Part shown: one piece after another, positions 1 to 32,423 of the stretch
Numbering within the stretch: position 1 is the first letter of the stretch
Layout of the letters: the number at the start of each line of letters is the position of its first letter
DNA from: a virus
Strand: one strand, 5' to 3'
IMG/VR virus record: IMGVR_UViG_3300044993_000281
Location: 1-32,423 of that record
Length of the DNA stretch: 32,423 bases
The notes under the pieces: model-generated
What the model was told of the DNA's origin: nothing
The model's database searches: none
What the model saw: only the letters and a program-made list of their open reading frames with translations
Program-made: the position numbers and the translations under genes

Positions 1-1
1 G

Positions 2-3000
2 GACGATCCATTTACGATGGGGCACGAGTTCATACGGATGCTGACCCAAGACAAATTTTTCAATCAAGTCACGGAAAGCACGGAAATAGATGACGGGTTA
101 ATTGCCTATTTGCGCGAGTTGCTGGAGAAAATCGGTCGGCAACTTCGGAGTATGCTGGCCGATCCTGCCATAACCGATGCGGCCACACGTCAGGCTGTGC
201 GGGAAGCCGAGGGGTTGGTGGCCCGTCGCTTATCCGATCTTGGGGTAAAAAAAGAGGTTTCCGAAGGAGGACAGAAGCAGTTTAGTTCAAACAATGATTC
301 AACCAATTATCTATCGTTTGAACGGGGCACCACCTCCGCAGACAATCGAGGAGGTTTACTTGGAATTGAACGGGGAACTGGAATGGAGGAAGTTTCTCGA
401 CAAACACTTTCCGGTCGAGGAACTGCCCCTGTTTCGGTGGAAGCGGGAGAGGATGTTGCGCTTGCAGGCGAAGAGACTTCTCGCAAATTGCCCCCAGCGC
501 GTTTCTCTCAATTAGGCGATGTTGGCGTAGCCTACACGGACAACAATGACCCGGTGGAATACCGCTGGGCACTGGCGGAATTGGATGATTTGGTCATCAG
601 CAATGAAGACAGCGGGGCCATCAACCCGCGGTATCCGCAGGAATTGCAGCCACGGGACCGGAGCACGGCGGGCAGTCAAGCCCAAGTCAACGACATTGCC
701 AGGAACGCAAATTTCGACCGCCTGAGCTTTTCGGAGAGTGTTGGCAATGGGGCGCCTATTGTGGGGCCGAATGACGGTGTGGCGGAAAGCGGCAACGGGC
801 GCCTGATGGGTTTGCGCCGGGCCTACAATCTTGAACTTCCATCCATCAAAGTTTACCGGGAAAAACTGGCGGCAAACGCCGAAAAATTCGGTTTGGACGG
901 TTCCAAGGTGGCGGCGATGAAGAAACCGGTTCTGGTGCGGGTGCGCCAAACCACGCTGGATCGTCGCAAGTTTGTGGAAGTGGCCAACGTGTCGAACGTG
1001 GCTCCGATGCGGGAAATGGAGATTGCCCGGAAGGATGCGGCGAATCTTTCCCTTGGATTGTTTGAATTGTTCAATCCCGATGAGAACGGGAACATTTTAA
1101 CAGCGGGGAATCAGGATTTTATCCGGGCATTTGTCCTCAACGTGATTCCGCAAACCGAGAGGGCGGCCATTGTTGACAGCCGGGGCGGATTGTCGCAAAG
1201 CGGGCTTCGCCGGATTCGGAACGCGCTTTTTGTCTATGCCTACGGTGATTCCCCGGAGGCGATGAACGCCTTGGGCCGCATGGCCGAAGACATTGAGGCG
1301 GATGGCAGGAATATCACCAACGCACTGATTGCAGCGGCGCCCGTTTTCGCCCGCCAGAATGCCGCGATCAAAAACGGTTCCCTGCACGATGCGGGGATTA
1401 GCGGCGATCTTGTTGCTGCTGCACAAGCCCTGATGGAAATCCGTGCGCGTGGGGAACGGGTTTCTGATTATCTGCAACAAGGCCAGTTGATTGATGATGG
1501 CGTCACGCCGTTGCAACGGGAAATTTTGCAATTTCTTGACCAAAACGGGCGAAGCGCGAAGCGGATTTTGGAAACATTGCGCCGGTATGCGGTGGCTTTG
1601 GATGCGGCGGGCGACCCGCGTCAGGAACAGTTGTTGCAAATGGACGCCCCCACCAAAGAAAGCCTTTGGAATCTGGCGAAAAAGCCGAATGCTGAAGAGC
1701 CGATTTTGCAGTCTGGCAAGCGTGCGGTGGCTGCTCCGAACTGGATGCGTATTTACAACCGGCTGTTCAACATGGAACGGGCGGGGGCTCGCCTCAACGA
1801 GAGCCAGCGTTCGTTGCTGGAACGGGCAGAGCGCGAGTTGGGGCAAATCCTCATGTTTGCCGGAGAGGGATACGGTCCGGCCCCGCGTGGCGAGGGTGTT
1901 AACGTAGGAATTTTTGATGAAGGCCAGGATCAGGGCCGGTTGTTTGCCGGTCAACGTTCGGGCGAGCAGCTAGACCTTTTTGACACCCTTTCGGAATCCC
2001 AGCGCCGGGAAGTTCAGTCCCGCGAGTTGGATTTGTTCGGAAATCCGTTTACGGAATCCAAACCCACCCGTATTAGTAGTAAAAAAAGAAAGGCACCCGA
2101 TGAATCTGGACTACGACAAAGTGATGAGCTTTTTGGCCAATTCAACTTCCAAAGAGTTGAGCCAATGGAGCAAAAACTTGGACTTTTTGAAGAAGAAAAT
2201 GGTCCACGCTTACGTTCGGGATTGGGGCAATCTGGAACCGGATACACAGGAAGCACTGGAAGCAGCGACGGCGGACGGCAGTCTTTACGACCGGGCGGAA
2301 GAGAAGATTTATTACCTGATGAAACATCAGCCGGAGACATGGGAGGCGATCAAGCTGGCGGTGAACCAACTGGATCCGGACAGCGGGATCGCGGCGTTTC
2401 TGAATGGGTATTGACCCGACCACCTGCAGGATCGCCAGACCGAAACCACGTAATCCGCGAAGGCGACACACTGGCCCCGCGTGGGGACATTGCCCGCATC
2501 CGGGCCAACATTGACGCCATTCGGCTTTTACGCCGTTTGGAGGAAGAGGGGCGCAATCCCACTGTCGAGGAGAAGAAGATTCTGGCTCAATATGTTGGCT
2601 GGGGCGGCCTGCCGCAGGTGTTTGACGACGAGAAGGCAGCCGCCTTTGCAAATGACGAGCACAGAACGCGCCGAAGCACGGCGGACGTTTACGAGCGGTA
2701 TGGCCCCGCCTACTACAAGATAGTCGAGGACTACCGCAAGCAGGCCCAAGCGATTGAGAACTGGCATGAAAAGTGGGGCAAGTGGCACGCCGAACTGAAA
2801 GAACTGCTCACGCCGGAAGAATACTCTGCGGCGGCTGCCAGCACGCTCAATGCTCACTACACCAGCCCGGAGGTGATCCGGGCCATGTGGGACATGGCGC
2901 AAAGGCTGGGTTTCCGTGGTGGCTCCGTGCTTGAGCCTGCCGGTGGGGTTGGCCACTTCTTTGGTCTGATGCCGGAAGGTATTGCGGAATCCAGCCAGTT

Positions 3001-6000
3001 GAGTGCCGTCGAACTGGATAGTCTCACGGGCCGGATTCTCACCAAGCTGTATCCTGAGGCCGACGTTCAAGTGACGGGTTTTCAGGACGCAAAGATTCCT
3101 GACAATTCGGTTGATCTGGCCATTTCCAATGTGCCGTTCGCCAACATTTCCATTTTTGATCCGGAAATGGAAGCGGCGAAGGCTCCGAAATTTTCCCTGC
3201 ACAATTACTTTTTTGCCAAGGCGCTGCAAAAGGTGCGTCCGGGTGGGCTGATTGCCTTTATCACGACCAGCAACACGATGGATGCCAATGTCCGGCAACG
3301 GAAGTGGCTGGCGGAACGCAGCGAATTGATCGGAGCCATTCGCCTGCCCAATACGGCTTTCAACGAAAACGCCAACACGGAAGTCACCACGGATATTCTG
3401 TTTCTCCGCAAGCCGGACGGAACGCCGCCCGTTTTTGACCGGGAAGAATGGGCTTCGACCGCCGAAGCCAAGACCCGGAAGGGCGAGCCAATCCAGATCA
3501 ACGAATACTTTGTCCGGCACCCGGAAATGATCCTTGGGGAATTGGACAATGACGGCAAAATGTATGGCCGACCCGATGAAAAGGGTCAGATGACCGTGCA
3601 TCCATTCCAGGGGAAACCCCTTGCGGAATCGCTGTCCGAAGCTGCGGAACGCCTGCCCGCCAATGTCATTTTCACATCAGCCGAAGCCGTTCCTGAAAGA
3701 AACCAGCGGAGTCAACAAATTTGGCGTGAGACGCGCGGGAATAAAGTTGGAACTCTGAGCAAGTTGGACGACGGAAGCATTGTCATTTCCGGCGTATTCG
3801 ACCAAAATGAGGACATCCTGAAACCAAAAAACCGGAAGCTGGCCGAGGATTTCATTGCCTTGCGGGACACCCTCAATGCGCTTTACGAAAGCGAACTGAA
3901 TCCCGACGCGACCGACAGCCAGATCGAGGGGCAGCGCGAACTGCTTAACCGCCGCTACGATGCTTTTGTCCGGGATCATGGCAACCTGCATAAGTTTGTC
4001 GATTTGCTGGGCATCGACCCGGATTTTTACCGGCTGCTGGGCACGGAGATCGAGCAGAAGCCGGAAAATGCAGCGGAGTCCATCCGGGTCATTCTTTCCC
4101 GGAAAAAACGTTACCGGAAGGGCGATGTTTTCACCAAGCGGGTGCTTACCCCCCGGCGCGAGCCGGAAAAAGCGGAGACGGTGGAAGATGCCTTGGGAAT
4201 TTCGCTTGGATGGCGTGGCCGCATAGATGTTGATTTCATGGCCCGCTTGCTGAGCCGGGAACAAGCGGAGGTTGAAAACGAACTTCTGGTTGGAGGCATG
4301 GCTTTCCGCAACCCGGAGAGCGGACTGTTGGAAACCCGCGAAGAATACCTGAGCGGGAACGTGCGAAAGAAGCTTCGCGTGGCGGAGATTAAGGCGGCGG
4401 AAGACCCGGCCTATGGTCCGAATGTGGAGGCATTGCAACGGGTGCAGCCGGAAGACGTGAAGATTGCGGACATCAAGATGAAGTTGGGAAGCGCATGGAT
4501 TCCTGCCGATGTTGTGCAAAGGTTCGCCCGTCAGATTTTTGATTCCGAGGCCGTGGATGTGATCTACCACCCCGGACGCGGGGAAATGATCGAAGATTCT
4601 TGGGAAATCCGATACGGCGGAAAGGGGACGGCGGCCACTGGAAATCTTACGGCTGCCATGTCGCAGATTTACGGCACCAATCGCATGTCCGGGCTGGCCC
4701 TTTTGGAAAAAGCGTTGAACCTGCAACAGCCGGAAATTTACGACACCAATAATGACGGAAAGACCCGGATATTCAATCCGACTGCGACCACCCAGGCAAA
4801 GGTGGCGATGCAAAAAATCAAAGATGCTTTCGATCAGTGGGTGCAGCGGAATCCCGATGTGCAGGAGGAATTGGCGAAGGTTTACAACGAGGTCAACAAC
4901 TCCCATGTGCTTCGGCAGTATGACGGGCAATTCCTGCAATTCCCTTGGATGGCCGCGGGCTTTGATCTTTTTTCCGAAAAGAAAAACGTGGTTTGGCGGG
5001 CGATTCAGGATGGGCGAATGTTGATTGCGCACGGCGTGGGTGGTGGCAAGACCATCATTGGCACGTCGATTGCAATGGAACTCAAGAGGCTGGGACAGGC
5101 TCGGAAGCCGCTGATTGTCGTCCACAATGCCACGCTGGAACAGTTTGCCGGAACGATCAACGCAATGGCCCCCACCGCTCGCGTGCTTGTTGCCCGGAAA
5201 AAAGACTTGGAAGGGAAGAAGCGCAAAGAGTTCATGGCCAAAGTCGCGGCGGGGGATTGGGATGCCGTGGTAATGGCGCATTCCAGCTTTGACATGATTC
5301 CCGATGATCCGGCTTACGAGGCCAAACTGATCAACGAGTTGCAGGAGGAATTGCGGGATGCCATCACGGAAATGGGAGGCAATCCAGACGGAGACGCCCG
5401 GAAAACCAAAGACCCCACCGTGAAGGAAATGCAAAAACAGCTTGCCCGGCTGGGAGAACGCATGAAGGAATTGCAAGACCGCAAGCGCGACGATGTGCTG
5501 AATTTCCAGGAGCTTGGCATTGATGCCCTGATTCTTGACGAGGCCCACCTTTACAAAAAAATTCCATTCGTCACAAAGTTGCGGCGCATTGCCGGGATTG
5601 ACAACGGTGCCAGCAAGCGGGGCACCGCCCTGATGACGAAGGTGCGGTTTATCCAAGAGAAAAACAAGGGCCGGAACGTGTTTACCATGACGGGAACCCC
5701 CGTCACGAACACGTTGGGCGAGTCTTGGAATATGATTCGCTTGGTGGCTCCCGATCTGCTCAAGGAATTTAATGTCGAGAACTTCGATCGCTTTGTTTCG
5801 ACCTTTGCCGACATTGTGAACAGCGCGGAACTCCGCGCCAACGGCGCTTACAAGCAAATTGATCGCTTGGCCGCCCTAGCCAACCTGCCGGAATGGAACA
5901 GGTTTTTCCGTCTCGGCGCAGACGTGAAAATGGGTGAGGACATGCAGGTGCGGGGCCGACCAGAAATCAAGGGTGGCAAGCCGGAACTCGTTGCGGTGGA

Positions 6001-9000
6001 AAGGACGCCGCAGGTCTCCAAGTTCACCGACTTCATCAAGGGAGTGATCGATTGGTATGACAACTTGGACGGCAAGCAAAAAAAAGAGTTCAGCCATCTT
6101 CCCCTTGTGACTTACAACGCCGCAAAGATGGCGGCCATTGACATCCGGCTGGTCGATCCCCAAGCCAAGGATGAGCCAGGCAGCAAGGTGAACATTGCTT
6201 TGAAAAAGGTTGTGGAACTTTACCGCCGCACCAATGATTACCTTGGCACGCAGGTTATTTTTGCCGACAGCTTCCGGCCGCTGAAAAGCACGGCGTTGGA
6301 TATAAGTGCGGCGGATTTGGAACCGGGCGAATCGCTGGATGATGATGAAAAAGCCGAGCGCGAAGCGGATGCGGCAGGAGGTTTCAATCTCTATCGGGAC
6401 ATGAAAGCCAAGCTGGTTGCTTCCGGCATCCCGGAAGCCGAGATTGCGATAATTTCCGACTACGACACCGACAAGAAAAAGGAGCGCCTTTTTGAACAAG
6501 TCAACGAAGGCCAAGTGCGCATCGTCATTGGCAGCACGCAACGGCTTGGCACCGGGGTGAACATGCAACGGCGCATGATTGCGGCACACCATCTGGACGT
6601 GCCTTGGACACCGGCGGAACTTGAACAGCGGGACGGGCGGGTTTACCGGCAAGGGAACATTCATTCCGAGCTTGGCGTGCCGGTCGAGATTTACCGTTAC
6701 GGGATGAAGGATACTCTTGACGCTGCCCTGTGGCAAAAGCTGGAAACCAAGGAACGGTTTATCAAGCAGGCATTGAGCGGGAAAATGAATTCCCGCAGCA
6801 TCGAGGATGATACCGGGCTGCTGAATTTGGCGGAACAGAAGGCTGTGCTTTCCGGCCCGCTGGGGATGCGGAAATTCGAGGCCGACCAGCGTGTGCGTGA
6901 ATTGCAAGCCGAGGAACGGGCTTGGCGCATGAGTGTGGCGGAAGCGGGCCAGAATGCGAGCAAAGCATCCAAGTGGCGGAGAATAGCCGAAGGTGGCTTG
7001 GCCAAAGCCCGGCGAACTCTGGAATCCGTAAAATCGTGGAGCGGGCCGGTTTCTTTGGAAATTGGCGGGAGGTCGGCCAAAGGTGCGGAACAAGCCACGG
7101 AATTGCTGAAAAGTGTCTTCGAGGAGCGATTGAGCCTGATCCGTTCCATTGCCAATCCAAGCACCAGCCCCCGCGCAAATTCTCCGATGGGCAAAGCATT
7201 TTTCAACGGAACCGAGATTGAATTGGGCCGCCCCTCCATCAACGAACGGCTTGGTGAAAGCAAACCGGAAAACCGCTGGCGTATAGAAGTGCCAATTCTT
7301 TTCAACGGGGAGCCCATTGGTTCGGCGCAGTCGGCTGGATGGGTTTTGCGGCGTTTGCAGGAATTTCCTGCTTCCGTTGAGGAAACCATTGTGCGCTTGC
7401 AGCGGGAAATTGATCGCTACCAGAAACAGGAAGACGCGGCTCTGAAACAAATGGAAGGGGCTTTTCCGAAACAAGCCGAGCTGGAAGCAGCCCTTCTTGA
7501 ACAGTCCGAAGTCATGCGGTTGGTGAGTGAGAAGCCCGGCGAACAAGAAAACACACTAAATGATACGAATAGTGAAACCATACCTTCCTTAGCTTCCGGC
7601 GAACGTGCTCGTGGGCAGATTGGCATAAAATCAATTGACCGGGATTCTTTGGCAGCGTATTTACAAGAAGGAGGTGCTTCCGCGCAGGAGGCAAAACAAG
7701 AAAGTGAGCGAATTTCCCGAACCTTGGAACAGTCTTCCGGAGGCCGAGTGGCCGAAGCGGGAGGCTACATACAGAGCGATCTCTTTATTGATTCGCCGAG
7801 CCAACCGGGAGGGCCGGACCAAGGCCGCTCAAAGGCTGGCAAAAAGGCTGCCCTTGCAATCAACCCCGCCGCAGAAAGTGCCTCGGCTGACCTCATAGCC
7901 GGGCTGCAAGGTGACTGGGAGGCACTGGCGCGTGAAGTGGCCGCCAAGGGCCGCGCATCCAGCATTTTTCAATCACTGGTTTCAAGAGAAATCCCCACTT
8001 GGGACGTTCGCGGGAGCCGCATCAGCTCCCCTCAAGACGTTCTAAATCTTATCGCTCCAATTCGTTCCCCGTTCTTTGAATCGCTCAAAGTGGCAATTCT
8101 GGATGGCAAAGACCGCGTTGTAGCCAGCAAAATTCTCTTTGTCGGAAGCCTCAACGAAAGTGTAGCGGACCCGAAAGCCTTGTTCGGCGAGCTGGCACTA
8201 CTTCGCGAGCAAACCGGCAAAAACTATTCGAGAATCATCTTTTCTCACAACCATCCGAGTGGAGACCCAACCCCATCTACAGCCGATAATAATCTGACTC
8301 GAAGAATTGTCGAAATTGCAAATCTCGCGAAATGGACCGTTGTTGATCACGTCATCACCAATGGAGAACAGTTTTTTTCTTTTCGCGAAGCGGGAATTAT
8401 TTATCAGCCCAACGTTGCAACAGATAGGACGGAATCTCCGACACCTCCACCAACGCCGCCATCCCAGCAGCCCTCTCAACAGAAATGGGAGGTTGTTCCC
8501 CGCAGTAAACTTCAAAGGATGGACGCATTTGAATACGCCAGGGATTTGGCCAAGCACCTCCGCAACGCAAATCCAGATGCCGCGCATATAATTTACCTGA
8601 GCACAAAATTAACTCTCATTGGCGTTGAAAGGATTGATGTAAACACGCTTGACTCGGAACATGAGCTAACCAAAACCCTCATTGCCGGAGCTGCCAGGGA
8701 AGGCGCGTATGCGTTTATTGTTGATGCGCCGTCCACCAATTCTTTTTCAGACAAAGGGCCATCTTTCCGTGATTTCGATCGAGCAAAAAGAATCAAAGAC
8801 ATTGCCAATGCAATAAATCTACAATTTTTAGACTTGTTGCATATATGGCCGGATGGAAATAGCACGAGTTATAAAGAAAAAGGCTTCGTCTTGGAGAGTC
8901 CTTCATTCATGTGGTCGGCGAGCAAAAAGCCCGGCGAACAAGAAAACACACTAAATGATACGAATAGTGAAACCATACCTTCCTTAGCTTCTGGCGAACG

Positions 9001-12000
9001 TGCTCGTGGGCAACTCATGTTTGACTTTGGACTTTATCGCAATCCGGGCGAGTTTGATTTCACCGACCGGGGCAAGGCACCCGGTGATTTGGTGAAAGAA
9101 AACATGGGTTTGGCGACCGCCATTGCCAATGATTTTTCGAACATTTCAGGCGTGGAGAAGGATGATGTGATCCAACAGGCGCGGGTTGCGTTGGTCAAGG
9201 CTGCAAAAGCCTACGATCCGTCCAGGGGTGTTCGGTTTGGGGTTTATGCGGGCCGGGCCATAAGGAATGAATTGTCTTCTCTTTACGGAAAACAGAGTCG
9301 GAGAACATCGCTTGAAGGCGATTCTCTGGATCGTCCGTTGGAAAATGCACCCGGTGAAACTGTCATGGATACCATTGCCGGGGAAAATGCCTGGAACGTG
9401 ATTGCCCCGGTGGAGCGCAATGAAACCAGAGACATCCTGAAAGGTTTATTGGCAAAGCTTCCAGAGCGGCCTCGCGCCATTGTCGAAGGATTCATGGCCG
9501 GGGAGAGCGGCGAGGAAATTGCGGCCCGGATGGGAATAACCCGGCAGGCGGTCAACGCGAGCTTGCAGGGAGCGTTGGCCGTTATGCGCCAGCGTTTGCG
9601 GGAACGGGGATTCAAGGGACAGGAAGATGGAGTGCTTTTTTCCGGTGAGCGTGACGATGAAAATTCGCCTGAAGACCTTTTTGCGGAACTGAACCGTGAA
9701 CTTCCCAGCCAGGAGGAAATTGACGAGCTTCGGCAAAAAGCGGCTGCGGAACCAATCGGCCAGCGCACCATCGGGCAGCCCCGAAAGGCAAACTATGCCG
9801 AAGACGACGCGACGCGGGTGGAAATCAACGTGGTTCAGCAAATGCGGGAAGAGGCCCGCAAGCGTGAGGAAGAAAGCGCGTGGATTGCGGAGGCTCGGAA
9901 GCGAATCGAAACCAACCGGGATTTGGCCAAGAAGGAAATTTTGCAGAAGGCCATGAACCCGGCCAAGTTTGGCACGTTTACGGCGGTGGACGTGAAAACA
10001 GCTCAGTTGCTTGTGCCGGAACTCATGCGGGAAGCCTACCGATCCGGTGACAAAACCAAGCAACGCGAGGCGTTTGCTTTGGCGTGGGCCTACGATGCTG
10101 GGGGGAGCGACCAAGCACGCGCCTTTGCTGCCCGGCGTGATCCGTTCAAGACCCCAGCCGAACGCCACATGGAATTTTTGACCAAGATGATTTCCACACC
10201 CACGGCGGAGCAACGGAAGTGGATTGCCCAAGCCGCCACGCAGGAAGAGAAAGCGCAGAGGCTGGAACAGGCCCAAAACGAACGGCTGGCGAAGATCGAG
10301 AAAGCGCTGGCCGACATGGGTGTGACTCTTGAAGACATCTTCGCCGGAGAAGCCTCCGTTGTGCTCAAGAGTGCCACGTTTGTGCAAAACGCCATCAAGT
10401 CTTTTGGGAAAGAGGAAGAGCGCAAGGTGATCCGCCTGACGCTGGATGGATTTTCCGACAAGGAAATTGCCAAGAAAACCCGGCTTTCGATCAAGGATAT
10501 TCAGGCCGTGCAAGACCGCATGGACGAAATTCTGGCCAAACGATTGGGAGAGTATGCCGAGCGTGGGTTTACCGCCGCTGATCTGGAAACCCTTGACATT
10601 TCCGAACTGTTTGCCGGTGAGAAGCCGGAGGTTCGCAAGGTGGCTCTTACTCCCGATCAAAAAGCAAAAATCGTGGCGGAAATGTTGCGGAAAATCCGAC
10701 CCGACCGGGAGGTGAGGAACAGCAAAAAGCTGGTGAAGCGCCGGAAGCCCCGCCGCAAACTTGAAAACCAAGCAGGGAGCGACGCGGAACGGGAAGCGTA
10801 TGAGAACGAACAGCCGTGGGAATATGTCGGGTTTGACCCTGGGAATCAGGATCAGGTGATTCGGGTGGCCCGGCTTGTGCAGGCTGCCGACGCCAACGCC
10901 ATCGACATGTTCTACGAAGCGTGGATTAACAGCATCCTTTCCGGCCCGCAGACCCAAGTGGTCAATATCATGGGCAATGCCGCGAATGCCCTGTGGGATT
11001 TCATGGTCCAGCGCCCGATGGAGGCCGCCATCAATGCCGCCTTGGTGAAGGATGCAGACGCGGCCAGTTTTGGAGAACTGCGTTACTTATTCCGTGGTGC
11101 CATTCCGGGCATAATCAAAGGATGGCAAGCCGGAATACGGGCATGGAACGCGGAACATGACTTTTTCGAGTCTGAAAAGCTCAACCAGCAAATCGAGTTT
11201 GAGGAATTTGACAAGGCGGGTGACATCAAGGTGACAATTCCCGGAAAGACTGGACGGTTCATCCGCATTTCGGGCCGTGCGCTGATGTTCATGGACAGCT
11301 TTTTCAAATATGCCACGGGGCAGATGGAAGCTGGAGCGCAAGCTTACCGCCTAGGCAAGGCCCAAGGCTTGGAGGGGCAGGCGTTGGAGGATTTTATCCG
11401 GTCGGAAATCAACCTACCCGGCAGCATGTCGTGGCAGCGGGCCGTGGCAAAGGCTAAGGATTTGACTTTCCAGACCGCCCTGCCCAAGGATGGCATTGGC
11501 GGTGTCGTTCGCAAGATCGGGGAAATACGCCGGGGAAAATCCACGTCCATCGGCGGGCGCTTGATGGAATTGTTCCTTGGCATGACGTTCCCCTTCATCC
11601 GCACGCCTTACAACATCTTCCGAATTGGCCTCCGCAAGAGTCCGCTGGGGGCGCTGAATGTTGCCTACCATATTCGCCAAGGCTTTTATTCGATGAAGAA
11701 AGGCCGACCTTTTGTTGAGGGATATTCCAAAGCCCAGCTTGTATCTGATTTGGCGGAACAGACGCTTGCATGGGTGGGAATGGCACTTTTGTGGGGAATG
11801 GTCGAAGGTGATGGTGAGGATGATGACGATGACAAGATGATTTTGATCACGGGTTCACGGCCCTACGGGGTTGACCGACAAGGGGAAAGGGATGCGCTTA
11901 ACCGCATGTATGGCGGCCCTTATCAAATCCGCATCGGCGGGAGGAATGGCATTTATTTCAACTACGGGCGGATCGAGCCATTTGCGACCGTGCTGGGCAC

Positions 12001-12721
12001 GGTGGCGGATATGGTCCGGCTGGCCAAGAGCCGGGATGCTTCGGATGCGGGCATCAAATTGTTTGGCTACTTCATGGCCCAAGCCAACGAGAAAACCTTT
12101 TTGCAGGGCTTTTCCACCATTACGGACACCATTGACGGAGCCATGCGTGATCCGAAGTCTGTGGCCAAGGCGTGGGAACGCCAGTTCCTTTCCGGCTTGG
12201 TTCCCAATATCATCCGTCAACCTCTGCGAAATTTGGATGATTTTGTCCGGGACAGCAAATACGCCGGGTTGGATTACACCCTGTTCGCCGCGCCAAACAT
12301 GGCCGAAAAGCGGGTGAATCTTTACGGCGAAGACATGCAGAAGCAGGGCAGTGGTCTTTCCCGCCTGTTCTTTGTTTCGGGTATCAAGCCGACGGAAACC
12401 CTGAAAACAGGTGACAGGTTTCTTGTGAATTGGAACGAAAAGAACCGGGATGCAGCCTACTGGCCGGAACGCCCGAACTCGTCTTTCTACCGCTTGAAAA
12501 ATCGCTTCGGAGAGCTTGTGGAAATGACTCCTGGGCAAATTGCCACCTTGGACAAAATGGCCGGGCATGCTTTTGAGCGCAAGTTGCGGAAATGGCTGAC
12601 CCCATCCCGCGCCATGAACCCGACCGAGGCTGATTTGAAAAGGTTCAAAGAAGACCTGAGCGACGCACGGCGCGAGGCCAAAGAAACCATCGCCCGCCGC
12701 GCCCTTCTTGTGTCTCCCTGA
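2..12721 (+). CDS. Giant phage polyvalent protein (ddrB/ParB-like, N6-methylase, SNF2 helicase, RadC-like, sigma-70-like, virion C-terminus); 5' partial
   Basis: The frame is open from base 2 and the first ATG (17) has no ribosome site, so the N-terminus probably lies upstream. Residues are numbered from that ATG. Residues 160-530 are ddrB/ParB-like (NPRYPQELQPRDR at 203, then ESGNGR). Residues 780-1130 are an N6-adenine methylase (LEPAGGVG at 972, NVPF at 1038). Residues 1650-2290 are an SNF2-like helicase (GVGGGKT at 1673, DEAH at 1841, QRDGRVYRQG at 2204). Residues 2640-2795 are RadC-like (SHNHPSGD at 2743), and a weaker JAB-like copy follows to about 2960. Residues 3000-3200 resemble sigma-70 regions 2 and 4. 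From 3600 to the end the sequence looks like the C-terminus of phage DarB-like or ejection proteins, with a hydrophobic stretch near 3917 followed by an acidic run. Methylase plus helicase architecture is known from P1 DarB-type anti-restriction proteins carried in the head. The position just before the portal gene fits a virion protein. Delivery with the DNA is inferred. Confidence 0.93.
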   Translation, partial: DDPFTMGHEFIRMLTQDKFFNQVTESTEIDDGLIAYLRELLEKIGRQLRSMLADPAITDAATRQAVREAEGLVARRLSDLGVKKEVSEGGQKQFSSNNDSTNYLSFERGTTSADNRGGLLGIERGTGMEEVSRQTLSGRGTAPVSVEAGEDVALAGEETSRKLPPARFSQLGDVGVAYTDNNDPVEYRWALAELDDLVISNEDSGAINPRYPQELQPRDRSTAGSQAQVNDIARNANFDRLSFSESVGNGAPIVGPNDGVAESGNGRLMGLRRAYNLELPSIKVYREKLAANAEKFGLDGSKVAAMKKPVLVRVRQTTLDRRKFVEVANVSNVAPMREMEIARKDAANLSLGLFELFNPDENGNILTAGNQDFIRAFVLNVIPQTERAAIVDSRGGLSQSGLRRIRNALFVYAYGDSPEAMNALGRMAEDIEADGRNITNALIAAAPVFARQNAAIKNGSLHDAGISGDLVAAAQALMEIRARGERVSDYLQQGQLIDDGVTPLQREILQFLDQNGRSAKRILETLRRYAVALDAAGDPRQEQLLQMDAPTKESLWNLAKKPNAEEPILQSGKRAVAAPNWMRIYNRLFNMERAGARLNESQRSLLERAERELGQILMFAGEGYGPAPRGEGVNVGIFDEGQDQGRLFAGQRSGEQLDLFDTLSESQRREVQSRELDLFGNPFTESKPTRISSKKRKAPDESGLRQSDELFGQFNFQRVEPMEQKLGLFEEENGPRLRSGLGQSGTGYTGSTGSSDGGRQSLRPGGREDLLPDETSAGDMGGDQAGGEPTGSGQRDRGVSEWVLTRPPAGSPDRNHVIREGDTLAPRGDIARIRANIDAIRLLRRLEEEGRNPTVEEKKILAQYVGWGGLPQVFDDEKAAAFANDEHRTRRSTADVYERYGPAYYKIVEDYRKQAQAIENWHEKWGKWHAELKELLTPEEYSAAAASTLNAHYTSPEVIRAMWDMAQRLGFRGGSVLEPAGGVGHFFGLMPEGIAESSQLSAVELDSLTGRILTKLYPEADVQVTGFQDAKIPDNSVDLAISNVPFANISIFDPEMEAAKAPKFSLHNYFFAKALQKVRPGGLIAFITTSNTMDANVRQRKWLAERSELIGAIRLPNTAFNENANTEVTTDILFLRKPDGTPPVFDREEWASTAEAKTRKGEPIQINEYFVRHPEMILGELDNDGKMYGRPDEKGQMTVHPFQGKPLAESLSEAAERLPANVIFTSAEAVPERNQRSQQIWRETRGNKVGTLSKLDDGSIVISGVFDQNEDILKPKNRKLAEDFIALRDTLNALYESELNPDATDSQIEGQRELLNRRYDAFVRDHGNLHKFVDLLGIDPDFYRLLGTEIEQKPENAAESIRVILSRKKRYRKGDVFTKRVLTPRREPEKAETVEDALGISLGWRGRIDVDFMARLLSREQAEVENELLVGGMAFRNPESGLLETREEYLSGNVRKKLRVAEIKAAEDPAYGPNVEALQRVQPEDVKIADIKMKLGSAWIPADVVQRFARQIFDSEAVDVIYHPGRGEMIEDSWEIRYGGKGTAATGNLTAAMSQIYGTNRMSGLALLEKALNLQQPEIYDTNNDGKTRIFNPTATTQAKVAMQKIKDAFDQWVQRNPDVQEELAKVYNEVNNSHVLRQYDGQFLQFPWMAAGFDLFSEKKNVVWRAIQDGRMLIAHGVGGGKTIIGTSIAMELKRLGQARKPLIVVHNATLEQFAGTINAMAPTARVLVARKKDLEGKKRKEFMAKVAAGDWDAVVMAHSSFDMIPDDPAYEAKLINELQEELRDAITEMGGNPDGDARKTKDPTVKEMQKQLARLGERMKELQDRKRDDVLNFQELGIDALILDEAHLYKKIPFVTKLRRIAGIDNGASKRGTALMTKVRFIQEKNKGRNVFTMTGTPVTNTLGESWNMIRLVAPDLLKEFNVENFDRFVSTFADIVNSAELRANGAYKQIDRLAALANLPEWNRFFRLGADVKMGEDMQVRGRPEIKGGKPELVAVERTPQVSKFTDFIKGVIDWYDNLDGKQKKEFSHLPLVTYNAAKMAAIDIRLVDPQAKDEPGSKVNIALKKVVELYRRTNDYLGTQVIFADSFRPLKSTALDISAADLEPGESLDDDEKAEREADAAGGFNLYRDMKAKLVASGIPEAEIAIISDYDTDKKKERLFEQVNEGQVRIVIGSTQRLGTGVNMQRRMIAAHHLDVPWTPAELEQRDGRVYRQGNIHSELGVPVEIYRYGMKDTLDAALWQKLETKERFIKQALSGKMNSRSIEDDTGLLNLAEQKAVLSGPLGMRKFEADQRVRELQAEERAWRMSVAEAGQNASKASKWRRIAEGGLAKARRTLESVKSWSGPVSLEIGGRSAKGAEQATELLKSVFEERLSLIRSIANPSTSPRANSPMGKAFFNGTEIELGRPSINERLGESKPENRWRIEVPILFNGEPIGSAQSAGWVLRRLQEFPASVEETIVRLQREIDRYQKQEDAALKQMEGAFPKQAELEAALLEQSEVMRLVSEKPGEQENTLNDTNSETIPSLASGERARGQIGIKSIDRDSLAAYLQEGGASAQEAKQESERISRTLEQSSGGRVAEAGGYIQSDLFIDSPSQPGGPDQGRSKAGKKAALAINPAAESASADLIAGLQGDWEALAREVAAKGRASSIFQSLVSREIPTWDVRGSRISSPQDVLNLIAPIRSPFFESLKVAILDGKDRVVASKILFVGSLNESVADPKALFGELALLREQTGKNYSRIIFSHNHPSGDPTPSTADNNLTRRIVEIANLAKWTVVDHVITNGEQFFSFREAGIIYQPNVATDRTESPTPPPTPPSQQPSQQKWEVVPRSKLQRMDAFEYARDLAKHLRNANPDAAHIIYLSTKLTLIGVERIDVNTLDSEHELTKTLIAGAAREGAYAFIVDAPSTNSFSDKGPSFRDFDRAKRIKDIANAINLQFLDLLHIWPDGNSTSYKEKGFVLESPSFMWSASKKPGEQENTLNDTNSETIPSLASGERARGQLMFDFGLYRNPGEFDFTDRGKAPGDLVKENMGLATAIANDFSNISGVEKDDVIQQARVALVKAAKAYDPSRGVRFGVYAGRAIRNELSSLYGKQSRRTSLEGDSLDRPLENAPGETVMDTIAGENAWNVIAPVERNETRDILKGLLAKLPERPRAIVEGFMAGESGEEIAARMGITRQAVNASLQGALAVMRQRLRERGFKGQEDGVLFSGERDDENSPEDLFAELNRELPSQEEIDELRQKAAAEPIGQRTIGQPRKANYAEDDATRVEINVVQQMREEARKREEESAWIAEARKRIETNRDLAKKEILQKAMNPAKFGTFTAVDVKTAQLLVPELMREAYRSGDKTKQREAFALAWAYDAGGSDQARAFAARRDPFKTPAERHMEFLTKMISTPTAEQRKWIAQAATQEEKAQRLEQAQNERLAKIEKALADMGVTLEDIFAGEASVVLKSATFVQNAIKSFGKEEERKVIRLTLDGFSDKEIAKKTRLSIKDIQAVQDRMDEILAKRLGEYAERGFTAADLETLDISELFAGEKPEVRKVALTPDQKAKIVAEMLRKIRPDREVRNSKKLVKRRKPRRKLENQAGSDAEREAYENEQPWEYVGFDPGNQDQVIRVARLVQAADANAIDMFYEAWINSILSGPQTQVVNIMGNAANALWDFMVQRPMEAAINAALVKDADAASFGELRYLFRGAIPGIIKGWQAGIRAWNAEHDFFESEKLNQQIEFEEFDKAGDIKVTIPGKTGRFIRISGRALMFMDSFFKYATGQMEAGAQAYRLGKAQGLEGQALEDFIRSEINLPGSMSWQRAVAKAKDLTFQTALPKDGIGGVVRKIGEIRRGKSTSIGGRLMELFLGMTFPFIRTPYNIFRIGLRKSPLGALNVAYHIRQGFYSMKKGRPFVEGYSKAQLVSDLAEQTLAWVGMALLWGMVEGDGEDDDDDKMILITGSRPYGVDRQGERDALNRMYGGPYQIRIGGRNGIYFNYGRIEPFATVLGTVADMVRLAKSRDASDAGIKLFGYFMAQANEKTFLQGFSTITDTIDGAMRDPKSVAKAWERQFLSGLVPNIIRQPLRNLDDFVRDSKYAGLDYTLFAAPNMAEKRVNLYGEDMQKQGSGLSRLFFVSGIKPTETLKTGDRFLVNWNEKNRDAAYWPERPNSSFYRLKNRFGELVEMTPGQIATLDKMAGHAFERKLRKWLTPSRAMNPTEADLKRFKEDLSDARREAKETIARRALLVSP
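294..515 (+). CDS. Candidate overprinted small gene, 73 aa
   Basis: This ORF lies in the +1 frame relative to the giant gene, over a linker whose main-frame translation is Gly/Ser/Glu-rich and low in complexity. The overprinted product has balanced composition and looks like a real helical protein (for example TIEEVYLELNGELEWRKFL), with codons similar to neighbouring genes. It stops just where the main frame becomes ordered again, before the ddrB/ParB-like domain. A GGAGG lies at 266-270, but 23 bases upstream of the ATG, which is far for a ribosome site. I recognise no family. It could be a functional nested gene, a relic of a small gene absorbed when two larger genes fused, or chance. Confidence 0.4.
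   Translation: MIQPIIYRLNGAPPPQTIEEVYLELNGELEWRKFLDKHFPVEELPLFRWKRERMLRLQAKRLLANCPQRVSLN
2100..2414 (+). CDS. Candidate overprinted gene, 104 aa, in the linker before the methylase domain
   Basis: The ATG at 2100 follows an AAAGG stretch about nine bases upstream, and the ORF runs 104 codons in the +1 frame of the giant gene. Its translation is well mixed and predicted helical: MNLDYDKVMSFLANSTSKEL at the start, DWGNLEPDTQEALEAATADG in the middle, IAAFLNGY at the end. Over the same bases the main frame is a repetitive Gly/Ser/Thr/Asp linker. This is the pattern expected when the +1 frame is the older or more constrained coding frame. No family is recognised. It may be an expressed nested gene or the remnant of a small gene between the ParB-like and methylase genes before they fused. 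Confidence 0.5.
   Translation: MNLDYDKVMSFLANSTSKELSQWSKNLDFLKKKMVHAYVRDWGNLEPDTQEALEAATADGSLYDRAEEKIYYLMKHQPETWEAIKLAVNQLDPDSGIAAFLNGY
7532..7617 (+). repeat. 86-bp direct repeat, copy 1
   Basis: This copy matches 8927-9012 with one mismatch in 86 bases (C at 7597, T at 8992). The offset is 1,395 bases, exactly 465 codons, so both copies are read in the same frame and give the same peptide from KPGEQENTLNDTNSET to SGERARGQ. The core is AT-rich, with ATA, TTA and CTA codons that look uncommon in the flanking sequence. Within the repeat the 9-mer CCGGCGAAC occurs at 7536 and again at 7596. The copy lies at the junction between the helicase part and the RadC-like cassette. Confidence 0.97.
7618..8926 (+). 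other. RadC-like (JAB/MPN) cassette within the giant gene, between direct repeats
   Basis: The segment between the two 86-bp repeats encodes a RadC-like fold: LFVGSLNESVADPKALF, then SHNHPSGDPTPS (residue 2743 onward), then VVDHVITNGEQFFSF. The His-x-His-Pro-Ser-Gly and downstream Asp fit the JAMM metal site of RadC/JAB proteins. After a proline-rich spacer (about 8430-8470) comes a second domain of about 130 residues ending in LLHIWPDGNSTSYKEKGFVL, which looks like a divergent copy of the same fold with its metal site altered. The stretch is visibly more AT-rich than its flanks. In-frame repeats at both ends suggest that the block was gained, or can be lost, as a unit by recombination. Confidence 0.75.
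7704..7898 (+). CDS. Candidate overprinted small gene, 64 aa, in the linker before the RadC-like domain
   Basis: A GTG at 7704 follows AGGAGG at 7686-7691. The 64-codon ORF is again in the +1 frame of the giant gene and covers a main-frame linker rich in Gly, Ser, Pro and Ala. Its product is basic and helical-looking, starting MSEFPEPWNSLPEAEWPKRE and continuing with ISLLIRRANREGRTKAAQRL. It is the third such ORF in the same relative frame, and all three sit at domain junctions. No family is recognised. The evidence is weaker than for 2100-2414, because the start codon is GTG and the spacing to the ribosome site is 12 bases. Confidence 0.33.
   Translation: MSEFPEPWNSLPEAEWPKREATYRAISLLIRRANREGRTKAAQRLAKRLPLQSTPPQKVPRLTS
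8927..9012 (+). repeat. 86-bp direct repeat, copy 2
   Basis: This copy is identical to 7532-7617 except at 8992. It lies directly before the sigma-70-like domain, which starts at about 9014. Recombination between the copies would remove exactly 465 codons and keep the giant frame open, joining the helicase part to the sigma-like part. Confidence 0.97.
9014..9640 (+). other. Sigma-70-like domain (regions 2 and 4) within the giant protein
   Basis: Residues 3023-3087 read like sigma region 2: DLVKENMGLATAIANDF, then DDVIQQARVALVKAAKAYDP, then RGVRFGVYAGRAIRNEL, matching the usual alternation of DLxQEGxxGLxxAxxxFDP and FxxYAxxxIRxxI motifs. Residues 3140-3196 read like region 4: LLAKLPERPRAIVEGFMAGE, then EEIAARMGITRQAVNASLQG, a helix-turn-helix. 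The two are joined by about 50 residues, the spacing of compact group 3/4 sigma factors. Finding a sigma-like module fused into a DNA-modifying, probably virion-carried protein is unusual. Whether it binds core RNA polymerase is inference. Confidence 0.75.
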
Positions 12722-12723
12722 TG

Positions 12724-12753
12724 TTGACTTAAAATCCTTGTTGCTGGTATGGT
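12724..12753 (+). promoter_or_regulatory. Candidate sigma-70-type promoter of the head operon, leaderless geometry
   Basis: TTGACT (12724-12729) is followed by an 18-base spacer and TATGGT (12748-12753). A TG two bases before the -10 element (TGGTATGGT) resembles an extended -10. Transcription would begin close to the ATG at 12761, which lacks a ribosome site. The 7-base gap between -10 and ATG is the same as at the 29889-29902 promoter. Confidence 0.4.
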
Positions 12754-12760
12754 TACACCC

Positions 12761-12937
12761 ATGCAAAAATTCCGGGTTTACTACGACGATCCGAGCGACG
12801 GCGCTCGTTGCACACAGGTCGTGCAAGCCTCCGGTCCATTGGAAGCCACTGAAGACATCCGGCAATTAGGCGGAAAAATCCGCAAGGTAAAAATCATCAC
12901 GGAACAAGGAGAGGAGGCTTATTGTGAACAGCCCTGA
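12761..12937 (+). CDS. Small conserved-looking protein between the giant gene and portal, 58 aa
   Basis: A short acidic/basic mixed protein (MQKFRVYYDDPSDGARCTQV at the start) predicted as alpha/beta, without membrane segments. I do not recognise a family. An in-frame ATG at 12749 would add four residues, but it falls inside the candidate -10 element and has no ribosome site, so the ATG at 12761 is preferred. The end overlaps the portal start by 14 bases, and the portal ribosome site lies inside this gene, so the two are probably translated from one message. Confidence 0.7.
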   Translation: MQKFRVYYDDPSDGARCTQVVQASGPLEATEDIRQLGGKIRKVKIITEQGEEAYCEQP

Positions 12938-15140
12938 AAACGACCAGTTGACGAATTTCGTCAAGCAAATACAGGACATTGTTCCCGTGCCGGATTTCGG
13001 CGCGGACGGACAAGACCTGCCGCGGATTCCCTTTCCAACATCTTACCTTCTGTCAGGCCAGCAGGAAAAAGACCTGATCGAGCACGCTTTGCGCCGCCTT
13101 CGGGAACTTGAAGATGAGTTGGGTCGTTCTTGCACGGGGGATTCCAATTGGTATGAGAGCATTGACTATTCGGAACTCGGACGGCGCTCTTTTTTGGGAA
13201 AGCGGCAGCTTTACGAGATGCTTTACCACAATCAGGTGGACTGGCGGCCACACTTGCTGGGGGGCATTTTCAACGACAGCAATTTGATTGTGCCGCTGTC
13301 CCGCCGCATTGTGCGGCAGATGGTTGCACGGGCGAACAATTATTTTTTTGCGACCGACCCGTGGTTTGCGGTCTATCCGGTAGGCGTGGCCGACCGCGAG
13401 TTGGCGAGCGACATTGAGCGTTACACCCGGTTCAAATTTGATCAAAGCCGCCAGAAACATGTGCTTGAATTGGCGGTGGAACTAGCCTTTGTGCGGGGCG
13501 AAGCCGTGGTGAAGACCACCTACGAGTCTAGGGAACAGCTTTACCAAGAACAGGCATCTGTGCTGGTGGACGAACAAGGGGCGGATATTCTGGATGCTAG
13601 CGGGGATTACATTGTCGAAACCGATCTGTGGGTGGCGGAAACGGAAACGGAAATCAACCCACAGACTGGCCAGCCCGGCGCCCCGCTTCCAACCGGGCGC
13701 ATGGTTCTCAAGCGCGATGGGGTGACGCCAAAACCTGCCAAGATGATTTTTCAATCCAAGCTCATCACCCGAAAGATCACCCATTTCAAGGGGGCGGAGT
13801 CGGCCATTGTTTTTTACAAGGATTTTCTCTGTCCGCTGAATGCGCCCAGCGTTCAGGATGCGGATTGCATTGTCCACCTTTACGACATGCCGGTGATGCG
13901 CTTGGCGGACATGTATCAGCGCAAGGCGATGCTGGACATGAGCAACGAGGAATCCATGAGAGCCACCCAGCGGGCGGTGGAATTGATCCGCAACATGGCT
14001 TTCGAGAGTGGTCGGCCCAAAGCGTTCAAAAATCAAAACCGCCCGGAACTTGGCGAGGATACGGGCACGACAGAGCGGACGGAACCGGTGGTTGAAATCG
14101 CGGAGTTTCATTTGCGCTACGACGCCAACGGCGACGGCATCATGGAAGACATCATGCTGGTCATCGACCGAAAGAATCAGGTGCCGATTTTCTACGACTA
14201 CGAAGCGAACGTGACGCCGGACGGCCTGCGTCCCTTCGATGTGGTGAGGATCAACGAAGTGGATGGACGCTGGCACGGGATCGGGGCGATGGAAATGTTT
14301 GAGTCTTCGCAGGAAATCGTTGATCTGTTGGTCAATCGCTGGAATTTCAGCCAGAGTCGCGCGGCGCGGGTTGATTTGTGGAGTCCGCACAACACGGTTG
14401 AGGGCGATTCCAACAAGAACCTGCAACTGAATTGGGGCAGAACTTACACGCCAAAGCCGGGAAAGACGGCGAAAGATATTTTGGAATTTGTCACGCTCCC
14501 GGACGTGAAGCACGAGGCACTGAAAAACATGTTCGAGTTTTTCATGCAGATGGCGACGAACGAAAGCGGCGTGGCCAACGCGAACGATGCACGAGCGGTG
14601 GGCTTGGATACCGCCGAATTAGCGACCGGCGTGCGGAATATCGAAAAGAGCGGGCAGGAGATGTTTTCTCTTTATCTCTCCCACTTGGAACCGGGATTGC
14701 AGAGCATCATTCAGCGTGCGATGGGGCTGATTTTTGCCAACTTGGATCAGGAGGAAGTGTTCGTATTTTTTGAGGGTGACAAGCAATCCTTCGGCATGAT
14801 CCGGCCTGAAGATGTGCAGGATTTGGAATTGAATGTTTCCCTGCTTTTGACCCGCTACCGTGGCGAACAGCTTTTGCAGAGTTCCATGCAGGCCGCCAAT
14901 CTGGTGACGCAGTTTTATTCCCACCTGCCGGAAATTCAGGTGCGGGTGGCACCGCTTTACCGGGACATGCTCAAGGCGCTGCAAATCAATTTTGCTGACG
15001 AAATCATTGTGCCGCTTGCTGCCCCGCCGATGGGGACAGGGCCATCGGGAACTGCACCGGGCACCCCCAAGGTGAATCCTGAGGAGGCCGTGCAAGCCGT
15101 CCAGCCCAAACCGCCGGGGCAGAGCCAGCCGAACTTCTAA
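12924..15140 (+). CDS. Portal protein (podovirus type)
   Basis: A 738-residue protein that forms the dodecameric DNA-entry vertex of the head. It starts at a GTG preceded by GAGGAGG. It has the features of large podovirus portals: an N-terminal helical region with IVRQMVARANNYFFATDPWF, a central acidic/hydrophobic part with EIAEFHLRYDANGDGIMEDI, then ESSQEIVDLLVNRWNFSQSR, and a Pro/Gln/Gly-rich flexible tail (GTGPSGTAPGTPKVNPEE). Length and gene order (portal, then scaffold-like protein, then capsid protein) support the call. No terminase is seen in the window. The assignment rests on overall resemblance by eye, not on a single catalytic motif. Confidence 0.85.
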   Translation: MNSPENDQLTNFVKQIQDIVPVPDFGADGQDLPRIPFPTSYLLSGQQEKDLIEHALRRLRELEDELGRSCTGDSNWYESIDYSELGRRSFLGKRQLYEMLYHNQVDWRPHLLGGIFNDSNLIVPLSRRIVRQMVARANNYFFATDPWFAVYPVGVADRELASDIERYTRFKFDQSRQKHVLELAVELAFVRGEAVVKTTYESREQLYQEQASVLVDEQGADILDASGDYIVETDLWVAETETEINPQTGQPGAPLPTGRMVLKRDGVTPKPAKMIFQSKLITRKITHFKGAESAIVFYKDFLCPLNAPSVQDADCIVHLYDMPVMRLADMYQRKAMLDMSNEESMRATQRAVELIRNMAFESGRPKAFKNQNRPELGEDTGTTERTEPVVEIAEFHLRYDANGDGIMEDIMLVIDRKNQVPIFYDYEANVTPDGLRPFDVVRINEVDGRWHGIGAMEMFESSQEIVDLLVNRWNFSQSRAARVDLWSPHNTVEGDSNKNLQLNWGRTYTPKPGKTAKDILEFVTLPDVKHEALKNMFEFFMQMATNESGVANANDARAVGLDTAELATGVRNIEKSGQEMFSLYLSHLEPGLQSIIQRAMGLIFANLDQEEVFVFFEGDKQSFGMIRPEDVQDLELNVSLLLTRYRGEQLLQSSMQAANLVTQFYSHLPEIQVRVAPLYRDMLKALQINFADEIIVPLAAPPMGTGPSGTAPGTPKVNPEEAVQAVQPKPPGQSQPNF

Positions 15141-15163
15141 CCTCTATTTTTTGTGCTGTGCAA

Positions 15164-15433
15164 ATGAGTGAAGCCAAAAGCTTGCTTCAAGCCGATCAAG
15201 ATTTGAGCGACATTCGGGTGTTGCAAAAGCTTCCGGCTTTTGAGCGCTATTTTTTGCGTCGGCTGGCGGAAAAGCGGGATCATTTTGCTGCCTTGGTATT
15301 GGACTCCGATGCCACGCCGGAACGGAGGGAAATCTGGCGACAAATATATCAAGAATATAAGACCTTGTGCAGCATGTTGGAACAAGACGAAGCCAATGCG
15401 GTCAAGCTGCTGGGGGCTGCATCCAAGCAATAA
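15164..15433 (+). CDS. Small hypothetical protein, 89 aa
   Basis: An all-helical-looking acidic protein (MSEAKSLLQADQDLSDIRVL at the start, REIWRQIYQEYKTLCSMLEQ near the end), without membrane segments. It follows the portal by 23 bases. A GTG at 15158 in the same frame would add two residues; ATG is preferred, although neither has a clear ribosome site. The position directly after the portal suggests a minor head protein. No family is recognised. Confidence 0.72.
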   Translation: MSEAKSLLQADQDLSDIRVLQKLPAFERYFLRRLAEKRDHFAALVLDSDATPERREIWRQIYQEYKTLCSMLEQDEANAVKLLGAASKQ

Positions 15434-15438
15434 ATTCT

Positions 15439-16620
15439 ATGGTATCTATTCTTGGTTCCAAGATCACCCCGCCGAATCAGGACGGGAACGAAGAGGGATG
15501 TTTTTGCAATATTAAGGCAAAGAAAATCTACGGAAGTGTAAAAAAGCGCGGGTTTGAGGACTACGGCAACCCTCCCGATTATCTAAAGCCACCTACCATT
15601 TATTTGAAGCGCATCCGCAAAGGAAGCGGTGAAGAAAGCGACAGCGGCCCATCACCATGTCAGGATGGAAACCCAATAAGTTGGTCGGCCTCCACACAAT
15701 ATACGATTGTGGATGAATACAATCCGCGCTCCTCTAAATTTGAGATCACGGAGTGCAGCGGTAATACTCAGAAGAACGGTTCGCTAGGCGGGTGTATTTG
15801 CTATGGTATAGGTTCTTTCACTGGTGCTTTTAATGGGAAAGCAACGCTTTCCATTAAGGAAGACGAATTTGGAGAAAAAAAATGCGAGTGGGACGGTAGC
15901 TATACTTATGACAAAAATTGTTTGGGTGGGCCATCTACTGGAAAAGTATCCAGTCCTCTGACTAGCGTGAATGAGAAAGTCACTTATGAAAATAAGTTTG
16001 ATTATCAAATACTGCAAGACTTGATGCGGGAACTATTTGAGAAATGCAAGTTTGATGACGATGATTTCAAATGGAACCATAAGCGGGAAGTCAGGTTTGA
16101 GATAACCAATGACGGTTCCAATGTCGAAGCTATCTGCAAAAAACCGGAAGGATTGTTCCAAGATATTTGGGACAGCAAAAAAAATGATTACCGATGTATG
16201 CCATGCTACGAATTAGAATATCGTCCAGATTACGGCTTTGAATTTCTAAATAGAAAGCTAACGGTTGAGTTCTACACTGACAAACGCGAAGAGGAGGAAC
16301 GAACATGGATTCAGCAGTCTAAAGTGCAGTTCGTTCCCAAGACCGAACATTATTGGAAAGTTTTTGTCCCACAACTTTTTGTAAAAAACGCAGAAACATA
16401 CGAAGTGGAAAATTATGATGATTTTCCAATTTTTTGTGAATTGGTAAAGGCCATTCCTGGAAAAATAATTGAAATCGACCCGCCAAAAGAACCTGGCTAT
16501 TACATCATAATGAATTTCGCCAAAAAATATGACTTGTCTCACCTTGCTTTGGATAATGAAGGCAAGCTTGTAGGCTGCATGGAGAAAAAGAACTTCCCGA
16601 AAATCTTGCAGCATTTATGA
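15439..16620 (+). CDS. Hypothetical cysteine-containing protein, 393 aa, AT-rich
   Basis: The ORF is open further upstream, but ATG 15439 (MVSILGSKITPPNQDGNEE) follows the previous stop by five bases and is the sensible start. The protein is hydrophilic with scattered cysteines (CFC, GGCICYG, CMPCYE), a Gly/Ser-rich beta-like N-terminal half and a more helical C-terminal half. No transmembrane segment and no known domain is apparent. The gene is noticeably more AT-rich, with many AAA, AAT, TTT and TAT codons compared with the portal and capsid genes, suggesting recent acquisition. Its stop overlaps the next start (ATGA). It may be an accessory virion protein; this is a guess from position. 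Confidence 0.8.
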   Translation: MVSILGSKITPPNQDGNEEGCFCNIKAKKIYGSVKKRGFEDYGNPPDYLKPPTIYLKRIRKGSGEESDSGPSPCQDGNPISWSASTQYTIVDEYNPRSSKFEITECSGNTQKNGSLGGCICYGIGSFTGAFNGKATLSIKEDEFGEKKCEWDGSYTYDKNCLGGPSTGKVSSPLTSVNEKVTYENKFDYQILQDLMRELFEKCKFDDDDFKWNHKREVRFEITNDGSNVEAICKKPEGLFQDIWDSKKNDYRCMPCYELEYRPDYGFEFLNRKLTVEFYTDKREEEERTWIQQSKVQFVPKTEHYWKVFVPQLFVKNAETYEVENYDDFPIFCELVKAIPGKIIEIDPPKEPGYYIIMNFAKKYDLSHLALDNEGKLVGCMEKKNFPKILQHL

Positions 16621-17039
16621 ACTGCGACGAATACAAGGAATTTTTTCAGCGGGAGTCGCAGAGGATGCCGGGCTTGCTCCCTCCCTACCAGCATCCCGCC
16701 TGTTTTGAAGTTGCCGATGTCAACAATTTCAAAATGGAAAGGCAGATTACGCCCGACATGTTGGAAGAACCGTCCCCTCTGGAAATGGCGCAAAATTTTG
16801 TGAATGCCTTGAGCAATTGGGTAAAAGCAGGTGCTCCGGTGGTTAGTGAGGAAGTATATCGGGAGCGGATGGCGATTTGTGAGGCGTGCGAATACTGGAA
16901 ACCGGAAGCGCGTTTTGGTCTAGGGAAATGCACCGCTCCCGGATGCGGTTGCACGAAACTAAAACTTTGGCTATCGACGGAGCATTGCCCGCTTAACAAA
17001 TGGCCCTGCAATACTCAATCCAAGACAGGCCCGGCATGA
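16617..17039 (+). CDS. Hypothetical phage protein with C-terminal cysteine cluster, 140 aa
   Basis: The N-terminal two thirds is helical and polar. The C-terminal third has Cys88, Cys91, Cys105, Cys110, Cys112 and Cys124 in the pattern CEACEYW, KCTAPGCGC, HCPLNKWP, which looks like a small metal-binding module. I have an impression that similar Cys-rich tails recur in phage head-region proteins without a known function, but could not check. The start overlaps the upstream stop by four bases. The last 25 bases overlap the end of the convergent minus-strand gene. Confidence 0.8.
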   Translation: MNCDEYKEFFQRESQRMPGLLPPYQHPACFEVADVNNFKMERQITPDMLEEPSPLEMAQNFVNALSNWVKAGAPVVSEEVYRERMAICEACEYWKPEARFGLGKCTAPGCGCTKLKLWLSTEHCPLNKWPCNTQSKTGPA

Positions 17040-17725
17040 GGGAATGGATAAATGCACTGAACATTGTTGTAGCAGGTATCCAGCATGACAAGGTGGCTGT
17101 TCAGGTATTGGGACACCATCAAGCCTTTTGGTAGCGGGATGCCGGGTGGGTCAAAAAGGTCGCTTTCATCGTCTTCTACGATCTGAGCGATGGCAATGTA
17201 GGCTTTTGTCTGAATGATCTCATCTTCTTCTTTTCCTGATTCAAATTTCACCGGCTCCGGGTAGTCTTCCCAGCCGTTACGCCCGTGATTGATTTTGGCG
17301 GATGTGGCTTTTCCATTTTTCACGGTGATTTCAAGCCATATAATGTCGTAAAGACCAACCCCAAACGCGCCTTGGCCCTTTCCGTCATCCAAGCCTGTGA
17401 TGATGACCCTGTCGTTGGCAAGGAGGGAAGCCCGCAAGGAGGAATGCCGGTAAACCGTAACCCTAGGACTTCCTTTTGAAGAAACATCTTTAATCTCAAA
17501 AGGCAGGCCGTAATTCAAATCGGAGGCTGTGCCATCAAACCGGGCCAGCGCGGAATACCGGCGCAATTTACCGTTGATGTCCTTGATTTGCAGAAATTGT
17601 GGACGGAATTGCTCAAGAAGGGTTTCAAGACGGCGGCACCGGGCTTCGAGAGAGCTAATATCGCCGATGACGCGGGAAACCTTCGGCGCGAGATTTTCGC
17701 CGGGCATGGGTAGTGGGCCTGCCAT
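17015..17725 (-). CDS. Hypothetical protein on the opposite strand within the head block, 236 aa
   Basis: This is the only long gene-like minus-strand frame in a + strand region, and no competing + frame covers it. It begins MAGPLPMPGENLAPKVSRVI, continues with a short coiled-coil-like helix (SSLEARCRRLETLLEQF), and then appears mostly beta (VIITGLDDGKGQGAFGVGLY, ITVKNGKATSAKINHGRNG). There is no signal peptide, membrane segment or catalytic motif that I recognise. A helix followed by beta structure could suit a small trimeric structural protein, but this is speculative. Its 3' end overlaps the upstream + gene by 25 bases. Its start faces the scaffold-like gene across an 84-base divergent spacer. 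Confidence 0.78.
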   Translation of the reverse strand: MAGPLPMPGENLAPKVSRVIGDISSLEARCRRLETLLEQFRPQFLQIKDINGKLRRYSALARFDGTASDLNYGLPFEIKDVSSKGSPRVTVYRHSSLRASLLANDRVIITGLDDGKGQGAFGVGLYDIIWLEITVKNGKATSAKINHGRNGWEDYPEPVKFESGKEEDEIIQTKAYIAIAQIVEDDESDLFDPPGIPLPKGLMVSQYLNSHLVMLDTCYNNVQCIYPFPHAGPVLD

Positions 17726-17771
17726 AAAAAAGTGCTATCACGGTTGGGAAAAAATATCCAAGAAAAAAATG

Positions 17772-17802
17772 TTGACTAAACATCAACAAATGAACCAATA
17801 TT
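17772..17802 (+). promoter_or_regulatory. Candidate promoter before the scaffold-like/capsid genes
   Basis: In the 84-base spacer between divergent genes, TTGACT (17772-17777) is followed, after 19 bases, by the AT-rich AATATT (17797-17802). Seven bases then lead to the ATG at 17810, which has no ribosome site. The layout resembles the candidates at 12724 and 29866, but the -10 is poor and the spacer long. Confidence 0.3.
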
Positions 17803-17809
17803 AAAACTT

Positions 17810-18961
17810 ATGAGCGACGCTGAGGCACAAGCCCAATCCTCTGAACTGGCGGAAAAGACCTCCACCACGGAGGCAACTGTTTCCGAGATTACAACCGAAC
17901 AGGACGGACCCTTGACGGGTTCGGATGAGGCGATTGGTAAGATCACCGACATCGACTCCTACCGCAGCTTGGTCAACTCCATTCAGTCATCTTCTTCCGA
18001 GCAAGAGGAGGAAGCCATTGAGGAAACCAAGGAAGGCGCAGCCTCCGAAGGAAATCCCGATGAAAAAGACGGCCAAGATGGACTAGGCCAGAAAGGTTCT
18101 GAAACGGCAAAGGGAAAAGAAAACGCTGAAAGCCAAGGCGAGGAAGAGGAGGTCCGGGATGAGTCCGGCAAAAAACCTCCTCAATACCGCTGGCGGCCAA
18201 AGTCCGAGGTTGATGCCCTTGCAATGGACATCATCAAGAGGGCAGAAAAATCCGGCAAGGAAATCTCCATGAAGGAAGCTCTGGCTCAGGCCGAGACGAT
18301 CCTGAAAAAGGATGATTCGGACGACAGCGAAGTTTCCAACAACATTTTTCCCGAAACCGTTGAAGAGGCACAAGCCTATCTAGCTGATTTGCGAGCCCAG
18401 CGTAAGCAGGCTTTTGCCAAAGATTTGGACTTTGAAAAAGCCGCAGAACTGGATGAGCAGATTGAGGCGGTCAAAGATCACATCGGAAACCTGAAACAGG
18501 CCGAGGTATTGACCCGGCAAAATCAGGAGGCCAAGTGGAATCAAGTTCTTGAGACGAGCAAGGCCAAGGCTGTAGAGCTTTATCCTGATGTCACCAATCC
18601 CGAATCCGAACTAGTCCAGAAGATGGTGGAAATTGACGGTCTTCTCAAAGAGACTGGCAACGATCTTTTTTACGCGCCGGAGAAGCCTTTAAAACTGGCG
18701 CAAATGGCTGCCAATGAGCTTGGGATAGCTCCCAAAATAGCTAGGGCCACTAAAGTTACCTCAAAGCCAACCGCTTCATCCCAACCTGCCAAGGCTACGG
18801 CATCTGCCGCAATCCGTCCTGTTCAACCTGCGAGCGGCACCGCTCGCACAACCCAACAAACCAATAATCTAAACGGGCAATTCGCTGTTGAGTTGGACAA
18901 GGTAACGGATGAGGAAAGTTGGCGCGAGGCCATGAACAAGCTCAAGGTCGTTGCCGCCTGA
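17810..18961 (+). CDS. Putative scaffolding protein, 383 aa
   Basis: A strongly acidic protein whose first 130 residues are a disordered Glu/Ser/Thr/Gln-rich segment, followed by a Pro/Arg patch (KKPPQYRWRPKSEVDALAMD). A helical coiled-coil centre comes next (LADLRAQRKQAFAKDLDFEK, ELDEQIEAVKDHIGNLKQAE). An Ala/Thr/Pro-rich linker precedes a short C-terminal helix (EESWREAMNKLKVVAA). A charged helical rod with a C-terminal helix, placed just before the capsid gene, is the classic form of phage scaffolding proteins, which guide capsid assembly and leave or are degraded. The call rests on architecture and position. A head-morphogenesis protein of another type is possible. Confidence 0.7.
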   Translation: MSDAEAQAQSSELAEKTSTTEATVSEITTEQDGPLTGSDEAIGKITDIDSYRSLVNSIQSSSSEQEEEAIEETKEGAASEGNPDEKDGQDGLGQKGSETAKGKENAESQGEEEEVRDESGKKPPQYRWRPKSEVDALAMDIIKRAEKSGKEISMKEALAQAETILKKDDSDDSEVSNNIFPETVEEAQAYLADLRAQRKQAFAKDLDFEKAAELDEQIEAVKDHIGNLKQAEVLTRQNQEAKWNQVLETSKAKAVELYPDVTNPESELVQKMVEIDGLLKETGNDLFYAPEKPLKLAQMAANELGIAPKIARATKVTSKPTASSQPAKATASAAIRPVQPASGTARTTQQTNNLNGQFAVELDKVTDEESWREAMNKLKVVAA

Positions 18962-18975
18962 CCTCTGATCCCCCT

Positions 18976-18998
18976 TTTTCCGGTGTGTAGCCGGAAAA
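18976..18998 (+). promoter_or_regulatory. Hairpin between scaffold-like and capsid genes
   Basis: TTTTCCGG (18976-18983) pairs perfectly with CCGGAAAA (18991-18998) around a 7-base loop. No T-tract follows, so it is not a standard terminator. It may be an RNA processing or stability element adjusting capsid expression. Confidence 0.45.
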
Positions 18999-19010
18999 GA
19001 CGCAGCAACG

Positions 19011-19036
19011 GATTGTCCACAACCAAAAAGACAATC
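19011..19036 (+). promoter_or_regulatory. Hairpin abutting the major capsid start codon
   Basis: GATTGTC (19011-19017) pairs with GACAATC (19030-19036) around a 12-base A/C-rich loop. The capsid ATG begins two bases later at 19039, and no purine-rich ribosome site is seen between them. A stem beside the start codon could affect initiation, or the pairing could be chance. Confidence 0.35.
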
Positions 19037-19038
19037 TT

Positions 19039-20511
19039 ATGCCTTATACTATTGCAAGTCCCAACACCGGGACATCTGTATCCGCACAGATTCAAGAGCG
19101 GAGCCTGTGGAAGAAGGGCGTCGATATTTTCGAGCAATCGTCCGACTTCTTTCAGGAAATGGAAGGTAGCGGTCCGAATGCCATCATTCAGACTGTTACC
19201 GATACATCAAAAGGCCAAGGCCAAAAAATCAAAATCACTACTATGTCGGGTCTCTACGACGAGGCGCACATGGGCGAAGAACTCTTCGAAGAAGAAGACG
19301 ACTTCGAGCAGTTGATGTTCAACGAATACGAGCTGGAGGTTGATTTCCTCCGGCACGGTGTTTCGTGGACGGACCGCATGGAGGAATTCATGGGGATGCG
19401 CGGCGAGATCGTGGCTGGCCTGCCTGAAGAATTGGGCAAATGGCTTGGCCGGACAAAAACCGAACGCCTGTTTATGATGTTCCTGCACAAGCTCAACGCC
19501 GAAAATCTGGTCTATGCCAACGGAAAAACTCAGAACACTCTGACAAGTGCCGACGTGCTGGACTGGGATGAAATCGTTGCGGCGAATACCCAATTGCAGC
19601 GTCTTGGCGGGCGTCCCGCGGAAGTTGGCCGCGCCGGGAAGAACATCATCCGCAAAGCATGTGTGGTTGCCACCACGGATGCGCTTTACTCGCTGGAACT
19701 TGACAATTCCTACAAACAGGTGTTGCGCGAGACGGTGAATGAAGCCAATGCCAGGATGATTTTCGACGGCGGATATACCAACATCCGAGGCAATGTCATC
19801 CGGCAATACAACCCCATTGACCATGACGGTGAAGGGGCGATTGGCTCGCCACTGAACCCGAAGGCTCTTTTGGGCACGGCGATCACGGCGGGAACTAATG
19901 TCATTGATATCACAGGTGGCGGAAGCCCGGCGGCAGCAGCTAAGACCAAGAAGAAATACTTCAAGTTCTTCGAGGGCTACGCCTATCCGTTCCTGCCGAA
20001 CGACGTTCTCGCCCCGGCGAATACAACCCGTTATTTGCGGATTATCAACCCGCCAAATGCGCCGGTTGATCCAAACAAGAGCGGGTTCTACGCCTACACC
20101 ACGGGGAATAACGGCAACAAAATCACCATCACCCAGCGTTTGGGGGCTTCCGCTTCCGGCGCACGTGTGACGACCCTTGGGGACATCACTTGGGATGCGA
20201 CCAAGCACACGGATGTTCACCCGTCTGGATCGCTAATCCTGCCGGTCAACAGCAAAGGTCAGACCTACGGGGACACTCTGGTGCTGTATGCCGGGGCCGC
20301 TCTGCGTGGTTATGGCAAATACCGCAACATGCGTTCGGTCGAGAAGAAGGAAGGCGGGGACGACGGCACACAAGCCTTCATCCAGCGCATCTTCGTGACC
20401 TCGGTATTTGGCCAGACTCCGCGAAGGGACCGTCAAAATCGTTGTCCTGGTGTGCTACGCGTGCGTCATGCACTGGAGTATGCCGGTGTGCCGAAATACG
20501 TTGTTTCCTGA
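19039..20511 (+). CDS. Major capsid protein
   Basis: A 490-residue protein with the look of the DUF4043/N4-gp56-like capsid group: early motifs WKKGVDIFEQSSDFFQEMEG and IIQTVTDTSKGQGQKIKITT, then FLRHGVSWTDRMEEFMGMRG, and near the end MRSVEKKEGGDDGTQAFIQR followed by FGQTPRRDRQNRCPGVLRV. These proteins adopt the HK97 fold and build the icosahedral shell. A Gly/Ala-rich insertion near residues 290-315 precedes a surface-like segment. Two hairpins precede the gene and a GC-rich hairpin follows it, consistent with separate control of a highly expressed product. The capsid role is confident; the exact family is from memory of motif style. Confidence 0.87.
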   Translation: MPYTIASPNTGTSVSAQIQERSLWKKGVDIFEQSSDFFQEMEGSGPNAIIQTVTDTSKGQGQKIKITTMSGLYDEAHMGEELFEEEDDFEQLMFNEYELEVDFLRHGVSWTDRMEEFMGMRGEIVAGLPEELGKWLGRTKTERLFMMFLHKLNAENLVYANGKTQNTLTSADVLDWDEIVAANTQLQRLGGRPAEVGRAGKNIIRKACVVATTDALYSLELDNSYKQVLRETVNEANARMIFDGGYTNIRGNVIRQYNPIDHDGEGAIGSPLNPKALLGTAITAGTNVIDITGGGSPAAAAKTKKKYFKFFEGYAYPFLPNDVLAPANTTRYLRIINPPNAPVDPNKSGFYAYTTGNNGNKITITQRLGASASGARVTTLGDITWDATKHTDVHPSGSLILPVNSKGQTYGDTLVLYAGAALRGYGKYRNMRSVEKKEGGDDGTQAFIQRIFVTSVFGQTPRRDRQNRCPGVLRVRHALEYAGVPKYVVS

Positions 20512-20525
20512 ACTTGATTCCGATT

Positions 20526-20557
20526 GAGGGCGGGAGGGTTATCCTCTCGCTCTCTTT
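20526..20557 (+). terminator. GC-rich hairpin after the capsid gene, weak terminator or attenuator
   Basis: GAGGGCGGGAGG (20526-20537) pairs with CCTCTCGCTCTC (20543-20554) as a 12-bp stem with two G-U pairs and a 5-base loop, followed by TTT. The T-tract is short, so partial read-through into the downstream genes is likely. The gap between the capsid stop and the next ATG is otherwise empty. Confidence 0.55.
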
Positions 20558-20577
20558 CGGACAATTGGAGAAATACC

Positions 20578-20925
20578 ATGCAGGTAACAGTGACCATCGA
20601 GGACGCCGGGGATTCTAGCAAAACCATTTTGTTGGAATCCAAGAAAGACGAGATGGTGCGTATCGCGGCAGGCGGCGAGGTTCGGACGGTGGAAGGCTCC
20701 TTGGTGGAGCGTGCCATTCAAAACGGCCTCAATGTGGGCAGCGAACCCAACCCGAATTTTTTGGCACAAACCCGGATCACCGAAACGAACGGTGGGGCGT
20801 GGCTTGCGGTGGAGAACCATCCGCAGGATCGCGCTTTGGTGGTCGTGAAGGTCGGTCTGGAAATCCGCAATGTCAATGGACGCGAGTTTATGACTGGTAT
20901 CCGGCATTGCCTCAACTCAGCGTGA
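20578..20925 (+). CDS. Small hypothetical protein after capsid, 115 aa
   Basis: The ATG at 20578 has a GGAG seven bases upstream; the ORF could be extended to 20524 but would then begin inside the hairpin. The product is beta-rich (MQVTVTIEDAGDSSKTILLE, ALVVVKVGLEIRNVNGREFM), with no membrane segment or cysteine cluster. Position directly after the capsid gene suggests a head decoration or completion protein; no family is recognised. The stop overlaps the next start (TGATG). Confidence 0.75.
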   Translation: MQVTVTIEDAGDSSKTILLESKKDEMVRIAAGGEVRTVEGSLVERAIQNGLNVGSEPNPNFLAQTRITETNGGAWLAVENHPQDRALVVVKVGLEIRNVNGREFMTGIRHCLNSA

Positions 20926-21146
20926 TGAAAGCCATTATCTTCCTGAAAAACACCAGCCGATTTGCTCCTGCCAAGCAGGGGGATTTTCTTTGGAGCGAGG
21001 CGCACCAATGCCACATCTGGCAGGGCCGCGAGCTTGCACCAGATGAGTTTAACCAAGTGGTTGATTCGATCATGGAAGACGAGAACTACTACATCCGCCC
21101 CTCGGTGAGACTGATTTCAGGAACCGTCAAGAAAAACAAAAATTAA
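20925..21146 (+). CDS. Small hypothetical protein, 73 aa
   Basis: The ATG shares its A with the upstream stop codon, a translational-coupling layout. The product MKAIIFLKNTSRFAPAKQGD to RLISGTVKKNKN is mixed alpha/beta with a basic end and no recognised domain. Upstream in-frame codons belong to the overlapping previous gene and are not used here. It is probably a minor structural or assembly protein. Confidence 0.7.
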   Translation: MKAIIFLKNTSRFAPAKQGDFLWSEAHQCHIWQGRELAPDEFNQVVDSIMEDENYYIRPSVRLISGTVKKNKN

Positions 21147-21164
21147 CCAAAGGAGAAACAAACC

Positions 21165-21575
21165 ATGTCTGCAATGTCCAACTATTTGGAAAAGGCGTTG
21201 AACGACCATGTGTTGGGAGGACCGGATTTTGTCCGGCCCGGCACGGTGCATTTTGCGCTTTTTACGGGTGTAACAGACGGAGACGCCAACAGCGTCACTC
21301 AAGTCAGCGGCGGGGGTTATACCCGTGCCGCTGTAACCAATAATGCAACCAACTTCCCCGGAGCAACTTTGGGCACCGGGGCAAAAAGTAACGGAACGCA
21401 AATTACTTTCCCAACAGCCACGGCAAGTTGGGGCACAGTAACACATTGGGGCGTCTATGACGCTGCCACTGGCGGGAACCTGCTTTATTGGGGCGAGTTG
21501 ACGACTCCTCGCACAATTAACAGCGGGGACACGCCACGGTTCAATACGGGTGATTTCACCATCACCTTTGCTTAA
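21165..21575 (+). CDS. Phage virion/tail-fibre-type protein, 136 aa
   Basis: A strong AAAGGAG precedes the ATG. The protein follows a pattern common in many phages: SNYLEKALNDHVLGG, then a beta strand with VHFALFTG, then EVSGGGY-like VSGGGYTRAAVTNN, then THWGVYDAATGGNLLYWGEL and SGDTPRFNTGDFTITFA. Such proteins are usually annotated as tail-fibre or virion structural proteins and are all-beta. Function is known only at the level of virion association. The gene opens the neck/tail block and is well separated from its neighbours. Confidence 0.75.
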   Translation: MSAMSNYLEKALNDHVLGGPDFVRPGTVHFALFTGVTDGDANSVTQVSGGGYTRAAVTNNATNFPGATLGTGAKSNGTQITFPTATASWGTVTHWGVYDAATGGNLLYWGELTTPRTINSGDTPRFNTGDFTITFA

Positions 21576-21595
21576 CCCAGTAACCGGCAACTTCC

Positions 21596-23071
21596 ATGAC
21601 GCGCACGGGTGATCTGACCAATGGATCGGCGGTTGTAACCTCGGTTGCAGCCAACACCACGGGTTTGCTTGTCGGCATGGAGGTTGTCGGGACGGGTGTT
21701 CCCGCGGGGACAGTCATTGTCTCCGTGGATTCCATATCGCAGTTCACGATGAGCCAGAACGCGACCGCCGATGGCACGGGGGTCACGCTGGACATCAATA
21801 CCATTTTCTTCGGCGCGGGCACAGCTTACACCTACAACCCAAATGCCAATCTTTACATTCAGGGAGGCTTGAAAGGCAACGCACTTGCCAAAGCGATTAG
21901 TGCGAATGCCAATCTGTCGGTGATAAACGCGACTTTGCAAGCCACGGGCACGGCAGTTTGCACGTCTGGTGCTACTTTGGATATCTTTGTTCCCATTGAA
22001 ACAGCGGGAACCGCCAGTGGCACGGTTGTTGCCGCAGTAACACTCGAAATCAAATTGCAGGCAGACGTGCTTGCAGTTGGCACTGCCAGCGGAACCCTCA
22101 CGATGGACGTGGACTTGCTGGCCACTGGGCTGGCGGAAGCAAACGCGCTGGCTTCGATAACGGATTCCGCAGTTGCTCTGCAAGCAAACGCAAGAGCAGA
22201 CGGAACCGCTGCCGCAAACATCATTCTTCTCCACAATCTCACGGCGGCGGCACTGGCCGAGGCATCGGCAAATATTAACCTTTCGGCCACTTTGGTTTTG
22301 CGGACGGAAGCGGAGGCCAGCGCAACGACCAGCGTTTACCTTTCCTTTGTCGGGCAGGGGTTGGGGGTCTGCAACGCCATCAATGACATTCTGCTTTTGT
22401 GGGGGATAGAGGACGCGCAAATGTCGGTGGAATACTTGCGGGAACGGGCCTTGACCGACCTGAACGCCGCAATGCAACTGATTTGGGCTCAGGCCAAGGA
22501 CAGAGATTATTTTTCGCGGCGAACGCTTACGGTCAACGTGCCTTCCGGCCAGAAAAGCGTGGAACTAGAACAATATGTCCAGAACGTGCTTGGACCCGTT
22601 CGTAGGGATTCTGACAAAGGAAACCTGCGGCCTTTGGCTTCCCGATCCCAACTTGACTTGTTTGGGCACCTATTCCTCGGACAGACCAGCTCTGCAGTCG
22701 CCGATGGCGTTCCCCAAGCATTTTTTGCAGAGCGCCTTAACCAAAACAGACCGGATAACACAAGAATAATTTTGCATGTAGTTCCGGCTCCAGATGAAGA
22801 TACTGACTTGTTGGTGGACGTTGCGATAGAATGCCCGCGCTACGAATGGCGGGACTATTGCCAATGCACCCCGCTGCACATCCCGCACCGCTATGCCGAG
22901 AGCATTCTTTTGCCGATCTGTCGGCACCGAGCGATGTCTTCCCATTATTTCATCAAGGAAGAACGGCGGGAACTGATTGAAAATGAGTATTCCACGGCCA
23001 TGCAGGTTCTTGGCTTGGTCGATCCCCAGCTAAAAGAGGCGGAAGCCGCAAAGGAGGCAGGTGTCGCCTGA
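21596..23071 (+). CDS. Neck-adaptor-like protein with Ala/Thr-rich repeat N-terminus, 491 aa
   Basis: Residues 1-65 resemble a fibre-type module (TGDLTNGSAVVTSV, GMEVVGTGVPAGTVIVSV). Residues about 110-255 consist of roughly seven degenerate units of about 20 residues rich in Ala, Thr, Gly and Ser with alternating hydrophobics (LQATGTAVCTSGATL, LQADVLAVGTASGTLTMDVD). From residue 276 the sequence changes: MSVEYLRERALTDLNAAMQL, then helical and charged text ending LVDPQLKEAEAAKEAGVA, similar in style to head-tail adaptor proteins of podoviruses. An internal ATG at 22421 has GAGG about ten bases upstream, so the adaptor part might also be made alone. The fusion call is inference. Confidence 0.72.
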   Translation: MTRTGDLTNGSAVVTSVAANTTGLLVGMEVVGTGVPAGTVIVSVDSISQFTMSQNATADGTGVTLDINTIFFGAGTAYTYNPNANLYIQGGLKGNALAKAISANANLSVINATLQATGTAVCTSGATLDIFVPIETAGTASGTVVAAVTLEIKLQADVLAVGTASGTLTMDVDLLATGLAEANALASITDSAVALQANARADGTAAANIILLHNLTAAALAEASANINLSATLVLRTEAEASATTSVYLSFVGQGLGVCNAINDILLLWGIEDAQMSVEYLRERALTDLNAAMQLIWAQAKDRDYFSRRTLTVNVPSGQKSVELEQYVQNVLGPVRRDSDKGNLRPLASRSQLDLFGHLFLGQTSSAVADGVPQAFFAERLNQNRPDNTRIILHVVPAPDEDTDLLVDVAIECPRYEWRDYCQCTPLHIPHRYAESILLPICRHRAMSSHYFIKEERRELIENEYSTAMQVLGLVDPQLKEAEAAKEAGVA

Positions 23072-23077
23072 ATTTTT

Positions 23078-23938
23078 ATGACGACCGTGCAGCTTGCCCA
23101 ACGCCTCCTGCGTTACCTGACAGTGAAAGACTTGGCCCTTCTGTCGGGCGATGATGCGCTGCACCTGCTGGACGCGATCAATTCCGGCATCCAACAATTC
23201 TACGCCCTTGCGCCGTCGATCTACAAGCAAACTTCCATGTCCGGCATTCTCCGGGCCGCACAAAACGTGACGCTGGACGTAACCCTTGGCAGCCCAATTT
23301 TCACCGGCTACACGGCTTCTTACTACTCAAAAGGCTATACTATCCGCATTGAAGGTGACGACCACGACAATGAAATTGTGGCCTCCAATGGTCTGCTGGA
23401 TAACTACATGGGTGATACCGGCACCCGACAAGCAACGATTTGGGGGGATTGCCTGCAACTCAACACGGTGATCGACCGGCTGACTTCCGAACCGAAGTTG
23501 GACACCGGTGATGTCTTGTGGAAGGACGATGAATACAAGCAATCGGGCGGTATGCGCAACCGGCAGGTAGGACGCCCCCGGCGCTACTGGATCGAGGCCG
23601 TGGGCCAGAGCCAAGCGGGCGACCCGGCGTTTTTGCTTCGGGTGGATACGTTGCCTGATCAGGATTACCGGGTTCGCTTGGATGGCGAGCTTGCCCCCCG
23701 GAAAGTTGCGTTTCTTGACCTGACCACCCCCGTTGTCCTGCCGATTGACGACGCGCTGGTGGAGTCGCACGTCCTCCCGATCTGTGCGTCGGAACTGACA
23801 GACAGCCCGCTTTGGCAGAATGCCGACAACAAAAAGGACGTGAACGAACGTGCTAGGAAGGCACTGCAACTGATTGGCTTGCTCAGTCCTATAATTTCCG
23901 TCCCGAACCACCAAGTGGGCACCCCGAAAGGCTACTGA
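23078..23938 (+). CDS. Putative neck/head-completion protein, 286 aa
   Basis: The N-terminus is helical (TVQLAQRLLRYLTVKDLALL, DALHLLDAINSGIQQFYALA), a pattern often seen at the start of phage head-tail connector proteins, and the rest is mostly beta (TGYTASYYSKGYTIRIEGDD, YRVRLDGELAPRKVAFLDLT). The C-terminus is helical again. It starts six bases after the previous stop. No catalytic motif or membrane segment is present. Position and style indicate a virion neck component; the precise role is unknown. Confidence 0.7.
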   Translation: MTTVQLAQRLLRYLTVKDLALLSGDDALHLLDAINSGIQQFYALAPSIYKQTSMSGILRAAQNVTLDVTLGSPIFTGYTASYYSKGYTIRIEGDDHDNEIVASNGLLDNYMGDTGTRQATIWGDCLQLNTVIDRLTSEPKLDTGDVLWKDDEYKQSGGMRNRQVGRPRRYWIEAVGQSQAGDPAFLLRVDTLPDQDYRVRLDGELAPRKVAFLDLTTPVVLPIDDALVESHVLPICASELTDSPLWQNADNKKDVNERARKALQLIGLLSPIISVPNHQVGTPKGY

Positions 23939-23940
23939 CT

Positions 23941-24441
23941 ATGGCAGAAACAGCACACATTCTCACAATGGAAGAAGTCGCCCCGTTCATCACGGGTTTG
24001 GCGGAACAAATCAAGAAGGGCGTTTATGAAGCCCGGACCAAGAAGGGTGTCATCATGGAACTCCCGGAGGAAATCACGATCCAAGCCGTGATCGTGACAA
24101 AGGTGCAGCATGTGCCCATTTCCAAGACGAGCACTCGGAATGAAAACGAAACACAGGGCGGCGGAAGCAGCGAAAAATCAGTCGTGCAAGAATCCAGCCA
24201 GACGGACGGACAGGCTGTGGAGCAATCCACGTCGCAAGCTGTTCAGAAGTCCGTGGTCAAGGAAACCACCAAAAGCGAAGGGAAATCTACCAGTAAAAAC
24301 ACCCAAAGCACATTGGGTTCGACTGTTCAGGATCAGATTTCAAATAGCCAGAGCCACGAAACTGCCAACCAGAACACCAATCAAACCGGACATGAAAATT
24401 TGAGCGCAACGACCGATTATAATTATGAAGAAAGGGGCTGA
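23941..24441 (+). CDS. Ser/Thr/Gln/Asn-rich protein A, 166 aa
   Basis: The first 60 residues look ordered (LTMEEVAPFITGLAEQIKKG, LPEEITIQAVIVTKVQHVPI). The remaining 100 are a polar low-complexity tract built from Ser, Thr, Gln, Asn, Glu and Lys, such as SQTDGQAVEQSTSQAVQKSV and NQNTNQTGHENLSATTDYNY, ending in an acidic tip. Such tails are probably disordered or fibrous. The next gene has a similar tract, and the two genes are separated by two bases. No family is recognised. Its place before the fibre suggests an attachment, linker or chaperone role. Confidence 0.7.
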   Translation: MAETAHILTMEEVAPFITGLAEQIKKGVYEARTKKGVIMELPEEITIQAVIVTKVQHVPISKTSTRNENETQGGGSSEKSVVQESSQTDGQAVEQSTSQAVQKSVVKETTKSEGKSTSKNTQSTLGSTVQDQISNSQSHETANQNTNQTGHENLSATTDYNYEERG

Positions 24442-24443
24442 TT

Positions 24444-24872
24444 ATGGGCGATTTTCTTATTAAGAAAACTTCTGAAACTCGCAACGGTTCAAACTCGACA
24501 AATACTTCGCAAAATTCTTTTGCGTCCAAGTCGGAGTCTGGCCAGTCGCGCACGACCACTTCGCGGGCAAACGAAAAAGCGTTTGCCGACACGACTCAAA
24601 ACGAAACGCGGAGTCAGGATCGAAACCAAACTGAGGATACCACACGGAACGAGACGGGTAAAAAGACTTCGACCAGCCACCAAACCCAAGCCAGAAACCA
24701 GACGCAGAATACGACGCAAACCCGGAACCTTACGGCACAAAGCAGCGGCCAGGAAACCATTGTCGAGATGGCCGACATTGGGGCAGCGGTCACTTTCACC
24801 ATTAAAATTCGAGGAGGGTTGGGAACCGTCCCTGAGGGAAGCACTCCCCCGGCGCCAATCTGCAAAAAGTAA
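24444..24872 (+). CDS. Ser/Thr/Asn/Gln-rich protein B, 142 aa
   Basis: An AAAGGGG ribosome site precedes the ATG. The protein is dominated from residue 8 to 105 by Asn, Thr, Ser, Gln and Arg in short irregular repeats (TTQNETRSQDRNQTEDTT, QTQNTTQTRNLTAQSSGQ). A compact C-terminal part follows (VEMADIGAAVTFTIKIRGGL) and a Pro-rich end. Compared with protein A the order is reversed: there the ordered part is N-terminal, here it is C-terminal. The pair may form one complex through the polar tracts; this is speculation. Confidence 0.7.
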   Translation: MGDFLIKKTSETRNGSNSTNTSQNSFASKSESGQSRTTTSRANEKAFADTTQNETRSQDRNQTEDTTRNETGKKTSTSHQTQARNQTQNTTQTRNLTAQSSGQETIVEMADIGAAVTFTIKIRGGLGTVPEGSTPPAPICKK

Positions 24873-24874
24873 AC

Positions 24875-26518
24875 ATGAACACACGAGTTCCATTAAACAC
24901 CAATACGCCTGAGATTCCCGCCATGCCTGGAACCGATACGGACGGCGGAGTTCCCGTTTTACATTCTGAAACGCACAAGCATGGAGGAACAGATGAGGTT
25001 GCCACAGCCACGCCTGGTGCCAACCAAATCGTCAAGGCCAATGGCGACGGGAAGATTGCCGATGGCTGGCTTTCCAATGCCATTGCCCGTCTGGTTGATT
25101 TGACTTGGGGGAATCTCATCGGGAAGCCCGCTACGTTCCCGCCATCGAGCCATAGCCACCCGCAATCCGAAGTTAATGGACTTTCTTCTGCTCTTGCCGC
25201 GAAGGTGGATACCAACGATTCCCGGCTTTCGGATGCCCGCACTCCTACGGGTGGGGCCGGAGGGGTCTTGAGCGGCAGTTACCCGAACCCTGGCTTTGCC
25301 GTGGACATGGCAACGCAGGCTGAACTGGATGAGCATACCGGCAACACCAACAACCCCCACGGCGTTACCAAGGCGCAGGTGGGCTTGGGGAATGTGGACA
25401 ACACCAGCGATGCCAACAAGCCCATTTCTACGGCCCAGCAAACCGCACTGGATGCCAAAGTAACCGGACCGGCCAGCGCCACGGACGGGCGGATCGCTCT
25501 TTTTGATGGCTCGACCGGAAAGCTCATCAAGGTGGCAAACCAGGCCATTTCCGACCTGTTGAATCGGGCCAACCACACCGGGACGCAGCTTGCGGCCACG
25601 ATCAGTGATTTTGGTTCTGCCGCCCTTTCCCATGTAACGTGGAGCACGCTGACGGGGAAACCTTCCACTTTTCCTCCGACTGCGCATACTCATACTGCCT
25701 CAGATATTGCCGATTCTACACCCGCAGGGCGTGCGATGCTCACGGCGGCAGATGCACAAGAGCAAGCAAATTTGATTGGTGTTCCCATCATCCCCACAAT
25801 CGTCATCGACGACAACGTGATTGAGTTCTTCGGCTATCCTACAACGATTGCGGATAATCAGTTTGAAAGCACCGGAGTCACACAGGTTCAGATTGGCAAC
25901 TCCGTGACTACGATTGGGAGCGATGCGTTCGCCTACAACTCCCTGACGAGCGTAGTGATTCCCAACTCCGTGACTACGATTGGGAGCGGTGCGTTCTACA
26001 ACAACTCTCTGACGAGCGTAACAATCCCCAACTCCGTGACTACGATTGGGAACTATGCGTTCCATGCCAACTCTCTGACGAGTGTAGTGATCCCCAACTC
26101 CGTGACTACGATTGCGAATGGTGCGTTCTTCTTCAACTCCATAGCGAGCGTAGTGATTCCGAACTCCGTGACTACGATTGGGGACGATGCGTTCTCCTAC
26201 AACTCTCTGACGAGCGTAACAATCCCCAACTCCGTGACTACGATTGGGGACGGTGCGTTCTACAACAACTCTCTGACGAGCGTAACAATCCCCAACTCTG
26301 TGACTTCGATTGGGGGCGGTGCGTTCGCCAACAACTCCACCTTAGCCACGGTCAACTGCTATGTCACCAAAACCATAATCGACGCGGCTACGAATATCTT
26401 CCAAAACACGGCCAGCCCTCTCACCATCCACGCCAGAGCCATTGACGGAACGTGGACGGCAGGAACAGGGCTGAGTATTGGCGGGAACACCAACGTCACG
26501 GTGATTAAAGACCTATGA
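24875..26518 (+). CDS. Tail fibre with BspA-type leucine-rich repeats, 547 aa
   Basis: Residues 25-110 carry His-rich phage-fibre motifs (HSETHKHGGTDEVATATPG, SHSHPQSEVNGLSSALAAKV). Residues 115-200 carry the classic fibre repeat (NNPHGVTKAQVGLGNVDNTS, ANKPISTAQQTALDAKV). Another His-rich block is at 260-285. Residues about 340-495 are seven tandem 22-residue LRR_5/BspA-like units, for example IPNSVTTIGSGAFYNNSLTS. The final part is beta-like and probably caps the structure. Such fibres reach the host surface, and the LRR domain is a likely receptor-binding part because BspA-type repeats mediate adhesion elsewhere. The stop overlaps the next gene's ATG (ATGA). Confidence 0.85.
   Translation: MNTRVPLNTNTPEIPAMPGTDTDGGVPVLHSETHKHGGTDEVATATPGANQIVKANGDGKIADGWLSNAIARLVDLTWGNLIGKPATFPPSSHSHPQSEVNGLSSALAAKVDTNDSRLSDARTPTGGAGGVLSGSYPNPGFAVDMATQAELDEHTGNTNNPHGVTKAQVGLGNVDNTSDANKPISTAQQTALDAKVTGPASATDGRIALFDGSTGKLIKVANQAISDLLNRANHTGTQLAATISDFGSAALSHVTWSTLTGKPSTFPPTAHTHTASDIADSTPAGRAMLTAADAQEQANLIGVPIIPTIVIDDNVIEFFGYPTTIADNQFESTGVTQVQIGNSVTTIGSDAFAYNSLTSVVIPNSVTTIGSGAFYNNSLTSVTIPNSVTTIGNYAFHANSLTSVVIPNSVTTIANGAFFFNSIASVVIPNSVTTIGDDAFSYNSLTSVTIPNSVTTIGDGAFYNNSLTSVTIPNSVTSIGGGAFANNSTLATVNCYVTKTIIDAATNIFQNTASPLTIHARAIDGTWTAGTGLSIGGNTNVTVIKDL
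25901..26362 (+). repeat. Seven tandem 66-bp repeats encoding BspA-type LRR units
   Basis: The sequence TCCGTGACTACG or a close variant recurs at 25901, 25967, 26033, 26099, 26165, 26231 and 26297, exactly every 66 bases. Each unit encodes 22 residues around NSVTTIG and AF. Units differ mainly in the two or three codons after TTIG and before NS. High nucleotide identity makes copy-number change by recombination likely. Confidence 0.95.
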
Positions 26519-27315
26519 GCAAACGCTTGATATTTGTATCTGGTTTGCCAAGAGCAGGCTCAACTTTGCTGATGAACCTTCTTGCTCAGAATCCACTTGT
26601 TCACAGCACGGCAACCAGCGGCCTACATGAGATCGGCTACATTGCTCGTCAGTTCCACCAGACCGAAGAGTTTAAGACAATCCCGAATCCACAGGACGGA
26701 GAAACCCTGTTCTACGACTACGTCAAGGGCGGATGCGAAAACGCCTTCAATCGCCTTACGGATCGCCCTATCGTGGCCGACAAATGCCGTTCGTGGGTGG
26801 GACATCTGGACATGCTGTTTGCCATCTGGCCAGACGCCAAAGTTCTAGTTCCTGTCCGAGATATGAGAGGCATCCTTTCCAGTCTGGAGAAGAAATGGCG
26901 CAAGCATCCATTTCCAATGACCGGAGTGGAAAAGGCAAATCCGCAGAACTGGACAACAGTTGAAAAACGCGCCCAAGGGTGGCTGAATCAGCCCCCTCTT
27001 GGCATTGCCGTCGAACGCCTCTCCGATGCGGCCAAACGCTTCAAAGATCGCCTGCATTTTGTCCACTTTGAAAAGCTCACTGGAAGCCCCGCTACCACGA
27101 TGCAAGACATTTGGCTGTATCTTGGCCTTGATCGTCCCGAACACGACTTCAACAATGTGGAGCAATACACCAAAGAGCACGAATTGGGGTGGCCTTATGG
27201 CGACCATGAAATCCGTTCCAAGGTGGCTCCGGTCAAACCCGATTGGGATGAAGTCCTTGGCCCACAGCTTTCCGCAGGCATCGAACAATCATTCAGGTGG
27301 ATTAACCAATTATGA
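26515..27315 (+). CDS. Sulfotransferase-like protein, 266 aa
   Basis: The N-terminus has the PAPS 5'-phosphosulfate loop GLPRAGSTLL (residues 10-19), and the 3'-phosphate-binding motif appears as VRDMRGILSS (Arg115, Ser122). The length fits the sulfotransferase family that moves a sulfuryl group from PAPS to a hydroxyl or amine. The acceptor is unknown. The gene overlaps the fibre gene by four bases and the next gene by four, so it is part of the fibre operon rather than a stray insertion. It could modify host surface glycan or a virion protein; both are inference. It is probably cytoplasmic, with no signal peptide. Confidence 0.85.
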   Translation: MSKRLIFVSGLPRAGSTLLMNLLAQNPLVHSTATSGLHEIGYIARQFHQTEEFKTIPNPQDGETLFYDYVKGGCENAFNRLTDRPIVADKCRSWVGHLDMLFAIWPDAKVLVPVRDMRGILSSLEKKWRKHPFPMTGVEKANPQNWTTVEKRAQGWLNQPPLGIAVERLSDAAKRFKDRLHFVHFEKLTGSPATTMQDIWLYLGLDRPEHDFNNVEQYTKEHELGWPYGDHEIRSKVAPVKPDWDEVLGPQLSAGIEQSFRWINQL

Positions 27316-27782
27316 AATACGCAGTCATCAACGAACGTGGTGGGATTAACCGAATCTCCGCAACTGAAATCACAGGCAACCCCGAGGGGACTACGGTAGT
27401 CGAACTGACCGACGAGCAGGCCGCGCAAGTGGAAGCTGGGCGTTCGTCAACTCCGCGAGTCCATTACTTTTTTATCGACGGAGAACTGAAAACCGGAGAG
27501 CAGCGGCGTGCCGCCATAGAAGCCGAACGCTTCGCTTCTTTGTCTCCCGCTGACAAAATCAAAGCTGCGGAAGCTCATGTTCTCAAATACTTCACCCCGC
27601 TGGGAGTCATTGCGGCCCAAAACAAAATGCTGACCGTGCAGCAAGCCGGGACGGAAGCGGACCATCCCAAGCTCGTGGCTACCTATCAATGGCTATTGGG
27701 AGTGCAGCAGCAAGCCGTGGAGGGCACGAATGGAGTATTCCCTGAGCCGCCTTACACCTTTGACGAAGTAATTGCTGAATAA
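27312..27782 (+). CDS. Hypothetical fibre-region protein, 156 aa
   Basis: Starts with a beta-like part (MKYAVINERGGINRISATEI, TTVVELTDEQAAQVEAG) and continues with a helical part (ASLSPADKIKAAEAHVLKYF, VATYQWLLGVQQQAVEG). The ELTDEQAAQV pattern is reminiscent of small phage proteins after fibre genes, some of which are fibre chaperones, but I cannot assign it. Overlap with the sulfotransferase stop (ATGA) puts it in the same operon. Confidence 0.7.
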   Translation: MKYAVINERGGINRISATEITGNPEGTTVVELTDEQAAQVEAGRSSTPRVHYFFIDGELKTGEQRRAAIEAERFASLSPADKIKAAEAHVLKYFTPLGVIAAQNKMLTVQQAGTEADHPKLVATYQWLLGVQQQAVEGTNGVFPEPPYTFDEVIAE

Positions 27783-27787
27783 GAATA

Positions 27788-28159
27788 ATGCACCTACCGC
27801 CCGAAAACTGCCCGAATGACGGAATTTGCGTTTCGCTTCCCACGCGCATTTATGCCTTGGAGGAGTCGCGGGGGCGGCATGATGCCGCGTTGGAGCGCAT
27901 AGGAAATGACCTCGACCAAGTTAAGCGGGAGGTCCACGAAATCCGCGTGACTATTAGGGAGCGCGACGGTCAGTCGCAGTTCCTTCGAACCGTTTTTATC
28001 ACGTTGCTGGGGCTGTTTGTCAGCGGGGTTATCGCAATGCTCACACAGATTGGTGTGACTGTTTATTACGCGGGGCGGATGGCGTCTCAATTGGACCACG
28101 TGGTTGTGATGGTTGAGGACCACGAGGCGCGTCTGCGCATACAGGAGAGGAGGCCATGA
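27788..28159 (+). CDS. Coiled-coil membrane protein of the lysis block (XhlA-like), 123 aa
   Basis: Residues 22-62 are a charged helix predicted to form a coiled coil (ALERIGNDLDQVKREVHEIR). One hydrophobic segment follows at about 66-95 (FLRTVFITLLGLFVSGVIAM), then a short polar tail. This arrangement resembles XhlA-type haemolysin/holin-accessory proteins, but the order of parts alone does not prove it. The gene overlaps the holin-like gene by four bases. Early Cys8 and Cys14 are of unknown meaning. Confidence 0.7.
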   Translation: MHLPPENCPNDGICVSLPTRIYALEESRGRHDAALERIGNDLDQVKREVHEIRVTIRERDGQSQFLRTVFITLLGLFVSGVIAMLTQIGVTVYYAGRMASQLDHVVVMVEDHEARLRIQERRP

Positions 28160-28383
28160 CAACGAGCCGCACTCCCTCTCCGGTTCTGTATCTAGTCGTA
28201 GGTAGCATTTGCCTGATTGCGGTTACATGCGTGTCGTCGCTGGCTTATATGTCGATTTTTGAGGTTTCGCCGAATGAAGCCGTTTTCAGCGCACTCAAAG
28301 ATGCAACGACGTTCATTTTGGGGGCGCTGACTGGGATTTTGGTCAACACTCGCAACCAACCTCCACAAAATGGAGAAAAATGA
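28156..28383 (+). CDS. Holin-like protein, 75 aa
   Basis: A GAGAGGAGG ribosome site precedes the ATG. The small protein has a strong membrane segment at 10-32 (VLYLVVGSICLIAVTCVSSL) and a second hydrophobic segment at about 50-65 (ATTFILGALTGILVNT), with a polar C-terminal tail. Size, topology and position before the endolysin are typical of class II holins, which permeabilise the inner membrane to release endolysin. The name rests on context because holins share little sequence. Confidence 0.7.
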   Translation: MTTSRTPSPVLYLVVGSICLIAVTCVSSLAYMSIFEVSPNEAVFSALKDATTFILGALTGILVNTRNQPPQNGEK

Positions 28384-28511
28384 ATGCGTTTGTTTTCGTC
28401 AAATGGCTTGCGATCATCGGCATCGTCGCCTTTGCATTTTGTTGCTGGGGGTGTGCTAGCTATCCTGACATCATTGGAGAGCAGCCTAACATTGGAGGGC
28501 TGGGGAAATGA
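28380..28511 (+). CDS. Tiny lipoprotein-like lysis protein, 43 aa
   Basis: Only 43 codons, but joined by ATGA overlaps at both ends (start over the holin-like stop, stop over the DUF1353 start), with GGAG before the ATG. The translation is MNAFVFVKWLAIIGIVAFAF followed by CCWGCASYPDIIGEQPNIGG. A positively charged, hydrophobic N-terminus ending in WGC-AS resembles a lipoprotein signal with cleavage before Cys26, although Trp at -2 is not canonical. Phage outer-membrane spanins (Rz1-type) are small lipoproteins in this genomic place. A single-pass peptide without lipidation is the alternative. Confidence 0.62.
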   Translation: MNAFVFVKWLAIIGIVAFAFCCWGCASYPDIIGEQPNIGGLGK

Positions 28512-28927
28512 GAACGCTGAGAACGCTGAACGCACTTGAGGAGCCTCGTATTTACTGGGATCGACAAGCTCGGACATGGCGCACGGATTCCGATGTTGTT
28601 TGGTTTGCGCGGGAGGCAGGTGTCAATATTGTTGTTGAAGCGGGTTTTTCCACCGACCTTGCCAGCGTTCCGTTTTTCTTGGTTCCGTTTGTGTCGATGT
28701 ATGGCAACTGGAACCGCGCTGCCATCGTCCATGACTATTTGTATTTGCGGCGGGGTGTTCTTCCCTGCGGAAAAATTTTGACTCGCAAACAGTGCGACCG
28801 GATTTTCTTGGACATTGCAATCGTGGATGGGACGAATCCGTTTATTGCAACGGTGGGGTATTATGGGATTCGAGTTAATCCGGCCAACTGGCCGATTTTT
28901 AAGCGTTGGGAAGGGCGGGCAAAATGA
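28508..28927 (+). CDS. DUF1353 family phage protein, 139 aa
   Basis: The family signature GFSTDLASVP (residues 46-55) and AAIVHDYLY (71-79) are both present, with the Asp and His-Asp residues conserved. DUF1353 proteins are frequent beside phage lysis or tail genes; their function is not established, and the His-Asp pair suggests a metal or catalytic site. GGAGGG precedes the start. The gene overlaps its neighbours by four bases at each end, in line with a lysis operon. Confidence 0.85.
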   Translation: MRTLRTLNALEEPRIYWDRQARTWRTDSDVVWFAREAGVNIVVEAGFSTDLASVPFFLVPFVSMYGNWNRAAIVHDYLYLRRGVLPCGKILTRKQCDRIFLDIAIVDGTNPFIATVGYYGIRVNPANWPIFKRWEGRAK

Positions 28928-29481
28928 CGGCGAAACAAATCCGAGAAATGCAAGAGCGCATTGGGACGACGCCCGATGGATTTTGGGGGCCGAAATCCAT
29001 TGCGGCTTGTCAGGCGTATTTGCGGAATTTGATGCCCAAACCCAATCCGTGGCCGGGGCAATCGCAATCTGCATTGCAGGCGTTCTATGGCTCGCCGGGG
29101 CAGAACCTAACCACAATTCGCGTTAGCGGTCTTGGGATCGAATACGATGGCACACCTGTTGGAAGTATAACTGTTCACCAAAAATGCAGCGAGTCTCTTT
29201 TGCGCATCCTCGAAGAAATTGCCGCCTCAAAGCACCGAGGATTGCTCAAACAGTATGCCGGGGTCTATAACCACCGGACGATGCGGGGAGGATCGCTGCC
29301 CAGTCTCCATGCCCGTGCAGCAGCGATTGATCTGGCGCCTGCTACCAATGGCAATCAAACTCACTGGCCAGCACGAGCCACCATGCCGCTGGATGTCATG
29401 GAAATTTTTGCTCGCGAGGGATGGCTTTCAGCGGGGGCTTTTTGGGGGCGCGATGCGATGCATTTCCAAGCGACGTCTTAA
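28924..29481 (+). CDS. Endolysin: peptidoglycan-binding domain plus M15-type peptidase, 185 aa
   Basis: Residues 4-35 resemble a peptidoglycan-binding domain (IREMQERIGTTPDGFWGPKS). Residues 80-185 are an M15-like zinc peptidase: SLHARAAAIDL gives His129 and Asp136 with the expected seven-residue spacing, and WGRDAMHFQ gives His180. These enzymes cut peptide cross-links in the wall, mostly acting as D-Ala-D-Ala or L-Ala-D-Glu peptidases. There is no signal peptide, so export would depend on a holin, consistent with the holin-like gene upstream. The ATG at 28924 overlaps the previous stop. Confidence 0.88.
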   Translation: MTAKQIREMQERIGTTPDGFWGPKSIAACQAYLRNLMPKPNPWPGQSQSALQAFYGSPGQNLTTIRVSGLGIEYDGTPVGSITVHQKCSESLLRILEEIAASKHRGLLKQYAGVYNHRTMRGGSLPSLHARAAAIDLAPATNGNQTHWPARATMPLDVMEIFAREGWLSAGAFWGRDAMHFQATS

Positions 29482-29528
29482 ACGCATGAGCGGCGCATTT
29501 CCCTGCGTAAGCTGGGGTAAGTTCACAA

Positions 29529-29702
29529 ATGTCCAACCGCGATTATATTCCCTGCTGGTTGCGGCGGCTTTGGCTCTGGCCTGTCTCGACCATAAGTCTT
29601 GTCTCAGAATTGCGCCGGAGGGCGCAAGAGGCGCAGGAAATCGAAGAAAACAGCTCGCCGGATGCCGCGGTAGGCAGCGAAGCCGAACAGAACGGGGACT
29701 GA
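29529..29702 (+). CDS. Small protein after endolysin, 57 aa
   Basis: The ATG has GGGG about 12 bases upstream. The product starts MSNRDYIPCWLRRLWLWPVS, has a Trp/Leu-rich, possibly membrane-touching segment, then a charged helix (RRRAQEAQEIEENSSPDAAV) and an acidic end. Codon use fits neighbouring genes. A competing frame from ATG 29486 to 29785 (99 codons) has a hydrophobic N-terminus but then becomes Arg/Gly-rich and looks like a shadow. The two frames overlap in a nested manner reminiscent of Rz/Rz1, so the choice is not certain. The function is unknown; a lysis accessory or spanin part is possible. Confidence 0.5.
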   Translation: MSNRDYIPCWLRRLWLWPVSTISLVSELRRRAQEAQEIEENSSPDAAVGSEAEQNGD

Positions 29703-29721
29703 ATCTAGCGCAAACGACGGC

Positions 29722-29820
29722 TCACTCGCCAGATTTATTTCGTCCGGGATTGGATCGGTGGCCGGTAGCCTCGGCCTGTTCGTAGATTTTACGCTGGTTA
29801 ACTAGTGCGGCCAGCGGCAT
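29722..29820 (-). CDS. Candidate 32-aa divergent protein opposite the RHH-like regulator
   Basis: MPLAALVNQRKIYEQAEATG followed by HRSNPGRNKSGE, 32 residues, a short helical and basic peptide. The main support is its start region. The 23 bases ending in its ATG (29840 down to 29818 on the minus strand) match the 23 bases ending in the regulator's ATG (29882-29904) at 19 positions, including ACACGGGTAAAA and TGTCATG. Both genes would thus have matching -10/operator and leaderless starts. It ends convergently 20 bases from the preceding + gene. Without that symmetry so short an ORF would not be called. Confidence 0.42.
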   Translation of the reverse strand: MPLAALVNQRKIYEQAEATGHRSNPGRNKSGE

Positions 29821-29904
29821 GACATTGTTTTTACCCGTGTAAAAACAATGCCGAAAAATTTTGCTTTGACACCCGTGTTTTACACGGGTAAAACTCGTGT
29901 CATG
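29818..29904. promoter_or_regulatory. Divergent promoter/operator region with paired palindromes
   Basis: Two palindromes of the form TTTTAC-N4-GTAAAA lie at 29829-29844 (N4 CCGT; arms extend to 12 bp, 29823-29850) and 29878-29893 (N4 ACGG), about 49 bases centre to centre. The + promoter is TTGACA (29866-29871), 17 bases, TAAAAC (29889-29894), then the ATG at 29902, so its -10 is inside the second palindrome. The spacer also forms ACCCGTGT-TTT-ACACGGGT. On the minus strand TAAAAA lies in the first palindrome at the same distance from the ATG at 29820, though its -35 is weak. The likely binder is the RHH-like protein encoded next to it. Positions 29703-29901 otherwise hold only the 32-codon ORF. 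Confidence 0.65.
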
Positions 29905-30096
29905 GCAAGACCAAGAACCGGCAACACCGTCAAAGATATCACGCTCACCTTGAGCGAGAAGAACCTGAAAGCAGGAAAGAAAATCGCCTTCCAACGCGGC
30001 ATCAGCCTTTCCGAAATGGTTGATCGTTTGCTTGTGGCGGAACTTACCGCCGAACAAAGCATCGCCATGCAGCACGGGCGGCGCATTGAGAAATGA
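29902..30096 (+). CDS. Ribbon-helix-helix-like small regulator, 64 aa
   Basis: The product starts MARPRTGNTVKDITLTLSEK; the strand DITLTLSEKN is followed by two helices, NLKAGKKIAFQRG and SLSEMVDRLLVAELTAEQ, the layout of Arc/MetJ/CopG ribbon-helix-helix DNA-binding proteins. The alternating polar residues of the strand would contact DNA as a dimer. The ORF could extend to 29848, but that would run through the promoter, so ATG 29902 is chosen; no ribosome site precedes it and the transcript would be leaderless. Autoregulation through the paired palindromes is inferred. It heads the recombination operon. Confidence 0.72.
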   Translation: MARPRTGNTVKDITLTLSEKNLKAGKKIAFQRGISLSEMVDRLLVAELTAEQSIAMQHGRRIEK

Positions 30097-30344
30097 CAAC
30101 CCTCCGCTCCCGTATATTTTGGTGGCTGGCTGGGATCGTGAAAGAGCTTTCCTTCCGGCTCGAACTTTTAAGCCAATGGCTGCGTCTCCAATGCCTTTCG
30201 GCTATGGAAAACACAAATCCCGCCACACCCGAAGCAAAAAGGGAACGGGAATTGTTTGATCCAGACGAACTCAAAGCCCAAGTGGAGGCGCATCACCTTG
30301 AGGTATCCCGCCGCCTCAACCCCAAACCCGGAGAAAATCCATGA
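30093..30344 (+). CDS. Small hypothetical protein in the early operon, up to 83 aa
   Basis: The ATG at 30093 overlaps the regulator stop. The N-terminus is basic and hydrophobic (MTTLRSRIFWWLAGIVKELS), perhaps membrane-touching, and the C-terminal part is charged and helical (EAKRERELFDPDELKAQVEA). An in-frame ATG at 30204 would give a 46-residue protein comprising only the charged part, but no ribosome site marks it. No family is recognised. The gene overlaps the next by four bases. Confidence 0.6.
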   Translation: MTTLRSRIFWWLAGIVKELSFRLELLSQWLRLQCLSAMENTNPATPEAKRERELFDPDELKAQVEAHHLEVSRRLNPKPGENP

Positions 30345-30532
30345 CCACAAAAAAAATCCGCTACATGGAGGATGCTCTCTACCGAACCAGTGACTCACAC
30401 TTTTTTAAGCTGCCGGAAGAACTCCGCAGCGACTTGGACATCCCGGCGTTCATGCGCCTGGGTATTCCCATCAAAAACAAAAAAACCCCGGCGTTGGAGC
30501 GCCGGGGAAAAACACAGAAAGGTAAGACATGA
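30341..30532 (+). CDS. Small basic hypothetical protein, 63 aa
   Basis: GGAG precedes the ATG, which overlaps the upstream stop. The product starts MTTKKIRYMEDALYRTSDSH, continues FFKLPEELRSDLDIPAFMRL and ends in a lysine-rich tail. It has no known domain. The 3' part of the gene contains a perfect 8-bp hairpin (30486-30507) that codes for KTPALERRGK. The stop overlaps the ATG of the Sak4-like gene. Confidence 0.62.
   Translation: MTTKKIRYMEDALYRTSDSHFFKLPEELRSDLDIPAFMRLGIPIKNKKTPALERRGKTQKGKT
30473..30507 (-). terminator. Minus-strand terminator inside a coding sequence
   Basis: CCCCGGCG (30486-30493) and CGCCGGGG (30500-30507) form a perfect 8-bp GC stem with a 6-base loop. On the minus strand the stem is followed by seven Ts, a G and five more Ts (30485 to 30473), a textbook intrinsic terminator. 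On the + strand only A residues follow, so sense transcription should pass. It would stop antisense transcripts before they reach the regulator region. Confidence 0.6.
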
Positions 30533-31488
30533 ATGAAAATACCAGCGCGATCTCACTCGCGCAAGTCAAAAAAGGACGGGTGCTCCTTCCGCATTTCGTC
30601 CTGATCTACGGCGTCGATGGCGTGGGCAAAACCACGTTCGCGGCGGAGGCTCCCAATCCGGTCTTTATCGGCACGGAAATGGGATTTGGACAACTGGACG
30701 TGGCGCGGTTTCCCACCCCGAAAAACTTCCAGGAAGTGCTGGCGACGGTTCAACTTCTCCTCAACGAGAAGCATGATTACAAGACGCTGGCCATTGATTC
30801 CCTTGATTGGCTGGAAACGCTTGTTTTCAAGCACATCTGCGACAAGCAGGGCTGGAAGTCGCTCGAAGACCCCGGATACGGCAAGGGCTATGCCTTTTTG
30901 CTCCCGACGTGGATGGAACTTGTCACGCTCCTGAAACGGCTGCGTGAAAAAATGAATGTGGTCTTAATCGCCCATGCGTCGATCCGCACGTTTAATGATC
31001 CCGAAAACAATGTCGCCTACAACCGCTATCAGTTGAAGCTGTTCACCAGCGAAAAAGTGGACACGGCAAGCCTGTGGCGTGAGGCCGTGGACAACGTGCT
31101 GTTCGCGAACTTCGAGGTTTCCACCACGCAGGCCAAGGGCGAGCGGAAGGCCAAAGCTTTTGGCGATGGCAGCCGCGTTGTTTACACCGAACGGCGCCCG
31201 GCTTTTGACGCCAAAAACCGTTTCAGTCTTCCCTTCGAGCTTCCGCTTTCTTGGGAAGAGTATGCCAAGGCGTGCGCGGATGCCTGCCCCAACGAGTCGG
31301 ATGAGATCAAGCAACTGGCCGGTGCCCTGAAAGGGCATGAAACGGAAGCCCTCGCTTGGCTGCGGAACAAAGGCTGGCTCAATCCGGATGGCAAGCTCTC
31401 GGATTTGGAGCCGAAACACCGTCGCCGCATTCTCAACAACCCCGATGGATTCATCGAAGTCATCACAACCGCAACCAAGGAGGACTAA
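30529..31488 (+). CDS. Sak4-like RecA-fold ATPase, single-strand annealing protein, 319 aa
   Basis: Walker A is GVDGVGKTT (residues 28-36), followed by a short strand with FIGTEMGFGQLD; Walker B is TLAIDSLDW (86-94). Then come VVLIAHASIRTF and the KLFTSEKVDTASLWREAVDN region typical of the phage AAA_24/Sak4 group, followed by a C-terminal helical extension (EIKQLAGALKGHETEALAWL). Sak4 proteins are RecA/Rad51-related and support single-strand annealing together with a phage SSB, and the very next gene is SSB-like. An AAAGG ribosome site precedes the ATG. It is cytoplasmic. Confidence 0.83.
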   Translation: MNENTSAISLAQVKKGRVLLPHFVLIYGVDGVGKTTFAAEAPNPVFIGTEMGFGQLDVARFPTPKNFQEVLATVQLLLNEKHDYKTLAIDSLDWLETLVFKHICDKQGWKSLEDPGYGKGYAFLLPTWMELVTLLKRLREKMNVVLIAHASIRTFNDPENNVAYNRYQLKLFTSEKVDTASLWREAVDNVLFANFEVSTTQAKGERKAKAFGDGSRVVYTERRPAFDAKNRFSLPFELPLSWEEYAKACADACPNESDEIKQLAGALKGHETEALAWLRNKGWLNPDGKLSDLEPKHRRRILNNPDGFIEVITTATKED

Positions 31489-31491
31489 GCC

Positions 31492-31944
31492 ATGCCACAT
31501 TACACCTACGACGACCCGGAGGACCGCCAAATGACGGTCGTAAAACCTGGCGAATACGACTTTGTGATCGCAGAAGTATTCGCCTTTGAAACCAGCAAAA
31601 ACACTGGCGCGGAATACCTGCCGATCAAGCTCCATATCAAGCCTGAGGGCACGGTGTTCGATAACCTGGTCTTTACCGACAGAGCAAAGTTCCGCATTGA
31701 TCAACTCCTAAAATCCATTGGCAAAGCACCGGCTCCGGGCTCCGCCGTGGATTTCGACGATCCGAGTTGGCTGGTCGGATGCAAAGGCCGCTGCCGCCTC
31801 AAGGTAGAAGAATACAACGGCCAAAAAAGAAACAAGGTAGATGCGTATCTCTTCACCCCCGGCGCTGTCATGGGCCGGAAGGTGACAAGCGCAGCACCAG
31901 CCGCCGCCCAACTTGACAAGGATGACGATAACATGCCGTTTTGA
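31492..31944 (+). CDS. Single-stranded DNA-binding-like protein (DUF669-like), 150 aa
   Basis: An AAGGAGG precedes the ATG. The protein is mostly beta (ADVK-type start is absent; instead MPHYTYDDPEDRQMTVVKPG, then YLPIKLHIKPEGTVFDNLVF, then CKGRCRLKVEEYNGQKRNKV), consistent with an OB-like fold, and it ends in the acidic tip DKDDDNMPF, which matches the C-terminal tail of SSB proteins (Asp-rich, ending Pro-Phe) that recruits partners. It lies directly after the Sak4-like gene and before a nuclease, which supports a recombination role. Family assignment is by style and tail, not by a full domain match. Confidence 0.78.
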   Translation: MPHYTYDDPEDRQMTVVKPGEYDFVIAEVFAFETSKNTGAEYLPIKLHIKPEGTVFDNLVFTDRAKFRIDQLLKSIGKAPAPGSAVDFDDPSWLVGCKGRCRLKVEEYNGQKRNKVDAYLFTPGAVMGRKVTSAAPAAAQLDKDDDNMPF

Positions 31945-31962
31945 AGCAAGGAAACTTTGCCC

Positions 31963-32423
31963 ATGAGTAATGACAATTTTTTGCCATTGATCCCTCGTCA
32001 ACGCCCGGCCCATTGGTATTACCCGGACGGGCGTTCCTGCCATACCCTGCCCAAGAAGGACGGCAGCGGGGAAAAGAACACCACGCTGGCGGATGCCCGC
32101 AAGCTGGGGCTTCTGCCCTCCGTAACCTCTATCCTGAGCATCAAGGCCAAGCCCGGCCTTGATGCATGGAAATTAGAACAGGCAATCCTGTCTGCCCTTA
32201 CGCTCCCACGGGGGGCCGATGAAACCGAGGATGCCTTTGCCAAGCGCATCGTGATGGACATGGACGAACAGGCCGCAAAAGCTGCGGAATGGGGGACCAC
32301 AATCCATGAGGAATGCGAGGCTATGCACACCACCGGCGTCCTCATTCGTCGCGATGACACCTTCCCCTACGTCGAGGACTACGAGCGGTGGTTCAAAGCG
32401 AACATTGAAAAGGTCGTGCAAGC
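31963..32423 (+). CDS. RecB/Cas4-like PD-(D/E)XK nuclease, 3' partial
   Basis: AAGGA lies about 12 bases before the ATG. The visible 153 residues include PSVTSILSIKAKPGLDAWKL, AKRIVMDMDEQAAKAAEWG and GTTIHEECEAMHTTG. The sequence VTSIL...KP-LDxW, then AAEWGTTIHE, is typical of phage PD-(D/E)XK exonucleases, in which the His in GTxxH is the first active-site residue. The other catalytic residues (Asp and Glu-x-Lys) would lie beyond the window end, so activity cannot be judged. Following Sak4 and SSB, it would fit as the end-resecting exonuclease of the module. Confidence 0.75.
   Translation, partial: MSNDNFLPLIPRQRPAHWYYPDGRSCHTLPKKDGSGEKNTTLADARKLGLLPSVTSILSIKAKPGLDAWKLEQAILSALTLPRGADETEDAFAKRIVMDMDEQAAKAAEWGTTIHEECEAMHTTGVLIRRDDTFPYVEDYERWFKANIEKVVQ

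Follow-up and report, generated by a model that had tools for sequence, protein, structure and literature searches.

A small helical-protein gene probably nested, out of frame, in a linker of a giant DarB-like polyvalent phage gene

Is a 104-codon ORF that lies within a much longer gene, in another frame, itself a gene and, if so, how did one stretch of DNA come to be read twice? The question is raised by the stretch of viral DNA analyzed here in full, which we call the window (32 kb; positions 1 to 32,423 of IMG/VR record IMGVR_UViG_3300044993_000281). In prokaryotes, long overlaps on one strand are considered rare, and annotations seldom record them. The window carries the 3′ part of a giant DarB-like gene, followed by genes matching portal, major head, tail and Sak4-like families. 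The giant's product matches phrog_10089 (E value 0) and contains ddrB-ParB, methylase, SNF2-like helicase, RadC and sigma-70 domains (Pfam: ddrB-ParB, RadC, SNF2, sigma70), a combination of methylase, helicase and defence-related domains that identifies it as a DarB-like polyvalent protein. Its likeness to the DarB-like/PLxRFG polyvalent proteins (PMC5512222) lies in the giant itself and in its ParB, methylase, helicase and RadC domains; a term search of that paper for TnpV, overlap or overprint found none of them. The features considered are as follows.

2-12721, plus strand: giant DarB-like/PLxRFG polyvalent gene, 4239 codons, 5′ end cut by the contig
294-515, plus strand: second candidate nested ORF, 73 aa, 5′ of the ddrB-ParB domain; codon usage over 272-511 favors the +1 frame
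2072-2491, plus strand: linker of the giant with codon usage fitting the +1 frame (window-trained codon-usage model)
2085-2093, plus strand: purine stretch AAAGAAAGG, presumed Shine-Dalgarno (SD) site, 6 nt 5′ of the ATG
2100-2414, plus strand: probable nested small gene, protein P0001, 104 aa, all-helical, ATG start, +1 relative to the giant frame
2480-4000, plus strand: start of the conserved methylase-helicase module
7635-7898, plus strand: third candidate nested ORF, 3′ of the helicase part; codon usage over 7562-7771 favors the +1 frame

A preliminary description of the window, made from its letters alone, had pointed to the ORF at 2100-2414. Each element that it named was found in place: an ATG-initiated ORF of 104 codons in the +1 frame over a linker of the giant, the purine stretch upstream of the ATG, and a giant frame that reads over the same bases as Gly/Ser/Thr/Gln-rich, low-complexity text. 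The ORF lies in the linker directly 5′ of the giant's methylase-helicase part. Its open +1 frame is by itself weak evidence for a gene, because when the giant's codons are resampled synonymously, that frame remains open in 51% of cases (0.3% under codon permutation). Codon usage was scored with a model trained on the window's other genes and the giant's conserved domains. At 2100-2414 the small frame scored +0.395 and the giant frame -0.080 bits/codon, and the +1 frame rises above the giant frame in just three stretches of the giant's entire length (272-511, 2072-2491 and 7562-7771). The protein was modeled by AlphaFold from a five-row alignment with a pLDDT of 82. Neither a single-sequence search of P0001 in phages and IMG/VR nor a comparison with Pfam returned a relative, and no match was found by a fold search of both models against the PDB or by a sequence search of solved structures.

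Relatives were reached through the neighboring domain: a scan of IMG/VR and phage records for the methylase module next to the linker yielded about 90 giants. Most of them carry a +1-frame ORF of 67-150 codons directly 5′ of the methylase module, and such an ORF occupies the same linker at 78 related loci (near-duplicates counted), none of which has a stop in the giant frame over it. In most relatives the nested gene ends 40-200 nt before the methylase-helicase module, and in a few up to about 640 nt before it. An iterated profile matched 72 of 21,604 six-frame ORFs at E < 1e-3, and 71 of these 72 members are in the +1 frame relative to the methylase of their own locus; the exception, L010, is instead +1 relative to the giant ORF upstream of it. 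The window forms a divergent subgroup with L013-L015 and L095, whose corresponding linker holds a homologous +1 ORF; a second divergent subgroup comprises L001, L016-L021 and L027. Homologues of the +1 protein thus exist in related phages, at the same place and in the same frame. Between the window and L013-L015, similarity is higher in the small frame (z 17-20) than in the giant frame (z 6.6-7.7). The nested gene has no annotation of its own in any of 21 phage records, and in one of them, PBC5, an upstream ORF runs into it. The phage-type small protein was not found in plasmids. In four close pairs (L074/L083, L059/L072, L062/L064 and L003/L034), DNA homology is lost over the upstream stretch of the giant and regained 11-31 nt before the start of the nested gene; since homology resumes just before its SD site, the small gene and the methylase would travel as one block.

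The two frames were compared by the substitutions of 16 close pairs; pairs and loci share ancestry, and p-values are nominal. Within the overlap, substitutions number 142/104/300 at the three codon positions of the small frame and 295/138/115 at those of the giant frame, position 3 of the small frame being position 1 of the giant frame. The adjacent methylase domain shows 386/234/1360 by giant codon position. Identity in the small frame exceeds that in the giant frame in nearly all close pairs. Judged from these substitutions, the small frame is under purifying selection, and selection in the nested frame, the mark of a functional overlapping gene, is found both in the codon-position pattern and in the identities by frame. 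The outcome that was to count against the nested gene, namely no +1 homologue and conservation solely in the giant frame, is contradicted, as homologues exist and substitutions follow the small frame. Scored locally at all loci, codon usage has a median of 0.79 in the linker and 0.02 in control blocks; we place weight on the window-trained model and the substitution tests, because the +1 frame also wins in about half of the control blocks.

Start signals were examined across the family. SD energies of -4.5 or lower precede 81% of the 78 small starts; the control values are 28% for random sites and 24% for other ATGs. Translation start signals of its own thus characterize the family as a whole and are weak in the window, where the SD energy is -3.2 kcal/mol. 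Translation of the small protein would start internally on the giant's mRNA. That the small genes are perhaps still expressed, as earlier suggested, agrees with the presence of these signals, but expression itself is something that we infer from them.

Most nested small ORFs of the related loci belong to the TnpV family (PF14198). The L030 ORF scores 28.4 bits against this profile, whose curated cut-off is 27, the L045-type ORF scores 27.0 bits, and that of phage SopranoGao falls below the cut-off (E 0.0035). The tnpV gene of Tn4451 was postulated to be an excision helper from its likeness to lambda Xis (PMC3158075). TnpV, known from Tn4451 and many gut mobile elements, is likened to the present genes by the profile matches of the relatives' nested ORFs and by the same nesting; it differs in having been described as an ordinary small transposon gene, and the window's member is too divergent for its profile. 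A direct joining of the window's subgroup to TnpV by profile-profile comparison (hhalign) was rejected, its E value of 0.49 not being significant. Among the subgroup's best non-self profile matches (E 4-18) are three nested pre-methylase ORFs, a link to TnpV that is only suggestive. P0001 is best described as a positional, TnpV-like relative, tied to TnpV by position, frame and weak profile matches. The canonical TnpV copies of gut elements are also nested, in another linker. In 13 gut-bacterial genomes (G001-G013) TnpV is very abundant, with up to 13 matches per genome, and it is absent from 14 well-known control genomes. The element L087 has, besides a nested copy, a second TnpV copy (13947-14318) whose overlap is confined to the giant's 3′ end. 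No report of TnpV nested in giant genes was found in the searchable literature.

TnpV genes also stand free in bacterial genomes. Among the TnpV copies nearest to the query in sampled gut-bacterial genomes, 49 of 80 are nested, as are 9 of 30 in a profile-ranked genomic sample, always in this frame. The TnpV tree implies about 10 switches between the nested and the free state; well-supported branches force at least 7, a count made before three mislabelled second copies were corrected. A free-standing homologue of the small protein is known for TnpV but not for the window's own divergent subgroup. Resampling of the small genes' codons predicts 4.6 giant-frame stops per nested gene, and the 126 nested genes (77 phage-type and 49 chromosomal) contain none; on this count, stops are kept out of the giant frame where it crosses the small gene. 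In free TnpV genes, the would-be giant frame holds 4.8 stops per gene, and 150 of 150 are removable synonymously; the other frame holds 9.7, and 75 of 300 are not. Because all blocking stops in the one frame can be removed in this way, a giant can read through without changing the small protein, and because this is true of just one frame, the frame of nesting is fixed.

We judge it very probable that the giant polyvalent gene harbors at 2100-2414 a genuine nested protein-coding gene. This gene would be a divergent representative of a frame-locked family whose small helical proteins are mostly TnpV-like and which occupies a linker of DarB-like giants in phages and integrative elements. A chance ORF, left open in +1 by the Gly/Ser/Thr composition of the giant's linker, would accord with the resampling given the giant's amino acids and with the general commonness of +1 ORFs in these giants (471 SD-preceded nested ORFs of at least 45 codons in +1 and 51 in +2, over all giants studied, 93 loci). 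It is hardly credible in view of a substitution pattern and identities that follow the small frame, and it is countered as well by the same-place homologues, the TnpV profile, codon usage and the SD sites. Programmed frameshifting, which instead of or besides internal initiation would yield an N-terminal-half protein ending in the small domain, has its model in Sinorhizobium phage PBC5 (L177, 11955-12309), where the giant falls into two halves: the N-terminal one (orf33, 2185 aa, phrog_938 length) runs in frame into the small domain, with a frame switch about 45 nt before the small start, and the methylase half lies in another frame. This is one older record, however, and the split could be natural or a sequencing error. 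The conserved ATG with an SD site at canonical spacing argues against frameshifting, as do the stops that interrupt many +1 frames no more than a few codons before the start, and we regard it as unlikely.

As to the origin of the overlap, de novo birth of the small gene inside a pre-existing linker is the usual origin proposed for overlapping genes (PMC8227390, PMC4683798). Here it seems quite unlikely, since the small frame and not the giant frame has genome-typical codon usage, free-standing TnpV relatives exist, and two different linkers carry the TnpV-like family. Under the reading that we prefer, the small gene would be the older text and the linker the newer reading: by fusion or by insertion, the giant would have extended its open frame over or around a pre-existing small gene, whose DNA became linker, at no cost to the small protein, each needed stop loss being synonymous. 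The preliminary description had the giant grow by fusion across small genes. The small gene is indeed read out of frame as a linker, but of the 31 TnpV genes that stand free in the first sample of genomes, none lies between separate N-terminal and methylase genes, so that insertion into the linker is as likely as fusion. On balance we lean towards the view that TnpV-like genes form a widespread class, which giant genes of phages and conjugative elements have repeatedly swallowed whole, in one favored frame, the small genes still being expressed and the nesting tying a partner protein to the giant. The small product may be an accessory partner of the linked methylase-helicase module, such as a factor in its folding, dosing or delivery; this is the part of which we are least sure, and function is a guess because no solved fold matches.

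Like the overprinted genes of viruses and E. coli, this locus would have two proteins encoded by one DNA stretch in two frames. There the nested gene is usually young, whereas here the giant's linker seems to be a newer reading of an older small gene, which phages and bacterial elements alike have conserved in one frame. Many phages and gut mobile elements would thus possess a long same-strand overlap that can be compared with free-standing relatives. The rule that all blocking stops fall at synonymous sites, in one frame only, would explain how giants read through a working gene. The overlap also offers giant multi-domain proteins a concrete way of acquiring linkers, and it points to a gene missed in sequenced isolates.

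Two further ORFs had been described as being of the same kind. The three codon-usage stretches do correspond to the three ORFs, but the third is offset and both are weaker candidates; a position at a domain junction is correct for 2100-2414 and 294-515. A +1 ORF occupies the place of 294-515 in L013-L015 and L093-L096, with weak similarity (z 2.5-3.2). As first given (7704-7898, start GTG at 7704), the third ORF scores 0.02 in +1 and 0.12 in the giant frame; counted from its first start codon it begins at 7635, and its N-terminal motif EFPEPWNSLPEAEW is common to L016 (z 8.0) and L020 (z 5.2) in the +1 frame. For the proteins of these two ORFs, P0002 and P0003, homologues are weak or motif-level at most. 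A 106-nt direct repeat in the giant (7512-7617 and 8907-9012, 93% identical) is read in both copies as linker KPGEQENTLNDTNSETIPSLASGERARG. Elsewhere in the giants, other nested ORFs in +1 also bear a small-frame substitution signature, namely in L054 (15693-15884), L066 and L068 (15675-15884), L016 (638-844) and L020 (6171-6377).

Follow-up and report, generated by a model that had tools for sequence, protein, structure and literature searches.

The stretch of DNA analysed here, referred to below as the window, comprises the 32,423 bases of a viral record, the first 12.7 kb of which form one open frame coding for a giant polyvalent (DarB-type) protein (2 to 12721, plus strand, as for all features described below). 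The frame is still open at the 5′ edge of the window and the 5′ end of the gene is missing, i.e., 4239 residues are encoded inside the window and the true length is at least 4239 aa; the giant proteins of relatives have approximately 1450 aa extra ahead of the point that matches the window's start. Its domains follow one another in the order ddrB-like ParB domain (542 to 946, residues 181-315; Pfam PF18763, 4.4e-28), DarB-like methylase-helicase region (2765 to 7582, residues 922-2527; phrog_10089, E 0), in which the methylase precedes an SNF2 helicase made up of an SNF2 motor (5018-5878; PF00176) and a Helicase_C domain (6464-6655; PF00271), RadC-like JAB domain (8021 to 8395, residues 2674-2798; PF04002, 1.9e-31), sigma-70 family module (9014 to 9640, residues 3005-3213, in frame with the giant protein), and a C-terminal region resembling the internal virion proteins of T7-like phages (10802 to 12718, residues 3601-4239). 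A first-pass annotation had spoken of a methylase-helicase giant protein, a description with which the match to the DarB-like antirestriction family phrog_10089 fully agrees.

The giant gene adjoins a portal protein gene (12924 to 15140; phrog_1216; SU10_portal PF23899, 5.9e-25), followed on the 3′ side by the genes for the major head protein, further head and tail proteins and an endolysin, as well as by those of a Sak4-like annealing protein and an ssDNA-binding-like protein. Judging by sequence, the giant protein is of the DarB/polyvalent type, in which unrelated activities are gathered in one polypeptide encoded in a late-gene context. A portal homologue was found at 14 of the 19 loci searched, mostly a short way downstream of the giant gene, and was not found for L016, L096, L100, L239 and L173 within the available stretch of each locus. 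For the portal protein of the window itself, a tblastn search of 50,697 phage records gave no match at E 1e-10; hence, the phage group seems to be without a deposited isolate.

The giant protein also contains two strings, QLDLF and QSDLF, at residues 656 and 2591 (about 1967 and 7772), which resemble the beta-clamp-binding motif. The QLDLF site, on the 5′ side of the methylase, is matched by counterparts in the L010 group and in L173. Across 19 giants, the clamp-like motif has 7 matches (four of which are near-copies) vs. a mean of 0.5 and a maximum of 3 in 200 shuffles.

The Sigma-70 Family Module

The first-pass annotation had placed a sigma-70-like module at 9014 to 9640, and in a Pfam search of the whole giant protein both of its regions exceed their curated cut-offs. 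Region 2 (2.1 to 2.4, also aligned to RpoS), the part of sigma factors responsible for core binding and −10 recognition, is matched by Sigma70_r2 (PF04542) at residues 3030-3101 (9089 to 9304; 38.7 bits for a cut-off of 24, E 9e-10), and region 4, with its helix-turn-helix, by Sigma70_r4_2 (PF08281) at residues 3145-3192 (9434 to 9577; 36.3 bits for a cut-off of 25.7, E 4.4e-9). The module is further matched by the NCBIfam sigma-70 superfamily model TIGR02937 (66.7 bits vs. a cut-off of 42.9) and by the PHROG sigma family phrog_351 (E 8e-25). Compared with the PDB, a profile of ten family members retrieves proteins that are all sigma factors by name among its best 60 matches (E 9.3e-25 to 1.1e-12), including RpoS (9e-25 to 2e-23), SigA, RpoD, FliA, RpoH, and WhiG. 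Since the family profile finds sigma factors in the PDB and the module recurs in 16 further contigs, a chance match can be set aside, and the presence of a sigma-70 family module within a DarB-type giant protein is close to certain.

The two regions had been described as standing in normal order and at normal spacing. The order holds and the spacing does not: the two Pfam matches are separated by about 43 residues in which no region 3 domain was seen, a short arrangement as in ECF sigma factors. This gap contains a region 3.2 (sigma finger)-like linker, SLDRPL...MDTI (9323 to 9388), aligned with RpoS ahead of region 4, also by the family profile. The layout of the module is ECF-like, i.e., short, with region 2, a finger-like linker and region 4.

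An AlphaFold2 model computed from a ten-sequence alignment of sigma modules (mean pLDDT 69.3, pTM 0.42) forms both helical domains, with pLDDT values of about 72-89 across most helix blocks and below 50 at the ends and over most of the region 3.2-like linker. According to VIA-align 2, the region 2 model superposes on the E. coli sigma-70 fragment 1sig (Z 10.6, 1.5 Å over 74 residues) and on SigE (8b3z_B; Z 11.4, 2.2 Å over 75), and the region 4 model on SigD (3vfz_A; Z 10.0, 1.2 Å over 61 residues). The top VIA-align row is the ECF factor SigL (6dv9_F; Z 11.5, 156 residues), with an rmsd of 21.8 and the two domains placed differently. Such Z values can arise by chance between helical folds; the fold match is nonetheless credited because the sequence matches concur. 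The region 2 helices, on whose presence the proposal of a sigma factor had been made to depend, are found in the predicted model, and at that level the proposal withstands the check.

The face predicted to contact core polymerase is partly altered. Compared with RpoS, region 2.2 retains an acidic residue and a Q, and this Q, as well as the R three places on, is invariant across ten members. At the positions that presumably correspond to E407 and N409 in E. coli sigma-70 numbering, the window has Q and R, the R being invariant across ten members; neither equivalent is kept. In region 2.3 of the window, F and Y are retained and the tryptophan pair is not. The stand-alone sigma-like protein of L006, SigK-like in style, shows similar changes and is likewise without the equivalents of both E407 and N409. 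The altered face is read as an alternative-sigma pattern rather than as decay.

Substitutions counted by the Nei-Gojobori method indicate how the module evolves. L010 and L014 differ by 0 nonsynonymous and 23 synonymous changes (dN/dS 0.00), L010 and L011 by 3 and 37 (dN/dS 0.02), L011 and L014 by 3 and 40, and L016 and L096 by 18 and 47 (dN/dS 0.10). The sigma module is under strong purifying selection in close pairs. In distant pairs the changes are saturated or nearly so, and some ratios are higher, up to 0.83 (L018-L100). The family diverges fast, its members being 28-35% identical to the window's module.

Distribution and Exchange of Modules

Two methylase-helicase alignments used as queries returned 80 viral loci each, from partly shared records, and PF04542 was searched for in the 111 distinct records (50, 30, and 31) behind methylase-helicase loci, many of which are fragments. 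It was detected inside a frame of at least 4482 aa in 10 of the 111 records, in a separate frame of 244 aa in one, and below the cut-off in a 70-aa frame in another, and was not detected in the other 99. All ten sigma-bearing giants are among the 15 records most similar to it, at 44-58% to the window over the helicase portion, the other five of which are without sigma (L012, L015, L017, L019, and L068). A scan with the sigma alignment gave 17 loci, nine from records already known and eight new, the latter consisting of six giant frames cut by the start of the locus or contig and two stand-alone frames. In total, 17 contigs, i.e., the window and 16 others, carry the module in a giant frame, and they fall into about nine lineages (the window; L010/L011/L013/L014/L248/L250/L252; L016/L096; L239; L018; L099; L100; L102/L244; L241). 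PF04542 was found in none of six annotated or fecal DarB-type records (L002-L005, L008, and L009), and the sigma profile found no giant-borne module at 60 genome_contigs loci with flanks of up to 10 kb. Alignment queries were needed, as single-query scans for close relatives, using the sigma module, the methylase-helicase or the C-terminus alone, gave no confirmed loci.

Matches to the sigma module also occur in 39 phage records, and in the two whose frames were read (H8/L006 and H1/L007) they correspond to sigma-like proteins encoded on their own, 242 and 233 aa in length. In the sigma tree, giant-borne modules all lie on one side of a branch supported at just 46/31, for which reason a single origin of these modules is not established; L254 and L253 form long branches. 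Two further domains were observed in related giants. The sigma-bearing giant of L241 (L241:3-2720) has a zeta-toxin-like kinase domain (3.1e-32) after ddrB-ParB, and the SNF2 helicase of L173 has, at its Walker A site, an insert of about 365 aa with a LAGLIDADG match (L173:10195-11295), probably an intein.

The content of the stretch between the helicase and the C-terminus varies. In sister giants without sigma, it holds ART-PolyVal in L012 and L173, RadC in L019 and L015, and no Pfam-recognised domain in L068 and L174. In L239, the segment ahead of sigma (L239:3-8000) gives matches to a Strawberry-notch-type helicase and to a methyltransferase; nowhere does it align with the methylase-helicase of the window. 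The sigma module and the C-terminus of L239 are each, in two trees, nearest kin of their L016/L096 counterparts, and because both kept this kinship while the methylase-helicase was exchanged, they act as one unit in L239.

In the window, RadC and sigma are present in the same giant protein. The RadC segment is flanked by two copies of an 86-bp direct repeat, one in the linker ahead of the segment (7532 to 7617) and the other immediately 5′ of the sigma module (8927 to 9012), which are identical at 85 of 86 bases as counted from their alignment. Given this flanking repeat, and given that the sigma module comes directly after the helicase in L010, L011, L013, and L014, the RadC segment may be a recent insertion accompanied by linker duplication, and recombination could remove it. 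A passage of Iyer et al. (2017; PMC5512222) reports RadC in polyvalent proteins only from conjugative elements; compared with that survey, RadC is found here in a phage polyvalent protein, and also in L015 and L019. The L015 frame (L015:15971-24424), which runs off the locus on either side and measures at least 8142 aa, combines RadC with a DarA_C domain.

Probable Delivery and Proposed Role in Transcription at Entry

The giant protein had been proposed to travel with the DNA, and homology supports this well. Its C-terminal region gives tblastn matches to 9 phage records, with 6 of the 9 rows named internal virion protein, and the PHROG internal virion protein family phrog_6651 matches the C-terminus in all 11 members tested. 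The C-terminal model is poor (mean pLDDT 59.5), so that its Foldseek matches in BFVD, which are internal virion proteins, are taken only as backing for the sequence matches; the C-terminal profile has no sequence match in the PDB at E up to 1. Among DarB-like proteins, JC1 gp69 (4515 aa) was detected by 51 unique peptides in CsCl-purified virions, as described in a section of PMC9144972, and P1 DarB is presented in part of PMC9024508 as a virion protein believed to enter the cell. The portal homologue close to most of the giant genes is also counted in favour of delivery. That the giant protein of the window is likewise carried in the virion is thus likely.

Iyer et al. argue, in a passage of their survey, that a phage entering a cell must first of all get transcription under way; the polyvalent answers named there are an N4-like polymerase and protein-modifying enzymes (PMC5512222). 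The phages considered here seem to depend on host polymerase, in that no T7-like RNA polymerase (PF00940) was found in any of 16 clade records, window included, most of which are fragments and two of which (G001 and G004) look complete by their end repeats. This search covered the T7-like type; PF00940 was silent in 14 control genomes, and the phage S-CBP2, added as a positive control, was matched at 9.6e-78.

The explanation that we somewhat favour is that an alternative sigma factor delivered by the virion recruits host RNA polymerase to the incoming phage DNA. Sigma homology, a predicted fold, conservation with selection, and the architecture of the giant protein are the observations from which it starts. 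A sigma-70 factor of short, ECF-like layout would form part of a DarB-type polyvalent protein that is packaged in the virion and enters the cell together with the phage DNA. Whether still attached to the giant protein or cleaved from it, the sigma module would bind host core RNA polymerase, and the bound enzyme would be directed to phage early promoters; the methylase-helicase part would meanwhile shield the DNA from restriction. We infer the packaging of the window's protein, its entry, the binding of polymerase and the choice of promoters.

Several observations bear on this explanation. In L012 and L173 this slot is filled by ART-PolyVal and, the injected T4 Alt being a modifier of RNA polymerase, this is counted in favour of a role in transcription. 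Also in favour is the joint persistence of sigma and C-terminus in L239. On the other hand, RadC or nothing recognised is found there in sister phages, hence the slot is not reserved for transcription, which counts against. Also weighing against are the loss of the E407 and N409 equivalents, the fast divergence of the sigma family, and the fact that no HExxH peptidase motif able to release the sigma module was found in the 4239 aa of the giant protein. The promoter motif search that the first-pass annotation had called for was run on upstream and intergenic regions of relatives and yielded nothing convincing. A motif finder was applied to the upstream regions of four relatives, with crude gene calls (longest frames), and compared with 3 mononucleotide shuffles: the G004 motif scored 89 vs. 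75-78 in shuffles, but its string resembles a ribosome-binding site; the G009 motif scored 80 vs. 66-75, from just 11 regions; and those of G083 and G081 were not above shuffles. Spaced 5-mer pairs, sought between the genes of five relatives with similarly crude gene calls, recurred in 3 regions at most vs. 2-3 in 10 dinucleotide shuffles each. The absence of a convincing shared promoter motif is likewise held against sigma activity at entry. With all this considered, we still lean slightly toward a module that serves host polymerase as a sigma factor when the phage enters.

An alternative, which we regard as unlikely, is that the module binds core polymerase and either competes with host sigmas, leading to host shutdown, or tethers the methylase-helicase to polymerase or DNA. 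The altered core-binding positions and the promoter searches just described would fit a decoy or tether, as would the SNF2-like nature of the neighbouring motor, RapA being an SNF2 protein that acts on RNA polymerase, according to titles cited in PMC5512222; yet most members keep the helix-turn-helix of region 4 as well as the finger-like linker, neither of which a mere decoy would need, and the module persists in L239, where the SNF2 motor has been replaced. The location of the giant gene among structural genes would suit a true sigma factor that acts late in the producing cell, from newly synthesised giant protein, and whose presence in the virion is incidental. This is improbable: making a late sigma factor within so large a polypeptide would presumably take long and cost much, and both the virion-protein-like C-terminus and the kinship with DarB favour delivery. 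It is quite improbable, too, that the module is a worn sigma relic retained as a mere DNA-binding or structural spacer, as could be supposed from the low identity between lineages and from L018 and L099, where Pfam at E 0.01 leaves region 4 unreported; the dN/dS values of three close pairs and the fold that both domains hold in the window's model speak against a relic. Finally, an assembly artefact joining a host sigma gene to a phage gene, as the 86-bp repeat flanking the RadC segment beside the module might suggest, has a negligible probability and is ruled out by independent contigs, since sixteen others, from differently numbered metagenome records, have the same fusion in uninterrupted frames.

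Comparison with Known Injected Proteins

The known ways for a phage to secure early transcription are strong early promoters, the injection of a polymerase, and the injection of an enzyme that modifies host polymerase. If the preferred reading, a virion-delivered sigma factor acting at entry, is true, a packaged sigma would be a further solution beside the N4 polymerase and T4 Alt, and would explain how a phage uses promoters that host sigma factors ignore; injected giant proteins would moreover amount to a swappable cargo system. Whether this is an uncultured phage lineage with a virion-delivered sigma, in which the delivery C-terminus serves as a chassis and the slot receives sigma, an ADP-ribosyltransferase or RadC as cargo, is to our mind evenly balanced. 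The sigma reading is testable with a protein of 209 residues.

With respect to architecture, the closest described counterparts are JC1 gp69 and Atu_ph08 gp21, from Bcep22-like and PBC5-like podoviruses, which, like the window's protein, combine a methylase and an SNF2 helicase, are about 4500-4900 aa long, and are 35-36% identical to it over the methylase-helicase part. The window's protein also shares with the polyvalent proteins (PMC5512222) the combination of disparate domains in each polypeptide, the late-gene setting, the ddrB-ParB domain, and the helicase. In the main text of that survey (Iyer et al., 2017), “sigma” and “RpoD” have 0 occurrences each. Searches of open-licence literature turned up no paper that, by its title or abstract, treats a sigma domain in an injected protein, and a jumbo-phage survey, in passages that deal with them, treats phage sigma factors solely as separate factors (PMC7824862). 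In the absence of a sigma precedent in the literature searched, what is new here is the sigma cargo, the injected polyvalent protein being already known. Stand-alone phage sigmas, such as those of the Bacillus phages SP8 and Goe8, are phage-encoded members of the sigma-70 family too, but are separate genes by annotation and do not belong to a virion protein.

With respect to function, T4 Alt is described in a passage of PMC5512222 as an injected ADP-ribosyltransferase that modifies RNA polymerase and turns it to the phage. Alt acts by covalent ADP-ribosylation, whereas a sigma factor is found here, and ART-PolyVal shares the slot in L012 and L173. The N4 virion RNA polymerase (gp50) is, according to a passage of the same survey, a very large multidomain virion protein responsible for early transcription on entry (PMC5512222). 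Like gp50, the window's protein is a very large multidomain protein of a virion-delivered type, which we propose to serve early transcription. Unlike N4, which brings a whole T7-like RNA polymerase into the cell, the present phage would bring a sigma module alone; as no T7-like polymerase was found in the 16 clade records, the core polymerase of the host would be required.

Follow-up and report, generated by a model that had tools for sequence, protein, structure and literature searches.

The analysed stretch of viral DNA carries a compact region that is probably the early-gene control locus, of immunity type, of a tailed phage. In this locus, a ribbon-helix-helix (RHH) protein encoded on the plus strand would act as an autorepressor, and a mirrored operator, OL, would lie over a reduced opposing slot. 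The whole stretch, referred to as the window, comprises 32,423 bases and corresponds to an IMG/VR virus record, a linear fragment. A previous sequence-only reading had proposed a small divergent switch of the lysis/lysogeny kind at the same place, with a 32-aa peptide as the product opposing the RHH protein.

Rightward genes upstream of the control region encode a 4,239-aa fusion protein (17-12721), portal, capsid and tail-region proteins, an endolysin (28906-29481) and a 57-aa ORF (29529-29702). The fusion protein contains domains for regions 2 and 4 of sigma-70 (Pfam, 9e-11 and 2e-7), as well as a ddrB-ParB domain and helicase parts; judged by these matches, the giant phage polyprotein includes a sigma-like factor. 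Located among the tail-region genes is a sulfotransferase (26515-27315; Sulfotransfer_3, 7.6e-19), whose neighbor is a BspA-type leucine-rich-repeat protein (24875-26518). The 57-aa ORF, immediately 3' of the endolysin, has a hydrophobic N-terminal half and no family match, and is possibly a small lysis protein. On the other side of the control region, the gene for the 64-aa RHH protein (Arc/CopG fold, presumed autorepressor; 29902..30096, plus strand) is the first gene of an early operon, which continues on the plus strand (30093..31944) with an 83-aa ORF, a 63-aa ORF, a Sak4-like gene (30529-31488) and an SSB-like gene, followed by an exonuclease gene that extends from 31957 into the end of the record. 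No integrase was found in the window, the record being a fragment, no HTH repressor lies divergent to the early operon at this locus, and no ant-like gene was recognized, the 83-aa and 63-aa ORFs being without assigned function.

The DNA ahead of the RHH gene contains an inverted repeat with two 27-nt arms (29818..29844 and 29878..29904), which are complementary at 23/27 positions and separated by 33 nt. The arms terminate in opposing ATGs: the left arm, on the OL side, starts with a minus-strand ATG, and the right arm, on the OR side, ends in the plus-strand ATG of the RHH gene. The sequence-only reading had counted 19 matches between two 23-base stretches, one closing with the plus ATG (ACACGGGTAAAACTCGTGTCATG) and one with the minus ATG (ACACGGGTAAAAACAATGTCATG), and we obtained the same number. 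The TTTTAC-N4-GTAAAA element that it had assigned to each copy occurs exactly twice in the window, at 29829-29844 in the left arm and at 29878-29893 in the right; these 16-mers (TTTTACCCGTGTAAAA and TTTTACACGGGTAAAA) are exact reverse complements of each other. Once overlapping registers of the repeat itself are set aside, no other inverted repeat pairing at 20/27 or more positions within 150 bp was found in the window, and each of 20 shuffled windows contained two such pairs or fewer.

The recognition unit looks to be better described as an 8-bp near-palindromic box, ACNCGNGT. Of its eight occurrences in the window, four lie at the repeat (29833, 29871, 29882, and 29893). The boxes at 29871, 29882 and 29893 follow each other in steps of exactly 11 bp and span the promoter. 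An 11-bp box pair appeared in none of 200 Markov simulations, a figure that is descriptive and no blind test, since the box was picked after the repeat had been seen. OL (29823..29850) is a perfect 12-4-12 dyad, CATTGTTTTTAC-CCGT-GTAAAAACAATG, around the box ACCCGTGT (29833-29840), and OR (29871..29900) comprises the boxes ACCCGTGT (29871), ACACGGGT (29882) and ACTCGTGT (29893). Spacing by one helical turn is typical of RHH dimer arrays, the half-sites of Arc lying 11 bp apart, and the RHH protein would bind the ACNCGNGT boxes. Across the 81-bp gap between the two divergent starts, 24 repeated-word pairs were counted, compared with a shuffle mean of 2.8.

Inverted arms of 27 nt, on a strand predicted to fold (z about -5), could also belong to mobile or structural DNA, as the terminal repeats of a very small MITE, a pair of crossover sites for a recombinase, or a cruciform at a replication origin. 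We regard this as extremely improbable, given that the arms lack a flanking target-site duplication, are register-locked to a promoter and a start codon, have no second copy in the window, and enclose 33 nt, too few for site-specific inversion. We attribute the predicted hairpins to the operator dyads; they do not resemble terminators. A search of Rfam for an RNA element at the repeat returned nothing above the gathering score.

OR overlaps a candidate early promoter on the plus strand, TTGACA-N17-TAAAAC (29866..29894), in which TTGACA (29866-29871) is followed after 17 nt by TAAAAC (29889-29894) and after a further 7 nt by the ATG at 29902. By an approximate weight matrix for E. coli promoters, it ranks among the seven highest-scoring sigma70-like positions of the window when both strands are counted. 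With the predicted transcription start at or just before the RHH ATG and no Shine-Dalgarno motif, the RHH mRNA is probably leaderless. The RHH frame has a second in-frame ATG upstream, at 29848, the use of which would make the OR region coding; the ATG at 29902 is favored because it lies 7 nt past the -10 element. By contrast, the mirrored -10-like TAAAAA on the minus strand (29828..29833) has no recognizable -35, and the corresponding promoter ranks about 430th in the window. The claim that each palindrome covers a -10 element therefore holds for the plus strand and is formal for the minus strand. The lambda promoter PRM is likewise a weak partner promoter, and a weak minus promoter would thus be compatible with function.

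The sequence-only reading had described the regulator as RHH-like, which is supported by Pfam, structure prediction and fold search, and the candidate sites do lie on its own promoter. The only curated family whose cut-off the protein passes is Pfam DUF6364 (PF19891), and by a small difference (27.5 vs 27.3 bits); the function of this family is not known, so the name adds little. Weak matches were obtained to PHROG 3180 (Arc-like) and to CcdA-type proteins. An AlphaFold model of the monomer, based on a 12-sequence alignment (mean pLDDT 82, above 90 in the core) has an extended segment followed by helices at residues 19-32 and 36-62, and thus contains the short beta strand and two helices within about 45 residues that characterize the RHH superfamily. 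The top ranks in a Foldseek search were CopG, Arc, ParG and antitoxin RHH domains, with probabilities of up to 0.98 and E-values above 0.1, as expected because the protein has only 64 residues. The best solved-structure matches by sequence and fold were 1b01, 2cpg and 1ea4 of the CopG family. Together, the model and the matches support a protein of the MetJ/Arc/CopG superfamily. Close relatives were found neither in viral contigs, phage records and the first 14 related records, nor in 388 Verrucomicrobiota genomes.

To place the phage, the major capsid protein was used as a query, yielding matches at 68 viral loci and at three loci in genomes. The latter include, at 57% identity, a contig of Luteolibacter pohnpeiensis and, at 61%, a Chthoniobacterales MAG, on account of which the host probably belongs to the Verrucomicrobiota. 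An integrase is present in 15 of the 24 lineage records searched, a set that includes the window and one whole genome (G016) with other integrases, suggesting that the lineage is largely temperate. The window, a fragment without an integrase and with 32 codons opposite the RHH gene, may derive from a phage that is not temperate.

In six lineage records examined in detail at this locus, the counterpart position is occupied by divergent repressor pairs, a count that is a lower bound. Four are RHH-RHH pairs. In G004 (L026/L027) the minus RHH gene is followed by an integrase (phrog_1, 2e-22) and the plus RHH gene by Sak4; G006 (L030) has a pair of RHH genes; in G020 (L179) the pair lies upstream of a RecT-like gene; and in G022 (L178) it is flanked by an endolysin 51% identical to that of the window and a RecT-like gene, the RecT labels having been given by eye from sequence. 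The remaining two are RHH-HTH pairs, in which an RHH gene leading to Sak4 is faced by a Cro/CI-type repressor: HTH_3 in G016 (L180, the Luteolibacter pohnpeiensis contig), and HTH_26 in G030 (L196), where the endolysin is 68% identical to that of the window and an integrase adjoins the HTH gene. An integrase is therefore found next to the repressor pair in 2/6 relatives (G004 and G030). RHH genes in the relatives were called with a local profile, which replaced noisy regular-expression scans; the profile was seeded by eye with RHH candidates, so the high scores of the seeds are built in and the profile says little about other long relatives. Outside the seeds, the minus RHH protein of G022 was recognized from a weak match (E 5.3). 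Since the RHH proteins of the relatives are just 13-27% identical to that of the window, the correspondence of the loci is positional.

The divergent starts are 79-116 bp apart in the relatives and 81 bp apart in the window. The gaps of the relatives contain operator-like repeats of their own, different from those of the window. Repeated 6-mers exceeded shuffles in the gaps of G006 (p 0.03), G020, G022 and G030 (0/300 shuffles), and did not in those of G004 and G016; 11-bp steps are readable in the gaps of G004 (GTGGGT) and G020 (ATACCGC, TTGCG). None of the 14 switch-gene starts on both sides, window included, has a Shine-Dalgarno motif, compared with 10/21 ordinary genes of the window. With divergent pairs in six relatives, starts without Shine-Dalgarno motifs and gaps of similar length, sequence comparison gives good support to a divergent switch locus in this lineage. 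In the gap of G022 (L178 1395-1498), GTGTAAAAC stands ahead of one ATG and GTATAAAAGTCGAG ahead of the other, and its plus side carries TTGACG-N17-TATAAA, the closest to the promoter layout of the window. A second small protein (MKPHKPDLNEKLTIRMS...) is conserved in L178 (1792-2208), L179, L186 (1063-1479) and L188 (2092-2508); its gene lies close to that of the endolysin, on the opposing strand, and the protein is RHH-like by eye, with no Pfam match.

The sequence-only reading had suggested looking for the paired palindromes in related genomes, and no relative has them: no relative was found to carry the RHH protein of the window together with the palindromes, and the exact 16-bp site was found elsewhere in 10 viral contigs, in a single copy each and never as a pair.

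The positional counterparts also bear on an antitoxin role for the RHH protein, in a toxin-antitoxin module with autoregulation through the palindromes. Many antitoxins are autoregulating RHH proteins, and the DUF6364 and CcdA-type matches would fit such a role. It is nevertheless very unlikely here, as no toxin family, the other component of a type II module, occurs among the neighbors of the RHH gene, which instead leads a phage early operon, and as the counterparts in the relatives oppose CI-type repressors and adjoin integrases.

The 32-aa frame on the minus strand, from the ATG at 29820 to 29722 (MPLAALVNQRKIYEQAEATGHRSNPGRNKSGE), is present as described previously, and occupies the slot where the relatives begin their opposing repressor. 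Its codon score of 0.21 bits/codon compares with 0.28 (sd 0.18) for real genes and exceeds those of all 43 spurious ORFs of like length, in a test limited by the shortness of the ORF and by null ORFs that lie inside genes. It is also the best-scoring and the sole stop-free frame of the six in the segment (composition-shuffle p 0.008). This coding-like codon use is at most suggestive of a real gene. No homologue was found in phages or plasmids; a degenerate DNA pattern for RKIYEQAE recovered one unrelated protein family only, of about 315 aa. The frame shows no RHH or HTH similarity and no recognizable domain. Its start and the opposite-strand 57-aa ORF lie only about 120 bp apart, leaving little space for a longer gene. 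A frameshifted repressor remnant was sought in the three minus frames of 29440-29830, and none was found.

These observations bear on the bistable switch envisaged by the sequence-only reading, in which the 64-aa RHH protein and the 32-aa peptide would both be made from leaderless divergent transcripts and oppose each other, the arrangement having been reduced from RHH versus RHH. The codon statistics are in its favor, as are a mirrored operator and -10-like element equally far from the ATG on both sides and the precedent of a weak opposing promoter in lambda. Against it, the frame has neither homologue nor domain, the minus promoter lacks a -35, and the relatives have a full-size RHH or HTH repressor in that slot. 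With a weak minus promoter and a frame without homologue, a switch of RHH protein versus 32-aa peptide is unproven in the window, and we consider it unlikely. What stands of the earlier proposal is a control locus of lysis/lysogeny type, as indicated by the divergent pairs of the six relatives; the minus transcript, with its poor promoter, and the peptide as opposing product are not established.

A possible, though clearly less probable, alternative to the immunity-type locus is autoregulation in one direction. OR would repress the early promoter, and OL would be an inverted duplicate of OR with an auxiliary function, in cooperativity or a short loop; the minus ATG would have been carried along in the duplicated TGTCATG, with no minus-strand product. 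The low rank of the minus promoter (about 430th in the window, the plus promoter being 7th) and the lack of a homologue of the 32-aa frame are consistent with this alternative. So are the outer CATGACA of the left arm, which merely copies the seven bases around the plus ATG, and the ATG-ended mirror symmetry, seen in the gap of no relative. However, the minus ATG lies at a distance like that of the real divergent repressors of the relatives, and the 32-aa frame has coding-like codons.

We therefore favor an immunity-type locus in a tailed phage whose lineage is largely temperate and whose host probably belongs to the Verrucomicrobiota. The RHH protein would be made first from the early operon, on a leaderless mRNA, and would repress its own promoter: its dimers would occupy the three 11-bp-phased boxes of OR, at the -35/-10 spacer, the -10 element and the start point, and thereby exclude RNA polymerase. 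Through OL, this protein would also cover the start of a second, divergent and leaderless unit at a distance of 81 bp; OL may be what is left of a control region shared by both sides. The slot of the opposing repressor, a 32-codon frame behind a weak promoter, appears to be much reduced or a vestige, the opposing gene having possibly been lost, replaced elsewhere or cut down to 32 codons. In this arrangement the RHH protein would hold the position of Cro or Arc in the early operon.

Control of lysis and lysogeny in phages is known chiefly through HTH repressors, with Mnt/Arc of P22 as the textbook RHH pair. The divergent pairs of RHH genes, or of RHH and HTH genes, which in this lineage stand at the start of the early operon and in two cases adjoin the integrase, suggest a role for RHH proteins in the main decision, and an opposing repressor that can be exchanged like a cassette. 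The window may offer a small system for studying how such switches are constructed, lost or reduced, its operators being nearly perfect mirror images and its opposing slot almost empty. A limited literature search by title and abstract found no description of RHH pairs heading an early operon.

Plasmid copy control by CopG, in which a small RHH autorepressor acts on its own promoter, resembles the arrangement presumed for the present locus, and CopG is the top structure match; it differs in that the locus reported here belongs to a phage early operon, has a mirrored second operator on a divergent start, and has no copy-control or rep operon. In lambda immC, divergent repressors with operators between them are combined with a strong early promoter, a weak opposing promoter and a leaderless repressor start. 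The Cro/CI-type HTH repressors facing an RHH gene in G016 and G030 recall CI/Cro, whereas the protein in the Cro position is RHH rather than HTH, and the window has no HTH repressor. The closest known system is ImmI of P22, whose two small RHH repressors are directed against each other: Mnt represses arc together with ant, while Arc in turn represses mnt and has a moderating effect on ant (PMC11016777, PMC7549136). ImmI is a secondary region acting via the antirepressor Ant, whereas the present locus heads the early operon; in addition, two relatives of the window have an integrase beside the pair, and the window has one RHH gene, faced by a 32-aa frame without RHH match. The likeness lies in the anatomy: the four RHH-RHH relatives share the layout of two small RHH genes, the protein of the window has a predicted Arc/CopG fold, and its two starts share an operator region in the repeat-filled gap.
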